Assembly (NCBI RefSeq): GCF_022352215.1
Contig: NZ_JAKRWF010000002.1
Span: forward strand, 620,001 to 684,000
From: Flavihumibacter cheonanensis
GTDB taxonomy: Bacteria > Bacteroidota > Bacteroidia > Chitinophagales > Chitinophagaceae
DNA: 64,000 bases
Reading direction: 5' to 3'
Shown piece by piece: positions 1 to 64,000 of the stretch. Each line of letters starts with the position of its first letter. The stretch's first letter is position 1. The notes under the pieces were generated by a model that saw only the letters and a list, made by a program, of their open reading frames with translations, was not told the DNA's origin and did no database searches. The position numbers were made by a program, and so were the translations under genes.

Positions 1-920
1 TGATGGCATTTGCTCCAACTATCGGGTGGCTGTTTGTAGGCAGAATTATAGCAGGATTGTTTGGTGCCAGTATTACTACGGCCTCTGCCTATATTGCTGA
101 CATCAGTACGCCTGAAAACAGGGCACAGAACTTTGGAATGATTGGAGCTGCATTTGGGTTGGGATTTATCATTGGACCTGTACTAGGCGGCATTTTAGGA
201 GAATACGGAGCGCGTATACCGTTTTTTGCAGCTGCGGGCTTAAGTCTCCTGAATGCGTTGTATGGTTATTTTGTATTACCTGAATCTTTGTCGGTAGCCA
301 ACAGGCGAAAGTTTGAATGGAAGCGGGCAAATCCACTGGGATCGTTCAAACAACTGCGCAAATATCCGGAGGTGTCCGGGCTTGTTATATCGCTGGTATT
401 GATTTATGTAGCAGCGCATGCGGTGCAAACGACCTGGACCTATTATAATATAGAAAAGTTTGGGTGGTCAGAGCAAATGATCGGGTATTCACTGGGGTTG
501 GTGGGATTGATGGTGGCCCTGGTGCAGGGAGGTTTGATCAGGATAATAATGCCAAAGCTTGGGTATCAGCGAAGTATTTATACCGGATTATTTCTGTATA
601 GCCTTGGTTTTCTGCTATTCGCTTTTGCTACGGAGACCTGGATGATGTTTGTTTTTTCTGTAGTGTATTGCCTGGGGGGCATAACGATGCCATCCATACA
701 AGGGTATATATCTACAGTGGTTCCTCCCAGTGAACAGGGCGAATTGCAAGGCGGACTAACCAGCCTGATGAGCGCCACTTCCATTGTTGGCCCACTCCTG
801 ATGACCAGGTTGTTTTCTTTTTTTACGAAAACCGGCACACCGTTGTATTTTCCCGGAGCTCCCTTCCTGGCCGCTGCTGTATTGGTATTGATAAGCGGAC
901 TGCTGGCAAGAAAAGCTTAG
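1..920 (+). CDS. MFS drug efflux transporter, TCR/Tet family (5' truncated by window edge)
   Basis: This is a proton-driven inner-membrane exporter of the tetracycline-resistance-like branch of the major facilitator superfamily. The visible 305 residues begin in about the third transmembrane helix ([11 protein letters not shown]) and run through the typical 'YIADIST..NRAQNFG' loop and '[10 protein letters not shown]' helix to the C-terminus. Family members are about 400 residues, so roughly 100 residues lie upstream of the window and the methionine at base 3 is internal. The reading frame is open to the window edge. The substrate cannot be told from sequence; clinical tetracycline resistance should not be assumed. 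Confidence 0.85.
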
Positions 921-932
921 AATAAGGATACA

Positions 933-964
933 TTTGGCGGAACCAGTAATATAGTCTAGCTTTG
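933..964 (+). promoter_or_regulatory. Bacteroidota-type promoter of the RRM gene with long leader
   Basis: A TTTG at 933-936, 20 bases of spacer and TAGCTTTG at 957-964 match the Bacteroidota -33/-7 consensus (TTTG and TAnnTTTG). Transcription would start near 970, giving a leader of about 110 bases before the RRM gene. In that leader GAGTTATT occurs twice (975-982 and 999-1006) and flanks a small stem formed by GATCC (983-987) and GGATC (994-998). A long structured leader would suit a temperature- or autoregulated RNA-binding protein; that role is inferred. Confidence 0.65.
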
Positions 965-1084
965 CCGCGTTATTGAGTTATTGATCCCGGTTAGGATCGA
1001 GTTATTCTGCTACGCAAATTCTGCTATCTGATTTCTCCCGCCCGTATCGTATCGCTCATTTTTTATTATCATTTTTTTATTTAC

Positions 1085-1393
1085 ATGAACATTTACGTTT
1101 CAAACCTGAGCTTCAATGTTGAAGACGAAGACCTGAGAGAATTTTTCGCTGAGTATGGCGAAGTAACATCTGCCCGTGTTATCATGGACAAATTCACCAA
1201 CAAGAGCCGTGGTTTCGGTTTTGTTGAAATGTCTGATGATGCAGCTGCCCAGAAAGCAATCGCTGAACTGGATGGTGGTATGGTAGAAGGTCGTGCTATC
1301 CGCGTAACTGTTGCCAAGCCTCGTGAAGAGCGCAGCAACAACGGTGGTGGTGGTAACCGTCGTTCTTTCAGCAACAGCGGAAGCCGCTGGTAA
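1085..1393 (+). CDS. RNA-binding protein with one RRM domain
   Basis: This is a small 102-residue single-stranded RNA-binding protein. It has one RNA recognition motif: RNP2 is IYVSNL at residues 3-8 and RNP1 is KSRGFGFVEM at residues 40-49. A basic glycine/asparagine/arginine tail follows from about residue 84. In Bacteroides thetaiotaomicron, proteins of this RRM-1 family act as global post-transcriptional regulators and affect polysaccharide genes, so a similar role is plausible here but not shown. It is a single-gene transcript with its own promoter, a long leader and a strong terminator immediately downstream. Confidence 0.93.
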   Translation: MNIYVSNLSFNVEDEDLREFFAEYGEVTSARVIMDKFTNKSRGFGFVEMSDDAAAQKAIAELDGGMVEGRAIRVTVAKPREERSNNGGGGNRRSFSNSGSRW

Positions 1394-1400
1394 TCTGATT

Positions 1401-1428
1401 TAACCGGTCAGGTTAACCTGACCGGTTA
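1401..1428. terminator. Perfect palindromic terminator, likely bidirectional
   Basis: A 28-base perfect palindrome has the left arm TAACCGGTCAGGTT (1401-1414) and its exact reverse complement at 1415-1428. It is followed on the plus strand by a T-rich run (ATTCTTTCTC). It lies between the RRM gene and the convergent 809-residue gene, 12 bases from the latter's stop, so it can end transcripts from both sides. Confidence 0.8.
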
Positions 1429-1439
1429 TTCTTTCTCAT

Positions 1440-3869
1440 TTATTCTACGATGCGTTCCATACGTGTCAGTTTTCCTTCCACGTTAACTCCTTCCACAATT
1501 ATTCTCCAGCGTTTTGTGATATCGTTGTTATAAACGGTAAACAGAATTCTTCGGTTGTCTTTATCCGTTATAATAAAGGGGTTCCAGAATAGTGTAGTGC
1601 GGTTGTCTGCCTGGTCGTGTCGTTGATCATAACGCATGTAATCAGGAGAATAAAATTCTTTTTGAGGCACATATCCCGGAATGGTGGCAAAGTTTAATCC
1701 TTTAATATTATCATTGGCAGCCGCACCTTTTTTGGTATATACAGCGATAGCACCTCCGCTACCACCGCCAGGAGCACCAAGGAAGGGCGGTCTGAATACT
1801 TTTACCATGGCAATATCGGTCATTGGAATATTCTGTACCATCGATAAATCACTGATCATCTCATTCAAAAAGAGAGAAGGAACTCCACCTCTCCAGCTCA
1901 TCGACATATTTGTGCCCATGCCTGAAATCTGTAGTCCCGCCACTCTGCCCTGCAGGTATTGCAGCACGGTCATGGCTCCTCTTCCAGCCGGGTCATCTTC
2001 AACGATAAACGTATAATCATTTTGCCCGCGGAATAATCCGGAAGTATACTCTTCCTCCATTTTTTCCTGTTTGGATTTAACTTTTGCAGTTACAGTTACA
2101 CCTTCCAGGGTTTGAACTTTACGTGCGGCTTCTGCTGCAGCGAGATTTTTTTCTCCCATCAGCAAGGATTTTTCAATTGCTTTCGGATCCAGCCTGGTAA
2201 ATACAGGAACCGGTCTGCCGGCTGTGGAGAAGGGAATTGCGCCCGGTAAAAAGGCGGGTTTGACATCAACCAGCGCTTTGGTGGTCAGCAATTTGTTTTT
2301 ATCATTATTGAACTGGTAGTAGAGTTTGGCAGTATCATAAAAGACCATACCTCCCAGTTTGAAATTCCCATCATTGGCAACCGGAATGGAAAGGAATTGC
2401 TGTCCGCCTCCTTTTAGTGTAAGGATACCTGTTAGTTCCTGATTGGTAAGTTCACTTTTGGTGAGGCCACTTACTTTACCAATTGCAGTGATGTAATCTT
2501 CTGGTTTGTGTTTAATTTCTGGAAATTTTCCAGCCAGCACCTCTTCCCATTTGAAACGGCGCCATCCATTGGTCATCATAACGAGGTCCAGGTGCCTTGC
2601 TACTGAATCAGCTTCGCTGGAAAAATAATAACCTGGTTGATGGATATACCCTTTCAGATCAGGGCTGAGCAATAAACCGGAGTAAATATCTTCTTCGCCC
2701 TTTTGAACCGGGTTGATATCCGCATCAGTTATGGACAAGGAGAGATTACATTGAATTTCGTCTGGAACATCAATCTGGATTACACTTCGATCCCGCTTGG
2801 TCATTCCTTTCAGGGGCACATTCAGATCGGTAATGAAATAATAATCCTGGCGGTTTACAAACACAATCCGTTCTGCCAGTGGTTTATTATCCTCTGTGAA
2901 CAGCGTTACCTGTACAATACCGGCAGGTACATTTTCAATAGGAATAATAGCTTTCACCTCTGCGGATTTTGTCAGGTTGACCTTAGCACGATAAATCATT
3001 TGTTGCTGGGTTTGTGCCACCACCTGCACTGCTTCTATTGCCGGATTTTCTCCATCCTTTCTTTTCACACTGTATTGAATGCCGGCCAGGTTGTTTTCAA
3101 GTTTCAGCACAACCCCTTGGGACTTACTGGCTGGCAGGTTTTTTTGCTGCATTTTTCCGACGGGATCTTTCCAGCTGGCTTTATAGGATTCACCTGCCAG
3201 GGGTGTTAGTTCAAAGAATCCCATACCATTATGAGTGGAGGAGAAACTGGCTACTTTAGTCCCCTTTGAGTTCTGAATATCCCCGTTAATGGTAATTGGT
3301 AGTCCTCTTTTATCAGTTGCTTTGAAAGCCACCCGGGAGGGAACACCCTGCACCAGGTCGCCGCCTTCGGGAAAGAAATCAAGGAAAAACTGAGGTGTAT
3401 TGGTGGCTGCAGGTTTTGCCGTAGCGCCCGCATTGGCTGCGGGTTGTAAAACCGGAATCGCTTTTGTATAAAGGAAGGAGGAATCGAAATTGAGCATCCA
3501 GCGGGTATAGGCCCGAACGTACACAATGGAATCCTTCAGGTTTTCGGGCAGATCGAAAGCGGCGGCGGCACCACCGATTGCAATAGGGCTGATGCGCCGG
3601 TCGAGAATTTTTCCTCCCGCGTCAATCAGTTCCGTGTAGAGGTTATTACTAATGGTGGTGATGGTTGAGCCCACCATTATATAAGCTTTCAGCCAAATAG
3701 TTTCCCCGGGGGTATAGGCTGCTTTATCGTATTGTACATAGATTTTTTCCTGGGGGTATTCATTATCCAGTTTAATCAGGATGGAGTCAATCACTTGGGC
3801 GTTGGCTCCGAGGGAGCAGGAAATTACCATTGCCAGTACGGCCAGAAATCTGTAGTTCAGTAGCTTCAT
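1440..3869 (-). CDS. Secreted protein with macroglobulin-like N-terminus and TonB plug-like C-terminal domain
   Basis: This 809-residue protein has a signal peptide (cleavage after about residue 24, 'GANA'). An MG2/alpha-2-macroglobulin-like segment follows at about 30-130 (EKIYVQYDKAAYTPGETIWLKAY). Beta-rich repeats of the same kind come next, and a TonB-receptor plug-like domain lies at about 590-720 (VTVTAKV, LQYLQGRVAGLQISG, a glycine-rich run, GAIAVYTKKG). No 22-stranded barrel follows the plug, so it is not a complete TonB-dependent receptor. Such proteins are common in Bacteroidota and usually lack a known function; attachment to a surface complex or a partner barrel is possible. It is transcribed alone and ends at the bidirectional terminator. 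Confidence 0.75.
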   Translation of the reverse strand: MKLLNYRFLAVLAMVISCSLGANAQVIDSILIKLDNEYPQEKIYVQYDKAAYTPGETIWLKAYIMVGSTITTISNNLYTELIDAGGKILDRRISPIAIGGAAAAFDLPENLKDSIVYVRAYTRWMLNFDSSFLYTKAIPVLQPAANAGATAKPAATNTPQFFLDFFPEGGDLVQGVPSRVAFKATDKRGLPITINGDIQNSKGTKVASFSSTHNGMGFFELTPLAGESYKASWKDPVGKMQQKNLPASKSQGVVLKLENNLAGIQYSVKRKDGENPAIEAVQVVAQTQQQMIYRAKVNLTKSAEVKAIIPIENVPAGIVQVTLFTEDNKPLAERIVFVNRQDYYFITDLNVPLKGMTKRDRSVIQIDVPDEIQCNLSLSITDADINPVQKGEEDIYSGLLLSPDLKGYIHQPGYYFSSEADSVARHLDLVMMTNGWRRFKWEEVLAGKFPEIKHKPEDYITAIGKVSGLTKSELTNQELTGILTLKGGGQQFLSIPVANDGNFKLGGMVFYDTAKLYYQFNNDKNKLLTTKALVDVKPAFLPGAIPFSTAGRPVPVFTRLDPKAIEKSLLMGEKNLAAAEAARKVQTLEGVTVTAKVKSKQEKMEEEYTSGLFRGQNDYTFIVEDDPAGRGAMTVLQYLQGRVAGLQISGMGTNMSMSWRGGVPSLFLNEMISDLSMVQNIPMTDIAMVKVFRPPFLGAPGGGSGGAIAVYTKKGAAANDNIKGLNFATIPGYVPQKEFYSPDYMRYDQRHDQADNRTTLFWNPFIITDKDNRRILFTVYNNDITKRWRIIVEGVNVEGKLTRMERIVE

Positions 3870-3920
3870 AATCGGTAAACTTCAAGAAGGCTCAATATCC
3901 TTAATTTTTTTTTGCCTTCC

Positions 3921-3928
3921 TACATTTG
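3921..3928 (+). promoter_or_regulatory. -7 promoter box of the AhpD-like gene
   Basis: TACATTTG exactly matches TAnnTTTG and lies 18 bases before the ATG of the carboxymuconolactone decarboxylase-like gene, implying a very short leader. No clear -33 TTTG is seen at the expected distance; the region upstream is a run of T. Confidence 0.5.
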
Positions 3929-3946
3929 CCAAATTAAAGAAAATGT

Positions 3947-4315
3947 ATGAGTACGTTAATTCAGGAATTTAATGATTACCGGACGAGAATGAATGAGGTC
4001 ATCCTCAGTAAGAATAACCTGGTAATGAAAAGACTGTGGAATCTTGATACCAATACTTACGATGAGGGGGCGCTGGATAAGAAAACCAAGGAAATGCTGG
4101 GATTGGTAGCCAGTATGGTATTGCGCTGTGACGACTGTATAAAATATCACCTGGGAAAAAGTTTCGAGCTCGGGGTAACCACGGAGCAGGTATATGAAGT
4201 ATTTGCGGTAGCCAATATTGTTGGAGGTACGATTGTAATTCCGCATACCCGGAGAGCCGCTGAATATTGGGAGGAGTTGGTGAAAGCATCAGAAGGATCA
4301 GGTAAAAACCAATAA
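3947..4315 (+). CDS. Carboxymuconolactone decarboxylase / AhpD-like family protein
   Basis: This 122-residue cytosolic, all-helical protein belongs to the CMD/AhpD family, which includes alkylhydroperoxidases and decarboxylases. The redox signature is present: CDDC (CxxC) at about residues 61-64 followed by a histidine (KYH) three positions on. That favours the AhpD-like peroxidase branch over true gamma-carboxymuconolactone decarboxylase. It stands alone, with no ahpC or aromatic-degradation gene nearby, so the physiological substrate is unknown. Confidence 0.85.
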   Translation: MSTLIQEFNDYRTRMNEVILSKNNLVMKRLWNLDTNTYDEGALDKKTKEMLGLVASMVLRCDDCIKYHLGKSFELGVTTEQVYEVFAVANIVGGTIVIPHTRRAAEYWEELVKASEGSGKNQ

Positions 4316-4335
4316 GATCGCTACCCGGATACCGT

Positions 4336-4355
4336 TGAAATTACCCTTAATTTCA
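4336..4355. promoter_or_regulatory. Inverted repeat before the fucosidase operon
   Basis: TGAAATT (4336-4342) and AATTTCA (4349-4355) form a perfect 7-base inverted repeat around a 6-base spacer, ending 20 bases before the GH29 start. It could be an operator, possibly for the LacI regulator encoded downstream, or a weak hairpin ending the previous transcript. Neither role is proven. Confidence 0.35.
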
Positions 4356-4375
4356 GGGCAACAAACGATATTCTG

Positions 4376-5719
4376 ATGCCAGTTTCAGTCCTTTCGAAAT
4401 TCTCGGCCTGTATAGGCGGGCTTGCCCTGTGTATTTCATTGCAAGCCCAGGTGTATACGCCTGCTCCAGCCAACCTGGAAGCCAGAAAAACATTTCAGGA
4501 CAACAAATACGGATTGTTCATCCATTGGGGTTTGTCGAGCATGCTGGGCGATGGAGAGTGGGTAATGAATAACCGGAATATCAAGGTAGAAGATTACAAA
4601 CGATTGTTGCCGGCATTTTATCCCGCACAGTTTGATGCGGATAAGTGGGTGCAGACAGCCAGGAATGCCGGGATGAAATACATCGTATTCATTACACGAC
4701 ACCACGATGGATTTTCCAATTGGGATACCAAACAATCGGATTGGAAAATCACCAATACTCCCTTTAAGCGGGATGTGTTGAAAGAACTGGCGGCTGCCTG
4801 TAAAAAGGAAGGGATTAAGCTGGGTTTGTATTATTCCACGCTTGACTGGTACCGGGATGATTATCCGCATGAAACCGGCCGTACCGGACAAGGAACAGGG
4901 CGTACCGGAAAGGGAAATTATGCATCTTACCTGCAGTTTATGAAGAACCAGCTCACCGAATTGCTGACGAATTATGGAGAGATTATGTCAATCTGGTTTG
5001 ATGGGCATTGGGATCAGACCAATCCGGAAGGAGCACATGACAGGAGTTCGCGTATAGATTGGCGTTATGAAGAGATATATGGATTGATTCATTCCCTTCA
5101 ACCGCAATGTATGATTGGGAATAATCATCACCTGACTCCCTTACCTGGAGAAGATTTCCAGATGTTTGAACGGGATTTACCCGGTGAGAATAAATCGGGC
5201 TTGAGTTTCCAGGAAGCTTCGCAGGAAGTACCGCTGGAGACCTGTGAAACCATCAATGGTGCCTGGGGATATAATATTACAGACCGAAAGTATAAGACAG
5301 TAAGCCAGGTGATTCAATTACTGGTGGGTGCTGCGGGAAGAAATGCCAATCTCTTGTTGAATGTAGGTCCCATGCCTAACGGGCAAATACAACCGGAGTT
5401 TACTGATACCCTGGCTGCAGCAGGAAAATGGCTGGAGAAATATGGTGAAACCATTTATGGAACACGTGGGGGGCCGATAGCGCCGCAGCCCTGGGGAGTG
5501 AGCACACAGAAGGGCAGAAAAATTTATCTGCATGTTTTCAAACAGCCCTATGGAAACATGATACTGTTACCAGGATTTAAAGAGAAAGTAAAGCAGGTAC
5601 AGGTATTTATCAATCGAGAGCCGGTAAAGTTTAAGCAGCAGGCGGAAGGGTTGATACTACAATCCGAAGGAATTTCATTTGATGGTGCAGATGAAGTTAT
5701 AGAGATAGAACTGCGTTAA
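4376..5719 (+). CDS. Alpha-L-fucosidase, glycoside hydrolase family 29
   Basis: This 447-residue retaining fucosidase removes alpha-L-fucose from glycans. A signal peptide (about residues 1-24, ending LQAQ) places it in the periplasm or at the surface. Family hallmarks are KYGLFIHWGLSS, RHHDGFSNWDTKQSDW and IWFDGHWD; the aspartate of WFDG is D209, the position of the catalytic nucleophile in GH29. After the barrel there is a C-terminal beta domain. The length suits the shorter GH29 subfamily B type, but this was not tested. It forms an operon with the DUF2264 gene three bases downstream. Confidence 0.93.
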   Translation: MPVSVLSKFSACIGGLALCISLQAQVYTPAPANLEARKTFQDNKYGLFIHWGLSSMLGDGEWVMNNRNIKVEDYKRLLPAFYPAQFDADKWVQTARNAGMKYIVFITRHHDGFSNWDTKQSDWKITNTPFKRDVLKELAAACKKEGIKLGLYYSTLDWYRDDYPHETGRTGQGTGRTGKGNYASYLQFMKNQLTELLTNYGEIMSIWFDGHWDQTNPEGAHDRSSRIDWRYEEIYGLIHSLQPQCMIGNNHHLTPLPGEDFQMFERDLPGENKSGLSFQEASQEVPLETCETINGAWGYNITDRKYKTVSQVIQLLVGAAGRNANLLLNVGPMPNGQIQPEFTDTLAAAGKWLEKYGETIYGTRGGPIAPQPWGVSTQKGRKIYLHVFKQPYGNMILLPGFKEKVKQVQVFINREPVKFKQQAEGLILQSEGISFDGADEVIEIELR

Positions 5720-5722
5720 GCA

Positions 5723-6973
5723 ATGACTGCAAGAAGAAAATTTCTGCAAACAGCCTCTTTGCTGGGTCTGGGATGGATTTTTCCAGAAAAGATGGTGCCT
5801 GGCAGGGTAGCTGATGGGCCTGTCCTCTCAGATAGCAGGGTTTTCTGGTATGAATTATTAACTAAAATAGCTATTCCCATACTCGATCCAATGAGCAGGG
5901 GACAGTTAAAGGCAAGTATGCAGTTAGAATACAGTCCTGCCTGGGATGGTCGTGATAAAACGGTGGCCTATATGGAAGCATTTGGACGATTGATAGCAGG
6001 GCTCACACCCTGGCTGGCCCTGCCTCAGGATGAGACACCGGAGGGAAAGTTGCGTACTAAAATATTGGAGCTTCTGTTGAAATCGCATACTCACGCTGTT
6101 AATCCTGCTGCCAAGGATTATCTGACCTGGCATAAAGAAGGACAGCCACTGGTAGATGCGGCTTTTATTGCCCATAGTTTTCTTCGGGCACCCAAACAAA
6201 CCTGGGAGCCGCTGGACAGCATTACCAAAAAACGGTATATCGAACATTTTATATCTCTTCGAAGGGTAAAAACTCCGTATAACAACTGGTTGCTGTTTGC
6301 TGCGATGCTGGAAACATTTTTGTTTTCAATTGGAGAAGCATACGATCCTTCCCGAATAGATTTTGCATTACGTAAACATGAGGAATGGTATGCCGGAGAC
6401 GGGTGGTTTAAAGATGGACCGGTATTTCATTTCGATTATTATAACAGTTATGTGATCCATCCGATGTTACTGGATATCCTTTCCGTATTACAGGTACAGG
6501 GAAAACAAATGGAAGAAAAGTATAGGCTTGAACTTAAAAGAATGCAGCGCTATTCTACATTCTTAGAGCGGTTGATTTCTCCTGAGGGAACATTTCCTGC
6601 ATTTGGAAGGTCGATCACGTATCGGTTGGGGGCATTCCAACCACTATCACAGCTGGCACTAATGGATCAATTGCCGGATGGGGTTTCGAAAGGGCAGGTA
6701 AGAGCCGCTTTGTCGGCTGTTGCAAATCGTATGTTTGGAGTGGAGGGGAATTTTTCAGACAAGGGTTATCTGAGATTGGGGTTTGCAGGCCATCAACCTG
6801 CTATCGCTGATTCTTATTCTAATTCAGGAAGTATGTATCTGACTTCTTTAGGATTTCTTCACCTCGGCTTACCGGCGGATCATGCATTCTGGACAGCCCC
6901 AGCGGAAGACTGGACCTCCCGAAAAGCCTGGTCAGGGCAACCCTTCAATAAAGATTATGCGGTCAATTTTTAA
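5723..6973 (+). CDS. DUF2264 domain-containing protein (putative Tat-exported)
   Basis: This 416-residue protein has a DUF2264 domain over nearly its whole length (for example FWYELLTKIAIPILDPMSRGQ, then DKTVAYMEAFGRLIAGLTPWL). The N-terminus 'TARRKFLQTASLLGLG' has a twin arginine followed by a hydrophobic stretch and looks like a Tat signal. DUF2264 proteins are predicted alpha/alpha-barrel enzymes found with glycoside hydrolases and polysaccharide lyases; the activity of this one is not established. It starts three bases after the fucosidase stop, so the two are almost certainly co-transcribed and may act on the same fucosylated glycan. Confidence 0.88.
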   Translation: MTARRKFLQTASLLGLGWIFPEKMVPGRVADGPVLSDSRVFWYELLTKIAIPILDPMSRGQLKASMQLEYSPAWDGRDKTVAYMEAFGRLIAGLTPWLALPQDETPEGKLRTKILELLLKSHTHAVNPAAKDYLTWHKEGQPLVDAAFIAHSFLRAPKQTWEPLDSITKKRYIEHFISLRRVKTPYNNWLLFAAMLETFLFSIGEAYDPSRIDFALRKHEEWYAGDGWFKDGPVFHFDYYNSYVIHPMLLDILSVLQVQGKQMEEKYRLELKRMQRYSTFLERLISPEGTFPAFGRSITYRLGAFQPLSQLALMDQLPDGVSKGQVRAALSAVANRMFGVEGNFSDKGYLRLGFAGHQPAIADSYSNSGSMYLTSLGFLHLGLPADHAFWTAPAEDWTSRKAWSGQPFNKDYAVNF

Positions 6974-6997
6974 CTATTCCATTTTCTTCTTCCTGTC

Positions 6998-7045
6998 GCC
7001 GTTCCTCCTTTCCTCCATTCCTCCATTCCTCTTTTCCTCCATTCC
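6998..7045. repeat. Octamer tandem repeat (TCCNTTCC, six copies)
   Basis: Six head-to-tail octamers: GCCGTTCC, TCCTTTCC, TCCATTCC, TCCATTCC, TCTTTTCC, TCCATTCC. They lie in the 85-base gap between the convergent DUF2264 and LacI genes, inside a pyrimidine-only tract. The reverse complement GGAATGGA also occurs in the spacer at 16310-16340. Confidence 0.8.
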
Positions 7046-7058
7046 TCCCCTTCCATAC

Positions 7059-8072
7059 TCACCTTTTATGCTCCACCAGTTCACCATCTATAAGTATGTT
7101 TTGAGGTGCAGGTTGCTGGTCTTCCGGTGCTTCGATTAACTGAAGCAAAATTTCAGCGGCCTTGATGCCTTGTTTTCGGGGGTATTGTTCAATAGAAGCC
7201 ATGGGGGGACTTTCCAGGTAGTTCGTGATAGGCAGGTTGGCATAACTGACGAAAAAGATATCCTTATTGTTTTTTATTTTTTTGGATTTGCAGTATTGAA
7301 TGGCATCCAGTGCAACATAATCATTGATCGCCAAAACGGCTGTGGGTGGCTGTTTCAGGCTAAGCAGACTCTCCATTGCTTCGGCTGTGCCTTCGCGTGT
7401 GAGATTGCAATAGGCAACCAGGGTGAGGTCAATTTTAAGTCGTTTTTTCTGCAACACTTCCATATAGGTATCCGTTCTTTCCTTGGAAGATTTCATTTCT
7501 TTCGGGCCATTAATGATACCAATCCGCCGATGCCCCTTTTCCATCAGGTAGGTGATTGCCTGGTGTGTACCCTGGGGCATATTAAAAGCAACTTTGTTAT
7601 AAGCGTTGGAGGCTGGTACGCGGTCAAAGAAAACAACAGGAATTCCATATTTTTCAAGTACTGCAAAATGATCCAGGTTCTTGGTGTGTTTGGAAAGAGA
7701 AACAATGATGCCGTCAACCCGCTGGTTTTTCATTGCAGTTAGAATGGCTATTTCCCGCTCTACATTATCCTGGGACTGTCCGATCAGCACATTGTATTTA
7801 TGCTGCATGGCAAGTTCTTCAATACCACTGATGGCGCCTGCAAAAAAATCTTCAATCAGGTAAGGAAGAATTACGCCAATTGTAAAGGTTTTTCGTTGTT
7901 TGAAGAAAATAGCGGTCTGATTGGGTTCATAGCCTAATTCCCTCGCAAGTTCCTGCACCCTGGTTTTAGTTCTCAGGCCGATACTGGGATGATCATGTAA
8001 GGCGCGGGAGACAGTTGAAACCGAGATTTTCAGCTGTTTGGCAATTTCTTTGATCGTTGGTACCTTACTCAT
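7059..8072 (-). CDS. LacI-family transcriptional regulator
   Basis: This 337-residue sugar-responsive regulator has a LacI helix-turn-helix at residues 5-55 (TIKEIAKQLKISVSTVSRALHD), a hinge helix, and a periplasmic-binding-protein-like effector domain from about residue 65 (TIGVILPYLIEDFFAGAISGIEE). It converges on the GH29/DUF2264 operon and is the nearest candidate to control it. An inverted repeat 45 bases upstream of its start may be an autoregulatory operator. Confidence 0.93.
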   Translation of the reverse strand: MSKVPTIKEIAKQLKISVSTVSRALHDHPSIGLRTKTRVQELARELGYEPNQTAIFFKQRKTFTIGVILPYLIEDFFAGAISGIEELAMQHKYNVLIGQSQDNVEREIAILTAMKNQRVDGIIVSLSKHTKNLDHFAVLEKYGIPVVFFDRVPASNAYNKVAFNMPQGTHQAITYLMEKGHRRIGIINGPKEMKSSKERTDTYMEVLQKKRLKIDLTLVAYCNLTREGTAEAMESLLSLKQPPTAVLAINDYVALDAIQYCKSKKIKNNKDIFFVSYANLPITNYLESPPMASIEQYPRKQGIKAAEILLQLIEAPEDQQPAPQNILIDGELVEHKR

Positions 8073-8116
8073 GTTTGGAAGTGGGTTCGAATCCTAAAAA
8101 TAACCATAAATAAACG

Positions 8117-8132
8117 AAACCGAAGGCGGTTT
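8117..8132. promoter_or_regulatory. Possible LacI-type operator
   Basis: AAACCG (8117-8122) and CGGTTT (8127-8132) form a perfect inverted repeat with a 4-base spacer, upstream of the LacI gene. LacI operators are palindromes of this size, so autoregulation is plausible. I did not find the same sequence in front of the fucosidase operon. Confidence 0.4.
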
Positions 8133-8274
8133 AAATTGTAATATTGTTCCTGGTTTTTCGCCTCTGATAGCAGCAGTAAATTTTTTACAAAATGAACTTA
8201 TTTCAACCTGACTGCTACTTCTTACACATAGTATTTCCAACATCAAATATTAAATCAGTTTAACCTTATAACAT

Positions 8275-9144
8275 ATGAGAAAGCTTCTCCGGATTTCTAG
8301 TGCATTTATTATACTGGTCAGTTGTAACAATGCTACAGACCAATCAGTGAGCAGTGGCGTGCCATTGATTGACAGTATTCAGTCTTCCACTAATCATTAC
8401 TGTTATGAAAATGCAGTTGGAACGGATTCCATCCGTCTACGTATTGACCTGGTTGGTACTGATGTGTCTGGTGAATTGCTCTATGCCATACGCGGTAAAG
8501 ACAGAAACGAAGGTTCTGTAAACGGAGAATGGTTTGGCGATACATTATTACTTGACTATATGTATCAGTCGGAGGGAAGTTTATCATCCCGCCAGGTTGT
8601 ATTTATTAAACAGGATAGTTTATTGGTAGAAGGATACGGTGCCAGTGAGGAAGTGGATGGAAAACTGCGTTTTGTCAACAGGACTCAACTTTCCTTTGGA
8701 TCCGGGATTAAATTAAAGGAAGTGAATTGTGATGAACCCAATGCTGCTTCCAGTACGGGTGCATCAAACACCCCAATCCAGGTGGAACAGGGTAGTGAAG
8801 TGTTGTATATGTACCGGTGGGAGTTAAAAGAGCTGAATGGTGCCTCCATAGAGGAAGCCAAGCGGGGTCAGTTTTTTATACTCTTTACACCTGGTCAGGT
8901 TGGCAGGGTTTCAGGAAAAGGTGGTTGTAACCGGATTACCGGCAATGTTGAATTGTTGGAAAACAGGGGTTTGAAATTTGGGGCAATTGCCAGTACCAAA
9001 ATGGCTTGTCCGGATATGGAGCAGGAAGCAATTTTCCTGAAAACACTTGCTGAAGTAAATCAATGGAAGATTGTAAACAATGTGTTATACCTGCAAAAGG
9101 ATGGCTCTAATCTGGCATTATTCCAGTCTGTTACAAACAAATAA
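8275..9144 (+). CDS. META domain-containing lipoprotein
   Basis: This 289-residue lipoprotein has an N-terminal signal ending in a lipobox (IILVSC, cysteine at about residue 17). Residues 40-150 are a beta-rich segment without a recognised family. Residues 175-285 are a META/HslJ-like domain (WELKELNG, 'GCNRITGNVELLENRGLKFG', 'STKMACPDMEQE'). META domains are found in heat-shock- and antibiotic-related envelope proteins, mechanism unknown. The lipase gene starts one base after its stop, indicating co-transcription. Confidence 0.85.
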   Translation: MRKLLRISSAFIILVSCNNATDQSVSSGVPLIDSIQSSTNHYCYENAVGTDSIRLRIDLVGTDVSGELLYAIRGKDRNEGSVNGEWFGDTLLLDYMYQSEGSLSSRQVVFIKQDSLLVEGYGASEEVDGKLRFVNRTQLSFGSGIKLKEVNCDEPNAASSTGASNTPIQVEQGSEVLYMYRWELKELNGASIEEAKRGQFFILFTPGQVGRVSGKGGCNRITGNVELLENRGLKFGAIASTKMACPDMEQEAIFLKTLAEVNQWKIVNNVLYLQKDGSNLALFQSVTNK

Positions 9145-9145
9145 T

Positions 9146-10234
9146 ATGGCAAAACATAGTGTATGGCTAGCAGGATTGCTGCTGTTTTTTATTGAACTAC
9201 CTGCCCAATCGCTTCAAGCCGGTTTTGATAAGGCAGAATATGAGGAGTTGCTAAAAGTTTCAGTTCGAACAGCAAAGGCAAAAGCCTATGCCGATACTTT
9301 CCCGGAGCCTCAGCGTTTTCAGATGGTATATGAATCGCCTGTGATGGGATTGGAAAATCTTTGGGATTTATGGACAGACAACAATGGGCAGGCGGTGATC
9401 AGTGTAAGAGGTACCACCACCAATATGGATAGCTGGCTTGCGAATATTTATGCAGCCATGGTTCCTGCCAGGGGCGCGCTCCAGTTGGAGGAAGGATATA
9501 ATTTTGATTACCAGTTGGCCTCACATCCCCAGGCGGCCGTTCATGTGGGCTGGTTGCTGGCAACCGGCTACCTGGTCCGGGATATCTTACCAAAACTTGA
9601 TTCAACCTACCGGTCGGGTACTAAAAATATCCTGATTATGGGGCATAGCCAGGGGGGAGGAATTGCGTATCTGCTGACGGCCCATTTATACAGTTTGCAA
9701 CAATCGGGGAAATTACCGGCGGATATACGTTTTAAAACCTACTGCAGTGCCGGACCAAAACCTGGTAATCTGTATTTCGCGTATGATTATGAAGCCATGA
9801 CCTATGGGGGATGGGCATTTAATGTGGTGAATGCGGCCGACTGGGTGCCGGAGGTTCCACTTTCTATACAAACGATCCAGGATTTCAACACAACTAATCC
9901 TTTTACCAATGCCAAATCCCTGATCAGGAAGCAGAAATTTCCGGATAAACTGGTCTTGAAATATGTTTACAACCGGCTGAGTAAGCCTAGCATTCGGGCG
10001 CAGCGGAATTACCAGAAATACCTGGGTAAACATACTTCCAAAATAGTAGGAAAAAAATTGAATGGATTCCAGGCTCCAGGATATTATAATTCAAATCATT
10101 ACGTTCGAACAGGTACTACTATCGTATTGCATCCGGATGAAGAATACAGGGCGCGCTGGCAGGATAGTGAAACGGATATGTTTGTGCATCACCTGCACAG
10201 CCCTTATCTTTTCCTGCTACATAAACTTCCTTGA
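9146..10234 (+). CDS. Secreted lipase-like alpha/beta hydrolase (class 3 lipase family)
   Basis: This predicted esterase/lipase is 362 residues from the chosen ATG at 9146. That start directly follows the META gene stop and gives a good signal peptide (MAKHSVWLAGLLLFFIELPAQS); an earlier in-frame ATG lies inside the previous gene. The nucleophile elbow is GHSQG with serine at residue 168, after a lipase-3-like segment 'AVISVRGTTTNMDSWLANIY'. The substrate is unknown. It probably acts in the periplasm or outside the cell. Confidence 0.83.
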   Translation: MAKHSVWLAGLLLFFIELPAQSLQAGFDKAEYEELLKVSVRTAKAKAYADTFPEPQRFQMVYESPVMGLENLWDLWTDNNGQAVISVRGTTTNMDSWLANIYAAMVPARGALQLEEGYNFDYQLASHPQAAVHVGWLLATGYLVRDILPKLDSTYRSGTKNILIMGHSQGGGIAYLLTAHLYSLQQSGKLPADIRFKTYCSAGPKPGNLYFAYDYEAMTYGGWAFNVVNAADWVPEVPLSIQTIQDFNTTNPFTNAKSLIRKQKFPDKLVLKYVYNRLSKPSIRAQRNYQKYLGKHTSKIVGKKLNGFQAPGYYNSNHYVRTGTTIVLHPDEEYRARWQDSETDMFVHHLHSPYLFLLHKLP

Positions 10235-10238
10235 TTTT

Positions 10239-10260
10239 ACCCGTCGGGTACCCGACGGGT
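10239..10260. repeat. Perfect 22-base palindrome
   Basis: ACCCGTCGGGT at 10239-10249 is followed directly by its exact reverse complement at 10250-10260, with no loop. It begins five bases after the lipase stop. No U-run follows on either strand, so it is not a classic intrinsic terminator. It may still be an mRNA 3'-end hairpin or a protein-binding site. Confidence 0.7.
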
Positions 10261-10277
10261 GGATGGATCGAAAAACC

Positions 10278-10285
10278 TAACTTTG
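10278..10285 (+). promoter_or_regulatory. -7 promoter box of the oxidoreductase beta-subunit gene
   Basis: TAACTTTG is a perfect TAnnTTTG match 16 bases before the ATG, giving a leader of only about ten bases. No clear -33 TTTG is present at 19-20 bases upstream, where the palindrome lies. Confidence 0.55.
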
Positions 10286-10301
10286 CGGATTATTTGAGGA
10301 T

Positions 10302-11345
10302 ATGAGTACAATTGAAGCGGCCCCGGCACCAATACCGGGATTGACACCCAAAGATTTTGCAACAGACCAGGAAGTGCGCTGGTGCCCCGGATGCGGGGAT
10401 TATTCTATCCTGGCCCAGGTGCAGAAAGTGATGCCCGGAATTGGTGTTCCAAGAGAAAATATTGTCATTATCTCCGGCATTGGGTGCAGCAGCCGTTTCC
10501 CCTATTACATGAATACCTATGGAATGCATTCCATTCATGGCAGAGCCACTGCCATTGCGAGTGGATTAAAGGCTACCCGCCCGGAACTGAGTGTTTGGAT
10601 TGTAACCGGAGATGGGGATGGATTGAGTATCGGAGGGAATCATACCATCCATTTGTTGCGCCGCAATTTTGATGTAAATATCCTGCTCTTTAACAACCAG
10701 ATTTACGGTCTGACCAAGGGGCAGTATTCGCCCACTTCGGAGGAGCATAAAATTACCAAGAGTACGCCATTTGGGTCAATTGATCATCCTTTTAACCCAC
10801 TTGCCCTGGCAATGGGTGCGGATGCCAGTTTTGTTGCCCGGAGCATGGATCGTGATCCCAAGCACTTACAGGAAATGCTGATCCGCAGTCATGCACATAA
10901 AGGTTCTTCTTTCCTGGAAATCTACCAGAACTGTAATATTTTCAACGACGGTGCCTTTGAAATTTTTACTGAGAAATCAACCAAACAGGAGCAGGCCCTT
11001 TTCCTGGAACAGGGTAAGCCGCTATTGTTTGGCGCAAATAAAGACAAGGGCATAAAGCTGGATGGATTGAAACCTGTTCTGGTAGACCTGAATGAAGGAT
11101 TCAGTGCCGAGGATTGCTGGATTCATGATGAAAGAGATTTTTACAAAGCCCAGATCCTGGTTCGTCTCTTTGATGATCCCCGGATTGAAGGACATATGCC
11201 AAGGCCATTCGGCGTTTTCTATGAAACGGATCGTGCCTGTTATGAAGATATAATGGCAATGCAGATTGAAGAGGCAATTTCGCTTAAGGGTAGCGGTGAT
11301 CTTGACCGCCTGTTACGTGGTTCAGAAGTTTGGACCATTCAATAA
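10302..11345 (+). CDS. 2-oxoacid:ferredoxin oxidoreductase, beta (TPP-binding) subunit
   Basis: This 347-residue thiamine-pyrophosphate subunit belongs to the enzyme that decarboxylates 2-oxoglutarate or another 2-oxoacid and passes electrons to ferredoxin. Seen are the WCPGCGDYS motif near residue 28, GIGCSSRFPYY, and the TPP/Mg motif GDGDGLSIGGNH ending in FNNQIYGLTKGQ. The length is normal for KorB-type subunits. The alpha subunit gene, usually adjacent, is not next to it: upstream is a lipase and downstream a convergent cupin gene. It has its own promoter, so its partner must be elsewhere in the genome. Confidence 0.92.
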   Translation: MSTIEAAPAPIPGLTPKDFATDQEVRWCPGCGDYSILAQVQKVMPGIGVPRENIVIISGIGCSSRFPYYMNTYGMHSIHGRATAIASGLKATRPELSVWIVTGDGDGLSIGGNHTIHLLRRNFDVNILLFNNQIYGLTKGQYSPTSEEHKITKSTPFGSIDHPFNPLALAMGADASFVARSMDRDPKHLQEMLIRSHAHKGSSFLEIYQNCNIFNDGAFEIFTEKSTKQEQALFLEQGKPLLFGANKDKGIKLDGLKPVLVDLNEGFSAEDCWIHDERDFYKAQILVRLFDDPRIEGHMPRPFGVFYETDRACYEDIMAMQIEEAISLKGSGDLDRLLRGSEVWTIQ

Positions 11346-11644
11346 TCAGTCTATTATATAGTATAAAAAATAAGCCAGCGATGGAAATCGCCGGCCTGTG
11401 CTTACCTCTGAAACCACAAAAAGAAAGAGGTTATATATGGGTTTTCAATAATCTAATTTGGTATGCAAACGGATTGCACACAATAAATAAAGGGAGTAAT
11501 CAATCAGATGGCTTTGTCAGGATAAGGCAAGCTTCGCAACGATACAGAGAAAAGGCAGGGATTGGAGTCGCAGGAATTGGATAATCAGTTAAAATGTCTA
11601 AAAGACTGGTTAAAATTAAAGCCTGAAGCAATACAACGCAAAAA
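11346..11644. other. Intergenic stretch without a recognisable gene
   Basis: About 300 bases lie between the converging oxidoreductase and cupin genes. Apart from the hairpin at 11374-11395, nothing coding or RNA-like was recognised on either strand; the short open frame at its left end has no family resemblance. Confidence 0.6.
11374..11395 (+). terminator. Hairpin after the oxidoreductase gene (possible terminator)
   Basis: GCCAGCGAT and ATCGCCGGC pair over nine positions with one A-C mismatch around a GGAA tetraloop, 28 bases after the stop codon. There is no strong U-run after it, so termination efficiency is uncertain. Confidence 0.5.
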
Positions 11645-12511
11645 TTAATCTGAAAAATTAGCTATTTTCTTTCTTTTGAACGCATACCACCAGTCCGGTA
11701 CTGTTTTTTTCATCAGCGTGTCAATATTTCTCATACCAAACAGGTTCCAGGCGCCATGTAGTTTGCCTTCCAGGGACTGTTGCAAAGCGCGGAGACTCAT
11801 CGCGAAGCCACTCTCCAGGTATTCCATATGATGCCAGTAACCAGCTGGCATGAAGAGTGTATCGCCGTGTTCAAGTACCAGGTCAAATCCGGCTGCTTTT
11901 TTTAGTAGCGGAAACTCCTCCAGGTTCAATTTGGATAAAGCAGGGTCATAATACTTTTCAAAGTTGGCAAAACTCAATACTTCCCAGGGTTTGCGGTAGA
12001 TATACCGATGCTGGTTGTATGGAAACAGCAAAACACGCTTACGGCCAACAAATTGGGTATGCAGAATATGCGACATATCAATATCAAAATGCATATGAGT
12101 AACGGAGCCTTCCCCGCCAACAAACAACATGGGAAATCGCTTCACAAATCCTTTCAGGTATTCATCCGGCCAGGAAAAATCCTCTACTAACTGGGGTGCA
12201 TGGGTAAAGAGATTGAACAGGAAAATGCGTAGTTCAACCGGGCCTTGTTTTACCTGGTCGATGTAATCGCCAAAAAGCATATAATCGTCTGCTGTATTGA
12301 TGGGGGTTCGGGCATCGCTCTTGCTATTATTGTACACTCCTACTTTTATGGAACCCACAGCATCCTTAAAATAATCCCAGTTCCATTTCTGATAAGCAGG
12401 CCATTGATGCGAAAGCTTTTTGATAACAACAGGGATTCCTTTGTTGTAATACAGTTTTTTAAACTCATCCGGGCTGATTGAATCCCAAACATCAACTGAT
12501 TTCAATAACAT
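11645..12511 (-). CDS. Cupin-like (JmjC-type, cupin_8) oxygenase family protein
   Basis: This 288-residue protein resembles Fe(II)/2-oxoglutarate-dependent JmjC-like hydroxylases. The metal-binding motif is visible as HMHFDID (HxD at about residues 142-144) with the distal histidine in 'GDTLFMPAGYWHHMEYL' near residue 228. The N-terminal 'IPVVIKKLSHQWPA' is typical of cupin_8 proteins. The substrate is unknown. It is divergent from the TsaC/YciO-like gene with only 29 bases between starts. Confidence 0.85.
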   Translation of the reverse strand: MLLKSVDVWDSISPDEFKKLYYNKGIPVVIKKLSHQWPAYQKWNWDYFKDAVGSIKVGVYNNSKSDARTPINTADDYMLFGDYIDQVKQGPVELRIFLFNLFTHAPQLVEDFSWPDEYLKGFVKRFPMLFVGGEGSVTHMHFDIDMSHILHTQFVGRKRVLLFPYNQHRYIYRKPWEVLSFANFEKYYDPALSKLNLEEFPLLKKAAGFDLVLEHGDTLFMPAGYWHHMEYLESGFAMSLRALQQSLEGKLHGAWNLFGMRNIDTLMKKTVPDWWYAFKRKKIANFSD

Positions 12512-12540
12512 AGGTCTGGTGTTTCTTCTTAACTTAGAAT

Positions 12541-13155
12541 ATGCTTATTCATGTGCATCCTGATAATCCGCAACCGCGGGCGATCCGGACCATTGTTGAT
12601 ACTTTACGAGAGGGAGGGATCATCATTTATCCAACCGATACGATTTATGGTATTGGTTGTGATATTTTTCAACCTAAAGCGATTGAACGTATCTGCCGGA
12701 TCAAACAGGTCGATCCTGCCAAAGCACAGTTATCCTTTATCTGTTACGACCTGAGTGATCTGAGCCAGTATACCAAATCCATCTCCACGCCGCTGTATCG
12801 TTTGTTGAAAAGTCATTTACCTGGTCCGTATACCTTTATTCTTCCGGCCAGTAAAGAGGTCCCAAAAATATTAAAAAGCCGGAAAGATACCATTGGACTT
12901 CGTGTACCCGATAACAATATAGCCCGTACCATCGTTCGGGAGTTGGGACATCCCATTTTAAGTGCTTCTCTGCCCGGGGAAATGGTAGAAGAATATACCG
13001 ACCCGGAAATGATGCAGAGCAATTTCAGCAAGCTGGTTGATGTAGTGGTAGATGGGGGGATTGGAGGATGGACTCCTTCCACTATCATAGACTGCACACA
13101 GGATCCACCGGAACTGGTTCGCCAGGGAGCAGGAGAATGGTCCGAATCAGATTGA
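12541..13155 (+). CDS. L-threonylcarbamoyladenylate synthase family (Sua5/YciO/YrdC)
   Basis: This 204-residue YrdC-fold protein covers the family core: EGGIIIYPTDTIYGIGCD at 20-38, HLPGPYTFILPAS around 96, and IGLRVPDN near 122. Family members make threonylcarbamoyl-AMP for the tRNA t6A modification. The shortened form and the sequence 'IKQVDPAKAQLSFIC' in place of the usual KxRP...P substrate loop make a YciO-like paralogue possible, so the TsaC assignment is not certain. It converges on rnhB, with the stop codons directly abutting. Confidence 0.85.
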   Translation: MLIHVHPDNPQPRAIRTIVDTLREGGIIIYPTDTIYGIGCDIFQPKAIERICRIKQVDPAKAQLSFICYDLSDLSQYTKSISTPLYRLLKSHLPGPYTFILPASKEVPKILKSRKDTIGLRVPDNNIARTIVRELGHPILSASLPGEMVEEYTDPEMMQSNFSKLVDVVVDGGIGGWTPSTIIDCTQDPPELVRQGAGEWSESD

Positions 13156-13764
13156 TCAGAATAGGGATGGGATCAGTGGATTGATCTGGAAACTTTTACG
13201 ATGGAATTCACAGAGTCCGTATTGCAGAATGGCATCACGATGAACTTTTGTACCATACCCTTTATTTTGTTTCCAGCCGTATTGCGGATAAGAATGATGT
13301 AATTGGTTCATGTGATCATCGCGACAGGTTTTGGCAAGAATGCTTGCGGCAGCTATTGATGCATAGAGGGAATCACCCTTGACAATACAACGGTGAGGAA
13401 TATCCGAAAAAGAACGAAAGCGATTTCCGTCAATGAGCAGAAGTTCCGGTTTTGTGCCCAGGTTCTGAATAGCGAGGTGCATGGCTTTCCAGGTAGCTTG
13501 CAGAATATTGATGCGATCGATCTCTGCTTCTTCCACGGATGCTACAGCCCAGGCCAATGCTTTTTCCTGGATGAATGCACGTAATTCATACCTGTCTTTT
13601 TCCTTTACCTGTTTGGAATCGTTGAGTAAGGGATGATAGAAATCGGAAGGCAGGATAACTGCTGCAGCGAATACCGGGCCGGCATAACAACCCCGTCCGG
13701 CTTCATCTATTCCGGCTTCCAATAATTCCGTCTGGTAGTAGTTTTTAAGCATCTGCAGACTCAA
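13156..13764 (-). CDS. rnhB: Ribonuclease HII
   Basis: This 202-residue enzyme degrades RNA in RNA-DNA hybrids and removes single ribonucleotides from DNA. The active site is visible in AGIDEAGRGCYAGPV (D20, E21) and in LLIDGNRF near residue 112, followed by 'KGDSLYASIAAASILAKTCRD', the signature stretch of type 2 RNase H. The length is normal. It is divergent from the Crp/Fnr gene (53 bases between starts). Confidence 0.97.
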   Translation of the reverse strand: MSLQMLKNYYQTELLEAGIDEAGRGCYAGPVFAAAVILPSDFYHPLLNDSKQVKEKDRYELRAFIQEKALAWAVASVEEAEIDRINILQATWKAMHLAIQNLGTKPELLLIDGNRFRSFSDIPHRCIVKGDSLYASIAAASILAKTCRDDHMNQLHHSYPQYGWKQNKGYGTKVHRDAILQYGLCEFHRKSFQINPLIPSLF

Positions 13765-13817
13765 AAATAGAAAGAATCTTTTGTCGTATTTTTATTGGTT
13801 TACAAAAACTCAGAAAT

Positions 13818-14453
13818 ATGTCAGCAACTGAAATCAGGGAGCATTTTCCAACTTTCGAAAAGGAATTGATCGACGATATAGAAGCAAAAAGTGAAATCCG
13901 CTCTTTTACCGCAGGGGAGCAACTGATGCGCACAGGGCAGTATTTTAAAAGTACCATGCTGATTGTAGAGGGACTCGTAAAAGTGTACCGGGAAGATGAC
14001 CAGGGGAACGAGTTTTTCATGTACTACCTGCAGCCTGGGCAGGCCTGTGCATTGAGTATGGTATGTGCTGTGAAGCAGGAAACCAGCCAGATTATGGCTA
14101 AGGCAGTAAAAGATACCGAGGTGATCAGTATTCCGCTGGCGTATATGGACGAATGGATGGGCAAGTACAAATCCTGGTACCATTTTGTGCTGGAGACCTA
14201 TCGCGCACGGTTTGAAGAACTGCTTGTTACGATTGATCATATTGCGTTCAGGGCGATGGACGAACGGCTTGAATTTTACCTGAAAAAACATGTCCAGACC
14301 CTGGGCTCAAAGATCATCCCCATCAGTCACCAGGAGATTGCGGACGAGCTTAATTCATCCCGTGAAGTGATCTCCCGATTGTTAAAGAAAATGGAACAAT
14401 TGGGCAAGGTGAAGCTGCAGCGAAACTCAATAGAAGTGATTCACCTGAGCTAG
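13818..14453 (+). CDS. Crp/Fnr-family transcriptional regulator of the sulfur operon
   Basis: This 211-residue regulator has a cyclic-nucleotide-binding-type beta-roll at residues 20-120 and a winged helix at 150-205, recognition part 'HQEIADELNSSREVISRLLKKM'. It has three cysteines (residues about 75, 82, and none in an Fnr-like N-terminal cluster), so it is not an FeS Fnr. It lies 80 bases upstream of the persulfide dioxygenase gene, and a Crp/Fnr-type inverted repeat sits in that gap, so it probably controls the sulfur genes. What it senses (persulfide, redox state) is inference. Confidence 0.9.
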   Translation: MSATEIREHFPTFEKELIDDIEAKSEIRSFTAGEQLMRTGQYFKSTMLIVEGLVKVYREDDQGNEFFMYYLQPGQACALSMVCAVKQETSQIMAKAVKDTEVISIPLAYMDEWMGKYKSWYHFVLETYRARFEELLVTIDHIAFRAMDERLEFYLKKHVQTLGSKIIPISHQEIADELNSSREVISRLLKKMEQLGKVKLQRNSIEVIHLS

Positions 14454-14461
14454 TGGAACAA

Positions 14462-14477
14462 TGTGACAAAAGTCATA
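14462..14477 (+). promoter_or_regulatory. Crp/Fnr-type operator in front of the persulfide dioxygenase operon
   Basis: TGTGACAAAAGTCATA has half-sites GTGAC and GTCAT around four bases. Its centre (14469.5) lies 29.5 bases upstream of the -7-like box CAAATTTG at 14499-14506, which differs from TAnnTTTG at one base. There is no -33 TTG, as expected of an activator-dependent promoter with the activator at about -42. The same half-sites at the same distance occur before the SQR gene (34479-34492). Confidence 0.65.
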
Positions 14478-14533
14478 GACCAGGGCTTTAATTAGTATCA
14501 AATTTGTATTCGTAACAGCCAAATTATAGCAAC

Positions 14534-15949
14534 ATGAAAATCGAACAAATATATACGGGATGTCTGGCACAGGGTGCTTATTATATTGAAAGTGCAGGAG
14601 AGGCAGTGGTGATTGATCCGCTTCGCGAAGTAGAACCCTACCTGGAACGTGCAAAAGCAGATGGTGCCAGCATCAAATATGTTTTTGAAACCCATTTCCA
14701 TGCTGATTTTGTAAGCGGTCATATCGATCTGGCAAAGAAAAGCGGAGCCGCGATTGTATACGGACCGAATGCCAATCCCAGTTTTGATGCGTATATCGCT
14801 AAAGACGGGGAAGAATTTAAAGTGGGTAAACTGACTTTCAAAGTTATCCATACACCTGGCCATACGATGGAGAGTACCTGTTATCTGTTAAAAGATGCCC
14901 AGGGAAAACATATCGGACTGTTTTCAGGTGATACCCTGTTTATTGGGGATGTGGGCAGGCCTGATCTGGCGCAAAAAGCAGCACACATGACACAGGAACA
15001 ATTAGCTGAAACACTTTTTGATTCCTTGAGAAACAAGATCATGCCGTTGGCGGATGATATCATCGTATATCCTGCCCATGGTGCCGGCAGTGCCTGTGGA
15101 AAGAATATGAGTAAGGAAACAACGGATACATTGGGCAATCAGAAGAAAACCAATTATGCGTTGAGAGCGGATATGACAAAAGAAGAATTTGTAAAAGAAG
15201 TAACGACCGGCCTAATGCCTCCTCCGGCTTATTTCCCACTGAACGTGATGATGAATAAAGAGGGTTATGATAGCATTGATGAAGTGCTGGAGCGCGGCCA
15301 ACATGCCTTATCACCTGCGGCGTTTGAAGTAGCTGCGAATGAAACGGGTGCTTTGATTTTGGATACCCGTGATCCACAGGTGTTTACAAAAGGATTTGTA
15401 CCTAACTCTATCAATATAGGGATTGACGGAAACTTTGCCCCTTGGGTAGGTGCCCTTGTTCCGGATGTAAAACAGGCGATCCTCCTGGTGGCAGAACCCA
15501 ACCGCGTAGAAGAAGTGGTTACCCGACTGGCCCGTGTGGGTTATGATTATACCATTGGTTTCCTGGAAGGTGGATTTGAAGCCTGGGAGAAAGCAGGTAA
15601 GGAAGTGGATCGTATTAAGTCTATTACTGCTGAAGAACTGGCTGCGATTGCCGCAAAAGAGGATGTACATATCCTGGATGTGCGCAAAAACAGTGAGTAC
15701 CTGAGTGAGCATGTTGAGCATGCGGAGAATGCACCATTGGATTATGTTAATGAAAGCATGCTCAAAGTAGATAAAAACAAAACCTATTATGTGCATTGCG
15801 CAGGAGGATATCGTTCCATGATCTTTAATTCCATTCTGCGTGCAAGAGGATATGATAACCTGATTGATGTAAAAGGTGGATTTAAAGCAATCAAAGAGAG
15901 CGAAAAGTTGAAAGTGACGGAGTATGTGTGTCCGAGTACGTTACTGTGA
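14534..15949 (+). CDS. CstB-like persulfide dioxygenase fused to two rhodanese domains
   Basis: This 471-residue multidomain sulfur enzyme has an N-terminal metallo-beta-lactamase-fold persulfide dioxygenase (residues 1-235) with THFHADFVSGH (H54, H56, D58), TPGHT (H110) and SGDTLF (D133), the ETHE1-type iron site. Residues about 255-350 are a rhodanese-like domain with no cysteine at the active position (AEPNRVEEV). Residues 365-465 are a second rhodanese with the loop CAGGYRS, catalytic C422. This layout matches CstB of Staphylococcus aureus, which turns low-molecular-weight persulfides into thiosulfate. It is the first gene of the sulfur operon. Confidence 0.9.
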   Translation: MKIEQIYTGCLAQGAYYIESAGEAVVIDPLREVEPYLERAKADGASIKYVFETHFHADFVSGHIDLAKKSGAAIVYGPNANPSFDAYIAKDGEEFKVGKLTFKVIHTPGHTMESTCYLLKDAQGKHIGLFSGDTLFIGDVGRPDLAQKAAHMTQEQLAETLFDSLRNKIMPLADDIIVYPAHGAGSACGKNMSKETTDTLGNQKKTNYALRADMTKEEFVKEVTTGLMPPPAYFPLNVMMNKEGYDSIDEVLERGQHALSPAAFEVAANETGALILDTRDPQVFTKGFVPNSINIGIDGNFAPWVGALVPDVKQAILLVAEPNRVEEVVTRLARVGYDYTIGFLEGGFEAWEKAGKEVDRIKSITAEELAAIAAKEDVHILDVRKNSEYLSEHVEHAENAPLDYVNESMLKVDKNKTYYVHCAGGYRSMIFNSILRARGYDNLIDVKGGFKAIKESEKLKVTEYVCPSTLL

Positions 15950-15972
15950 GATGTGAGATGTGAGAAGTGAAA
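15945..15972. repeat. Heptad tandem repeat (TGTGAGA type, four copies)
   Basis: Three copies of TGTGAGA and one AGTGAAA run head to tail and overlap the stop codon of the dioxygenase gene. In another register the unit is ANGTGAR, the same consensus as the three heptads at 18053-18073 at the end of the operon. Confidence 0.75.
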
Positions 15973-15989
15973 TGTAAAAAAGAAAAATT

Positions 15990-16295
15990 ATGATGAATAT
16001 TTTTAAATCAATGTTTGGGCCGGCTGAAGATTTTAAAGCCCTCAAAGAAGCCGGAGCAATTGTGCTGGATGTGAGAACTCCTGGTGAATTTCAATCCGGA
16101 CACGTAAAGGGATCTGTAAACATTCCGCTGGACATCCTCAACAAGCAGTTGAACAGTCTGAAGAAAGAAGGAAAGGCAATCATTGCTGTTTGCCGGTCTG
16201 GAAACAGAAGCGCTATGGCGGTTTCCCAGTTGAAAGCAGCTGGTATTGAAGCGTATAATGGTGGGGCATGGAACAGCTTGCAGGGGAAGTTGTGA
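15990..16295 (+). CDS. Single-domain rhodanese (sulfurtransferase)
   Basis: This 101-residue cytosolic rhodanese has the substrate loop CRSGNRS (catalytic cysteine at about residue 69) and the conserved 'VLDVRTPGEFQSGHVKGSVNIPLD'. It can move sulfane sulfur between persulfide, thiosulfate and thioredoxin-type acceptors. A second ATG lies one codon after the first; either may be used. It is the second gene of the operon, 40 bases after the dioxygenase. Confidence 0.92.
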   Translation: MMNIFKSMFGPAEDFKALKEAGAIVLDVRTPGEFQSGHVKGSVNIPLDILNKQLNSLKKEGKAIIAVCRSGNRSAMAVSQLKAAGIEAYNGGAWNSLQGKL

Positions 16296-16309
16296 GCATG
16301 GAAGAGGGG

Positions 16310-16340
16310 GGAATGGAAAAGGGTGGAATGGAAGAAGGAG
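16310..16340. repeat. Purine-rich direct repeat (GGAATGGA)
   Basis: GGAATGGA at 16310 and again at 16325 belong to two imperfect 15-base units in a purine-only spacer between the rhodanese and the small membrane protein. The octamer is the reverse complement of the main unit of the repeat at 6998-7045. Confidence 0.6.
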
Positions 16341-16359
16341 GATTAAAAAACTAGTAAAA

Positions 16360-16611
16360 ATGGAAAGAGTAGTAAGGGGTTGGAATTTCATGCGGTGGTT
16401 GAGATTGGGTATTGGGGTGTATGCGCTGGTGGCTGCGGTGCAGCAACAGGAATTGATACTTGGCGTTGCAGGAATTTTTCTGACAGCAATGGCAGTGTTT
16501 GGATTCGGATGTTGTGCAGGCGGTTATTGTGCACCTATGCCCAGGAGAAACTCAGGCAATAAGGCTACCGGAACTTCCATCCAATTTGAAGAAGTAAAAT
16601 CAGATAACTAA
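16360..16611 (+). CDS. Small membrane protein, DUF2892/YgaP-like
   Basis: This 83-residue protein has two predicted membrane helices (about 12-28 and 34-52) followed by a short cysteine-rich segment (FGCCAGGYC) and a polar tail. YgaP-type transmembrane segments are normally fused to or beside rhodanese domains and are thought to help sulfur compounds across the membrane. I start it at ATG 16360; an upstream in-frame ATG lies inside the rhodanese gene and the purine repeat. Thioredoxin follows five bases later. Confidence 0.75.
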   Translation: MERVVRGWNFMRWLRLGIGVYALVAAVQQQELILGVAGIFLTAMAVFGFGCCAGGYCAPMPRRNSGNKATGTSIQFEEVKSDN

Positions 16612-16616
16612 GTACC

Positions 16617-16910
16617 ATGAATAAATTTCAGGAACTCATCAATTCTGAGAAACCCGTACTGGTTGACTTTTTTGCAGAATGGTGCGGCCCTTGTAAAATG
16701 ATGGCCCCCATACTCAAAGAAGTGAAAAACAAACTGGGTGATGCGGTTACCATTGTAAAAGTGGACGTGGATAAAAATCCCGATGCGGCCCGTCAGTTTA
16801 ATATTCAGGGAGTACCCACGCTGATGGTTTTTCAAAAGGGAGAAGTCAAATGGCGCCAGAGCGGCGTTGTACAAGCGCGTCAGATAGAACATGTTTTAAG
16901 CTCAGTCTAA
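16617..16910 (+). CDS. Thioredoxin
   Basis: This 97-residue thioredoxin has the canonical active site WCGPC (C23 and C26) and the cis-proline 'QGVPTLMVF'. Lacking a signal peptide, it is cytosolic. Its position between sulfurtransferase and transporter genes suggests it acts as the reductant or acceptor for rhodanese-bound sulfur, not as the general thioredoxin of the cell; that is an inference from context. Confidence 0.95.
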   Translation: MNKFQELINSEKPVLVDFFAEWCGPCKMMAPILKEVKNKLGDAVTIVKVDVDKNPDAARQFNIQGVPTLMVFQKGEVKWRQSGVVQARQIEHVLSSV

Positions 16911-16946
16911 ACAATAAATTCAAATCGTAACTATTAATTGATCTAT

Positions 16947-17510
16947 ATGCTTGAATGGTTAAAGCAGCCCTGGCCCTGGTATGTAGCTGGTCCGCTGATT
17001 GGGCTTACAGTGCCTACACTGTTAATTTTAGGAAACAAAAGTTTTGGGATTTCATCCTCCCTGCGGCATGTTTGTGCAGCCTGTCTGCCTGCCAAAATTC
17101 CATTCTTCCAGTACAACTGGAAAAAAGAAGTATGGAATCTGTTTTTTGTGCTTGGGATATTTTTTGGCGGTGTGCTGGCAGCCTGGTTGTTGTCAAATCC
17201 TGACCCTATGGTAGTACATCCGAATCTCCAGGCAGAGATGGCTGGTTATGGAATTACTGACTACAGTGGCCTGGTGCCAACTGAAGTTTTTAACTGGCCT
17301 GCCCTTCTTACTCCGCGAGGATTTATTATGATGGTTGCCGGTGGTTTCCTGGTTGGATTTGGTACCCGCTATGCAGGAGGTTGTACTTCCGGTCATGCCA
17401 TTATGGGTATCAGTAACCTGCAGATGCCTTCTGTGATTGCTACCTGTTGTTTCATGGCAGGCGGATTTATCATGGCAAACCTGATCCTTCCCTTCATTTT
17501 ATCACTTTAA
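16947..17510 (+). CDS. YeeE/YedE-type sulfur-compound transporter, first half
   Basis: This 187-residue inner-membrane protein has about five helices and the DUF395/YeeE signature '[26 protein letters not shown]', with the conserved cysteine of the GGCTSGH motif. In E. coli YeeE imports thiosulfate through a cysteine relay. I use ATG 16947; a TTG three codons earlier is possible. Together with the next gene it makes up one full-length YeeE, split in two. Confidence 0.88.
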
Positions 17511-17522
17511 GATTTATTGAAA

Positions 17523-18050
17523 ATGTCAACTACCAATACATTTGTTCAAAACCAGGAACCCAAGGTTCATGATACGGATTTTGAAGTCCGTTCACTCGAC
17601 ACCATGTGTGTGAGTGATACAGAAATTAAAGAACCCTGGTATGGCAATCTGAAATACCTCGTAATAGGTGTGTTATTCGGGATTGTATTTGTAAAAGCTG
17701 AAATCATCAGCTGGTTCCGGATCCAGGAAATGTTCCGCCTGCAAAGTTTCCATATGTATGGTGTGATCGGATCTGCCATAGCAGTTGGTATGCTTTCTAT
17801 CTTCCTGATCAAGAAATTCAATATCAAAACCATTCATGGGGAGAAAATTGAATTCCACGATAAAAAATTCAACAAGGGACAGATCTATGGAGGACTGCTC
17901 TTTGGTTTAGGTTGGGCGATCACAGGTGCTTGTCCTGGTCCGCTGTTTGCACAGATCGGAACCGGAGCAACAGCTGTAGTAGTTACCTTGCTGAGCGCTA
18001 TTGCGGGAACCTGGGTGTATGGAAGGTTTAGGGAGAAGTTGCCGCACTAA
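17523..18050 (+). CDS. YeeE/YedE-type transporter, second half (DUF6691-like)
   Basis: This 175-residue membrane protein has four to five helices. The motif 'GLGWAITGACPGPLFAQIG', with the conserved cysteine, is that of the C-terminal YeeE half. It starts 13 bases after the first half and most likely pairs with it in the membrane. ATG 17523 is preferred over a TTG two codons earlier. It is the last gene of the sulfur operon. Confidence 0.87.
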   Translation: MSTTNTFVQNQEPKVHDTDFEVRSLDTMCVSDTEIKEPWYGNLKYLVIGVLFGIVFVKAEIISWFRIQEMFRLQSFHMYGVIGSAIAVGMLSIFLIKKFNIKTIHGEKIEFHDKKFNKGQIYGGLLFGLGWAITGACPGPLFAQIGTGATAVVVTLLSAIAGTWVYGRFREKLPH

Positions 18051-18052
18051 AG

Positions 18053-18073
18053 ACGTGAAACGTGAGACGTGAA
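18053..18073. repeat. Heptad tandem repeat (ACGTGAR, three copies)
   Basis: ACGTGAA, ACGTGAG and ACGTGAA run head to tail in the 26-base gap between the converging transporter and epimerase genes. It is the same heptad type as at 15945-15972. Confidence 0.75.
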
Positions 18074-18076
18074 AAA

Positions 18077-19078
18077 TCAGAGGACCTGGAAGCCGTAGGC
18101 ATAAGGGTCGTCTTCGGGGTCAATGGTAATGGTATTGTATCCATACACTTTGGCCCATCCTTCAATACCTGGACGGATAGCCAGTTTACCGGCTATCGTT
18201 GTTTCCTCTTCGATCGTGCCTATGAAAGTGGATCCTATTATACTTTCATGAATAAACGGATCTCCTTTTTTCAATAAACCTTTGGTGTACCATTGCGCCA
18301 TTCTTGCAGAAGTGCCGGTGCCACAGGGACTGCGATCAATGGCTTTATCTCCATAGAAAACCGCATTTCTTGCTGTGGATGCGGGATTGAGCACAGCACC
18401 CGTCCAGAGAATATGAGAACAACCCCGGATGGTTGGATCATCCGGATGAACGAATTCATATTGCTGATTGATTCGTTTTCTCAATTCCCTTGCCCAGGCA
18501 ATGAGCTTATCGGCAGGATAGTGTTCAAGTCCGGCAAAATTCTTCTGCACATCCACGATTGCATAAAAATTACCTCCATAAGCAACATCGATCACTAGTT
18601 CTCCGAGTTCCGGACAATCTATCGTTAATTCAGTTGCCGCCAGGTAAGCAGCTACATTAGTGAGCTTTACAGATTTTACTTTATTGCCTTCCTGCCTGTA
18701 GCTGATTTCCACCAATCCGGCCGGTGCTTCCATTCTGATACTACCGGGAATCTTTGGTGTAATCAATCCTTCTTCAATTGCAATGGTAATGGTACCAATC
18801 GTGCCATGGCCACACATAGGCAAACAGCCACTGGTTTCTATAAAAAGTACTGCTACATCATTGGCAGCATCATGTGGCGCATATAAAATGGAGCCACTCA
18901 TCATATCATGCCCGCGAGGCTCAAACATCAGGCCTTTGCGGATCCAGTCAAACTTGTTCAGAAAATGCTGTCTCTTCTCACTCATGGTTCGGCCTTCCAG
19001 TGTTGGTCCACCACCAGCTACCAGTCGAACCGGATTTCCACAGGTATGCGCATCAATACAGAAAAAAGTTTTCTTCAT
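18077..19078 (-). CDS. 4-hydroxyproline 2-epimerase (proline racemase family)
   Basis: This 333-residue cofactor-independent enzyme interconverts trans-4-hydroxy-L-proline and cis-4-hydroxy-D-proline, the entry step of the pathway. Both catalytic cysteines are present: C89 in MCGHGTIG and C252 in SPCGTGTSA. A threonine at the second position would mark the hydroxyproline dehydratase branch, so the epimerase call is well supported. Proline racemase itself is less likely given the neighbouring hydroxyproline genes. It is divergent from the peptidase gene. Confidence 0.92.
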   Translation of the reverse strand: MKKTFFCIDAHTCGNPVRLVAGGGPTLEGRTMSEKRQHFLNKFDWIRKGLMFEPRGHDMMSGSILYAPHDAANDVAVLFIETSGCLPMCGHGTIGTITIAIEEGLITPKIPGSIRMEAPAGLVEISYRQEGNKVKSVKLTNVAAYLAATELTIDCPELGELVIDVAYGGNFYAIVDVQKNFAGLEHYPADKLIAWARELRKRINQQYEFVHPDDPTIRGCSHILWTGAVLNPASTARNAVFYGDKAIDRSPCGTGTSARMAQWYTKGLLKKGDPFIHESIIGSTFIGTIEEETTIAGKLAIRPGIEGWAKVYGYNTITIDPEDDPYAYGFQVL

Positions 19079-19231
19079 ATAGAATCCTGAATATCCGAAA
19101 TTACGGGTAGTTATTCTAGTGCAATCACCTGTATTTAGTGAAAACTTTACAGATTTTAGCCAATCCCTTTACTGGTTAAATTCTGAGAATGACAGGCTAA
19201 ACCAGGTTTATATCTTCCATTCGATTTCCAG

Positions 19232-19239
19232 TATGTTTG
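19232..19239 (+). promoter_or_regulatory. -7 promoter box of the DUF885 peptidase gene
   Basis: TATGTTTG is a perfect TAnnTTTG match 22 bases before the ATG. A TTTA at 19207-19210, 21 bases upstream, may serve as a poor -33 element. Confidence 0.5.
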
Positions 19240-19261
19240 ATGCAAACAGGCCGCTTTACTT

Positions 19262-21010
19262 ATGAGTACTTATTTATTCCGAATGATCTTTTGCAGTGGA
19301 ATACTGCTTGCAGTGTTAACAGGAGGCAGTGTAATTGCCCAGGTAGATACGAAGAAAGAAATTTCCAGCCAGGCATCGGAGCTGACCCATACCATACAGC
19401 AGTATAAAGCGGACAGAGGCAGTCTGAGCCGGTTTTATTTCCTGGAAACTTCACCGGAACGTATTAAGCGGATGAAAGAATTAACGCAGCAATACCAAAA
19501 CTTGCTGGATCGCTTTTCTTTCAACCAGCTCAGTATGGATGGCAAGGTTGACTATGTATTATTCAGCCGAAATCTGCAGAATGAATGGAACCTGTTGGAG
19601 ACCGGTGAAGCAGAACTGCCTATCGCAAAAGCCTATGTTCCTTTTTCTGATGATTTGTTTAGCTATGAAAGAAAAAGAAGAAGGGGTGCGGTATTGCCTG
19701 CAGCAACCCTGGCCGGCGAATGGCAGGGTTGGAAAAAACAGTTGGAAGAACGCATTTCTGCAATAGAAAAAGATCAGCAGTTAACGCTATCGATGGCTTA
19801 TGCAGTTCAGAAAAGGCTGGAAGATATTCAGGCAGCTGCAAAATCTATTTATGATTTTTATTATGGCTATGATCCTCAATTCAGCTGGTGGATGGAACAA
19901 CCCTATAAAGGAACCGACAGCCTGATCAAACGGTACAGCAGTGCTGTAATGGCTAAGGCAAGAAAAAATTCGGCGGCGGCAGATGATGGTAGCGGGATCC
20001 TGGGCCGACCGATAGGAGCTGCTGAACTGAAGCGACAGCTGGAACTGGAATTCATCCCTTATACAGCTGAAGAATTAATAAAGATAGCGGAGGAAGAATT
20101 TGCCTGGTGTGATAAGGAATTATTAAAGGCTACCAAAGAGATGGGCTTTGGAACCGACTGGAAAGCAGCTATGGAGAAAGTGAAGAACAGTTATGTACCG
20201 GAAGGAAGACAACCAGAGATGATTCTGGATCTGTTTAACCAGAGTGTAGAGTTTATCAAAAAGCATAAACTGGTAACCATACCACCTGTTGCAGAAGAGA
20301 CCTGGAGGATGAATATGATGTCGCCGGAAAGGCAATTAATCAATCCCTTTTTCCTGGGGGGAGAAAGTATTATCATTTCCTATCCCACGCATACCATGGC
20401 GCAGGCGGATAAGCTGATGAGCATGCGGGGTAATAATCCGCATTTTTCAAGAGCAACGGTGCATCATGAATTAATTGCAGGGCATCATTTGCAGCTATAC
20501 CAAAACCAGCGCTATAAAACTTATCGTAATTTTTATACACCTTTCTGGATTGAGGGATGGGCCCTGTATTGGGAGATGATCCTTTGGGATATGAATTTTC
20601 CTCGCGGGCCGGAAGATAAAATCGGGATGTTATTCTGGCGGATGCATCGTTGTGCGCGGATCATTTTCTCCCTGAACTATCACCTGGGTAAATGGACACC
20701 TCAGCAGTGCATCGATTTCCTGGTGGATCGGGTGGGTCATGAGAGGGCCAATGCGGAAGGGGAAGTGCGCAGGTCCTTCCAGGGCAATTATGGACCACTT
20801 TACCAGCTGGCTTACATGATTGGTGGCCTACAGTTTTACCAGTTGAAAAAGGAACTGGTGGATGGGGGAAAAATGAGTTATCTGCAGTTTCATGACCGGA
20901 TTCTGCAGGAACACCAGATGCCGGTGGAAATGATCCGCCAAATTTTAACCAACCAACCGCCGAAGAAAGCTTTTAAAACGGAATGGCGTTTTTATCCCAA
21001 ACTCAAATAA
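19262..21010 (+). CDS. Secreted DUF885 metallopeptidase-like protein
   Basis: This 582-residue protein has a signal peptide (about residues 1-28, ending VIAQ). The C-terminal half has the zinc-like motif HHELIAGHHLQ (HExxxGHH), 'FWIEGWALYWEMI' with a downstream glutamate, and 'HERANAEGEVRR', all typical of DUF885. The family is related to zinc carboxypeptidases/oligopeptidases. It sits between the hydroxyproline epimerase and the other hydroxyproline genes, so freeing hydroxyproline from peptides is a reasonable inference, not shown by sequence. Confidence 0.85.
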   Translation: MSTYLFRMIFCSGILLAVLTGGSVIAQVDTKKEISSQASELTHTIQQYKADRGSLSRFYFLETSPERIKRMKELTQQYQNLLDRFSFNQLSMDGKVDYVLFSRNLQNEWNLLETGEAELPIAKAYVPFSDDLFSYERKRRRGAVLPAATLAGEWQGWKKQLEERISAIEKDQQLTLSMAYAVQKRLEDIQAAAKSIYDFYYGYDPQFSWWMEQPYKGTDSLIKRYSSAVMAKARKNSAAADDGSGILGRPIGAAELKRQLELEFIPYTAEELIKIAEEEFAWCDKELLKATKEMGFGTDWKAAMEKVKNSYVPEGRQPEMILDLFNQSVEFIKKHKLVTIPPVAEETWRMNMMSPERQLINPFFLGGESIIISYPTHTMAQADKLMSMRGNNPHFSRATVHHELIAGHHLQLYQNQRYKTYRNFYTPFWIEGWALYWEMILWDMNFPRGPEDKIGMLFWRMHRCARIIFSLNYHLGKWTPQQCIDFLVDRVGHERANAEGEVRRSFQGNYGPLYQLAYMIGGLQFYQLKKELVDGGKMSYLQFHDRILQEHQMPVEMIRQILTNQPPKKAFKTEWRFYPKLK

Positions 21011-21114
21011 AAAGATGCCAGTTAAAATTGGTAAATTTTTAATTAAATGCCGGATAGCTGACTGCAAACACATATTCTAATTTCGAAACATCATAACAAG
21101 CAAAACTACATACT

Positions 21115-22059
21115 ATGGCAAGTATAAACTGGAACGGGGTGTACCCTGCTCTGCTTACGCCTTTCAATCAGCAGGAAGAAATTGATTTCGATCTATATAA
21201 AATCAACCTGGACGCTCAGGTGGAGGCAGGTGTGGATGGAGTTATTATCGGAGGATCGCTGGGTGAAACCAGCACGCTTTTAGGTGAAGAAAAAAGAGAC
21301 TTACTCATTTTTTCAAAAGAAGTGGCGCCTGCTCATGTTCCGGTACTGGTGAATATAGCAGAGCAAAGTACAAAAGTGGCAATAGCCCTGGCACAGGAGG
21401 CTGAACAGCATGGAGCAGATGGCTTAATGCTGTTGCCACCTATGCGTTACAAAGCAGATGATCGCGAGACAGTGGAGTTTTTTAAAGCGGTGGCACGAAA
21501 TACCTCCCTACCGATCCTTTTATATAATAATCCGGTTGATTATAAAATTGAGATCACGCTGGATATGTTTGAACAGTTACTTGATTTTGAAAACATCCAG
21601 GCTGTAAAAGAATCCACCCGCAACACGATGAATGTAACGAGAATGCTTAACCGATTTGGTGAGCGGTATAAAATCTTAACCGGCGTTGATCCGATTGCTC
21701 TGGAAAGCCTGCTGTTAGGTGCTCATGGTTGGGTAGCCGGACTCGTAGATGCATTCCCGCGTGAAACAGTTGCGATTTTCCGCCTGGTAAAAGCAGGTCG
21801 GTATGAGGAAGCGGTTGCCATTAACCGATGGTTCCTTCCCCTCTGTGAGCTGGATATTCATCCGAAACTGGTACAATATATTAAGCTTGCTGCAAAAGCA
21901 ACTGGTATCGGATCTGAATTTGTAAGAGCGCCCCGTTTATTGCTGGAAGGAGAGGAGTTGACACGTGTACAGAAAGTAATAGATGATGCTTTAGCCTGTC
22001 GCCCTGAATTACCAGATTATCTCAACCTGCAAACCGTATCCAATGCTCAGTGGGCTTAG
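21115..22059 (+). CDS. DHDPS-family enzyme, probable pyrroline-4-hydroxy-2-carboxylate deaminase
   Basis: This 314-residue class I aldolase of the dihydrodipicolinate synthase family has Schiff-base lysine K165 (IQAVKESTRN) and tyrosine Y137 (LLYNNPVDY), and the N-terminal 'GVYPALLTPF'. In hydroxyproline degradation this fold deaminates 1-pyrroline-4-hydroxy-2-carboxylate to 2-oxoglutarate semialdehyde. The specific assignment rests on the next two genes; the protein alone could be another DHDPS-like lyase. The following dehydrogenase gene overlaps it by 17 bases. Confidence 0.88.
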   Translation: MASINWNGVYPALLTPFNQQEEIDFDLYKINLDAQVEAGVDGVIIGGSLGETSTLLGEEKRDLLIFSKEVAPAHVPVLVNIAEQSTKVAIALAQEAEQHGADGLMLLPPMRYKADDRETVEFFKAVARNTSLPILLYNNPVDYKIEITLDMFEQLLDFENIQAVKESTRNTMNVTRMLNRFGERYKILTGVDPIALESLLLGAHGWVAGLVDAFPRETVAIFRLVKAGRYEEAVAINRWFLPLCELDIHPKLVQYIKLAAKATGIGSEFVRAPRLLLEGEELTRVQKVIDDALACRPELPDYLNLQTVSNAQWA

Positions 22060-23635
22060 TATTATTGGTCGGAACCGCGGAGCAGTAACTGCACATCAAT
22101 TACAGGCAAAAAGTCCGGTTACCGGTCAATCCTTACCAGAGGAATTTCATATAGCAAGTCCGGATGAAATTAACCGGGCATTGGAACTGGCGGCAAATGC
22201 TGCTCCTGAATTCAGTGCCATAAAAGCGGAACAACGGGCAGCATTTCTTGAAACCATTGGAGAAGAGATCATGGCTATCGGTCCGGCTTTGCTGGAGCGG
22301 GCGCATCTTGAAACCGGTTTACCGGAGGCAAGGCTGAGTGGAGAAAGAGACCGTACCGTTAATCAGTTAAAATTATTTGCTGCTGTATTACGCGAAGGAA
22401 GTTGGGTGGAAGCTGTTATTGATACTGCCTTACCGGATCGCAAACCTTTACCACGGACTGATCTCCGTAAGATGAAGGTGGCGATTGGGCCGGTAGCAGT
22501 TTTTGCTGCAAGCAATTTTCCCCTGGCATTTTCAACGGCCGGAGGTGATACAGCAGCTGCATTGGCAGCAGGTTGTCCGGTTATTGTAAAAGCACATGGA
22601 TCGCATTTAGGTACCAATGAACTGGTTGCTATTGCCATACAAAACGCAGCTATTAAATGTGCAATGCCGGAAGGTGTGTTTTCTTCCCTCAATGGTGAAG
22701 GCGCTGCACTGGGTCAGCAACTGGCAAAAGATGAACGCATCAAAGCAATCGGGTTTACCGGATCTTTTAAGGCAGGTATGGCCCTGTTTCATACAGCAAC
22801 CAAAGAGCGAAAAGAACCCATCCCTGTGTATGCTGAAATGAGCAGTATCAATCCGGTACTGTTATTACCTGCTCTTGTAAAAGCGGATCCGGAGGCAGTT
22901 GCAGCACAAATGGCAGCTTCTATTACACTGGGTGTTGGACAGTTTTGCACCAATCCGGGATTATTATTCATTTTGGAAGATGCAACTACAGACAAGCTCG
23001 TACATGCACTCACAGAAGCATTGAAAAAAGCTGCCGCCGGAGTAATGCTGAATCCTTCCATCTGCCGGAGTTATTATACGAACCGAACCCAGCTTAAAGG
23101 AATAGCCGGTGTGAAGGCATTACTGGAAGGGGAGGATGCATCTGACAGTTGCAAAGGAAGCGCTGCTTTGTATGAAGTAAGTGCTGCTGATTTTTTAAAA
23201 GAACCAGCTTTGCAGGAAGAGGTTTTCGGTCCTGCATCTCTGTTAGTAAGATGTAAATCAAAAGCAGATATGCTGCAGGCCCTTCAGCATATGCAGGGAC
23301 AATTAACCGGCTCTGTCTTTGGGCAATTAACGGAGCTGGATGATTTCAAAGATTGTATTACGATGCTGCAAAGTCGCGTGGGTCGTTTGATCTTTAACCA
23401 GGTACCAACCGGTGTGGAAGTTTGCCATGCGATGGTACATGGTGGTCCTTTTCCTGCAACCACTGATGCAAGTTCAACTTCCGTGGGAGCTTCTTCCATA
23501 GAACGTTTTTTGCGGCCGGTATGCTGGCAGAATTGTCCGGCTGATTTTCTTCCGGAGGCCTTACAAAACAACAATCCATTAGGGATCATGCGCAAGATCA
23601 ATGGTCAGTACACCAGGGATTCGATAACCAGTTAA
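22043..23635 (+). CDS. 2-oxoglutarate semialdehyde (2,5-dioxovalerate) dehydrogenase
   Basis: This 530-residue aldehyde dehydrogenase would oxidise 2-oxoglutarate semialdehyde to 2-oxoglutarate, the last step of hydroxyproline use. The catalytic cysteine is C302 (GVGQFCTNPG) and the general base E265 (YAEMSSINPV). The sequence 'FAASNFPLAFSTAGGDTAAALAAGCPVIVKAH' is typical of the KGSADH group. It starts inside the preceding gene and is followed three bases later by the oxidase, so translational coupling is likely. Confidence 0.92.
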   Translation: MLSGLSIIGRNRGAVTAHQLQAKSPVTGQSLPEEFHIASPDEINRALELAANAAPEFSAIKAEQRAAFLETIGEEIMAIGPALLERAHLETGLPEARLSGERDRTVNQLKLFAAVLREGSWVEAVIDTALPDRKPLPRTDLRKMKVAIGPVAVFAASNFPLAFSTAGGDTAAALAAGCPVIVKAHGSHLGTNELVAIAIQNAAIKCAMPEGVFSSLNGEGAALGQQLAKDERIKAIGFTGSFKAGMALFHTATKERKEPIPVYAEMSSINPVLLLPALVKADPEAVAAQMAASITLGVGQFCTNPGLLFILEDATTDKLVHALTEALKKAAAGVMLNPSICRSYYTNRTQLKGIAGVKALLEGEDASDSCKGSAALYEVSAADFLKEPALQEEVFGPASLLVRCKSKADMLQALQHMQGQLTGSVFGQLTELDDFKDCITMLQSRVGRLIFNQVPTGVEVCHAMVHGGPFPATTDASSTSVGASSIERFLRPVCWQNCPADFLPEALQNNNPLGIMRKINGQYTRDSITS

Positions 23636-23638
23636 AAA

Positions 23639-24877
23639 ATGAAAGCGCTAATAATAGGAGGAGGAATCATTGGTCTGAGCAGTGCGTATTATTTATCGGA
23701 AGCGGGTTGGGAAGTAGAAGTGCTGGAGGCTGGAGATTTTGCCGATAACTGTTCTTATGGTAACCTCGGCATGGTTGTGCCCAGTCATTTTGTACCATTG
23801 GCAGCACCCGGAATAGTAGCACAGGGAGTTCGCTGGATGTTCAATTCCAGCAGTCCGTTTTATATAAAACCTGGCTTGAATTCAAAACTGATTAACTGGG
23901 GCTTAAAATTTCTTCGCAGTGCAAATGCAAAGCAGGCGGAAGCAGCAGCCAGACCTTTGCTGGAACTAAACCTGTTCAGCAAATCACTATATGAAGAACT
24001 TGCAACGCACCTGAATTTCGGCCTGGAGAAAAAGGGCATCCTGATGTATTTCAAAACGGAGTCGGTTGCGGAGGAAGAAAATCATCTTGCTGAAAAGGCG
24101 AGAGCGATGGGGCTGGATGCCGTTTACCTGAGCAGGCAGGAAGTACTTCATCTCGAACCGGAGCAACAGCCGGATGTATTGGGGGCTGTGCATTATCGAT
24201 GTGATGCGCATTTGCATCCCAACTCTTTGATGCGTGAAATGATTACTATACTGAAGCAAAAAGGTGTCAGGTTATCAGCTGGTAAACCTCTTCAAAAAAT
24301 GGTGCGGGATCAGGATCAGATCAAAGAAATCATCGCAGGGGGTGATTCGATAAAAGCTGATCTGTTTGTAATGGCCAGTGGCTCCTGGTTACCTGAAACA
24401 ATGAAGCAGGCAGGCATATCCATTCCCCTGATGCCGGGCAAAGGATATTCATTTACAGGAAATGAAGGCGGACCTGCATTACGTATTCCAGCTATCCTAT
24501 GTGAAGCCAGGGTTGCAATTACGCCAATGGCAGGCCAACTGCGTTTTGGAGGAACCATGGAACTGGCCGGCTTCCAGCATAAGGTAAGTATGAACCGCGT
24601 TAGAGGTATTGTGGAATCAGTACCCAGGTATTTTCCGGCGATGAAGCTGGAAATGCCCCGGGAAAAGGAAGTATGGTATGGATTCAGACCCTGTTCTCCG
24701 GATGGGCTGCCTTTTATCGGGTATGCAAAAAATGTAAGGAACCTGTTGGTAGCAGGAGGGCATGCCATGATGGGACTCAGTTTAGGTCCCGCCACCGGTA
24801 AGCTCATTGCTGAATTAGCACAATCCCAAAGCACTTCCGTTGATATCAGTGCGTTTGACCCGAATCGTTTTTCCTGA
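23639..24877 (+). CDS. FAD-dependent D-amino acid oxidoreductase, probable D-hydroxyproline dehydrogenase
   Basis: This 412-residue DadA-like flavoprotein has a Rossmann motif at the N-terminus (IIGGGIIGLSSAYYL) and a C-terminal FAD contact (GHAMMGLSLGPATGKLI). It should oxidise cis-4-hydroxy-D-proline, the epimerase product, to 1-pyrroline-4-hydroxy-2-carboxylate, passing electrons to the respiratory chain. D-alanine or other D-amino acids are alternative substrates; the operon context decides. Its last 32 bases overlap the convergent permease gene. Confidence 0.88.
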   Translation: MKALIIGGGIIGLSSAYYLSEAGWEVEVLEAGDFADNCSYGNLGMVVPSHFVPLAAPGIVAQGVRWMFNSSSPFYIKPGLNSKLINWGLKFLRSANAKQAEAAARPLLELNLFSKSLYEELATHLNFGLEKKGILMYFKTESVAEEENHLAEKARAMGLDAVYLSRQEVLHLEPEQQPDVLGAVHYRCDAHLHPNSLMREMITILKQKGVRLSAGKPLQKMVRDQDQIKEIIAGGDSIKADLFVMASGSWLPETMKQAGISIPLMPGKGYSFTGNEGGPALRIPAILCEARVAITPMAGQLRFGGTMELAGFQHKVSMNRVRGIVESVPRYFPAMKLEMPREKEVWYGFRPCSPDGLPFIGYAKNVRNLLVAGGHAMMGLSLGPATGKLIAELAQSQSTSVDISAFDPNRFS

Positions 24878-26255
24878 TCGCATAATAGATAGGAATTCCC
24901 AGCAGGGTGATGATCAATCCCGGCCAGGTATAATTCGGTTTAAAAAAGATCAGCAGTACACAGAAACTCAATCCCATCAGTATATAAAGAATTGGTAAAA
25001 CCGGATAACCAAAGGCTTTGTAAGGCCTTGGCTGATCCGGTCTTTTTTTACGGAGGATAAATATGCCAGCAATGGTCAGCATATAAAAGCCAACAACTAC
25101 AAAGGATATCATGTCCAGCAACTGACCATATTGCCCGCTTACGCTCCAGGCACATGCAAATAGACACTGAAACCAAAGCGCATAACCGGGCACGTTGTTG
25201 CCATTCAGCGTACCTGCTTTTTTGAAAAAAAGTCTGTCTTTGGCCATGGTATGATATACTCTTGCTCCCGCAAGGATCAGTCCGTTATTGCATCCGAACG
25301 TGCTGATCATTATCATGACTGCTATAATAATAGTTCCTGCAGGACCAAAAATTACCTGTGCAGCAGCAACACCGACCCTGTCTTTTTCAGTACCGGCGAT
25401 ACCATCAAGCGGAAGCACAGCCAGGTATACCAGGTTGGTACACACATAGATGATAGTAACCAGTAGCGTTCCGAAAAATAAACTCAGACCGATATTACGT
25501 TGTGGATTTTTAATTTCACCTGCAATAAACGTGACATTGTTCCAGGAGTCGCTGCTGAAAATTGAGCCAACCATGGCTGCAGCAATGGCACCTAACACAG
25601 CGATCCCTGAATATAGTTCAGTACCCTCACCCGGAGTGAATTTGCCAAGGAGCCAGGGCAATTCCCAGTTCTGTTTCCACACCTCAGGTTGAAAGGCGAA
25701 TAAACCAAACAGGATCAATCCGAGCAAGCTGAGAATCTTAGTTAGGGTAAACGTGGTTTGAATCAGTTTTCCACTTTGAATACCGCGGGTGTTTATAAAA
25801 GTCAGCAGTATGATAATTACAATTGATAGCAACTGTGCTGCTGAAAAATGGAAACTGCCTATGGATAACAGGATGGAATCTTCTCCAACAGCCGGAAAAA
25901 TATAAGCGGTAAATTTTGCAAAGGCTACAGCTACTGCTGCAATCGTAGCTGTTTGGATGACGGAGAAAAAACTCCAGCCATATAAGAATCCGATAAGTGG
26001 ATTATAGGCTTCTTTCAGGTAAACATACTGACCACCTGCTTTCGGAAACATAGCACTTAACTCTCCATAACTGAGCGCTGCAGTAATGGTCATAAAGCCG
26101 GTGATCAACCAGATGGCGATCAGCCAGCCGGCACTTCCCACATTGCGGGTGATGTCTGCACTGACGATAAAGATTCCGGAACCAATCATTGAGCCGGCAA
26201 CAATCATAGTTGCATCCAGTAATCTAAGGGTAGGCTTAAAGTTCGAATCCTGCAT
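24846..26255 (-). CDS. APC-family amino acid permease
   Basis: This 469-residue inner-membrane transporter has about 12 helices, with the APC signature 'ATMIVAGSMIGSGIFIVSADI' at residues 14-34. Its closest recognisable relatives are LAT-like antiporters and amino acid permeases of Bacteroidota. Convergent with the hydroxyproline operon and overlapping its end, it is the obvious candidate to import hydroxyproline or short-chain imino acids. The substrate is inferred from context only. Confidence 0.88.
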   Translation of the reverse strand: MQDSNFKPTLRLLDATMIVAGSMIGSGIFIVSADITRNVGSAGWLIAIWLITGFMTITAALSYGELSAMFPKAGGQYVYLKEAYNPLIGFLYGWSFFSVIQTATIAAVAVAFAKFTAYIFPAVGEDSILLSIGSFHFSAAQLLSIVIIILLTFINTRGIQSGKLIQTTFTLTKILSLLGLILFGLFAFQPEVWKQNWELPWLLGKFTPGEGTELYSGIAVLGAIAAAMVGSIFSSDSWNNVTFIAGEIKNPQRNIGLSLFFGTLLVTIIYVCTNLVYLAVLPLDGIAGTEKDRVGVAAAQVIFGPAGTIIIAVMIMISTFGCNNGLILAGARVYHTMAKDRLFFKKAGTLNGNNVPGYALWFQCLFACAWSVSGQYGQLLDMISFVVVGFYMLTIAGIFILRKKRPDQPRPYKAFGYPVLPILYILMGLSFCVLLIFFKPNYTWPGLIITLLGIPIYYAIRKNDSGQTH

Positions 26256-26433
26256 ACAGTTCGTTTAGATAAAGGGAAATTAAGGAATTCGTTTTCTAGA
26301 AAGCCAGTAGGGCTAATATCTGGTAACAATTAAATAAAATGTGTGAATCCATAGCTGTTTTCTCGTTCTACATTTAAGTGTAAAAATTACAATTAACCGA
26401 TTGCTTTCTGTCACAACCAAAAATTGTCAAGCT

Positions 26434-29421
26434 ATGAGAATTTCATTTGGGAGGATCAGCACGCTGCTTTTCTTTCTACTACTGACTGTATTTCTTGTTG
26501 GTGCGGGGTTAGAACTCCGTGCCCAGGAAAGATCACCCAACCAGGTAAATGGAAAAATTACCAATGAGGAGGGTGTTCCGTTGCCGGGTGTTTCCGTAAC
26601 GGAAATTGGTACACAGAATGGAACCACTACAGATGAAAAAGGAGAGTTTGTTTTAACACTTACCCGGGCCAACTCAAAGATCCGGATCAGTTCTGTAGGA
26701 TTTGCGAGCCAGGATATTGATGCTGCCGGTCGTTCCACTTTTACTATACAAATGAGTGCAGCTCAATCCAGCCTGGATGATGTGGTAGTAGTGGGTTATG
26801 GCAAGCAGAAAAAGGGTGAAGTAACAGGTGCGGTGGCGAATGTAAAAAGAGAAGATTTCACTCAGGGCTTTGCGCGGGATGCGGGCCAATTGATCCAGGG
26901 TAAGGTAGCCGGACTCGCAATTGTTAGTCCCAGTGGTAACCCCAATGCCACCACGCAGATATCATTAAGAGGTAACAGTACGATATTATCTTCCACTGAA
27001 CCGCTGATACTGATTGATGGTATCCCAGGCTCATTGAATACGATTGCACCGGAAGACATTGAATCCATTGATGTATTGAAAGACGGATCTGCTGCTGCGA
27101 TTTATGGAACCAGGGGTACCAATGGAGTAATCCTGATCACTACGCGCAAGAGAAGCGGGAAAATGCCTGCTACACTGAGTTACGACAGTTATGTTAGTGT
27201 GCAGACGATTGCCCGGCGCATGGAATTCCTGGAAGCAGGTGATGTTCGGAAACTGGTGAATGATGGATTTTATCCTGCGTCTTATGATAAAGGAACCAGC
27301 ACCGACTGGTTAAAGGAAATCAGTCGCAATCCTGTAAGCCATGTACATAATGTATCGCTGCAGGGTGGCACTGCCCAATCCAATTATATTGCAACGCTGA
27401 ACCTCCGTAACTGGGAAGGGTTGTTCAATCGTTCGGATAACAAACAGTTTACAGGTCGTATTGACCTGAATCATTCCATGCTGGATAACCGCTTGCGCTT
27501 TAACGTTAGTTTGTTAGGCAGAAACCGGAAGTATTTCTCTGGCCCCAATTACGATTATATCTATCGTCAGGCAATCATTCGCAATCCAACCGACAGTGTA
27601 TATGATTATTTAGGTCGCTGGAAAGAAGATCCCAACGCCTATAACTATGACAACCCGGTTCGCAGCATTGAAGAAACATCTGGTGAATTCCGAACCTCAG
27701 AACTTCGTTTGAACGGTAGTGTGATCTTCTCTCCTATAAAGGATCTGAATATCAAGCTGCTGGTATCCAATGTGAAGATCAATTCACTCTCGGGTTATTC
27801 CGAGACCTTTAATCACCGCGCATCTGTGGTGAATAACAGAACTGGTTATGCATCGCGTACTACCAACCTCTTCCAGGACAACCTGCTGGAACTTACTACT
27901 GATTATACCAAATCCTTTGGTCAGCATCGGGTAACAGTGCTGGGTGGATATAGCTGGCAGGATGTAACCAATGAAGGATTTAACGCGGCCAACTCCAATT
28001 TCCCAACAGATCTCTATACCTATAATAACCTCGCCGCCGGTGATGCCCTTCTGTTACAGAATAACAGCGCATTTGGATTGGGATCCTTTAAAACCAATCA
28101 CAAACTGATCGGCTTCTTTGGTCGTGTGAATTATTCACTCAGTGAAAAATATCTGCTCATGGCCAGTATGCGTTATGAAGGATCTTCCAAGTTTGGAGCC
28201 AACTACAAGTGGGGTACATTCCCGGCAGTTTCAGTTGGATGGCGCCTTAACAAGGAATCATTCCTGGCCAATGCTGATTTCCTGGATGACCTGAAACTCA
28301 GGGCAGGATTTGGTGTAACTGGTACTGTTCCGACAGATCCTTATCAGTCGCTCATTTCACTAACATATAGCAATAACCGCTACCTGTACAATGGTCAGTG
28401 GATCCAGCCAATTTCTCCCACCAGGAACCCCAACCCAGATTTACGCTGGGAAAAAAAGGAGGAATACAATATCGGATTGGATTATGCAATGTTCCGCGGT
28501 CGCCTGAGTGGTAGTATTGATTTTTACCAGCGTAATACCAAGGATATGTTGTACAACTTCCCGGTTCCGGTTCCACCCAACTTGTTTGGTACCACCCTGG
28601 CAAATGCAGGCAGCATGTTAAACCGTGGTGTGGAAGTATTGGTGAATTATGATTTTATCCGCAAGAAGGATATGGATTTCAGAGCCAATCTTACCTATTC
28701 GGCCAATAAGAATAAACTGATCTCCATTTCAAATGATTTGTATCAGACTACCAATGATTTCTTTTTTGCAGGGTATACCGGTGAACCCATCCAGGAAGCA
28801 ACACACCGTGTGAAAGTGGGTGAATCCATTGGAAATTTCTGGGGTTACAAAACCATTGATGTGGATGAAGATGGTAAATGGATCATTGAAGGGGAGGATG
28901 GCAAACCCAAGCCAATCGGACAGTCTACCCCTTCAGATAAAAAAGTGCTGGGTAATGGTATTCCAAAACATGTTGCGGGACTCAATCTCTATTTCCGATA
29001 CAAAAGAGCAGATATCGCTGTAAACATGCGTGGTGCATTTGGTTACCAGATTCTGAATTTCCAGCGCATGTATTATGAGAACCCCAAGATCAAGCAGTAC
29101 AATATGCTTAAATCAGCATTGGACCCGGTTTATGGAAAAAGAATGCTGGATAATGACCTGGCTTATGTATCCCACTACATAGAGGATGGTGACCACTGGA
29201 AAGTGGATAACGTAACGCTTGGATACAGCTTTAATGTAACAAACAGCAAGTATTTCCGTACCGCACGGGTATATGCATCAGCGCTTAATCTGATTGTGCT
29301 GACCGGTTACAAGGGAATCGACCCAGAAGTAAACCGGTTGGGGTTGGATCCGGGCGTGGATTCAAGAGATAAGTATCCTACTACCAGAACCTTCACTGTG
29401 GGAGTAAACATTGGTTTTTAA
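26434..29421 (+). CDS. SusC/RagA-type TonB-linked outer-membrane transporter (first locus)
   Basis: This 995-residue outer-membrane receptor imports oligosaccharides or glycopeptides with energy from TonB. It has a signal peptide to about residue 34 (LRAQE), a carboxypeptidase-D-like regulatory domain at 40-120 (NGKITNEEGVPLPGVSV), a plug at 125-240 with the SusC signature 'VLKDGSAAAIYGTRGTNGVILITT', and then a barrel to the C-terminus ('TFTVGVNIGF'). ATG 26434 is chosen over an upstream TTG because it starts a normal signal peptide. SusD follows in the same operon. Confidence 0.96.
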   Translation: MRISFGRISTLLFFLLLTVFLVGAGLELRAQERSPNQVNGKITNEEGVPLPGVSVTEIGTQNGTTTDEKGEFVLTLTRANSKIRISSVGFASQDIDAAGRSTFTIQMSAAQSSLDDVVVVGYGKQKKGEVTGAVANVKREDFTQGFARDAGQLIQGKVAGLAIVSPSGNPNATTQISLRGNSTILSSTEPLILIDGIPGSLNTIAPEDIESIDVLKDGSAAAIYGTRGTNGVILITTRKRSGKMPATLSYDSYVSVQTIARRMEFLEAGDVRKLVNDGFYPASYDKGTSTDWLKEISRNPVSHVHNVSLQGGTAQSNYIATLNLRNWEGLFNRSDNKQFTGRIDLNHSMLDNRLRFNVSLLGRNRKYFSGPNYDYIYRQAIIRNPTDSVYDYLGRWKEDPNAYNYDNPVRSIEETSGEFRTSELRLNGSVIFSPIKDLNIKLLVSNVKINSLSGYSETFNHRASVVNNRTGYASRTTNLFQDNLLELTTDYTKSFGQHRVTVLGGYSWQDVTNEGFNAANSNFPTDLYTYNNLAAGDALLLQNNSAFGLGSFKTNHKLIGFFGRVNYSLSEKYLLMASMRYEGSSKFGANYKWGTFPAVSVGWRLNKESFLANADFLDDLKLRAGFGVTGTVPTDPYQSLISLTYSNNRYLYNGQWIQPISPTRNPNPDLRWEKKEEYNIGLDYAMFRGRLSGSIDFYQRNTKDMLYNFPVPVPPNLFGTTLANAGSMLNRGVEVLVNYDFIRKKDMDFRANLTYSANKNKLISISNDLYQTTNDFFFAGYTGEPIQEATHRVKVGESIGNFWGYKTIDVDEDGKWIIEGEDGKPKPIGQSTPSDKKVLGNGIPKHVAGLNLYFRYKRADIAVNMRGAFGYQILNFQRMYYENPKIKQYNMLKSALDPVYGKRMLDNDLAYVSHYIEDGDHWKVDNVTLGYSFNVTNSKYFRTARVYASALNLIVLTGYKGIDPEVNRLGLDPGVDSRDKYPTTRTFTVGVNIGF

Positions 29422-29438
29422 TGTTAAAAAGAGTAATC

Positions 29439-31034
29439 ATGAAACAACATAAAATTTTAAGTATCTCAGTATTGATGGCAGGCGGAATCCTGCTGAATAC
29501 AGGATGTACCAAACTGGATGAGGAAGTATACGACCAGGTATTGGAAACTTCTTTTCGCCCGTCTGAAAAGGATATACCGGCAATTATCGGTCCGGCTTAT
29601 ACCATCATGCGTCCCATGTATGCGGGCTGGCAGGGAAATTTTGATCTGCAGGAAGAACCGGCTGATGTAATTGTAACACCGGCGCGTCCGAATGGATGGT
29701 ATGATGGTGGTACTTACCAGCGGATGCACAACCACGAGTGGAACCAGGTGCAATGGCAACCGCAGAACTTATGGAATAACTGTTACAATGGGATCAATAC
29801 AGTGAACCGGATTTTGTTCCAGATTGAGTCTGGCTCTATTCCAATTGCCAATGGAAAAGATGCCCTGATTTCTGAATTGAAAGCGCTGAGAGCATTTTAT
29901 TATTCACTCTTGGTGGATACGCATGGCAATGTTCCATTGGTAACGGATTTCTCGGATGCTACCTTGCCGCAACAGGCAACACGGCAGCAGGTATATGAAT
30001 TTGTAGAGAAGGAATTACTGGAGAATATGAATAACCTGAGTGTAGTTGCGGATAAGTCAATGTATGGACGCATTAATAAATGGGTAGCTAAAGCAATACT
30101 GGCACGCCTTTACCTGAATGCGGAAGTATATACTGGAACGGCGCAGTGGCAGAAATGTATGGAACAGTGCAATGATATCATCAATGCAAACATTTATATC
30201 CTGGAGCCGAATTACAAGAACAATTTTGTAACGGCGAATGAAAATTCAAAAGAATTGATTCTGGCAGTTCCTTATGATGAAGTATTTGCAACTCAGAATT
30301 CCATTCATATGAAAACCCTGGCAACAGCACATCGCAATGTGCTGAACATGGCAGCGCAGCCCTGGGGTGGCAACTGTGCAGTACCTCAATTCATTGATAC
30401 CTATGACCCGGATGATTCAAGAATGAAGGATACCTGGATCATGGGACCTCAATACAGTGTAACAACCGGTGAAGAGATCCTGAATTATACCCGCCATGTC
30501 GATGGCATAGCGCTAGCAGGATTTTTCCAGGGTTACCGCATCGGTAAATATGAAATCAAAGTTGGTGCACGTGGTGGTTTAAGCACAGATTTTCCGGTAT
30601 TCCGATATGCGGATATCCTCATGATGAAAGCCGAGTCGTTGCTCAGAACAGGAAATGCTGCAGATGCAGCAACCCTGGTAACACAGGTTAGACAGCGTGC
30701 ATTTGCAACAACCAATCCGGCTAAGGCTGCCGTAACAGCTGATGAGCTTACCAAAGGAAGTGTTTACAATTATGGTTACTGGAAAGATGGCGCCGTTACA
30801 GAAGTGCAGGGTGGTTCAGATATTCCCTTTGGTCGCTTTTATGATGAACTGGGTTGGGAGTTTGCAGCTGAAGCACACCGCCGGCAGGATATGATCCGGT
30901 TTGGTGTATTCCATCGCAAAACCTGGTTCAATCACCGGCCCAAAAATGATGGCAAGATGAGAACCCTGTTCCCGATTCCGGAAGCGGAATTGAATAAGAA
31001 TCCCAATCTGGCGCAAAACCCTGATTACAGATGA
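29439..31034 (+). CDS. SusD/RagB-type surface lipoprotein (first locus)
   Basis: This 531-residue lid protein sits on the SusC barrel and binds the ligand outside the cell. The lipobox is LLNTGC, with the cysteine at about residue 23. SusD-type regions include 'ELKALRAFYYSLLVDTHGNVPLV', 'RINKWVAKAILARLYLNAEVY' and the C-terminal 'FPIPEAELNKNPNLAQNPDY'. Another in-frame ATG at 29421 overlaps the SusC stop; the later start gives the more usual lipoprotein signal. Confidence 0.95.
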   Translation: MKQHKILSISVLMAGGILLNTGCTKLDEEVYDQVLETSFRPSEKDIPAIIGPAYTIMRPMYAGWQGNFDLQEEPADVIVTPARPNGWYDGGTYQRMHNHEWNQVQWQPQNLWNNCYNGINTVNRILFQIESGSIPIANGKDALISELKALRAFYYSLLVDTHGNVPLVTDFSDATLPQQATRQQVYEFVEKELLENMNNLSVVADKSMYGRINKWVAKAILARLYLNAEVYTGTAQWQKCMEQCNDIINANIYILEPNYKNNFVTANENSKELILAVPYDEVFATQNSIHMKTLATAHRNVLNMAAQPWGGNCAVPQFIDTYDPDDSRMKDTWIMGPQYSVTTGEEILNYTRHVDGIALAGFFQGYRIGKYEIKVGARGGLSTDFPVFRYADILMMKAESLLRTGNAADAATLVTQVRQRAFATTNPAKAAVTADELTKGSVYNYGYWKDGAVTEVQGGSDIPFGRFYDELGWEFAAEAHRRQDMIRFGVFHRKTWFNHRPKNDGKMRTLFPIPEAELNKNPNLAQNPDYR

Positions 31035-31063
31035 TTACATTTATATGTTAAACTGAAAAAAGC

Positions 31064-33472
31064 ATGAGAAATTTCTGTTTATCGATTTTACTCGCCACTG
31101 GTTTGATAACACAGACCGGAATTGCACAGGACGCTCAACACGATTATCCGATACAACCGGTGCCATTTACAAAAGTGCATTTTCATGATGCTTTCTGGGC
31201 ACCTAAAATTGAAGTGAATGCAAAAGTTAGCATTCCCTATACTCTTCAGAAATGCCGGGAAACCGGACGCATTGATAATTTCCTGAAAGCTGCGGGAAAA
31301 ATGCCTGTGGGGAAAATCACAGAGTATCCATTTGACGATACAGATGTCTACAAGCTGATTGAAGGAGCTTCTTATTCGCTGCAGACCAAACCTGATCCGG
31401 AGCTTGAAAAAACACTGGATACCCTTATCAGTATCATTGCTGACGCACAGGAACCGGATGGCTATCTCTATACTTTCCGCACCATGAAACCAGATACCCT
31501 GCATCCATGGATCAGTCCGAAGCGTTGGGAAAAGGATCCTGATCTGAGCCATGAATTATACAATAGCGGACACCTGTTTGAAGCTGCGGTTGCCCATTAC
31601 CTGGCAACTGGGAAGCGCAATTTTCTGGACATCGCATTAAAAAATGCAGATCTCTTATTGCGTGATTTCGGTCCGGGTAAAGCAGCCTATTTTCCTGGTC
31701 ACCAGGTGGTAGAAATGGGACTGGCGCGCCTGTATCGCGTCACTGGCAAAAAAGAGTACCTCGACCTGGCCAAGTTTTTCCTCGATATCCGGGGCAATGG
31801 CAATATCAAGGGATCAGAATATAGTCAGTCGCACAAGATGGTCACCGACCAGCACGAAGCAGTTGGGCATGCAGTTCGTGCAGCCTATATGTACACCGGT
31901 ATGGCGGATGTTGCTGCACTCACCGGAAACAAAGAGTATATTAACGCCATCCAGGATATCTGGAAAGACGTGATGGAACACAAGCTGTACCTCACCGGCG
32001 GTATTGGTGCAACCGGTCATGGTGAAGCATTTGGCGCTGCATACCAGTTACCCAATATGTCGGCCTATGCAGAAACCTGTGCCTCCATTGCCAATGTGTA
32101 CTGGAACAGTCGCATGTTTTTAATGAACGGGGATGCGCAGTATGTGGATGTACTGGAGCGCATTTTATACAATGGCTTGTTATCAGGAGTATCCTTGAGC
32201 GGCGACCGGTTTTTCTATCCCAATCCACTGGCATCAATGGGGCAGCACCAGCGAAGTGCCTGGTTTGGTTGTGCCTGTTGTATCAGCAATATGACCCGCT
32301 TTATGCCTTCAGTTCCCGGATATGTATATGCGAAAAAAGAGAATGATCTCTATGTGAATTTATACGTGGCCAGCACTTCGGATATAGAGCTGCCTGCGGG
32401 CAAACTACAACTGGAGCAGGTGACAGAATATCCCTGGAAAGGGCAGGTTGGTTTACTGATAAAGCAGGCACCCTCCAAATCCTTTACCGTACGGTTGCGT
32501 ATTCCCGGTTGGGCAAGGCAGGAAGCAGTTCCTGGAAGTTTGTATGCCTTCCTGGATACTCAAAGAAAGCCCATTCGAATCCTCCTGAATGGGAAGGCTA
32601 TTGAATATAAGATGGAGAAAGGCTATGCTGTAATCAATCGCAGCTGGAAAAAAGGAGATAAGCTGGAACTGGAGCTGCCCCTGGAAATTGAAAAAGTGAT
32701 CGCCAACCAGCAGGTAAAGGATAATATCAATCGTTTTGCTCTGCAGCGAGGACCAATCGTATATTGTATTGAAGGCCCCGACAATAAAGACAATGCGGTG
32801 AATAATATTGTGGTGGATCGTTCTGCCGGTATTCAGGCCAACTATGAGCCGGACTTGTTAAATGGTGTAATGGTGCTGACTGCAAAAGGAAGCAGTACAA
32901 AAAGACAGGTGAATACAAGTACTCTCCTGCGTTCGGAGCAAACCGTAAAGGCTATTCCTTACTATTCCTGGAATAATCGTGGTGCGGGAGAAATGCAGGT
33001 TTGGATTCCCTATGCAGAATCAGCAGCTATGCCAATGCCGGCGCCAACCATTGCATCCAAAAGTACCGTGAGTTCATCACAGAAAAATCCCCGTATGCTG
33101 AAAGGGATGAACGATCAGTATGAACCATCCAGTTCACAGGATCGCAATTCCATATATCTGCATTGGTGGCCGAAAGAAAATACCACAGAGTGGGTGCAAT
33201 ATGATTTTGATCAGCCGCAAACCGTACAGTCCAGTAAATTCTACTGGTTTGATGATGGACCATTTGGAGGATGCAGGATTCCTGCCGGCTACCAGCTGCT
33301 CTATGAAAAAGAGGGCAACTGGGTACCAGTGGAAGTGGAGCAGCAGGATGCGATCACAAAGGATGCGTATAACAGCATCCGGTTTAAACCAGTTAAGACC
33401 AAAGGGCTTCGCCTGGAGGTTAAATTACCCGAGAAACATTCTGCCGGTATTCATGAATGGATCGTGAACTGA
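31064..33472 (+). CDS. Beta-L-arabinofuranosidase family protein, GH127, with C-terminal discoidin-like domain
   Basis: This 802-residue enzyme has a signal peptide ending near residue 22 (GIAQD). The GH127 zinc-cysteine site is complete: E337 and C339 (AETCAS), C405 and C406 in CACC, with C405 at the position of the catalytic cysteine of Bifidobacterium HypBA1. E321 (HGEAFG) matches its acid/base. HypBA1 releases L-arabinose from beta-arabinooligosaccharides linked to hydroxyproline in extensin. About 130 extra C-terminal residues (from 'QPQTVQSSKFYWFDDG') look like a discoidin-type carbohydrate-binding domain. Downstream of SusCD. Confidence 0.92.
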   Translation: MRNFCLSILLATGLITQTGIAQDAQHDYPIQPVPFTKVHFHDAFWAPKIEVNAKVSIPYTLQKCRETGRIDNFLKAAGKMPVGKITEYPFDDTDVYKLIEGASYSLQTKPDPELEKTLDTLISIIADAQEPDGYLYTFRTMKPDTLHPWISPKRWEKDPDLSHELYNSGHLFEAAVAHYLATGKRNFLDIALKNADLLLRDFGPGKAAYFPGHQVVEMGLARLYRVTGKKEYLDLAKFFLDIRGNGNIKGSEYSQSHKMVTDQHEAVGHAVRAAYMYTGMADVAALTGNKEYINAIQDIWKDVMEHKLYLTGGIGATGHGEAFGAAYQLPNMSAYAETCASIANVYWNSRMFLMNGDAQYVDVLERILYNGLLSGVSLSGDRFFYPNPLASMGQHQRSAWFGCACCISNMTRFMPSVPGYVYAKKENDLYVNLYVASTSDIELPAGKLQLEQVTEYPWKGQVGLLIKQAPSKSFTVRLRIPGWARQEAVPGSLYAFLDTQRKPIRILLNGKAIEYKMEKGYAVINRSWKKGDKLELELPLEIEKVIANQQVKDNINRFALQRGPIVYCIEGPDNKDNAVNNIVVDRSAGIQANYEPDLLNGVMVLTAKGSSTKRQVNTSTLLRSEQTVKAIPYYSWNNRGAGEMQVWIPYAESAAMPMPAPTIASKSTVSSSQKNPRMLKGMNDQYEPSSSQDRNSIYLHWWPKENTTEWVQYDFDQPQTVQSSKFYWFDDGPFGGCRIPAGYQLLYEKEGNWVPVEVEQQDAITKDAYNSIRFKPVKTKGLRLEVKLPEKHSAGIHEWIVN

Positions 33473-33473
33473 T

Positions 33474-34358
33474 TTAGCTCGCAACATCATAGGCATGCAA
33501 CGTATAGGATTCCACATATTCGCTGGGTGATTTGCCCAATACAGCTTTGAACACGCGATTGAAATTGGTAATGCTGTTGAATCCGCAGGTATAAGCAACT
33601 GTTGAAATACTGTCGAACCCGCCTTCCGTGAGTTTTTTACAAGCCTCATTGATCCGCACTTCATTGAGGAATGAAACAAAGGTATGGCGGGTTCTTTTTT
33701 TGAAAAACCGGCAGAAAGCCTGTGGCGTCATATGTGCCTGTTTCGCCACATCGTCCAGGGTTATCTGCTCTGCATAATTGCTTAGGATAAAATTGTAGAT
33801 CCTGCCAAGTCGCAGTCCCTCATTTTCACTGAACTGGGCCATTTCAGAAACACTTCCCAATTCCTTCAATTGGGAAGATGCACAACAGGCTCGCAGCAAT
33901 TCCAGAAAACTGATGATCTGATCAATGCCGGATTGCTGCTCCATTTTTAACATCAGACTGCTGATTTCATCCGTCATCTCCTCTTGCAGCATAAAACCGG
34001 AACGATATTTCTGAAGAAACTGACGAATCAGTTTGGTCTCCATTAGGTCAAAGAGGAAATGCAGCTTGCCGGATGGATTAAAGAAAATGGTAAGGGCTTC
34101 CACTTCCAGGTTCCCTCCGTAATAAACAGGATCGTTTTTAAATACATGGGGCTGGTTGGCACCTATGCAAAAGATTTCATTCGCCCGAAATGGATACATA
34201 TTGTTTTCCACTACCAGGGTTCCTTCACCCTTAATAATCCATGTCAGTTGAACTTCATCGTGCCGGTGTAAATGTTGGTACATAAAGGGGAGCCTGTCTC
34301 GTTGAACAATGATGTTCTTCTCGCCCGGAACCGGAATGGTGAATTGCAGGACTTTCAT
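33474..34358 (-). CDS. AraC-family regulator of the GH127 locus
   Basis: This 294-residue regulator has an N-terminal cupin-like sensor ('HLHRHDEVQLTWIIKGEGTLVV', 'IGANQPHVF') and a C-terminal double helix-turn-helix ('ITLDDVAKQAHMTPQAFCRFFKKRTRHTFVSFLNEVRI', 'STVAYTCGFNSITNFNRVFKAVLGKSPSEY'). Such proteins typically activate sugar genes when bound to a mono- or disaccharide. Its stop lies one base beyond the stop of the GH127 gene, so it converges on the locus it probably controls. Confidence 0.92.
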   Translation of the reverse strand: MKVLQFTIPVPGEKNIIVQRDRLPFMYQHLHRHDEVQLTWIIKGEGTLVVENNMYPFRANEIFCIGANQPHVFKNDPVYYGGNLEVEALTIFFNPSGKLHFLFDLMETKLIRQFLQKYRSGFMLQEEMTDEISSLMLKMEQQSGIDQIISFLELLRACCASSQLKELGSVSEMAQFSENEGLRLGRIYNFILSNYAEQITLDDVAKQAHMTPQAFCRFFKKRTRHTFVSFLNEVRINEACKKLTEGGFDSISTVAYTCGFNSITNFNRVFKAVLGKSPSEYVESYTLHAYDVAS

Positions 34359-34478
34359 GTTCAGTTAATTAAGTGTAGGAATGACAGTAATTTACTGTAT
34401 TCCATTAAATTATCCTGCAATAGTGAAAATATGATGATAAGCGGTTAAAATACGGGCAAACCAAAATCAGCTTTGGGG

Positions 34479-34492
34479 GTGACCCCGGTCAC
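34479..34492 (+). promoter_or_regulatory. Crp/Fnr-type operator in front of the SQR operon
   Basis: GTGACCCCGGTCAC has perfect half-sites GTGAC and GTCAC around a 4-base core. Its centre (34485.5) is 29.5 bases upstream of the -7-like box at 34515, the same spacing as at the persulfide dioxygenase promoter. Confidence 0.65.
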
Positions 34493-34494
34493 AA

Positions 34495-34522
34495 TTGCCC
34501 GCTGACTCTCTGGGTACCTTTA
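34495..34522 (+). promoter_or_regulatory. Promoter of the SQR operon
   Basis: TTG at 34495-34497, a 17-base spacer and TACCTTTA at 34515-34522 (one mismatch to TAnnTTTG). The start of transcription would be near 34529, 12 bases before the ATG, which puts the Crp/Fnr-type site at about -43. Confidence 0.5.
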
Positions 34523-34540
34523 GTCCATAATGCAACCACT

Positions 34541-35740
34541 ATGCAACAACATCATCAAATCTTAATAATTGGAGGTGGCAATGCTGGTATTTCGGTAGCC
34601 GCTCAACTGCTCCGTAAAAGAAAATCGCTCCAGATCGCGATCATGGAGCCATCTGAAAAGCACTATTACCAACCGGCCTGGACATTAGTAGGTGCCGGCA
34701 CGTTTAATATACATGACACAGTTCGGTCCGAGGCTTCAGTAATGCCATCCGGCGTAAGCTGGATCAAGGAGGCTGCGGCCAAATTTGAACCGGAATCCAA
34801 CAAAGTGATCAGTGCTAACGGCAATGAATACACGTATGATTACCTGATCGTTGCACCGGGTATTCAACTGAACTGGCACCAGGTGAAAGGCTTACCCGAA
34901 ACATTGGGCAGAAATGGGGTTACTTCCAATTATTCCTTTGACCTTGCACCTTATACATTTGAACTATTAAAAGGTATAAAAGAAGGCGATACGGCTTTGT
35001 TTACTAGTCCGGGTACCCCGGTAAAATGTGGTGGAGCGCCTCAAAAAATCATGTACCTCACAGCCGATTACCTGCGTAAACACGGATTGCAGGGCAAAAC
35101 AAAAGTTGAATTAGTTACTGCAGGCGGTGTGATTTTTGGCATCAAAAAATATGCGGATCAGCTCATGAAAAAAGTGAATGAGTATGGTATTGAGCTGCAT
35201 TTCAAACACGACCTGGTTGAGATTGATGGTCCGGGTAAAACCGCGACTTTTAAAGTAACCGATTCTGAAGGCGTGGCAAGTTATATCACCAAACATTTTG
35301 ATATGATCCATGTAGTGCCCCCTCAAAGTGCACCGGATTTTATTAAAAACAGTCCGCTCGCCAATGAAGCCGGCTGGGTGGATGTACATAAGTTCACGTT
35401 GCAACACAATCGCTTCCCCAATATTTTCGGATTAGGAGATGCTACCAGCACACCCAATGCTAAAACTGGTGCAGCAGTTCGCAAGCAGGCTCCGGTATTG
35501 GTGAAGAACCTGATAGCTGTCATAGATGGACAGCCACTGGTAGGAAATTATACCGGGTATGGTAGTTGTCCATTGACAGTGGGCTACGGTAAGTTGATTC
35601 TTGCCGAATTTGGTTATGAGAATAAACCTATGGAGACTTTTCCCTTTGACCAGTCCAAGCCGCGCTGGAGCATGTGGGCGCTGAAAAAATATGTCTTACC
35701 CTGGATGTACTGGAATAAAATCCTGAAGGGAACAGCCTAA
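34541..35740 (+). CDS. Sulfide:quinone oxidoreductase-like flavoprotein
   Basis: This 399-residue FAD/NAD-fold enzyme has 'ILIIGGGNAGISVAAQL' at the N-terminus. It looks like the SQR type found in mitochondria and many Bacteroidota. It has just two cysteines, C163 (TPVKCGGAPQK) and C343 (GYGSCPLTVGYGK), which match the redox-active pair of human SQOR. The C-terminal amphipathic segment 'SMWALKKYVLPWMYWNKI' suits membrane attachment. It would oxidise sulfide to persulfide on the quinone pool, giving the substrate for the CstB-like enzyme 20 kb upstream. Confidence 0.9.
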   Translation: MQQHHQILIIGGGNAGISVAAQLLRKRKSLQIAIMEPSEKHYYQPAWTLVGAGTFNIHDTVRSEASVMPSGVSWIKEAAAKFEPESNKVISANGNEYTYDYLIVAPGIQLNWHQVKGLPETLGRNGVTSNYSFDLAPYTFELLKGIKEGDTALFTSPGTPVKCGGAPQKIMYLTADYLRKHGLQGKTKVELVTAGGVIFGIKKYADQLMKKVNEYGIELHFKHDLVEIDGPGKTATFKVTDSEGVASYITKHFDMIHVVPPQSAPDFIKNSPLANEAGWVDVHKFTLQHNRFPNIFGLGDATSTPNAKTGAAVRKQAPVLVKNLIAVIDGQPLVGNYTGYGSCPLTVGYGKLILAEFGYENKPMETFPFDQSKPRWSMWALKKYVLPWMYWNKILKGTA

Positions 35741-35774
35741 TCAATTCTTGCGTAAATTGGGTGAAAGTGCCGGC

Positions 35775-36092
35775 ATGACTGCAGACAAACCTACTCCTAC
35801 ACGCACCAAGCTATCGTTAACAGACGAACTGGCGGTAGAAAGGACCCGCCTGGCCAATGAACGTACTTTATTGGCCTATATCCGATCAAGTTTGTATTTT
35901 TCCATCGCCGGACTTACCCTGAATAGTTTTTTTCAACTGGAACTCGGCTGGTTGCTGGAACTTGCATTCTGGTTGGTAGCAGCAGGGATTCTGATCAGTG
36001 GGATCATCCGGTACCGTCGGGTTGCGAAAAAACTGAATATCTCAGCATTTGCGCAAAAGCGATGGCATTTATTAATGGAAGAAGAAGTTTAA
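35775..36092 (+). CDS. DUF202-family small membrane protein
   Basis: This 105-residue protein has the DUF202 start 'ELAVERTRLANERTLLAYIRSSL' and two to three membrane helices ending in a basic tail. The family is a small inner-membrane protein of unknown role. ATG 35775 is chosen; a TTG 27 bases earlier would leave only seven bases after the SQR stop. It is likely in the SQR operon. Confidence 0.83.
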   Translation: MTADKPTPTRTKLSLTDELAVERTRLANERTLLAYIRSSLYFSIAGLTLNSFFQLELGWLLELAFWLVAAGILISGIIRYRRVAKKLNISAFAQKRWHLLMEEEV

Positions 36093-36113
36093 CGTATTGA
36101 ATAAAAGAAGCAC

Positions 36114-36947
36114 ATGGCGAATATTTTAGTTCCTTTTGATTTTTCCCCCAATGCCATCAGTGCATTGGACCAGGCCTTATACATTGCAAATGACAAGGGA
36201 TTGACAATCGAAGTATTGCATATCCTGAATTTTAAAGCGGCACATGATTATCCCAATGAATGGCATATAGATCCGCATCATGTTGATTTAGGCGCGATTG
36301 AAGCAAAGCTGGCAGAGATTGTTGCCGAACGCAGTGCAGCCTGCTGTGGTGAGGCGACTCCTACAGTGACTACCTCGGTTCGGGAAAGTGTGATGATCAA
36401 TGGCGGGATCATCAACCATATGCTGGAAAACAAAGCCGAACTAATTGTAATGGGCACCCATGGTGCCTCCAATGCCGTGGAGCGTTTCTGGGGTAGCAAT
36501 ACCAGCACTATGATCAACCATAGCTTGTTTCCTATTTTGGCTGTACCGCGCGACTGGCACCCCATGAAGATTGAGGAATTACTGGCAGCCATCTCCCTGA
36601 AGGAAGCAAAAACCTGCCTGCCGAAATTGGCAGAATGGGCCAACTGGTTCAACGTTAAGGCAGAAGTTATTTCACTTACTTCAGTACCTGAAGCCGACCA
36701 GGATGAAATGGAGGCTGCTGTAAGGGCCTATCCCGAGATCACTGCACACCTGGTTCCCAAGAAAGACGATCTGCCCATGTGGAAGAACCTGGTGAATTAT
36801 ACCGCAGATCGCAAAAAGGCAGCCCTACTGATGTTTGTTCATGAGCGGAACGTATTTGATAAACTTTTCAATTATAGCATTACTTCTAAGGTAGCGGATG
36901 GCATTCATATACCGCTGTTGGCAATTCCTACTACTAAAAAGTCCTGA
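36114..36947 (+). CDS. Universal stress protein, tandem Usp domains
   Basis: This 277-residue cytosolic protein is made of two Usp folds. The first (residues 1-146) begins 'ANILVPFDFSPNAISALDQAL' and has the nucleotide-binding loop GTHGASNAVERFWGSNT. The second (about 150-277) is degenerate and lacks a clear ATP loop. Third gene after SQR, 21 bases downstream of DUF202. A function in redox or respiratory stress is inferred from context. Confidence 0.88.
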   Translation: MANILVPFDFSPNAISALDQALYIANDKGLTIEVLHILNFKAAHDYPNEWHIDPHHVDLGAIEAKLAEIVAERSAACCGEATPTVTTSVRESVMINGGIINHMLENKAELIVMGTHGASNAVERFWGSNTSTMINHSLFPILAVPRDWHPMKIEELLAAISLKEAKTCLPKLAEWANWFNVKAEVISLTSVPEADQDEMEAAVRAYPEITAHLVPKKDDLPMWKNLVNYTADRKKAALLMFVHERNVFDKLFNYSITSKVADGIHIPLLAIPTTKKS

Positions 36948-36960
36948 GTTTCAACAGCGG

Positions 36961-36990
36961 TTGGCATAACCACCCCGATAGGATAACTTT
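36961..36990 (+). promoter_or_regulatory. Promoter of heme A synthase, probably leaderless
   Basis: TTG at 36961-36963, 19 bases of spacer and TAACTTTG at 36983-36990. The ATG begins eight bases after the box at 36998, where transcription itself should begin, so the mRNA is likely leaderless or nearly so. Confidence 0.6.
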
Positions 36991-36997
36991 GCGGGCC

Positions 36998-38071
36998 ATG
37001 GAAACCATTCGTCAGCAAAGAGGACAACGAGCCGTAGCCATCTGGCTGCTCATTGGGGTAGGGATGCTCATCGTACAGATTTTATTGGGAGGAATAACCC
37101 GCTTAACCGGGTCAGGACTCTCCATAACTGAATGGGAAGTGGTGACTGGCACCCTGCCGCCCCTCAATGAAGCCGGATGGCTGGATAAATTCCGGGAGTA
37201 TCAGCAAACCCCTCAATACCGCCTGCTGAATACCGATTTCAACCTGGATGATTTCAAGTTTATTTTCTTCTGGGAATGGTTTCACCGGTTTTGGGCCAGG
37301 CTTATTGGAGTGGTATTCGTAGTGGGATTTGTTTACCTGATTTCAAAGCGTTACCTGAAACGTGAAATGGTGAATCCCCTCCTGACTCTCTTTGTGCTGG
37401 GAGCACTGCAGGGAGCTGTAGGCTGGATCATGGTGGCAAGTGGCTTAACCGGAGATGCAGTATACGTGAAGCCTACCCGGCTGGCCATGCATTTTGTGCT
37501 GGCACTCGGATTACTCTCTTATACTTTCTGGTTTGCCTTACAATTACTGGTTCCCAACCAGGAGCGGCGTTTTGCACCCCAGGTAAAAAAGTTCACCTGG
37601 ATTCTACTTGGTTTATTGGCCCTGCAATTGGTGTATGGGGCCTTAATGGCCGGACATAAAGCTGCGGCAGTAGCATCTACCTGGCCAACCATCAACGGGG
37701 CCTGGGTGCCGGAAGGAATGGGAAGTCACAGTCCCTGGCTGATCAACCTGATTGATAATACCATCACGGTTCATTTTATACATAGGAACCTGGCTTACCT
37801 GATTACCATAATGGTGATTCTCTGGTACCGGAAAGCTAGTCTTGAAAGTATCTCTCCCGCTGCGCGTGCTTATCTGCGCTGGCCCCTGATGATTGTGGTG
37901 GTGCAGGTATTGCTGGGAATTTTATCCCTATTAACCAGCAAATCCATCGTGCCCAATCAGTGGGGCAATTTTGAATGGATGGCTCAATTGCACCAGTTGG
38001 TAGCGATGTTCCTGGTACTGTCACTGGTGGGCATGTTGTATCTTTTCGGTGAGCGCAGGCAGCGCGCATAA
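36998..38071 (+). CDS. ctaA: Heme A synthase (COX15/CtaA family)
   Basis: This 357-residue inner-membrane enzyme oxidises heme O to heme A for cytochrome aa3 oxidases. Eight helices are visible, with 'QILLGGITRLTGSGLSITEWEVVTG' near the N-terminus and histidines in 'WEWFHRFWARLIG', 'AMHF', 'VHFIHRNLAYL' and 'LHQLVAM' at the usual heme positions. ATG 36998 is chosen because a perfect -7 box ends eight bases before it; a TTG at 36989 lies in that box. It is transcribed alone. Confidence 0.94.
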   Translation: METIRQQRGQRAVAIWLLIGVGMLIVQILLGGITRLTGSGLSITEWEVVTGTLPPLNEAGWLDKFREYQQTPQYRLLNTDFNLDDFKFIFFWEWFHRFWARLIGVVFVVGFVYLISKRYLKREMVNPLLTLFVLGALQGAVGWIMVASGLTGDAVYVKPTRLAMHFVLALGLLSYTFWFALQLLVPNQERRFAPQVKKFTWILLGLLALQLVYGALMAGHKAAAVASTWPTINGAWVPEGMGSHSPWLINLIDNTITVHFIHRNLAYLITIMVILWYRKASLESISPAARAYLRWPLMIVVVQVLLGILSLLTSKSIVPNQWGNFEWMAQLHQLVAMFLVLSLVGMLYLFGERRQRA

Positions 38072-38079
38072 TTTGAGAC

Positions 38080-38109
38080 TTGTCTAAACGTTCTAAGAGT
38101 GTATCTTGG
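38080..38109 (+). promoter_or_regulatory. Possible promoter of the patatin gene
   Basis: TTG at 38080-38082, 19 bases of spacer and TATCTTGG at 38102-38109 (one mismatch to TAnnTTTG). The ATG at 38117 follows seven bases later, so this transcript may also be leaderless. Confidence 0.4.
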
Positions 38110-38116
38110 AACCGCG

Positions 38117-40354
38117 ATGAAGCAACGCCTGAAAGCCATATTCTATTCCTTTGCCGTACAACTGGTGTTACTGCATTTCAAGAAATTCCAGATCCTGCTG
38201 ATCTTCTGGTTGGCATTATTTGGGGCGGTAAGTGGCAACTTCATGGCCAGTTTTGGAGTAGATTCCCTGTATTTATCACCGGAATACCTGGGCAGTGTGA
38301 ATGCCATTTCAGCCGGGATTGTAGGCATGTCGGTCGGCATCTTCATCATGAGCTGGAACATTACTACGTTCATCCTCTTCTGCCGGCATTTCCGGTTTTT
38401 GGCAACTACTACCAGACCCTTTCTAAAGTATTGCATCAACAATGCAGTTATTCCATTGCTATTCCTGGTCTTTTATTTTGTGAACGCGGTTGATTTTGAT
38501 CTGCACAAGGAATTATTATCAGTAAGTGAAGTGATGACCCTGGTAGGAGGTTTTTTAATGGGACTGGTCCTGGTCATTTTTCTTTCACTGGGTTATTTTT
38601 TTGGTGCGGATATCACGATTGCGAGGAACATGATCAGCCTGGATCCTTCCCCCATGGCCTTGCACAGGGGAGTGAAACCGCATATTGTGTTAAACAGTGG
38701 AGGCAGCCGGTTAATCAAGGTAACGACCTACCTGAGTGGCCGCCTCAATGTAAAAGCAGTACGAGATGTAACCCACTATAGCAAAGAATTCCTGGAAAGT
38801 ATTTTCAGTCGCCATCATTTTGCTGCGGTCTTATCCATCTTTATAGCTTTTGTGTTTTTGATGCTGGTGGGATTTCTGCTTGATTATGAAATGTTCAAAC
38901 TGCCGGCAGCAGCCAGCATCACCATCTTTTTTGCAATACTGGTTTCAGTAGCAGGAGCGTTTTCCTATTTTTTACAAAGCTGGAGTGTTCCTTTTGCCGT
39001 GGTGTTGATTGTGGTATTGAATCTGTTGTACCGGTATGGGGTAATCGATCCAACCAATAAAGCGTATGGATTGAATTATGGAAAAGAGATCTGGAAAGCG
39101 GCGTATACACCCGCGAATCTTGCAGCATTGAGTTCAGCTAAACGGGTGCGTACAGATTCCTTACGAATGGTGCAGGTGCTGGAGAACTGGAAAAGAAGAC
39201 AAACAGAGGAGAAGCCACATCTCTATATCATTAATGTAAGTGGCGGCGGAACCAGAAGTGCCACATTTACTATGGGCGTGATGCAAAAACTGGATAGTAT
39301 CTGCGGTGGGCAATTGATGCGGAAAACCTTTATGATCACAGGGGCGTCCGGTGGTATGCTGGGAGCGGCGTATTTCAGGGCTTTGTCAAGAGAACGTGAT
39401 TTGGGCAAACCGTTTCGGTTGCAGGATCCGGTTTATGTGGATGATATTTCTAAAGATTTGCTGAATCCGACTTTTTCTTCCTTTGTGGCGCGCGACCTGG
39501 CCGCACCTGCACAGAAGTTCAGTGTTGGTGAATACGAGTATGTAAAAGACCGTGCGTATGCGTTTGAGCAGCAATTAAACATCAATACCCGTTATTTATT
39601 GGATAAAGAATTCAGTGCGCTGGCAAAGGAGGAACAAGAGGCCCTGATGCCAACCATGATCTTCAATTCCGTCATTACGAGGGATGGCAGGAAAATGTTG
39701 ATCAGCACGCATCCGTTGAGTTTTTTGATGAAGCCATCGGGTGATCCGCGTCTGCAGCACCCAACAGATCCGGATGCGGTGGATTTTGCAGCCTTGTTAG
39801 AAAGGCAGGACCCGATGAATCTTCGGTTACTCACGGCATTGCGTATGAATGCTACCTTTCCTTATGTGTTACCAAATGTATGGTTGCCAACAGATCCGGT
39901 TATTGATGTGATGGATGCGGGGTTAAGAGATAATTATGGCATTGAAACAGCGGTACGGTTTATTCATGTTTTTCGGAACTGGATCAAGGAGAATACTACC
40001 GGTGTAACGCTTTTGCAGATCAAGGATCGCCAGGGTGGTGGATGGGAGCATCCTTTTGAATCGAAGGCGGTATCTGAAATAGTAACCAAGCCCTTGTTGC
40101 TCTTGCAACTGAACTGGTATAAAATGCAGCAGTACAATCACCAGGATCAGTTGGGCATGGTGAGTGATTTATTACCCGGACAATTCAACCGTATCAGTTT
40201 TCATTATCTGCCGGAGAAAGAAGAAACCAAGGCAGCGCTGAATTTTCATTTAACGCAACGCGAGAAAGTGGATATCCGGCATGCGTTGGATAATGAACTC
40301 AATGCGTTAGGGTTTATACGGTTTAAGGAATCAATAACTACGGAAGCTGATTGA
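38117..40354 (+). CDS. Membrane-anchored patatin-like phospholipase
   Basis: This 745-residue protein has about seven to eight membrane helices in its first half (to about residue 310), then a patatin domain. Seen are the oxyanion loop SGGGTRSA, the nucleophile motif GASGG (S411) and the catalytic aspartate D600 in DAGLRDNYG. Patatins hydrolyse acyl chains from phospholipids. The long helical N-terminus has no family I recognise. I take ATG 38117 over an upstream GTG. Its end overlaps the SDR pseudogene by 17 bases. Confidence 0.88.
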   Translation: MKQRLKAIFYSFAVQLVLLHFKKFQILLIFWLALFGAVSGNFMASFGVDSLYLSPEYLGSVNAISAGIVGMSVGIFIMSWNITTFILFCRHFRFLATTTRPFLKYCINNAVIPLLFLVFYFVNAVDFDLHKELLSVSEVMTLVGGFLMGLVLVIFLSLGYFFGADITIARNMISLDPSPMALHRGVKPHIVLNSGGSRLIKVTTYLSGRLNVKAVRDVTHYSKEFLESIFSRHHFAAVLSIFIAFVFLMLVGFLLDYEMFKLPAAASITIFFAILVSVAGAFSYFLQSWSVPFAVVLIVVLNLLYRYGVIDPTNKAYGLNYGKEIWKAAYTPANLAALSSAKRVRTDSLRMVQVLENWKRRQTEEKPHLYIINVSGGGTRSATFTMGVMQKLDSICGGQLMRKTFMITGASGGMLGAAYFRALSRERDLGKPFRLQDPVYVDDISKDLLNPTFSSFVARDLAAPAQKFSVGEYEYVKDRAYAFEQQLNINTRYLLDKEFSALAKEEQEALMPTMIFNSVITRDGRKMLISTHPLSFLMKPSGDPRLQHPTDPDAVDFAALLERQDPMNLRLLTALRMNATFPYVLPNVWLPTDPVIDVMDAGLRDNYGIETAVRFIHVFRNWIKENTTGVTLLQIKDRQGGGWEHPFESKAVSEIVTKPLLLLQLNWYKMQQYNHQDQLGMVSDLLPGQFNRISFHYLPEKEETKAALNFHLTQREKVDIRHALDNELNALGFIRFKESITTEAD

Positions 40355-40851
40355 TTTTTTTGAACGCAAATCGAGGTGCTATTCTGTGTAAAAAATAGAG
40401 TAGCTGCACAGCACCAACCCGAATTTCTGTTTTATTATTTTCTATTCCTTTCAGCATTTTTGCAACTGCCTCTTGTGGTTGAATGGCAATCCTGGGTGCA
40501 GCTCCTTTGTGCCAGGGGGTATTTACAACGGGAAACAAGACTTCAATAATTTCAATAGGATCGGGTTGGATTTGTTCTCTCAATACCTGGGTAAAAGAAT
40601 GAAGAGCAGCTTTGGTGGCGTTGTAGATTATCTGCAAGCCATGCAGCTAGTTTGAGTCGATCGCTTTCTATGGAAAGATCACAGGTGTAAATATGAATAC
40701 CGGGGACTTGCCACTGCGCTTGTAAAAGTGTTTCTTTATTTCTTCCGCAAATAATTACAGTGTTATTGAGTGCACTGAATTGTTTCGTCATTTCCAGTCC
40801 GATTCCGGAGCTGCCGCCAGTGATGAGAATCGTATTGCCAGAGCGTTGCAT
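40338..40851 (-). pseudogene. SDR oxidoreductase (DltE-like), internal deletion and frameshift
   Basis: Two fragments belong to one short-chain dehydrogenase. The first (from 40851) has the start 'GNTILITGGSSGIGLEMTKQF' and runs to 'DRLKLAAWL'. The second, in another frame, begins with the YxxxK site as YNATKAALHSF and runs to the normal C-terminus. About 80 residues that would carry the NNAG motif and the catalytic serine are missing. The ends abut near 40640-40660, where CTGCA/TGCAG form a short inverted repeat. The total, about 170 codons, is too short for a 230-250-residue family. It cannot make an active enzyme. Confidence 0.8.
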
Positions 40852-40908
40852 CCTGATAGATTTTGCAACGAAGCTAGTCTGCAGCCAAGACCCGGAAATT
40901 GATCTATG

Positions 40909-41445
40909 TTAACCGATCATTTTTTTGCGGATACGGCTTAAGGATTCAGGTTGTATACCGAGGTAAGAAGCAATTTGTTGTTGCGAAATTTGTTGCTCGA
41001 GTCCGGGAAATTCCAGCAGAAAGTTTCGATAGCGTGTTTCGGCATCTAATAATAGCAGATCGCGTTCGCGTTTTTCTTTGGATGCATAGCCTTTTTCAAG
41101 AGCCCTGATGAGGAATTTATCCCAGTAGGGATCTTGCTCCTGTAAAGTGAGCCAGTTTTGATAATTGATTTCAAGCAGGGTAGAAGTTTCGAGCGCCTGA
41201 ATAAAAAATAAGGAGGGAGATTGCTTGAGCATGGAAGTATAAGAAGCTAATACATTACCGGGAGCAATAAAACTTTTAGTGAATTCGATGCCTTTATCGT
41301 TCTGATAGTAATAACGAAAGAGACCGGATTGAACAAGTGCAAACTTCCTGGGAATCTGTCCTTCCCGAATAAAAAAATCACCTTTTTGCAGGATGGTTTG
41401 CTGGCCGATATCCTGTAGTATAGCTAAATGCGACGCATCAATCAT
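40909..41445 (-). CDS. Crp/Fnr-family transcriptional regulator
   Basis: This 178-residue regulator has a beta-roll sensor at 10-110 (GDFFIREGQIPRKFALVQSGLFRYY) and a short helix-turn-helix near the C-terminus (SQQQIASYLGIQPESLSRIRKKM). It is upstream of, and in the same direction as, the broken SDR gene, so its former target may be lost. It is of the type often found beside oxidoreductases in Bacteroidota. The effector is unknown. Confidence 0.9.
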   Translation of the reverse strand: MIDASHLAILQDIGQQTILQKGDFFIREGQIPRKFALVQSGLFRYYYQNDKGIEFTKSFIAPGNVLASYTSMLKQSPSLFFIQALETSTLLEINYQNWLTLQEQDPYWDKFLIRALEKGYASKEKRERDLLLLDAETRYRNFLLEFPGLEQQISQQQIASYLGIQPESLSRIRKKMIG

Positions 41446-41533
41446 AGTGGGTTCCTCGTGTTAGGTGCTTAAATTTACTAAAATAGCTGTCCGGTTTTGA
41501 GTACTTCACCTGTTATCGATAAAACTAATCAGT

Positions 41534-41896
41534 ATGCAAGAGTATGTATTGATCTTCCGTCATGAAGATGGACAAGCAGTAGCATCCCCTGAGCAAATGC
41601 AGGAATGGATGAAGCAAACCATGGACTGGATTGGCACAATAGCCGCGAAAAACAAATTTGTAAGTGGAACGGGTCTTCCCTTTGAGGAAGCAAAAGTGGT
41701 GAAGGCAACTGATAAGGGATTGATGGTAACCAATGGTCCGTTTGGGGATATCAAGGAAACCCTCGGCGGGTACATCATTGTTAAAGCGGATTCCGTGGAA
41801 GAAGCGGTTGAATTTGCAAAGGGAAGTCCGGTTTTGCAGGGAATTGGCAACAGTGTGGAAGTTCGCAAAATTGCAAGTGGGGATGGCATCCATTAA
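41534..41896 (+). CDS. YciI/DGPF-domain protein linked to ECF sigma factor
   Basis: This 120-residue dimeric alpha-beta barrel protein has YCII-type sequence 'MVTNGPFGDIKETLGGYIIVKADSVEEAVEFAKGSP', where NGPF replaces the usual DGPF. Proteins of this family are encoded beside ECF42-type sigma factors and take part in their stress response. Here the sigma gene starts 14 bases before the end of this gene, so translation is coupled, although the sigma gene is broken. Confidence 0.9.
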   Translation: MQEYVLIFRHEDGQAVASPEQMQEWMKQTMDWIGTIAAKNKFVSGTGLPFEEAKVVKATDKGLMVTNGPFGDIKETLGGYIIVKADSVEEAVEFAKGSPVLQGIGNSVEVRKIASGDGIH

Positions 41897-43075
41897 GCAG
41901 GATACTGCGCAATTGGTGCCTCATTTATTCCGGACGGAATTCAGGAAAATAACTACGCATCTCTGCCACCTTTATGGGTTGGAGTACCTGGGAGAAGCGG
42001 AGGATATTGCAAGTGAAACGTTCCTGGCGGCACTGGAAAGCTGGCCGTATAAAGGGATACCTCCAAATCCGGCTGCCTGGTTATACCGGGTGGCTAAGAA
42101 CAAAGCGATGAACCGCCTGGAGCAAAAAGCAACGCGAAGAAAGGTGGAAGCTCAGTTACCGGCAGTGGAGTTGGAGGATATTCCTTATCCGGAAGCGGAA
42201 GGGGATCAGTTGCGGATGTTGTTTGCGATCTGTCATCCTGCTTTGTCAAAAGAAACGCAGGTGACGATGGCGCTTCGCATACTGGGGGGATTTGGACTGG
42301 ATGAAATCGCATCTGCCTTATTTATCAGTAAGGAGACTATTCAGAAAAGATTGTATCGGGGAAGGGAGACGCTGAAGGAGCAAGGGATTGTGCTGGAAAT
42401 GCCAATTGGTATTGCATTGCAGGAGCGACTTTTACAGAAGGGTATTATTCAGAAACAAAGGAGGAATTGATACGCGAGGAGTTGTGTTTTGAAGCCATGC
42501 GCCTGGCTTATCTGTTAACCGAGCAGTCGCCAACTGATAGCCCGAAGGTGCGGGCCTTACTGGCCTTGTTTTGTTTTCAGGCATCCCGGTTTACTGCGCG
42601 CAGGAATAAAGCGGGGGAATGGTTGCTCTATGATCAGCAGGATAGTTCCTTGTGGGACCAGGAACTGATTGCAAAGGGAGTGGAGTGGTTGCACAAGGCG
42701 AGTGTGGGTGAAGAGATCAGTTTTTATCATTTGGAGGCAGCGATTGCTTATTGGTATACGCGGCCAGAGGATAGTGCTGAAAAATGGGAAGCTATAGTAG
42801 GGCTATACGAACAGTTGATCGTATTAAAGCCATCACCTATTGTAGCATTGAACAGGATTTTTGCAGTGTACAAACTGAAGGGTGCTCCAGCAGCCATTCG
42901 ATTGGCAGAGCAGTTGACGATGTCCGGCAATCCGTATTACTACATGTTGGTTGGGGAACTACACAGTGAATTGGATAAACAGTATGCACGGGAATGTTTC
43001 AGGAAAGCATTTCAATTAGCGAATACAGAGGCTGATCGAAGTTTTATTGAAAAGCGGTTAAAGGAAATGGGTTGA
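41883..43075 (+). pseudogene. ECF42-type RNA polymerase sigma factor, broken by a small deletion
   Basis: The first part (41883-42470, 195 residues) has sigma regions 2 and 4: 'EDIASETFLAALESWPYKGIPPNPAAWLYRVAKNKAMNRL' and 'GGFGLDEIASALFISKETIQKRLYRGRETL'. The second (frame of 42467-43075) holds the DUF6596/TPR-like C-terminal domain (REELCFEAMRLAYLLTE, LEAAIAYWYT, SPIVALNRIFAVYK). At the join, LQERL is followed, in a different frame, by FTEGYYSETKEEL. Intact family members have about ten more residues there, so a deletion of about 31 bases best explains it. A sequencing error is possible but would not restore the lost codons. Confidence 0.78.
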
Positions 43076-43440
43076 TTGCTTGTTTTTTTGAGTGCTCTGG
43101 AACGGTTGCAGAACGGTTGCAGAACGGTTCACTGACGGTTGCAGAACGGTACCTGAACGGTTGCGGAACGGTACTTGAACGATCAAACAGTGCCGAATGG
43201 ACGATTAAAAGCTGCCGAATGGAAAAATTGTCTGACCAAAAAGAACTGTACAGTTGTAAAAAAACTAGAATCTATTTGCTTAGTGCAATTTACATAAATT
43301 CTGATGAAAATACGCCAGGCCTTGTATTGTAATGGGGCATTTTATTTGAACCCGCAAAAAGTATACATGTTACCGAAATATGTATAAGTCAAGCTTTAGA
43401 AAGTGACTGACTTTTGTGACACATAAAAATTATTATCAAA
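43076..43440. other. Intergenic stretch with tandem repeat and a short palindrome
   Basis: This 365-base stretch is occupied by the 11-base repeat at 43100-43187 and an AT-rich remainder. AACTGTACAGTT at 43244-43255 is a perfect 12-base palindrome of unknown meaning. No credible gene was seen; the open frame across the repeat is a by-product of its period. Confidence 0.6.
43100..43187. repeat. 11-base tandem repeat, eight copies
   Basis: Eight units of GAACGGTTGCA type fill exactly 88 bases: units 1 and 2 are identical; units 3 and 4 are 12 and 10 bases and add up to 22; units 5-7 vary only in the last four bases (TACCT, TTGCG, TACTT); unit 8 is GAACGATCAAA. The conserved part is GAACGGT. 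The changes are concentrated in the last positions of each unit. Confidence 0.9.
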
Positions 43441-44277
43441 ATGAGCAAAACAGTCATAATTACAGGAGCGTCACAAGGAATCGGAAAACTAACTGCCTTA
43501 AAGTTCAAAGAACAGGGATACAACGTAATTGCTGTCTCAAGGTCAATTTCAAAATCGCAGGAACTTAAGTCTAAAGGTATCGACCTATATGACATGGACA
43601 TTTCCGATACCAATAGCGTTGAACTTGCCTTTTATAAAATATTCTCAAAATATCCTCAGATTGATATTTTAATTAACAATGCAGGATTTTCACAAAATGG
43701 CTTTATTGAAGAATTATCAATAGATCAGCTTCGTTATCAATTTGAGGTGAATGTCTTTGGCTTAATTAAAGTCACACAAATGGTATTACCTTCTATGCGG
43801 AAAGCTAGAAAAGGTAAAATTATCAATATTGGTTCTATCGGAGGTGACTTTACCTCACCTGGAGCAAGTGCATATCATGCATCAAAGTATGCAATTGAAA
43901 GCTTTACTGATGGATTGCGCCAAGAGTTAAAAGCATTTGGTATTGATGTTATACTCATCAAGCCAGGTGGTGTAGCAACAGATTTTACAGCTAATTCGAG
44001 ATCAAACTACCCCAATCCAATTAAAGGTAACCCTTACGAAATACAGCGAAAGAAGTATAATGAAATGTTAGATAAGATTTTGGACCCCAGTAAGAGTAGT
44101 TTTGCTCTATTAACTCCATATAAGGTAGTAAGCGTAATAATTGAAGCGATAAACGACTCAAAACCAAAAACAAGATATAGAATAGGGAGTGCGGCAAAAA
44201 TGATTCTCTTGATGAAGAGGCTTATGTCTGACAGATCTTTTGATAATATGCTCTTAAAACAATTGAAATTAAACTAA
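43441..44277 (+). CDS. SDR-family oxidoreductase (AT-rich, likely acquired)
   Basis: This 278-residue NAD(P)-dependent short-chain dehydrogenase has the cofactor motif TGASQGIGK (residues 8-16), the structural NNAG at about 80-83, the catalytic serine in 'NIGSIGG' and tyrosine/lysine in YHASK. The substrate is unknown. Base composition is clearly more AT-rich than most of the window, and codon use (AAA, ATT, TTA) differs with it. It is followed by an equally AT-rich AraC gene, suggesting the pair arrived together. Confidence 0.92.
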   Translation: MSKTVIITGASQGIGKLTALKFKEQGYNVIAVSRSISKSQELKSKGIDLYDMDISDTNSVELAFYKIFSKYPQIDILINNAGFSQNGFIEELSIDQLRYQFEVNVFGLIKVTQMVLPSMRKARKGKIINIGSIGGDFTSPGASAYHASKYAIESFTDGLRQELKAFGIDVILIKPGGVATDFTANSRSNYPNPIKGNPYEIQRKKYNEMLDKILDPSKSSFALLTPYKVVSVIIEAINDSKPKTRYRIGSAAKMILLMKRLMSDRSFDNMLLKQLKLN

Positions 44278-44337
44278 CCAAATAAATAATGGTAAATTAT
44301 AGTATGATTTTATTCAATTGCAATTTTCTTTTGTAAA

Positions 44338-45252
44338 ATGAAAAACACCAACTTTATACGAATTAAATCAGTTGCAGATTTACATCGATTTATTGGTTTT
44401 GAAAGCCCAAGACATCCGCTAATTTCACTTATTGACTATTCCAAGGTAAAACCAATTCAGGCACTATCAGATTATAATATTGTGAATGATCTTTACCTGG
44501 TTAGCATTAAAAATATTGGCCCAAAGGATGTTCGGTACGGAAGAAGCAAGTATGATTTTGAAGAAGGATGTTTGATTTTTATGGCACCTAATCAGGTTTA
44601 TTCAATTCCAGATATCGATCTTAATAATAATTTTTCAGGATTTGGACTCTACTTTCATCCTGATTTGCTTTCAGGAACTTCTCTTTCGAAGACTATTTCA
44701 AATTATTCGTTTTTTGAATATCGAACCAATGAAGCTTTGCATCTTTCGGATGCTGAAAAACAAAAAATGAGTCTTATTTTTTCAAATATTGAAGAAGAAA
44801 TATCTGACCGGATAGACAATCATACACAGGAGGTATTGGTTCATAATATTGAACTATTGCTGAAGTATTCAAATAGATTTTATGAACGGCAACATATAAC
44901 CAGGAAAACATTAAATACTGATACTGTTTCAAAATTTGAAAGCTTACTAAAAGAGTATTTTATAAAAAATACTCAATTTGCCAATGGACTTGTTGAAGTT
45001 AAATATTTTGCAGAAAAAATGAATCTTTCGTCAAAATACCTGTCTGATATTTTAAAAAGATACACAGGCAAGAGTGTACAGGAGCATATTAATTTGCATT
45101 TAATTGAAAAAGCTAAGACAGAATTACTCACCACAAATAAATCAGTAGCTGAAATTGCATTTGACCTTGGATTCGAATACCCGCAATACTTTAGTAGACT
45201 ATTTAAACAAAAAGAGGGGTTGACGCCGACTGAATTCAGAAGCATGTCATAA
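44338..45252 (+). CDS. AraC-family transcriptional regulator (AT-rich)
   Basis: This 304-residue regulator has a C-terminal AraC double helix-turn-helix (residues about 205-300: 'GLVEVKYFAEKMNLSSKYLSDILKRYTGKSVQEHI', 'SVAEIAFDLGFEYPQYFSRLFKQKEGLTPTEFR'). The N-terminal part is a cupin-like sensor. It is one of the most AT-rich genes here. Position suggests it regulates the SDR gene 60 bases upstream. Confidence 0.92.
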   Translation: MKNTNFIRIKSVADLHRFIGFESPRHPLISLIDYSKVKPIQALSDYNIVNDLYLVSIKNIGPKDVRYGRSKYDFEEGCLIFMAPNQVYSIPDIDLNNNFSGFGLYFHPDLLSGTSLSKTISNYSFFEYRTNEALHLSDAEKQKMSLIFSNIEEEISDRIDNHTQEVLVHNIELLLKYSNRFYERQHITRKTLNTDTVSKFESLLKEYFIKNTQFANGLVEVKYFAEKMNLSSKYLSDILKRYTGKSVQEHINLHLIEKAKTELLTTNKSVAEIAFDLGFEYPQYFSRLFKQKEGLTPTEFRSMS

Positions 45253-45411
45253 TACACATGCCGGGTTTTGCCAAACAACTTACAAAGGCTTCGTGCGCCC
45301 ACCTGGGTAAGGTATTAAGATCTTTAAATTAGAGTGGAAGAATTGACCAAAAAGAATATCCCCCTCTAAGTTTGTACAGAATAATGAACAGTGAGCTGAT
45401 GCATCCAAAAA
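45253..45411. other. Intergenic stretch between the acquired pair and the gene fragment
   Basis: Nothing coding or RNA-like was recognised in this AT-rich stretch. It has no terminal inverted repeats or target duplications that would mark a mobile element edge. Confidence 0.5.
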
Positions 45412-45606
45412 CTAACATGTAACTTTAGGAAAATCCTGCTGTTGAATTTTCACTTCAATTACAGATTCAGGAGTTTCACCCATAAAAACGCTGGCTACCT
45501 GATTGATTTCTTTTTCAATCTTATACGGTATTTTAAGGTCAGTCAGCATATCGGTTAACATGGTGGTATCTTCCTGCGTAAGAAATCTGGAATAGGTTGC
45601 GAATAC
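45412..45606 (-). pseudogene. Fragment resembling an N-terminal DUF2007-like domain
   Basis: A 64-codon stretch read on the minus strand ends at a TAG (45412-45414) and is preceded directly by an in-frame TAG, so it has no proper start. It reads ATYSRFLTQEDTTMLTDML...IPYKIEKEINQVASVFMGE...EVKIQQQDFPKV, with the pattern of the small Bacteroidota 'signal-transducing' domain (DUF2007-like) that begins larger membrane proteins. The rest of such a protein is missing. An internal ATG could still make a short peptide. The family match is from memory of the pattern and is tentative. Confidence 0.4.
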
Positions 45607-45638
45607 CTAAAATGCAATAAGGCAAATAACAACTTTTA

Positions 45639-48047
45639 CTAATAATACGATAACCATGCAGTAGCAATACAATCCCTATTGCTCTTAAAGCGAATCCAGT
45701 TCGCCTGGTAGGAGTCTGGAAATGTAAGCTCCACAGTTTTGCCAGCTACTAATTTCACCTGCTGGTATGTTTGCCAGTTTCCCTGATCCACATCAACTTC
45801 AATGGTGATTATGACATCCTTATCAGCAGTCAGGCTAAGTTTCTTTTTATCATATCCTCTCATCAGATAAGGAATGGAATACTCCTGTGCCTTTACAGCA
45901 GTTTTCTTCCAGGCGCCACCTTCTCCTCGGGGTTTTCCCAGTTTCCATAAATCATCTATAGCACCAAACCATAAACCCGAATCTGTTTTCATGCCAGGAA
46001 AATAATGGCCGTCTGATTGTGCATTTGTTGAAGTTCCACTTAAGACCAGCAAGCCTCGCCAGGTACAAAAATCCATGATTGCTTTTTCATGCGTGGATAC
46101 AGGTCGGATGGCTGCATATCCCGATTCCCGACCCACCTCATAAAAAGTACCATGGGCGTTCAACATAAATCGCTCTGACTCCAGTTCTCTTTTTCCACGT
46201 GGCCAACCTCCTGGAAATGGCTGTTCATAGCGTGTGTTCGTCTTCGGTAATCGCCAGGTACCGGTTTTATCGGTTACTAATACAGAGGCTTCATCCATCT
46301 GAAAATCCTGACTTGTTTTGCCAATTGCCAATATCCTGTCCGTACTATCATAACGTGGTTTGGAAAATTTCAATTCTTCATTTACTTCTTCATAACGGTA
46401 TTTATTACCCGCTTGGCTAAATAGTACCTGCAAATTTTTATTATGGCCAGCAGGACGAATAATTGCTGACTGGTATGTTGATGCGGTTGCAGCTAAATCA
46501 TCTATCCGCATAACACTCTGAAACATTGGATCTGACTCCGTTGGTTGCAGTTTTCCACTTAATTGGAACACTGCCGATGCCGTTGTATGTTGATTTGCCT
46601 TAACGCGTACCCATTGTACTTTCCAGTCGGTTGGTAAATTGATCCAGGTATAGCCCTTTGCCTTTACTGATACCTTTTTCCAAACCTGCCATTGGTTATT
46701 GCCTGACATATCGCCTTCAATAGTAAACTCCACTGTCTTTGAACCATCATTCGTAATATGCATTGTACGATGCTGAAATCCATTCAACAGAAAAGGATCA
46801 GAAGCTTTGCCTGCCTCCACCAAATCTTTCATCCATACCGCTCCCCAGCCTGATGCGGGCCCCCAGGTACTAAGTTCCTCCCAGCTTCCAAACCATAAAT
46901 TGGATTGTGATCTACCCGCCAGCGGGTTCTCCAGAATCGTGGTTTCATCTGTTGCCAGCACAAGGGCACCATTCCATTCACAGAAGTCGGGAATATACCT
47001 TAGATGGCTGCCCAACGGATGTATTCCACCCGCAGTTGTTTTAGCAAAAGATTTTGGAAAGGAATAAAACATACCATGCATATCCATTAGCATTTTTCCT
47101 TCACCTACTTCTCGTATACGCGGCCACTCTGTATACCATCCGCCAATATGATCATAGGTATGTGTCGCCTTGGGTAAACGATACGTAAGCCATTCTCCTT
47201 TATCTAATAGTTTCAAAATTACCGACCGCTTATCCCAGCCAATACTCCAGGCAGGATCATTTTCTGAGCTGTTGCCATAAATGCCGCCCGGACCAGTAAT
47301 ATCGGTGAACTGTTTACGCTCTACAATAGACCACTTGTTGCCATCCCAGCTAGCCAATACGCCCATATCTTCTGAAGAGCGTGGAGGGCCGCCTGCTTTC
47401 AAATCAGTAGACTTAATATCAAATACTGCGTGCTCTCCGTTGTTCGCAACCAGTAGTTGTTTTTGAGCTACATAGGCACCTTTGCCATGCCATCCCGGCA
47501 CCGGTTTATGAAAGAGCTTACGGACTTCAAGCGTATTTACATTTGTTTCATACAACATGCCTTCCATGTCATAAAAATATACCCAATTGGCAGGGTCCGT
47601 CAAATGTCTGGTGGTTGCTGTCATACGTCCAGGCATAACCGAAGGAGAAATGGTTCGCACTCGACCATATTCATTTATGAAATGATGTCCGGTTATGAGT
47701 TGTTTCGACTCTTTATGAATTAACCGATTAGCGGGTGTGCCACCAACGCTTTCGGGATGAATAACGAGATTCAGATTTGAATCAATGCTATAAAGTTTAT
47801 CGGCGCTCCCATAGGGGCAATGCGGACTATAGGTGACCATCCATAATTTACCTGCCCAGGGGGTAATAGCACCTATTCCCCCTTCATTTCCATTTCCGGT
47901 ACAAGGCAATCCAAATCCTTCATTGAAAACTGCCAGGTGAGGATAAACACCCGAAATTTTTAAACGGTTTTCATGGGCCCCGGGTTGTGCAAAAGAAAAA
48001 TAACTACCTGCCAGCAGAGCTATTGACCAAACTGTTTTCTTAAACAT
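45639..48047 (-). CDS. Uncharacterised secreted protein of a SusCD locus with internal duplication
   Basis: This 802-residue protein starts at ATG 48047, where a signal peptide (to about residue 21, 'SFAQ') begins, 29 bases after the SusD stop. No family was recognised. Residues about 271-498 and 577-802 are two copies of one unit: both have 'WPR', 'MLxxHGxFY', 'DFCxWxGxLVLxxxxT', 'LWFG', 'GAxWKK/WMK' and 'WxxVxxK'-type strands. The unit ends in a beta-sandwich-like tail. Residues 25-260 look like a beta-propeller start ('ITPWAGKLWMVTYS'). As third gene of the operon it may be the enzyme or binding protein that defines the substrate. Confidence 0.8.
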   Translation of the reverse strand: MFKKTVWSIALLAGSYFSFAQPGAHENRLKISGVYPHLAVFNEGFGLPCTGNGNEGGIGAITPWAGKLWMVTYSPHCPYGSADKLYSIDSNLNLVIHPESVGGTPANRLIHKESKQLITGHHFINEYGRVRTISPSVMPGRMTATTRHLTDPANWVYFYDMEGMLYETNVNTLEVRKLFHKPVPGWHGKGAYVAQKQLLVANNGEHAVFDIKSTDLKAGGPPRSSEDMGVLASWDGNKWSIVERKQFTDITGPGGIYGNSSENDPAWSIGWDKRSVILKLLDKGEWLTYRLPKATHTYDHIGGWYTEWPRIREVGEGKMLMDMHGMFYSFPKSFAKTTAGGIHPLGSHLRYIPDFCEWNGALVLATDETTILENPLAGRSQSNLWFGSWEELSTWGPASGWGAVWMKDLVEAGKASDPFLLNGFQHRTMHITNDGSKTVEFTIEGDMSGNNQWQVWKKVSVKAKGYTWINLPTDWKVQWVRVKANQHTTASAVFQLSGKLQPTESDPMFQSVMRIDDLAATASTYQSAIIRPAGHNKNLQVLFSQAGNKYRYEEVNEELKFSKPRYDSTDRILAIGKTSQDFQMDEASVLVTDKTGTWRLPKTNTRYEQPFPGGWPRGKRELESERFMLNAHGTFYEVGRESGYAAIRPVSTHEKAIMDFCTWRGLLVLSGTSTNAQSDGHYFPGMKTDSGLWFGAIDDLWKLGKPRGEGGAWKKTAVKAQEYSIPYLMRGYDKKKLSLTADKDVIITIEVDVDQGNWQTYQQVKLVAGKTVELTFPDSYQANWIRFKSNRDCIATAWLSYY

Positions 48048-48076
48048 ATATAGAAACTTAAGCGATTGGGAGAGAT

Positions 48077-49756
48077 TTAATAATTGGGATTTTGTTCGAG
48101 GTTGGGATTCACCCGTATCTCTAATGCGGGGATGGGCCATAGGTATTGACGAGATGGATCAAAATTTCTTTGTGCTACTACTTTTACCTGATTCCCAAAA
48201 CCTGAATAGTCGGCAATACCATCTTCATCCAAAGGTGTTACTCCAGGGAATGGCCATTTTGAACGATCCTGCACAGTTGGATCCGGCAAACCGATTACGG
48301 GTTTGGTCAACGCTTTTTCTGCGAGGCGCCAGCGAATCAAATCCATGTAGCGAATTCCTTCCTTAGCCAACTCAACTCTTCTTTCCCTACGGATGATTTT
48401 TCGTAATTCCACTGGATCAACAGTGGAGATGGCTGGATATAAACCTGTTTCAGCAACTGCCACCCCGTAGGCTCTTGCCCTAACCTTGTTCAGCGCCTCA
48501 TATAAACTCGCATCCAATTCACCCAGTTCCAATTTTGCTTCGGCATAGGTTAAAAGTATTTCTCCCAGGCGAATTAAAATGAGGTCATTATCTTCTGATT
48601 TTTTATCTGCCCAGGACTGGTCAATACCTTTTTTCCAGAGTAAACCGGTATAACTGGCGAAAGTGGCAACTGTTCTGCAATCGCGGTTACTCACGCGAGC
48701 ATTCTGTGTAGTACTAAAAACTGTTATTGAATCCGGATGTGGTTGATAATAATGTCCAAGCCACAAACTATTAAAGGGAACGATGGTAGCTTTCAATCGC
48801 GGATCCCGATTTGCAAATGGATCCAAAGGATTGTAAAGTGGTGATTCATCAATTGGTAAGCCATCAATACATTCATAGGCATCCATCATTTCCCGGGTAG
48901 GGATTTGCGCACCAAATCCTCCTGTATTTCGGGGTAATTGGTCTTGTACGGGAGTGCCAGAGGTAAATACTTTCTGTGCCTCATCACGTGGAATACTGAT
49001 AATGATTTCTTTGCTTGTTTCACCTGCTTTTAGGAACAACTGCTCATAATTTGGATTCAAGGCATATACACCCGCTGCGGTTAAATCAAGTATGGCTTTG
49101 GAGGCGTCCCTTGCAACTGTCCATTTTCCCATCTCGAGTGCCGTACGCGCTTTGATTGCAAGTGCTGCCCCTTTGGTGAATCGTTTAATGGCAGAAGCCG
49201 GATAGGTTTCGGGTAGGTTATTAGCAGCGAAATCGAGTTCTGCAAAAATAAAGGTTAGTATTTCCTCCTTATTCGTACGAGTAACAGAAGATGCTTCGTC
49301 CAGAGAAAGCTGAGTAGTTAAAAACGGCACATCACCAAAATGGGTAATAAGGCGACTGTACTGGTAGGCTCTGATCAGGCGCATTTCAGCTTCCAGTCGG
49401 GTCATTATTTCAGCTGGCGTATTAGCTGCTGCCTTGTCCTTGTTTTCCAGAAAGGCATTCACACGTCCTATTGCTTTATATGCCAGACTCCAATAGTTTT
49501 GGACCATGGCATCATCTGCATTCATGGTGCCAAAGGTAACGGCGTTTCCAAGTTGTCCACGATGCCAGTAATTGTCGGTATATTGTTCGTTGTCATTTCC
49601 CCAGAAATCGATTTTGTATAAATCATTTACTGCGAGTTCCAGTTGAGTTTGGTTGGAGTAAAAGGAAGCGGTAGATGGTTCAGCCGGTGGTGTAAGTTCC
49701 AGCTTCACACAGGCAGTAAGTAAAAATAAGAGCAGTATATAAGAATAGTATTTCAT
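48077..49756 (-). CDS. SusD/RagB-type surface lipoprotein (second locus)
   Basis: This 559-residue lipoprotein has the lipobox LLTAC with cysteine at residue 16. SusD features are 'EAEMRLIRAYQYSRLITHFGDVPFLTTQLSLDEASSVTRTNKEEI', the TPR-like 'FTKGAALAIKARTALEMGKW' and the C-terminal 'LWPIPALEIRVNPNLEQNPNY'. It lies 30 bases downstream of SusC. It forms the ligand-binding lid of the second transporter. Confidence 0.95.
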   Translation of the reverse strand: MKYYSYILLLFLLTACVKLELTPPAEPSTASFYSNQTQLELAVNDLYKIDFWGNDNEQYTDNYWHRGQLGNAVTFGTMNADDAMVQNYWSLAYKAIGRVNAFLENKDKAAANTPAEIMTRLEAEMRLIRAYQYSRLITHFGDVPFLTTQLSLDEASSVTRTNKEEILTFIFAELDFAANNLPETYPASAIKRFTKGAALAIKARTALEMGKWTVARDASKAILDLTAAGVYALNPNYEQLFLKAGETSKEIIISIPRDEAQKVFTSGTPVQDQLPRNTGGFGAQIPTREMMDAYECIDGLPIDESPLYNPLDPFANRDPRLKATIVPFNSLWLGHYYQPHPDSITVFSTTQNARVSNRDCRTVATFASYTGLLWKKGIDQSWADKKSEDNDLILIRLGEILLTYAEAKLELGELDASLYEALNKVRARAYGVAVAETGLYPAISTVDPVELRKIIRRERRVELAKEGIRYMDLIRWRLAEKALTKPVIGLPDPTVQDRSKWPFPGVTPLDEDGIADYSGFGNQVKVVAQRNFDPSRQYLWPIPALEIRVNPNLEQNPNY

Positions 49757-49786
49757 TTCAATATTTTTAATCTGTATGAAGAATAA

Positions 49787-52700
49787 TCAGAGTCTTATTG
49801 TAGCTCCCAGCATCATGGTAGTGACGATTGGATAGGAATAAGAATTTGATTCAGGATCTGCATATTTGGGGAAATTACTGATGGTCCAAACATCATTCGC
49901 GGAGAAATATACCCTGCAGGTTTTCGCTGTATTCGCATTTTTTGCTGGTAATGGAATAGTATATCCAAGTGTGATATTTTTCATCCTGAAGTAAGCGCCA
50001 TTGATCAACCAGAAATCAGACATTTCATAATTATTACCAAGAGATCTGGTGGATAATCTTGGATAGCGGGCTGCCATATTTTGCTCCGGACTATTATTCC
50101 TACTCCAGAATTTACCAACGATATCACTGGGTACATTTCCAAATGCTTCTGCAAATGGTCGAATCAAATCTTCGTTTAAACGGCTGTTTCGTTTACCCAC
50201 ACCCTGCACCACTATACCGAAATCGAACCTGTTGTATTCCAGTCGAATGGTGGCGCCATATAGATACCTGGGCAAAGATCCCCCTAAGAGTACCCGGTCA
50301 TCCGGAGTAATCCGACCATCCTTGTTTATATCTTCATATCGTACATCCCCTGCTGTAACATTGTTATTCAAACGGGGAGAGCCAACCGTATCTTCCGTAG
50401 TTTGGTACAATCCATTAGAACGATACCCAAACCACTCATTAAACTCACTTCCTTCAAACGTTGATTGGGCTCCAAGGATCTGAGTACCTCTCATATCCAG
50501 AATTTTAGATTTGGAATCACTCAGGTTAAAGCCAATGGTATATCGAAGTTTGCCTACTTTGTCTCTCCAGGAAGTTTCCACTTCCCATCCCTTAACTTCC
50601 AGCGTTCCTGCATTTTGACTGGGCTTATCGAATCCTATAAACAAAGGAATATCGAGCGATAATAAAATATCTCTTGTTTTCTTGTTGTAATAATCGGCAG
50701 AAACACTTAATCGGTTGGAGAAGAAGGAGGCGTCTAATCCATAGTTAGTTGTTTGCGTAGTTTCCCATGATATATTTTCTACTGCATAAACTTGTTGAGC
50801 GCCACCGTTTAAAGGAACAACAACACCATTCTGATAAAAAAGGGCATTTGAAAATGCGATCAGTGATTGATATGGATAGTTTCCAATTCTTTCATTGCCT
50901 ACTGTACCATATGATGCTCTTAGTTTAAGAAAAGACAACCAATTAAAAGATTGCATAAATTTTTCTTCACTAATCGTCCAGCCAGCGGCTATGGAAGGGA
51001 AAAGGGCATCACGGTATTGTGGTGCAAAGCGGGAAGATTGATCATACCGAAGGTTACCCTGCAAGTAATATTTGTTTTTGTAGTTGTATTGCAATCTGCC
51101 AAAAAATGATCGAAGTGCATTTTCGGAAGCTGTTCCGGAGTTATCCCGAAATTCCTGTGAACCTGCATTCAGATAAGGATAATCTGTAAGTGCGAATCCA
51201 CTTCTGGAAGCCATGGCAAATTCATTGGAAAAATACAATTCTTCGTAACCACCTAAAACGCCGATACTATGACCATCACCCAATTCAGTAGAGTAGTCAG
51301 CCAGGAATTGACCAGTTAATGAAATACTTTCCTGCCGGGTTTCTGTCAGGGTCGTTCTTGGAAAATTGCTCAATGAACTTGGTGTGCCATCCGGGTTGGT
51401 AAAATCAATCCTTTTGGAAAAACGTTTTCCCTTGTTAAAATCCAGGGTTGGCGCTACAAGTGCAGTAAGTGTAAGACCTTTGAGCGGGCGATATTGTAAG
51501 GAAAGTCGGCCTGTCATTTGATTACTGTAAGCTTCATCCGACCCCCCTTCTCTTAGTTGTGCAACAGGATTTCGTCCGTCTTTTGATAATGCGTACCTGC
51601 CATCAGAATAGAAATCATCATATATAGAGGGCATAATCCTTGCTTCATAAAATGGATTTAAAATCGGATTCTCCTGATATACGCGGCGATATCCAATATC
51701 AAGGCTGACCAGCAGGTTGTCAAGTACCTGCAAATCATTATTGATTCTTATCTGGTAGCGATCAAATTGTTGCTGATCAAAAAAGGAGCCCGCACTGGTA
51801 TAGCCCATGGATGCCTTGGTCTTCAGTTTTCCTGTACCCATGGTAAAAACCAGGTCATGTCGTTGACGGGGAGCCAGTTTTCTTTCCATCAGAAGGTCCT
51901 GCCAGTTGGTATTGGCAAAAGGAAACTGATCTGGATTAAGACGGGCGCTATCTGCAAAATTATCAATGAAAGCTTGTGGGTAGGAGCCTGCTGTGGCGCC
52001 ATCATTGGTTTGTTGTTCATTAAAATAGCGCATGTAATCCGGACCACTCACAAATTCTGGTAATCGGGTAGGCTGCTGCACCCCATATTCATAGGTATAT
52101 TCCATTTGAGCTTGTCCGGATTTTGCTCTTTTCGTGGTGATCAGGATAACACCCGCCGCACCTCTTGAACCATAAATGGCAGCGGAAGCTGCATCTTTCA
52201 ACACGGTAAGGCTGGCAACATCATTAGGATTCACATTATCGATGCTACTAACAGGAATCCCATCCACAATTATCAGAGGTGAATTGGTCCCAAGCGTTGT
52301 AATACCTCGAACGAGAATATTGGCAGAGGCCCCTGGTGCTCCACTGCCCCGGGTTACGGAAACGCCGGCTACAGCACCTTGTAAGGCTTCAGAAACCTGA
52401 ACTGTTTGCCTTCCGCCTACATCTTCCGCACTGATGGTAGATACAGCTCCAGTAAGGTCTTTTTTGCGTTGGGTACCATATCCCACAACAATAACCTGTT
52501 CCATTTCTGTAGCATTGCGGGTAAGCGAAATAGTAAGAGGATTGCCATCGACAAACTGATCAAGTGAAATCCGAAGGGGTTGATAATTGGTCATCGAAAT
52601 CACGAGTACCTGATTGCCTGTTGGAACATTTAATTCAAATCGGCCATCTGCGCCGGTTTGGGTTCCGATGGAACTACCGGACAGAATAATTGAAACACCT

Positions 52701-52819
52701 GAAAGTACCTGTTGACTGGTACTGTCAATAATCCGACCGTTGATGGTTCGGTTCTGGCTTCTACCGATGACCGTAGTAAAAACCAGCAATACTAATAGAA
52801 AGAGCTGCTTTTTTTTCAT
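49787..52819 (-). CDS. SusC/RagA-type TonB-linked outer-membrane transporter (second locus)
   Basis: This 1010-residue receptor has a signal peptide (to about residue 21), a carboxypeptidase-D-like domain at 25-105 ('NGRIIDSTSQQVLSGVSIILS'), a plug with 'SLTVLKDAASAAIYGSRGAAGVILIT' near residues 205-230, and a full barrel ending 'TTMMLGATIRL'. It is unlike the first SusC in detail, so a different ligand is expected. The operon continues into SusD and the 802-residue protein; the putative regulator is divergent, 145 bases away. Confidence 0.96.
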   Translation of the reverse strand: MKKKQLFLLVLLVFTTVIGRSQNRTINGRIIDSTSQQVLSGVSIILSGSSIGTQTGADGRFELNVPTGNQVLVISMTNYQPLRISLDQFVDGNPLTISLTRNATEMEQVIVVGYGTQRKKDLTGAVSTISAEDVGGRQTVQVSEALQGAVAGVSVTRGSGAPGASANILVRGITTLGTNSPLIIVDGIPVSSIDNVNPNDVASLTVLKDAASAAIYGSRGAAGVILITTKRAKSGQAQMEYTYEYGVQQPTRLPEFVSGPDYMRYFNEQQTNDGATAGSYPQAFIDNFADSARLNPDQFPFANTNWQDLLMERKLAPRQRHDLVFTMGTGKLKTKASMGYTSAGSFFDQQQFDRYQIRINNDLQVLDNLLVSLDIGYRRVYQENPILNPFYEARIMPSIYDDFYSDGRYALSKDGRNPVAQLREGGSDEAYSNQMTGRLSLQYRPLKGLTLTALVAPTLDFNKGKRFSKRIDFTNPDGTPSSLSNFPRTTLTETRQESISLTGQFLADYSTELGDGHSIGVLGGYEELYFSNEFAMASRSGFALTDYPYLNAGSQEFRDNSGTASENALRSFFGRLQYNYKNKYYLQGNLRYDQSSRFAPQYRDALFPSIAAGWTISEEKFMQSFNWLSFLKLRASYGTVGNERIGNYPYQSLIAFSNALFYQNGVVVPLNGGAQQVYAVENISWETTQTTNYGLDASFFSNRLSVSADYYNKKTRDILLSLDIPLFIGFDKPSQNAGTLEVKGWEVETSWRDKVGKLRYTIGFNLSDSKSKILDMRGTQILGAQSTFEGSEFNEWFGYRSNGLYQTTEDTVGSPRLNNNVTAGDVRYEDINKDGRITPDDRVLLGGSLPRYLYGATIRLEYNRFDFGIVVQGVGKRNSRLNEDLIRPFAEAFGNVPSDIVGKFWSRNNSPEQNMAARYPRLSTRSLGNNYEMSDFWLINGAYFRMKNITLGYTIPLPAKNANTAKTCRVYFSANDVWTISNFPKYADPESNSYSYPIVTTMMLGATIRL

Positions 52820-52963
52820 GACTAAACAATCGTTTTGGTTGGTGGACTAGAAAGAAAAAGTAAATTCGGAACTCTGAAATGGCTTTACAAGTTTTGCCCT
52901 GTCCAAAAGACTGACCAAAAAAATGGATAACTTAACTAATTTGCTTTCAATAACTTAGAAATA

Positions 52964-54340
52964 ATGCTTGGGGATTCTGGACAAGTCGCAACACCAGTTC
53001 AATCGGCACAATTGCTTTTCTGTTGTAAGCAGATTGAACGTCGGTATGGCAATAAGCAAGTTGGTGAATGGACCAATCGGGATTATATTTATTTAAGTCA
53101 TACTATATCACATGAGACCAATATTCTGATCAGTCCAAACACGCTGAAGCGGATTTTTGGAAAAATTCATACAAACTCCCATTATTTTCCTCAACAGGCG
53201 ACAAGAGATGCACTTGCTAAATTTTCCGGTTATTCTGATTGGGCAGCGATGGTTGAACAAATACCACAGCCCGTTCTTCCCACCAAAGAGGATACACTTA
53301 CGGAGCCAGGAGAATCTGTTGACAAAGATGTAATCTTACGTAAAAGAGCAGTTGTTACTACTCACCAGCAGTTACCAGCTGAACAGGAAATGAAGAAATC
53401 AAGGTTCGCTTTTTGGTGGGCTTATCGTAAATGGATTTTCGGATTGATAGGGGTGCTTGTATTACTTGCATTCAGTTTATTTCTTCAAAAAATGAAAGAT
53501 GATAGAATTTTGCAGGGAAGTGTCCGTTTATTGTGTCTGAATCCAGAGGGGGCTAATCCTCATACAGCCTTGTTCAAACTTCAAACTGAACAAGAAGAGA
53601 TGACTACCAGCGGAGGATTTTCCATTGATTTTAATGATGGAAAATCAAAGCGAGCGATTCAGCCAGGTGAATTATTGAATCATTATTTTGAGATGCCGGG
53701 TGTATATTATCCCATTTTATATTATAATAATCAACCTATTGATACTTCCCGTGTTAGCTTGCAATCCAATGAATGGACAGCTACAGCCAGTATTTTAAGG
53801 GATACAACCCGGGTATATCCAATCTCTGCTGATGATATCCGGCAAAATGACAACCTGCAGGTTACGCCGCCAGCACTTTTCGCTTCCGGCATTGATACAA
53901 ATAAAACCTTTCTGGTTAGTTTTTATCGTGGTGATTCGTCCGGTAAGTCGGGTGATAATTTTAAATTAACCATAAAGCTAAAAACCTCCCGGGATAGACC
54001 AGGCGTACGTTGTTCACAAGTATGGACAAAGATTTTTGGCGACCAATATTACCATGAAGTTTTAATACTCAAACCTGGATGTACCAATTGGTCAACAGTT
54101 GGATTTTCAGAAAAACGTTTTTATGGTGGAAGCTCTGATCTACGGTCCCTGGGGGTTGATTTATCAGATGGAGGTGAAATACAAATTCTGGTAAAAGATA
54201 AAAAGGCGGCTGTATACACAAACGGTAAACAGATATTTACTACCAATTATGCTAAATCGATCGGAACTATTCAGGGAATAGGAATAAACTTTTCCGGAAC
54301 CGGATCGATTGAGCAGGTTGAATTAACAGAAATGCAGTGA
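52964..54340 (+). CDS. Membrane-tethered putative DNA-binding regulator of the second locus
   Basis: This 458-residue protein has three parts. Residues about 15-98 form a helical domain (LSHTISHETNILISPNTLKRIFGK, then ALAKFSGYSDWAAM) that resembles the helix-turn-helix-like N-terminus of many uncharacterised Bacteroidota proteins. One membrane helix spans 157-176, with basic residues before it, so the N-terminus is in the cytoplasm. The outer part has a PKD-like beta domain (about 185-290) and a lectin-like jelly roll (about 315-458). The design suggests a sensor that binds glycans outside and DNA inside; this is inferred. It lies next to and divergent from SusC. Confidence 0.65.
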   Translation: MLGDSGQVATPVQSAQLLFCCKQIERRYGNKQVGEWTNRDYIYLSHTISHETNILISPNTLKRIFGKIHTNSHYFPQQATRDALAKFSGYSDWAAMVEQIPQPVLPTKEDTLTEPGESVDKDVILRKRAVVTTHQQLPAEQEMKKSRFAFWWAYRKWIFGLIGVLVLLAFSLFLQKMKDDRILQGSVRLLCLNPEGANPHTALFKLQTEQEEMTTSGGFSIDFNDGKSKRAIQPGELLNHYFEMPGVYYPILYYNNQPIDTSRVSLQSNEWTATASILRDTTRVYPISADDIRQNDNLQVTPPALFASGIDTNKTFLVSFYRGDSSGKSGDNFKLTIKLKTSRDRPGVRCSQVWTKIFGDQYYHEVLILKPGCTNWSTVGFSEKRFYGGSSDLRSLGVDLSDGGEIQILVKDKKAAVYTNGKQIFTTNYAKSIGTIQGIGINFSGTGSIEQVELTEMQ

Positions 54341-54429
54341 AATTTTCGGCAAGTATAAAGTAGCAGATGTTGCTGCTAAAAGACAGAGGAAATTAAATAA
54401 TTGTATATATTACATTTATTATCCTCTAT

Positions 54430-55527
54430 ATGTATCAATTGAAAATAAACGCTTTTGCCATTCTTTTGCATTTTTTATGTGTTGATTTGTTGGGACAAAC
54501 CCGTGATCCCCTGAAATGGCCCTTTGACAAGACATCCATCTGGAATATGCCTATTCATAAGGAGGCGATTTATAAGCCTGCCTGTATTGAGGATGCCAAC
54601 AATTTTGAGGCCGATGAGGATATTATTATTCTATATCCACAGGCTACCTTTTTAAGTATAAAGACCAATACTGCTGGATGGACAGGGGCAGATCGATGTG
54701 TAGCAACTGGCCCAACCTTATTCACCGCACCTATTCCTGCCGCATGGAAGTATGATGCAACTGTATGGTATGGAAGAACGCCTAATGCAGGAGCTGCTAT
54801 TTTACTTCCCAATGGTAAGATTAAGCAAACACAACCCTTTGCAAAGTGTAGTACTGATTTTGCTACCTCACAGTATACCTGGTCAGAAGATAGTTGTGTA
54901 TTAAAAGGAGAATGCATAATCGGAGCGCACGGGGGAAGCGGGCTCTCTGCGATTGGTGGTACCATTCGGGTAGGAGAATTTACAGCAGGTAGAATTCCAC
55001 ACGTACTTAAGATTAATTTGTGGGGGAAGAAGAACTTTTATAAAGGTGGAGGTGGATATCGTTGGCCGGCTGTGAAGGCAGATACTGGTTTTGATGATCC
55101 TACTGACTTTAATTATTACGGTGGTAAAAATCCTGAGATGCGAATTGGCGCTCTCCTGGCACTACATAAAGGCCTGGATCTTTCCTCAATTTCCAATAAC
55201 TCACTTGGACTGGAAACGGAACCCGGACTAATCATTGCGAGGACACTTCAGCAATATGGGGCCTATACGGTTGATAATACCGCATGGGATTGTTATGCAT
55301 TTATTATTGAAAATGGTCCTGACGGATTGGTTCGGAACGAGTTCAAAAAGCAATTTGGTTTTGAAATCAATGTATCTGGGGGATTGGAAAAATCTGCCTG
55401 GGGTCGTGATCTCCGGCGAATTTTTAAAGCGCTCTATGTTATAAGCAATAATCAGAAAGATTTATTAGGGGGAGGTCCAACACATGATTGGATCAATCGT
55501 TTAGCACCTATGGCACCTAATTTTTAA
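54430..55527 (+). CDS. Uncharacterised secreted protein of the GH27 locus
   Basis: This 365-residue protein has a signal peptide (to about residue 22, 'LLGQT'). No named family was recognised. Conserved-looking stretches are 'SIWNMPI', 'GAHGGSGLSAIGGTIRVGE', 'HVLKINLWGKKNFYKGGGGYRWPAVKAD', 'MRIGALLAL' and 'TEPGLIIARTLQQYGAYTVDNTAWDCYAF'. I recall the last two patterns from secreted actinobacterial proteins of unknown function. It sits 11 bases before the GH27 gene, so it is probably exported to act on, or bind, the same glycan. Confidence 0.78.
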   Translation: MYQLKINAFAILLHFLCVDLLGQTRDPLKWPFDKTSIWNMPIHKEAIYKPACIEDANNFEADEDIIILYPQATFLSIKTNTAGWTGADRCVATGPTLFTAPIPAAWKYDATVWYGRTPNAGAAILLPNGKIKQTQPFAKCSTDFATSQYTWSEDSCVLKGECIIGAHGGSGLSAIGGTIRVGEFTAGRIPHVLKINLWGKKNFYKGGGGYRWPAVKADTGFDDPTDFNYYGGKNPEMRIGALLALHKGLDLSSISNNSLGLETEPGLIIARTLQQYGAYTVDNTAWDCYAFIIENGPDGLVRNEFKKQFGFEINVSGGLEKSAWGRDLRRIFKALYVISNNQKDLLGGGPTHDWINRLAPMAPNF

Positions 55528-55538
55528 TCAACTTTTAT

Positions 55539-56975
55539 ATGATGAATAAACTCAGGAACAAAAGCAGGTTACTGACTGCGATTCTTTTATTTCAGGCTGG
55601 GAGCAGTTTTGCACAATATGCCATCTCTAAGGTGGCTAATATCCGTACGCCTGTGGATGAAAAAACACAACGCCTTAATAATACACCTAAGCAGGTAGTA
55701 GCTCCAACGCCTCCTATGGGCTGGAATTCCTGGAATAACTTTGGATGTGATATAACGGAGAAGGAATTTCTTGAACAGGTTGATTATGCTGCAAACTATC
55801 TCAAGGATGCCGGATATGAATACATGGTAATTGATATTTCCTGGTATTCTCCCAGTGTGTCTGCTGATCCCAGAAGTCCGTTTCACCATCCTGGTTTTCC
55901 ACGCCACGATGCAGAACTGGATGCATATGGCAGATTTATCCCTGCGAAGAATAAATTTCCTTCTGCTAACGGATCATTCAAGTACCTGGCCGATTATGTT
56001 CATGCGAAAGGTTTGAAGTTTGGTATTCACATCATGCGTGGAATACCTTGGCAGGCAGTAGAACGCGACCTGCCTATTCTGGGTTCTAAGTTCAGGGCCA
56101 GAGATATTGCTAATGCAGCAGATATATGCGATTGGTATAATGCTACCTATGGAGTAGATATGTCGAAACCAGGTGCGCAGGAATATTATAATTCTCTTTT
56201 TAAATTGTACGCTTCCTGGGGGGTAGATTTCATCAAAGTGGATGATTTATCCATGCCGTATCGGGCAGATGAATTAACTGCTATCCGGAAAGCAATTGAC
56301 CAATGTGGCAGAAAAATAGTGTTTAGTACATCTCCGGGTTCTACACCTGTAACAGCCCGTTATCACGTCTTAACCAATGCTGATATGTTCAGGATATCCG
56401 CTGATTTTTGGGATAGCTGGCCTCGCCTCAAAGAACAGTTTGGCTTAGCCAAAATATGGGCAGTTCATGCAGGAAGTTTCCCCGGCCACTGGCCGGATCT
56501 GGACATGATTCCTTTCGGAAAAATTGCAACTCGTTCGGGCGATGCTGGCGGTGAGCGGTTTTCAAATTTTACACCTGAAGAACAGGTAACATTAATGACT
56601 TTATGGTGTATAGCCCGATCGCCTCTGATTATTGGAAATGATCTTACACAAAATGATGAAGCAACACTGAAGGTACTTACCAATCCGGAAGTAATTGCAG
56701 TGAACAAAAACGGTCAGTTACCGAGAGAACTTTATACTGATAATGGTATAGTAGTTTGGGAATCCACCGATTCCGGTGGTAAAGTAAAATATCTTGCTAT
56801 TTTCAATCAGACGGAACAGGAAAAGCCAGTTACCTTCTCTTTTTCAAAATTGGGGATCAACGGAAAATGTAAGGTAAGAGACTTGTGGGCAAAGAGAGAA
56901 CTGGGAGCATTTGAAGGAAATTTTGAACAAACAATACCGAAACATGGAGCTGGACTATATAAAATTGAAAACTGA
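55539..56975 (+). CDS. Alpha-galactosidase, glycoside hydrolase family 27
   Basis: This 478-residue retaining enzyme removes terminal alpha-galactose (or a similar sugar). The signal peptide ends near residue 25 (SFAQY). Family marks are PPMGWNSWNNFGCDI, the nucleophile D235 in FIKVDD, and the acid/base D289 in RISADFWDSW. The C-terminal beta domain is present (to 'HGAGLYKIEN'). The loop replacing the usual CLEGNxP motif is not typical, so alpha-N-acetylgalactosaminidase or beta-L-arabinopyranosidase activity, both known in GH27, remain possible. Confidence 0.9.
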   Translation: MMNKLRNKSRLLTAILLFQAGSSFAQYAISKVANIRTPVDEKTQRLNNTPKQVVAPTPPMGWNSWNNFGCDITEKEFLEQVDYAANYLKDAGYEYMVIDISWYSPSVSADPRSPFHHPGFPRHDAELDAYGRFIPAKNKFPSANGSFKYLADYVHAKGLKFGIHIMRGIPWQAVERDLPILGSKFRARDIANAADICDWYNATYGVDMSKPGAQEYYNSLFKLYASWGVDFIKVDDLSMPYRADELTAIRKAIDQCGRKIVFSTSPGSTPVTARYHVLTNADMFRISADFWDSWPRLKEQFGLAKIWAVHAGSFPGHWPDLDMIPFGKIATRSGDAGGERFSNFTPEEQVTLMTLWCIARSPLIIGNDLTQNDEATLKVLTNPEVIAVNKNGQLPRELYTDNGIVVWESTDSGGKVKYLAIFNQTEQEKPVTFSFSKLGINGKCKVRDLWAKRELGAFEGNFEQTIPKHGAGLYKIEN

Positions 56976-57337
56976 ACTGAGCTTGTCATAACTACGAGCA
57001 ACGCTTGTTGATTAAAAAAATGACCAATGAATTCACGTTTTTTAAAACTCATTTGCGGGCCGTTCAAATACATTACCCGTATCTAAATCAACAATAGTAC
57101 TCCCTCTTGTTGAAGCCAATGCAATTCATTCATTTTTCCAGGAAGTTAAATCAGAGGAAGAATAACTGACAAAATAGAAAAAAGACGAATTGGATAATCT
57201 ATATTATGAAGCGAATAAATAAATTTCAAAAATACATATAAAGAAATAACTAGTGTCCGATTAAATAGCTGAATTCGGAGTATAAATTCAATACCTCAGT
57301 AAGCATTCATTATGCCTGATTAAAAAATAGGGAATTT
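56976..57337. other. AT-rich intergenic stretch downstream of GH27
   Basis: This 362-base stretch holds the decayed GH43-like fragment described separately. The rest (57204-57337) is AT-rich, with no recognisable gene or hairpin. Confidence 0.6.
57000..57203 (-). pseudogene. Remains of a probable GH43 glycoside hydrolase
   Basis: Read on the minus strand from 57203, the frame reads FFYFVSYSSSDLTSWKNE, a stop, then IALASTRGSTIVDLD and ends VFERPANEF with a second stop at 57042-57044. If the first stop is an old glycine codon (TGA for GGA), the text is the YSSxDLxxWKNEGIAL...ERP pattern of GH43. A second frame continues as KKREFIGHFFN, like the 'NxKTxxFVMWFH' that follows in that family. No start is left. 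The identification is based on pattern only. Confidence 0.5.
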
Positions 57338-57715
57338 TTATTGTCTCCCTGGTTCTGTGCCAGTGAAATTGATACGTTTGAACATCACATCCGGACTGTT
57401 ATTGTCTTTATGTAAGCGAAGAAACTTTTCACTTACTTCCAGAACCTTGTAATCGGCTATGGTATTGTTTTCTATAACGCCTCCGGGTTGATCCGATTCA
57501 AATTGACCGTTGGGTGAAAACCGGATGGTTAATCCTTTATTGGACTTGTTGAAGGACTTCAAATCTTCTTTTTGGTTGGTTGAAAGATCCTCTTTGGAAT
57601 AAAACTGGTAGAACTCCCATTTGCCGATAATCGTTTTTGCATAATCAGGTGAACTGCAGGAACTGATTGCTACAAGTATAAAAATGGAAATACAAACTGG
57701 TATTGAATTTTTCAT
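57338..57715 (-). CDS. Small lipocalin-like lipoprotein
   Basis: This 125-residue lipoprotein starts at ATG 57715 (signal 'NSIPVCISIFILVAISSCSS', lipobox cysteine near residue 20). The rest reads IIGKWEFYQFYSKED... and LTIRFSPNGQFES, a pattern seen in lipocalin-like or copper-resistance-like small Bacteroidota proteins ('GKW...F..dGkf'). No function can be assigned. An upstream in-frame ATG is less likely because it would run into the divergent hydrolase. Confidence 0.6.
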   Translation of the reverse strand: MKNSIPVCISIFILVAISSCSSPDYAKTIIGKWEFYQFYSKEDLSTNQKEDLKSFNKSNKGLTIRFSPNGQFESDQPGGVIENNTIADYKVLEVSEKFLRLHKDNNSPDVMFKRINFTGTEPGRQ

Positions 57716-57771
57716 CGGAGCCAAGATATTCATTAGATTTAGCAACTGCAATAGGGACAAAAAGAAAATAT

Positions 57772-58722
57772 ATGCAAAACCTGAAAATAGCAACTGCTCA
57801 ATTTGAAAACCGGTCGGGTGATAAGGCTTATAATTTGTCGGTAATGGATTCGCTGGCAGCTAAGGCTGCAGCGGATGGTGCACAGGTAATTGCCTTCCAT
57901 GAGTGCTCGGTTACGGGATACAGTTTTGCGCGTAAATTATCCCGGGAAGAATTGCTGGCACAGGCAGAACTGATTCCCGAAGGTGAGAGCATTTCGCAAC
58001 TCAGGCAAATCAGCGCGCGTCACAATATTGTAGTTCTGGCAGGATTGTTTGAAAAGGATCGGGACGATAACATTTACAAAGCCTATGTATGTGTAGATCG
58101 AAATGGCCTGATCGCTAAATTCAGAAAGCTGCATCCATTTATCAATCCGCATATTCTGCCAGGAAATGAATATTGCGTATTTGAACTGTTGGGCTGGAAG
58201 TGTGGCATTCTGATTTGTTATGACAACAATATCATCGAGAATGTACGAGCAACCAAATTGCTGGGAGCAGATATTATTTTCATGCCACATGTTACGATGT
58301 GTACGCCCTCTACACGTCCAGGTGCCGGATTTGTTGATCCTGCCTTATGGACAAACAGGGAAGCGGATCCAACCTCACTGCGACTGGAATTCGATGGCAT
58401 GAAGGGAAGAGCGTGGTTAATGAAATGGTTGCCGGCAAGAGCTTATGACAATGCGATTTATGCCATCTTCTCCAACCCGATTGGCATGGATGATGACCAG
58501 CTGAAAAATGGTTGCTCCATGATCCTTGATCCTTATGGAGATATTATTGCGGAGTGCAGAAGCTTTGAAGATAGTTATGTGATCGCAACGCTGACGCCTG
58601 AGAAACTAACCCTGGCAGGAGGGCATCGGTACCTGAAAGCAAGACGCCCAGAGTTGTACAGAGACCTGATAGGAAAAGAGCATCAATCCGAGCAGAAAGT
58701 AGTTTGGCTGGAGAAGAAATAA
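57772..58722 (+). CDS. Nitrilase-superfamily carbon-nitrogen hydrolase
   Basis: This 316-residue cytosolic amidase-like enzyme has the full catalytic triad: E44 (FHECSVTGYS), K119 (FRKLHPF) and C149 (ILICYDNN). The C-terminal part 'WLPARAYDNAIYAIFSNPIGMDDDQLKNGCSMILDPYGDIIAEC' is typical. Members hydrolyse nitriles, carbamoylated amines or omega-amides; the substrate here is unknown. I start it at ATG 57772; an earlier in-frame ATG lies in the divergent lipoprotein gene. Confidence 0.93.
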   Translation: MQNLKIATAQFENRSGDKAYNLSVMDSLAAKAAADGAQVIAFHECSVTGYSFARKLSREELLAQAELIPEGESISQLRQISARHNIVVLAGLFEKDRDDNIYKAYVCVDRNGLIAKFRKLHPFINPHILPGNEYCVFELLGWKCGILICYDNNIIENVRATKLLGADIIFMPHVTMCTPSTRPGAGFVDPALWTNREADPTSLRLEFDGMKGRAWLMKWLPARAYDNAIYAIFSNPIGMDDDQLKNGCSMILDPYGDIIAECRSFEDSYVIATLTPEKLTLAGGHRYLKARRPELYRDLIGKEHQSEQKVVWLEKK

Positions 58723-58730
58723 ATTCACAC

Positions 58731-59216
58731 CTACTTTAACAATTTTCTTTCTTTATCATACAATCCCACCAGCAGACTATTTCCTTTAGCATCTATCCGC
58801 AGTCCTCCATACCTGGCGGAATCGTAATTGGCAGCTTTGCCTTCCTGGAAAAAATATGACTCAGCACCGATATTGATATTCCAGGGTTCTGGAGCTGTGT
58901 ATCGTATCAGTTGTTCCCCGGGATGAATAGGTGTTCCATCGGTTTGTATTCTAACTGGTGATGCAATGCCGGCCTGATCCAGCTTTACAACCAGGAAGCC
59001 GCGTTTGGGTACGCTATCCTCACTGAAATCGCGGGCGATTTTATAATCCAGCTGCATATAATCGCCCTGCATAAGCGATCGGGGATCTACAGGTGCCAGT
59101 TCCAGCAATACCAGTTGACCAGTTGTCAACAGCTTTTCTTTTTCCATGATGGAATAAAGAAAATAACCCAGCACTAACAGCAGGTTGATCAATATAAGCC
59201 AGTTAAATTTTTTCAT
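58731..59216 (-). CDS. GDYXXLXY-domain protein
   Basis: This 161-residue protein has one N-terminal membrane helix and the family motif QGDYMQLDYKIARD near residue 50. It is the small partner usually encoded with DUF2157 and DUF4401 membrane proteins, as here. ATG 59216 lies inside the end of the DUF4401 gene (14-base overlap). Function of the module is unknown. Confidence 0.85.
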   Translation of the reverse strand: MKKFNWLILINLLLVLGYFLYSIMEKEKLLTTGQLVLLELAPVDPRSLMQGDYMQLDYKIARDFSEDSVPKRGFLVVKLDQAGIASPVRIQTDGTPIHPGEQLIRYTAPEPWNINIGAESYFFQEGKAANYDSARYGGLRIDAKGNSLLVGLYDKERKLLK

Positions 59217-60168
59217 CCAGTCGTAGTTTTTTTGATAGGATAAAATACAGCACAAGGAATACGCTTCCCGAAAGCAGTAGCAGCATTGACTTTGTTAACA
59301 AGGTAAAGCTCAAATCATAGTAATACTGCGATATAAAATAGATGCCACTGATAATGGCGAGCACGAAACCGGTTTTATATCCAAACTGAAAAGCCAGTAA
59401 CAGCAGGAAAATGGACCCTGCTATCGAAGGCGCAAACAAGGTGGGCAGCAGGAATAGCAATACTGCAAGCTGGAGCTTTAATGACCATCCACTAGTTGGT
59501 TCGAAATATTGTTTGCTGATCGAATGAACCAGGTATAAAACGATAAGTATAATGCCTGCAGAAGCAATCCATACATGCGCCGGCGATATGGGTATTGTAT
59601 ATCGGATACCCGGGAGTATCAATGCACTTAAAAAGGCCACAGTTATGGCTGTTCGAATGGCAGGATATTTTTTAAATTCATCCTGATTGCTGTAAATATA
59701 ATAGCAGCCTGCAGCTAAAATAGGAATGTAAGCAAGAATCATTTCGTGCAAGTCGTTGGTCAGTATGATGGATACTATACTTGCATGAATTGACAACAAT
59801 GCAACCAATGCCAGCACTAAATTTTGGGTTATAAAGAAGCAGATAGCCCCTATCAAAATGTAAACGAGGCAGATTACTGTATTGGATGCTCCAAATTCAC
59901 TCAGTCCCAGTCCGGTTAAGAAACCACCAATCAGGAAAAGCGAAATACTCATTGTATCCAGCAGCACATTGTTGTATTGTTTATCCAGCCAGATGGCCAT
60001 CGCAATAAACAACAATCCGCCCGCCAGTTGTGCAACGGGAGATTCAAACAGTCCGACGAGAAATAAAAATCCTACAAAACTGAAGCCGGCAAGTACACCC
60101 CCAATAATTGAAATTATTTTTATTGGAAGTGAAACCTGTACCGGTGGTTTAGTTTCCATGTTGCTCAT
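59203..60168 (-). CDS. DUF4401-family membrane protein
   Basis: This 321-residue integral membrane protein has about ten helices ('QVSLPIKIISIIGGVLAGFSFVGFLFLVGLFES' at the N-terminus). It overlaps both neighbours, by 20 bases with DUF2157 and by 14 with the GDYXXLXY gene, so the three genes are translated as one unit. The family has no known activity. Confidence 0.82.
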   Translation of the reverse strand: MSNMETKPPVQVSLPIKIISIIGGVLAGFSFVGFLFLVGLFESPVAQLAGGLLFIAMAIWLDKQYNNVLLDTMSISLFLIGGFLTGLGLSEFGASNTVICLVYILIGAICFFITQNLVLALVALLSIHASIVSIILTNDLHEMILAYIPILAAGCYYIYSNQDEFKKYPAIRTAITVAFLSALILPGIRYTIPISPAHVWIASAGIILIVLYLVHSISKQYFEPTSGWSLKLQLAVLLFLLPTLFAPSIAGSIFLLLLAFQFGYKTGFVLAIISGIYFISQYYYDLSFTLLTKSMLLLLSGSVFLVLYFILSKKLRLDEKI

Positions 60169-61024
60169 GTGCCCATTTTTTTTGAAGGTCCAGCAGATAC
60201 TTGATCGTTACCGTAGCACTGCCTATAATAAAAAAACTTGCCAGCAGAAAGCCGCCTGAGTTATCGGAGATTTTAAAAATACAGGAAGTAATCAGGATGA
60301 TCAGGCTTAACGGAATAATTGACAGATAAAAGAGAGAATGTTGTTTAAAACCATACCAAATGCCTGTAGCATAGGCTAATGCTGCCAGCGCGACAAGCAA
60401 CCAGAAATCAAACTGCTTGTTTTCGAATATTCCAATGATGATACCCAGGGTAGAAAAACTGATAGCAGCCAGTGCGACCAGGTTGGTGAACCAAATAGGA
60501 ATCGCCTTTCCTGCTTTCAACAGGAATTTGCTTATGATTAATGCTACCAGATTTACGAGGAAAAGAAGGATGAAAACCAGTTGATCAGACCAGTGATTGG
60601 CTACCTGATCGGCATATAGTAAAATTGTTGTGTTGATCAGTAAGAGATAGAGTACCCATAAGGGAGCAAAGTTTGCTGCCAATACCCATATCGAGATGAA
60701 AACTGTCCAGGCGAGAAAAAAATCATAGGCATTTGCACCTGTTTGATAGATCTGCCCGTACACCGCAAACAATACCCCCACCAAAGCAGCAGCTGCGGTT
60801 AAGAGGATGTTTCGGATCATAGGATCAAACTGCTGCCTCAGGGAAAGAAGCGTGGTTACAATAAGCAGTCCGCCTGTTATCGAAAGCTTTGCCAATTTTG
60901 GAAGGGCATCCCAATTGTAGGCAAAAAAGAAAATGATTCCAGCTACTGTAAACCCAATACCCAGGGTCAGCAGCAGGATCCGGACAAAACGGGACCAATC
61001 CTGCAGGCTGGGTGGTTGATTCAT
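60149..61024 (-). CDS. DUF2157-family membrane protein
   Basis: This 291-residue integral membrane protein has eight to nine helices. The start 'RILLLTLGIGFTVAGIIFFFAYNWDALPKLAKLSI' is the typical DUF2157 signature (FFAYNWxxLP). It is the first gene of the DUF2157/DUF4401/GDYXXLXY module. It ends in a charged tail (LQKKWAHEQHGN). Confidence 0.87.
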   Translation of the reverse strand: MNQPPSLQDWSRFVRILLLTLGIGFTVAGIIFFFAYNWDALPKLAKLSITGGLLIVTTLLSLRQQFDPMIRNILLTAAAALVGVLFAVYGQIYQTGANAYDFFLAWTVFISIWVLAANFAPLWVLYLLLINTTILLYADQVANHWSDQLVFILLFLVNLVALIISKFLLKAGKAIPIWFTNLVALAAISFSTLGIIIGIFENKQFDFWLLVALAALAYATGIWYGFKQHSLFYLSIIPLSLIILITSCIFKISDNSGGFLLASFFIIGSATVTIKYLLDLQKKWAHEQHGN

Positions 61025-61051
61025 GTTGGTTAAGGTTTTAAGGAAGGTAAT

Positions 61052-61540
61052 TTACAACTTCCATTCCGGTCGTTCGAAATGGCAGGTATACCCGAACGGA
61101 TTTTTTTGCAGGTAATCCTGGTGTTCTTCTTCCGCTTCCCAGAAATCTGTGGCAGGTACCACTTCGGTAACAATTTTACCCGGCCATTTACCCGAAGCTT
61201 CCATCTCCTGGATCAGTTGAAGGGCTGTTTGCTTTTGTTCTTCATCCAGGTAAAAAATGGCGGATCGGTACGACAACCCGATATCATTTCCCTGCCGGTT
61301 TTTAGTGGTAGGGTTATGGATCATGAAAAAATATTCAAGTAGTTGCCGGTAGGACAGCACATCAGCATCAAAGCTGATAGCGATGCCTTCAGCATGGGTG
61401 CCATGATTCCGATAGGTGGCATTGGGTACATCTCCCCCTGTATAGCCAACGATAGTATGTTTTACGCCGGGCAGGTGCCGGATCAGTTCTTCCACACCCC
61501 AGAAACAACCACCGGCCAATATTGCTTTTTCAGTTCTCAT
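61052..61540 (-). CDS. msrA: Peptide-methionine (S)-S-oxide reductase
   Basis: This 162-residue enzyme repairs oxidised methionine in proteins. The active site is GCFWG with C12, followed by '[27 protein letters not shown]', typical of MsrA. There is no MsrB domain fusion. No clear resolving cysteine is seen except C155 near the C-terminus (GYTCHFERP). Its start overlaps the amidohydrolase gene by 11 bases, so it is translationally coupled to it. Confidence 0.96.
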
Positions 61541-63227
61541 TGAAAATTAGTTTACCATCAAACACTGTTAAAACTACTTTTGTTTTGGCAATATCCATTG
61601 CAGGTATAGAAAACAGATCCTGGTTAAACACGATGATATCTGCCAGGTAACCCGGCTGCAATTTGCCTTTGATCTTTTCCTCGAAGGAGGAGTAAGCGCC
61701 ACCCTGGGTATAGGCTTTTAATGCATCCTGGATGGTGATTCTTTGCTCGGGTACCCATCCGCCTGGCGGATGTCCTTCAGGGGTTTGCCGGTTCACCGCA
61801 ATATGCAATCCACGTATAGGATCGGGGGTGGTACAGGCCGGCCAATCACTGCTGAAAACCAGGTGCGCCTTGTTCTTCAACATGGACTTCCACATAAAGG
61901 CATGCGGAATTCTTTTTTCTCCTACAGCTTTTGCCCATACTTCGATATTGCCCGGATCTGCATGAATAGGTTGCATGGAAGCCATAACGCCCAACTTTGC
62001 AAAGCGGGGAACATCCTGCGGGTTACATTGTTCGATGTGTTCAATGCGATGGCGCCTGGCTTTGGTGCCATTTTTTTGCTGTGCTTTTTCATTGGCATTC
62101 AATGCTTCCCGTACCGTGCGATCTCCAATAGCATGGGTATATACCTGGAATCCTTCTTTATCAAATCGGTTTAACAGTTGCTGGTATTTCTCCAAAGGCA
62201 AGGCAAAATCGCTGTTGGCATGGGTGCCATCAGGAAGGGCATCACTGTAGGGTTCCAGCATGGGAGAAGTGTGCGATTCAATCACACCATCCAGCATGAA
62301 TTTAATACTAACGGCTTTGAGTAGGGGATGGCTTTTGGTGCGGTTTTTTACTTGTATGAATTGCTGGATGTCTTCTTCCTTTGTGTTTTTGCCGGCACTG
62401 AAGGCAGTGGAAGACCGAAGGGTGAGTTCTCCTTGTTTAAGCAGGGTTTCATACAATTGGAATTCAGCAACAGAGCCACTGGCATTTTGAATACTGGTGA
62501 TACCGAGTCGCGCTGCATATTTCATGCCTATGCGAAGTGCCTCCAGTTTTTCTTCTGTAGTGGGAGGAGGAACTATTTTCTCAACCAGGCTGCCGGCTGC
62601 TTCTGTGAAGGCACCCGTTGGCTTTCCCTCCGGATCTTTAATGATGGAACCAAATCCATCAAATTGGGTAGTACTGGAAATGCCTGCCAGTTCCATCGCT
62701 TTGCTGTTCACCCAGATACTGTGACCATCATAGGCATCTAATACAATCGGGCGGTCAGGACTGATTTTATCTAAGGCGATGAGAGCTTCGCGGTTGGGCA
62801 TCCCTCCTTTAAAAAGATTGTACTGCCAGCCCATGCCGGTAATCCATTTTTTATTGGGGTGTTCTTTTACAAATTTTTCAATTGCGGATAGGGCTTCCTC
62901 CAGTGTTTTTGCCTGGTAGAGATCAACACCTGTGAGTCCCATGGATCCGGAAAGAAAATGGGTATGGGCATCGTTGATCCCTGCTGTTGCGAGTTGGCCG
63001 TTGAGGTCAATTAGTTGAGTGGATTTCTGTGCCAGTTTTTTGATGTCGGTGTTTGATCCGATATGGGTGATGGTGTTGCCTGTTATGGCAATCGCATCGA
63101 CAAACTGAGCATCTTTACCTGTCCAGATTTTCCCATTGTATAAAATGAGGGTGGGAGCTGCGCTCTTTTGAGAAAACAGGAGTTGACTGCTAATGAGTAG
63201 TGCGGTAATAGATAGGAGGAATCGCAT
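61530..63227 (-). CDS. Secreted amidohydrolase (YtcJ-like, amidohydrolase 3 family)
   Basis: This 565-residue protein has a signal peptide (about residues 1-19). The metal-dependent fold is visible in '[19 protein letters not shown]' (HxH), '[15 protein letters not shown]', 'HRIEHIEQ' and '[21 protein letters not shown]'. These are the marks of the amidohydrolase_3/YtcJ branch, whose substrates are mostly unknown. It is co-transcribed with msrA. Confidence 0.92.
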
Positions 63228-63255
63228 AGTATCTAAAAATACTTAACTTTCAGCC

Positions 63256-63960
63256 ATGCGTGTAGTATTCCTGAGTTTACTGCTAGTATTGACTGTAGGT
63301 TCTTTTGCACAGCAGCCTGCGGCAATGCCAGAAGTGAAGAAATTCTATTTCAAGAGCTTTTTCGATCGGGTAAAATCCCCTCAAAAAGGAGCCGATTTTG
63401 TGGAGACGGTAACCGTTGGTGCAGACAGCATCACACATGTTGAGATCCGCCATATAACACTTGATCAGATTGTGCTGGATGCTTTTCTGAAAAAGGACGA
63501 ACCGGTAGGGATGTGGTACTATCATCTTGCCAATGGAGGTCGCCTCCTGAATTATGATTTCAATTTAGTCTATGGATCTGCAGCACCGGATTCTGCTGAG
63601 AAAGCATTCTTTGTGCCCAACCTTCCTGAAATAACCAATCTCCTGGTTGATGTACCTGAGAAAAAATATGTAGCGCCAGTGCTTGCAACCGGGGATGGTG
63701 ATCTGTCGGAATTCATGCAGAACAACCTGGTCTTTCCCTACTATTCGATGGTGAATAAACAATATGGTCGAGTGTTAATTGGATTACAGATTGATGAAGA
63801 AGGTACTGTTTCCAGGATTACTGTTGAAAATGGCGTGAATGTTTATCTTGATAAAGAAGCCATGCGGATCATGAAAAAAATCCGTTTTCGATCGGGTGCT
63901 AAATTGGATGGTCAGCCAAAACGAATCTATTACCGCCTCTACATTTCTTTTTTCCAATAA
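63256..63960 (+). CDS. TonB C-terminal-like protein
   Basis: This 234-residue secreted protein has a signal peptide (1-19, ending FAQQ). The last 90 residues are a TonB C-terminal-type domain ('FMQNNLVFPYYSMVNKQYGRVLIGLQIDEEGTVSRITVENG...LDKEAMRIMKKIRFRSGAKLDGQPKRIYYRLYISFF'). It lacks the N-terminal membrane anchor of true TonB, so it may be a periplasmic protein with a TonB-like end. A TAACTTTC box at 63244-63251 may serve as promoter. Confidence 0.83.
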   Translation: MRVVFLSLLLVLTVGSFAQQPAAMPEVKKFYFKSFFDRVKSPQKGADFVETVTVGADSITHVEIRHITLDQIVLDAFLKKDEPVGMWYYHLANGGRLLNYDFNLVYGSAAPDSAEKAFFVPNLPEITNLLVDVPEKKYVAPVLATGDGDLSEFMQNNLVFPYYSMVNKQYGRVLIGLQIDEEGTVSRITVENGVNVYLDKEAMRIMKKIRFRSGAKLDGQPKRIYYRLYISFFQ

Positions 63961-64000
63961 GTTGAGTCCGATGGATAATGAACTACTAATTAACCGTACG

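Follow-up and report, generated by a model that had tools for sequence, protein, structure and literature searches.

The locus at positions 18077-34358 of the 64-kb window probably serves in the use of arabinosylated, hydroxyproline-rich glycoproteins from plants and would belong in part to the arabinose regulon. The window is the whole stretch of DNA that was analysed (G000:C164:620001-684000). The plant wall contains hydroxyproline-rich glycoproteins, extensins among them. Our reading is built on observed genes, protein families, active-site residues, synteny, operator-like sites and an AraR orthologue.

Gene content of the locus

The features of the locus are as follows (in gene orders below, EPI is the epimerase, ALDH the aldehyde dehydrogenase and PERM the permease).

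18077..19078, minus strand, 4-hydroxyproline 2-epimerase (NF010578, 584 bits against a cut-off of 376; PF05544; C89 and C252)
19134..19156, no strand, degenerate AraR-like site in the epimerase/DUF885 divergent promoter (matrix score 7.25)
19262..21010, plus strand, DUF885 putative metallopeptidase, probably exported (PF05960, 168 bits)
21115..22059, plus strand, DHDPS-family protein, predicted pyrroline-4-hydroxy-2-carboxylate deaminase (PF00701; function from operon context with the epimerase)
22043..23635, plus strand, aldehyde dehydrogenase, predicted 2-oxoglutarate semialdehyde dehydrogenase (PF00171)
23639..24877, plus strand, FAD D-amino-acid oxidase (DAO) family, predicted cis-4-hydroxy-D-proline oxidase (PF01266, 214 bits)
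24846..26255, minus strand, amino-acid permease, predicted hydroxyproline or peptide importer (PF13520, 201 bits)
26374..26396, no strand, predicted AraR operator in the permease/SusC divergent promoter, top-scoring site of the 64-kb window
26401..29421, plus strand, SusC outer-membrane transporter (TIGR04056, 684 bits against a cut-off of 368)
29421..31034, plus strand, SusD surface lipoprotein (PF07980, PF14322; lipobox-like Cys near the N-terminus, by eye)
31064..33472, plus strand, GH127 beta-L-arabinofuranosidase with F5/8 type C domain, probably exported, by eye (PF07944, 364 bits)
33474..34358, minus strand, AraC-family regulator (PF12833)
34369..34391, no strand, predicted AraR operator 5' of the AraC gene, ranked third in the window by both matrices

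All genes and families named in the initial annotation were recovered at these coordinates from the ORF list, Pfam and NCBIfam. Its claim of a full hydroxyproline pathway stood at the level of families: the four enzyme families of trans-4-hydroxyproline degradation are found together in the window and the epimerase has both catalytic cysteines (C89 in MCGHG and C252 in SPCGTG), but the oxidase, deaminase and dehydrogenase all score under their NCBIfam cut-offs. Among the ten locus proteins scanned with NCBIfam, the epimerase alone passed an equivalog cut-off, while SusC passed a subfamily cut-off. The top match of the aldehyde dehydrogenase was 2,5-dioxovalerate dehydrogenase (98 bits, cut-off 750) and that of the oxidase the D-amino acid dehydrogenase subfamily (247 bits, cut-off 383); the DHDPS-family protein and the permease reached 171 (cut-off 206) and 210 (cut-off 702). 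The functions of these four proteins therefore rest on family and gene context.

The DUF885 protein contains HHELIAGHH at residue 401 and a hydrophobic N-terminal stretch (judged by eye, without a signal-peptide program), and its PDB relatives are 3o0y, 3u24 and 3iuk. No characterised DUF885 peptidase appeared among the titles of the matches listed in our literature search. For this protein, as for SusD and GH127, export is itself an inference, although a probable one. The adjoining SusC and SusD genes together with a glycoside hydrolase (TIGR04056, PF07980, PF07944) meet the criteria for a SusCD polysaccharide utilisation locus. The SusC start is more likely the ATG at 26434 than the TTG at 26401. 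SusC matches at 56 and 54% occur in the G027 and G031 loci, and the permease is also found in the locus of sister species and in G671, G360 and G534.

Specificity of the GH127 enzyme

Three GH127 domains score above cut-off (PF07944, 364 bits; PF20736, 82 bits; PF20737, 87 bits). All nine of the zinc, catalytic and substrate positions of HypBA1 that were compared are kept in the window enzyme, as H163, Y166, H213, R272, E321, E337, C339, C405 and C406. Of the HypBA1 reference positions, R273, H194, H142 and Y145 were taken from PMC10850190; the others are the Glu/Cys/Cys/Cys zinc site and the acid/base Glu. That the enzyme would cleave beta-L-Araf from Ara or Hyp is inferred from these conserved residues. 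The closest solved GH127 is 6ex6 (747 bits), which we take to be BT3674, and not 3wkw (320 bits), presumably HypBA1, the enzyme named in the initial annotation.

In a tree of 72 sequences (FastTree, midpoint root, support values not considered), the epimerase-linked enzymes fall into three GH127 clades and a GH146 part, and the presence of several GH127 clades at epimerase loci suggests, so far as such a tree can tell, repeated recruitment. The clade of the window enzyme is sister to 6ex6.

This placement bears on which glycoprotein would be used. The evidence does not favour extensin over arabinogalactan proteins, and a version of our explanation, included within it and in our view possible though the less likely one, takes arabinogalactan proteins as the target; GH127 would then trim terminal beta-L-Araf from their side chains, and hydroxyproline would come from their backbone. 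The sister position to 6ex6 speaks for this version, since BT3674 is reported, in the available part of PMC10850190, to work with galactanases on larch arabinogalactan. So does an AraR-type site in the window before a GH27 gene whose nearest solved relative is a beta-L-arabinopyranosidase. Against this, no galactanase-type family was found among 30 Pfam-scanned window proteins (not every ORF was scanned), and the GH51 and GH146 enzymes added in relatives fit Hyp-Ara4. Hyp-linked arabinose is the described target of a GH146 enzyme (PMC10850190, as far as available). By Pfam scan and homology search, no GH146 for Hyp-linked arabinose was found at the window locus, and GH146 adjoins the epimerase in five sister genomes (G001, G007, G011, G012 and G013). 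The structure 5opj we take to be the GH146 enzyme BT0349. GH51 fits the terminal alpha-Araf of Hyp-Ara4, and action of GH27 on Ser-linked galactose is no more than a guess.

The sole other match to the GH127 query in the genome is a remote PF07944 protein of 1000 aa (G000:C110:902927-905929; L219:4928-7930), which carries laminin-G-like and bacterial Ig-like domains.

Linkage of the hydroxyproline and arabinosidase genes

We weighed whether the two halves are chance neighbours, that is, a general hydroxyproline operon (for collagen or free Hyp) beside an unrelated GH127 locus for arabinan or rhamnogalacturonan. The oppositely oriented permease does separate the SusCD-GH127 block from the hydroxyproline genes in the window, and the PERM-SusCD-GH127-AraC block could be merely a neighbouring locus. 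We nevertheless regard chance adjacency as improbable, as the linkage recurs with varying gene order and involves more than one GH127 clade.

A gene-neighbourhood survey, which the initial annotation had called for, was carried out on 99 relatives searched both with the epimerase and with GH127, an epimerase match being 60% identity or more. A GH127-family match was present in all 33 genomes with the epimerase, compared to 10 of the 66 without. When the comparison was restricted to members of the family outside our genus, with one genome per genus, the corresponding figures were 19/19 and 8/26 (P 1.1e-6). Linkage of the two genes in the family is far above chance: of 21 genera, 12 have a GH127-family gene less than 10 kb from the epimerase (0.32 expected, P 2.5e-17) and 13 have one less than 35 kb away (1.1 expected, P 1.7e-12). 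Our own genus entered this test as one row at 12 kb, and distances and gene counts were entered by hand. Taking one genome per genus lessens shared descent and does not remove it. No GH127-family linkage within 35 kb was seen in 8 of the 20 other genera (G028, G020, G022, G032, G034, G058, G089 and G048); in G032 just 584 bp separate the epimerase from a contig end, and in G048 the epimerase is split.

Named loci were examined as the best 80 of at least 590 epimerase matches, with flanks of 10 kb or less and some contigs short. A GH127-family gene is present in 26 of these 80 loci, and 19 of the 79 that were mapped hold the epimerase and GH127/146 in one same-strand run (gaps <300 bp). Seven Mucilaginibacter-type loci read GH127-GH27-DHDPS-ALDH-EPI, with DAO within the run or nearby, while a Ferruginibacter MAG (L053) has ALDH-EPI-DAO-DUF885-S9 peptidase-GH146-GH127 and L057 has EPI-GFO-GH127-GH146-DAO. 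Enzymes added at the loci of relatives, by Pfam and PDB matches, are GH146, GH51, GH27, S9, M24 and M1; GH51 domains occur in L045 and L058, and L061 (Ilyomonas limi) has a GH51 match. In G031 one strand carries the hydroxyproline genes together with GH146, GH127 and matches to the window SusC/SusD (54 and 57%). Within the genus, G012 and G013 share the order ARAC-GH127-GFO-PERM-DAO-ALDH-DHDPS-DUF885-SusD2-SusC2-EPI-GH146, the order differs in other sisters, and SusC-SusD lies between PERM and GH127 in the window, G004, G008 and G014. Because the two gene sets stay together in many arrangements among relatives, the pairing looks real.

Several other features of these neighbourhoods were noted. 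An S9 peptidase match lies between the permease and SusC in G004 and G014 and is absent in the window (26256-26400) and G008, and so seems to have been gained or lost within the genus. The GH127 of G004 is 98% identical to that of the window. Among the same best 80 of at least 590 matches, BshC (bacillithiol synthesis) is found near the epimerase in 18 loci (e.g. L059, L063 and L075) and an antisense fatty-acid-hydroxylase-like gene in 25. A DUF5695 protein (L103:2-2752, 1318 bits) lies near a hydroxyproline operon, its cluster spanning four loci including Pedobacter.

Across the Bacteroidota, the epimerase (E up to 1e-90) was found in 77 of 395 genomes, 68 of them outside the family. GH127/146 is present in 8 of these 68 loci (5/7 in family f23 and 3/21 in family f25), and in one f25 genome, G671, the order DHDPS-ALDH-EPI-S9-DUF885-DAO-PERM-GH127 runs on one strand. 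In the remaining 60, searched over about 9.5 kb each side with some cut by contig ends, no GH127/146 was within reach, and none was found in families beyond f23 and f25; this absence favours the view of chance neighbours. The order DHDPS-ALDH-EPI-DAO is common across the phylum. With GH127/146 in so few loci outside the family, we take the hydroxyproline operon to be general and the arabinosidase to be an add-on. The named loci and the phylum loci overlap partly (L100/L205, L066/L199).

Predicted AraR operators

Comparison of the intergenic regions of the locus yielded a common inverted repeat. This pattern has just one further exact match in the genome, 5' of araB, within a row of two GH51 genes, a mutarotase, HAD, araB, an araD-type aldolase, araA, a symporter and araR. 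The AraR orthologue (L221:5846-6535) has PF21906 and PF19368 above cut-off, and its best PDB match is BtAraR (5bs6, E 1.2e-73). BtAraR operators have a GTGT-N7-ACAC core, as does the motif found here, and L-arabinose releases BtAraR from DNA (PMC4666351, in the part available). The AraC protein was rejected as the binder of the repeat, since the motif is found 5' of araB as well and agrees with AraR operators already published. The NrtR winged-helix domain is present in three proteins of the genome, so that the binder of the predicted operators is not settled.

In seven of nine genomes checked (G000, G002, G008, G011, G012, G013 and G014) the site is followed by an araB-like ORF. The identical 23 bases of the araB site occur in G004, where the neighbouring genes are not known, and no such site at araB was found in G003. 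Genome-wide matches of the motif include sites without an evident arabinose link, some of them inside genes.

Two matrices were used for scoring, one from the araB sites and published operators and one from the three published BtAraR operators alone. The araB training sites had themselves been identified by means of a pattern derived from this locus, and the published-only matrix served as a repeat test. With the araB+published matrix, 26374 ranks first in the window, 34369 third and 19134 thirteenth; when only the published operators are used, 26374 again comes first, 54397 and 34369 take second and third place, and 19134 is seventeenth. AraR-type operators are thus predicted from sequence at the SusC and AraC promoters. 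The degenerate state of the epimerase-side site in the window is a point for chance adjacency of the two halves.

In the sister genomes, by the araB+published matrix, sites scoring at least 12 precede SusC or GH127 in 11 of 11 and AraC in 5 of 11. In G009 one SusC-side site adjoins an S9 gene, and GH127 has its own site. Sites of 12.2-16.5 lie in the divergent promoter of the epimerase in six of the 11 (G002, G003, G009, G011, G012 and G013), so that operator-like sites occur on both sides in six sister genomes, which argues against chance adjacency. Five of these six epimerase-side sites face a divergent second SusC, which may be the target. Over the 12 genomes, then, the epimerase-side site is good in six, weak in the window, G004 and G008, and not convincing in G001, G007 and G014.

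In 20 loci of the 11 sisters, 25 hits fall in locus-gene promoters, which make up 3.6% of the bases, compared to 2 hits elsewhere; permuted controls gave a mean of 0.49 and a maximum of 4, and none of 100 reached 25. Three further loci (L032, L033 and L034) come from genomes counted already (G008, G013 and G007), and with them the count is 27 vs 2 in 23 Flavihumibacter loci. Leave-half-out P values were weak, because true sites are counted among the positions elsewhere. In 97 other loci the excess is modest at threshold 12 (12 vs 4.14, with 1 of 100 controls reaching 12) and at threshold 14 stands at 9 vs 1.28 (no control of 100 reaching 9). An earlier matrix derived from the locus gave, outside the genus, 12 promoter hits and 19 elsewhere (control mean 1.15, maximum 6 of 60). 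In Ilyomonas limi (L061), sites lie between AraC and DHDPS and before GH127. Outside the family no enrichment of AraR-type sites was found, with 3 promoter hits vs a control mean of 3.29 at threshold 12 and 1 vs 0.75 at threshold 14.

Other sequences were observed during the site search. The second-best AraR-type site of the window (54397) is just 5' of an ORF without a Pfam family (54430-55527) and a GH27 gene (55539-56975), the nearest solved relative of the latter being the beta-L-arabinopyranosidase Abp (4nx0, 420 bits). The opposite strand holds a SusCD pair at 48077-52819. An AraR-type site in G011 (G011:C23:475854-475876; L233:5855) is just 5' of a second GH127-family gene, 28% identical to the window GH127 and about 55 kb from the epimerase. 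An AT-rich element between the DUF885 and DHDPS genes (21011-21114) recurs in several sister species; it was rejected as an AraR site, the best AraR score in the gap being 1.75.

The AraC-family regulator

In our own genome the AraC gene sits at the GH127 end of the locus. Of 99 genomes, 26 hold a match to it (E up to 1e-50), and the best match lies less than 35 kb from the epimerase in 19 of the 24 genomes having both genes (own included). These 19 comprise 10 of 11 genomes within the genus (own included) and 9 of 13 outside it; the best match was not within 35 kb of the epimerase in G007, G026, G042, G043 and G058. That the AraC gene matches a regulator at the hydroxyproline locus elsewhere is a further point against chance adjacency. 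The link between the halves, which had been an inference in the initial annotation, is in this way supported by repeated linkage, the matching AraC gene and AraR-type operators; the refuting outcome named there, that neighbourhoods in relatives never join the two, did not occur.

Proposed model

For arabinosylated hydroxyproline-rich glycoproteins, the inferred substrate, we propose that SusC/SusD would import arabinosylated Hyp peptides, from which the putatively exported GH127 would strip beta-L-arabinofuranose. DUF885 and other peptidases, in a role that is likewise inferred, would trim the bared peptide, and the permease would bring in hydroxyproline, with transport inferred too. The epimerase, D-Hyp oxidase, deaminase and dehydrogenase would convert hydroxyproline to 2-oxoglutarate, and the freed L-arabinose would be consumed via the separate ara operon. 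AraR, relieved by arabinose, is predicted to control also SusCD-GH127 and the AraC gene; binding and induction are inferred. Arabinose may thus be the signal for the sugar half and, through AraC, for the amino-acid half, the AraC signal being an inference as well.

A wider reading, for which we hold the chances to be nearly balanced and which is offered tentatively, is that this is a recurrently assembled system for hydroxyproline-rich glycoproteins in Bacteroidota and, in Flavihumibacter and some other Chitinophagaceae, a single AraR-gated sugar/protein regulon. AraR would then gate SusCD-GH127 and, directly or via AraC, hydroxyproline catabolism, and freed arabinose would tell the cell that hydroxyproline is coming.

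The remaining possibility for GH127, the role of an aceric acid hydrolase acting on rhamnogalacturonan II, has behind it NF049879 as the best and only NCBIfam match and was rejected as very improbable, since the 486 bits fall under the 950-bit cut-off and the H142 of HypBA1 is kept as H163 in the window enzyme, the residue being Phe in 5mqo, presumably BT1003.

If our explanation is true, the removal of arabinose would be coupled to the consumption of hydroxyproline, placing amino-acid and glycan catabolism in one regulon, with an arabinose-responsive repressor that reaches both halves. The locus would also allow glycoprotein degraders to be recognised from their genomes, and it would supply a set of enzymes (GH51, GH127, GH146, GH27 and proline peptidases) for ordered testing.

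Comparison with known systems

The bacterial trans-4-hydroxyproline catabolic operon consists of epimerase, oxidase, deaminase and dehydrogenase, and the same four enzyme families are found in the window. The window differs from that operon in that its epimerase gene stands apart and is transcribed divergently, and in that an arabinosidase, SusCD and DUF885 are added.

A combined arabinosidase/hydroxyproline locus was not found described in the open full-text literature (titles, starts of abstracts and matches listed), in keeping with the claim of the initial annotation that none was known. This is weak evidence, as subscription papers lie mostly outside such a search. In the available parts of PMC4454575, PMC10850190, PMC4666351 and PMC7263609, removal of extensin-type sugar is described and use of the backbone is not.

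The AraR regulon described for Bacteroides and Prevotella (PMC4666351, available part) is alike in its NrtR-family AraR, its operator core and its control of ara genes and SusCD/GH loci; a word search of that paper did not find hydroxyproline. The prediction for Latescibacteria (PMC4454575) is alike in that GH127 is proposed for extensin, but the portion available gives no gene cluster and no linked hydroxyproline catabolism. The HypAA-HypBA2-HypBA1 cluster of Bifidobacterium longum, as given in the accessible part of PMC7263609, resembles the window in a GH127 acting on beta-L-Araf from hydroxyproline-rich glycoproteins and in a dedicated import system. That cluster takes up sugar by an ABC transporter, whereas the window holds SusCD, a putative peptidase and the full predicted hydroxyproline pathway together.
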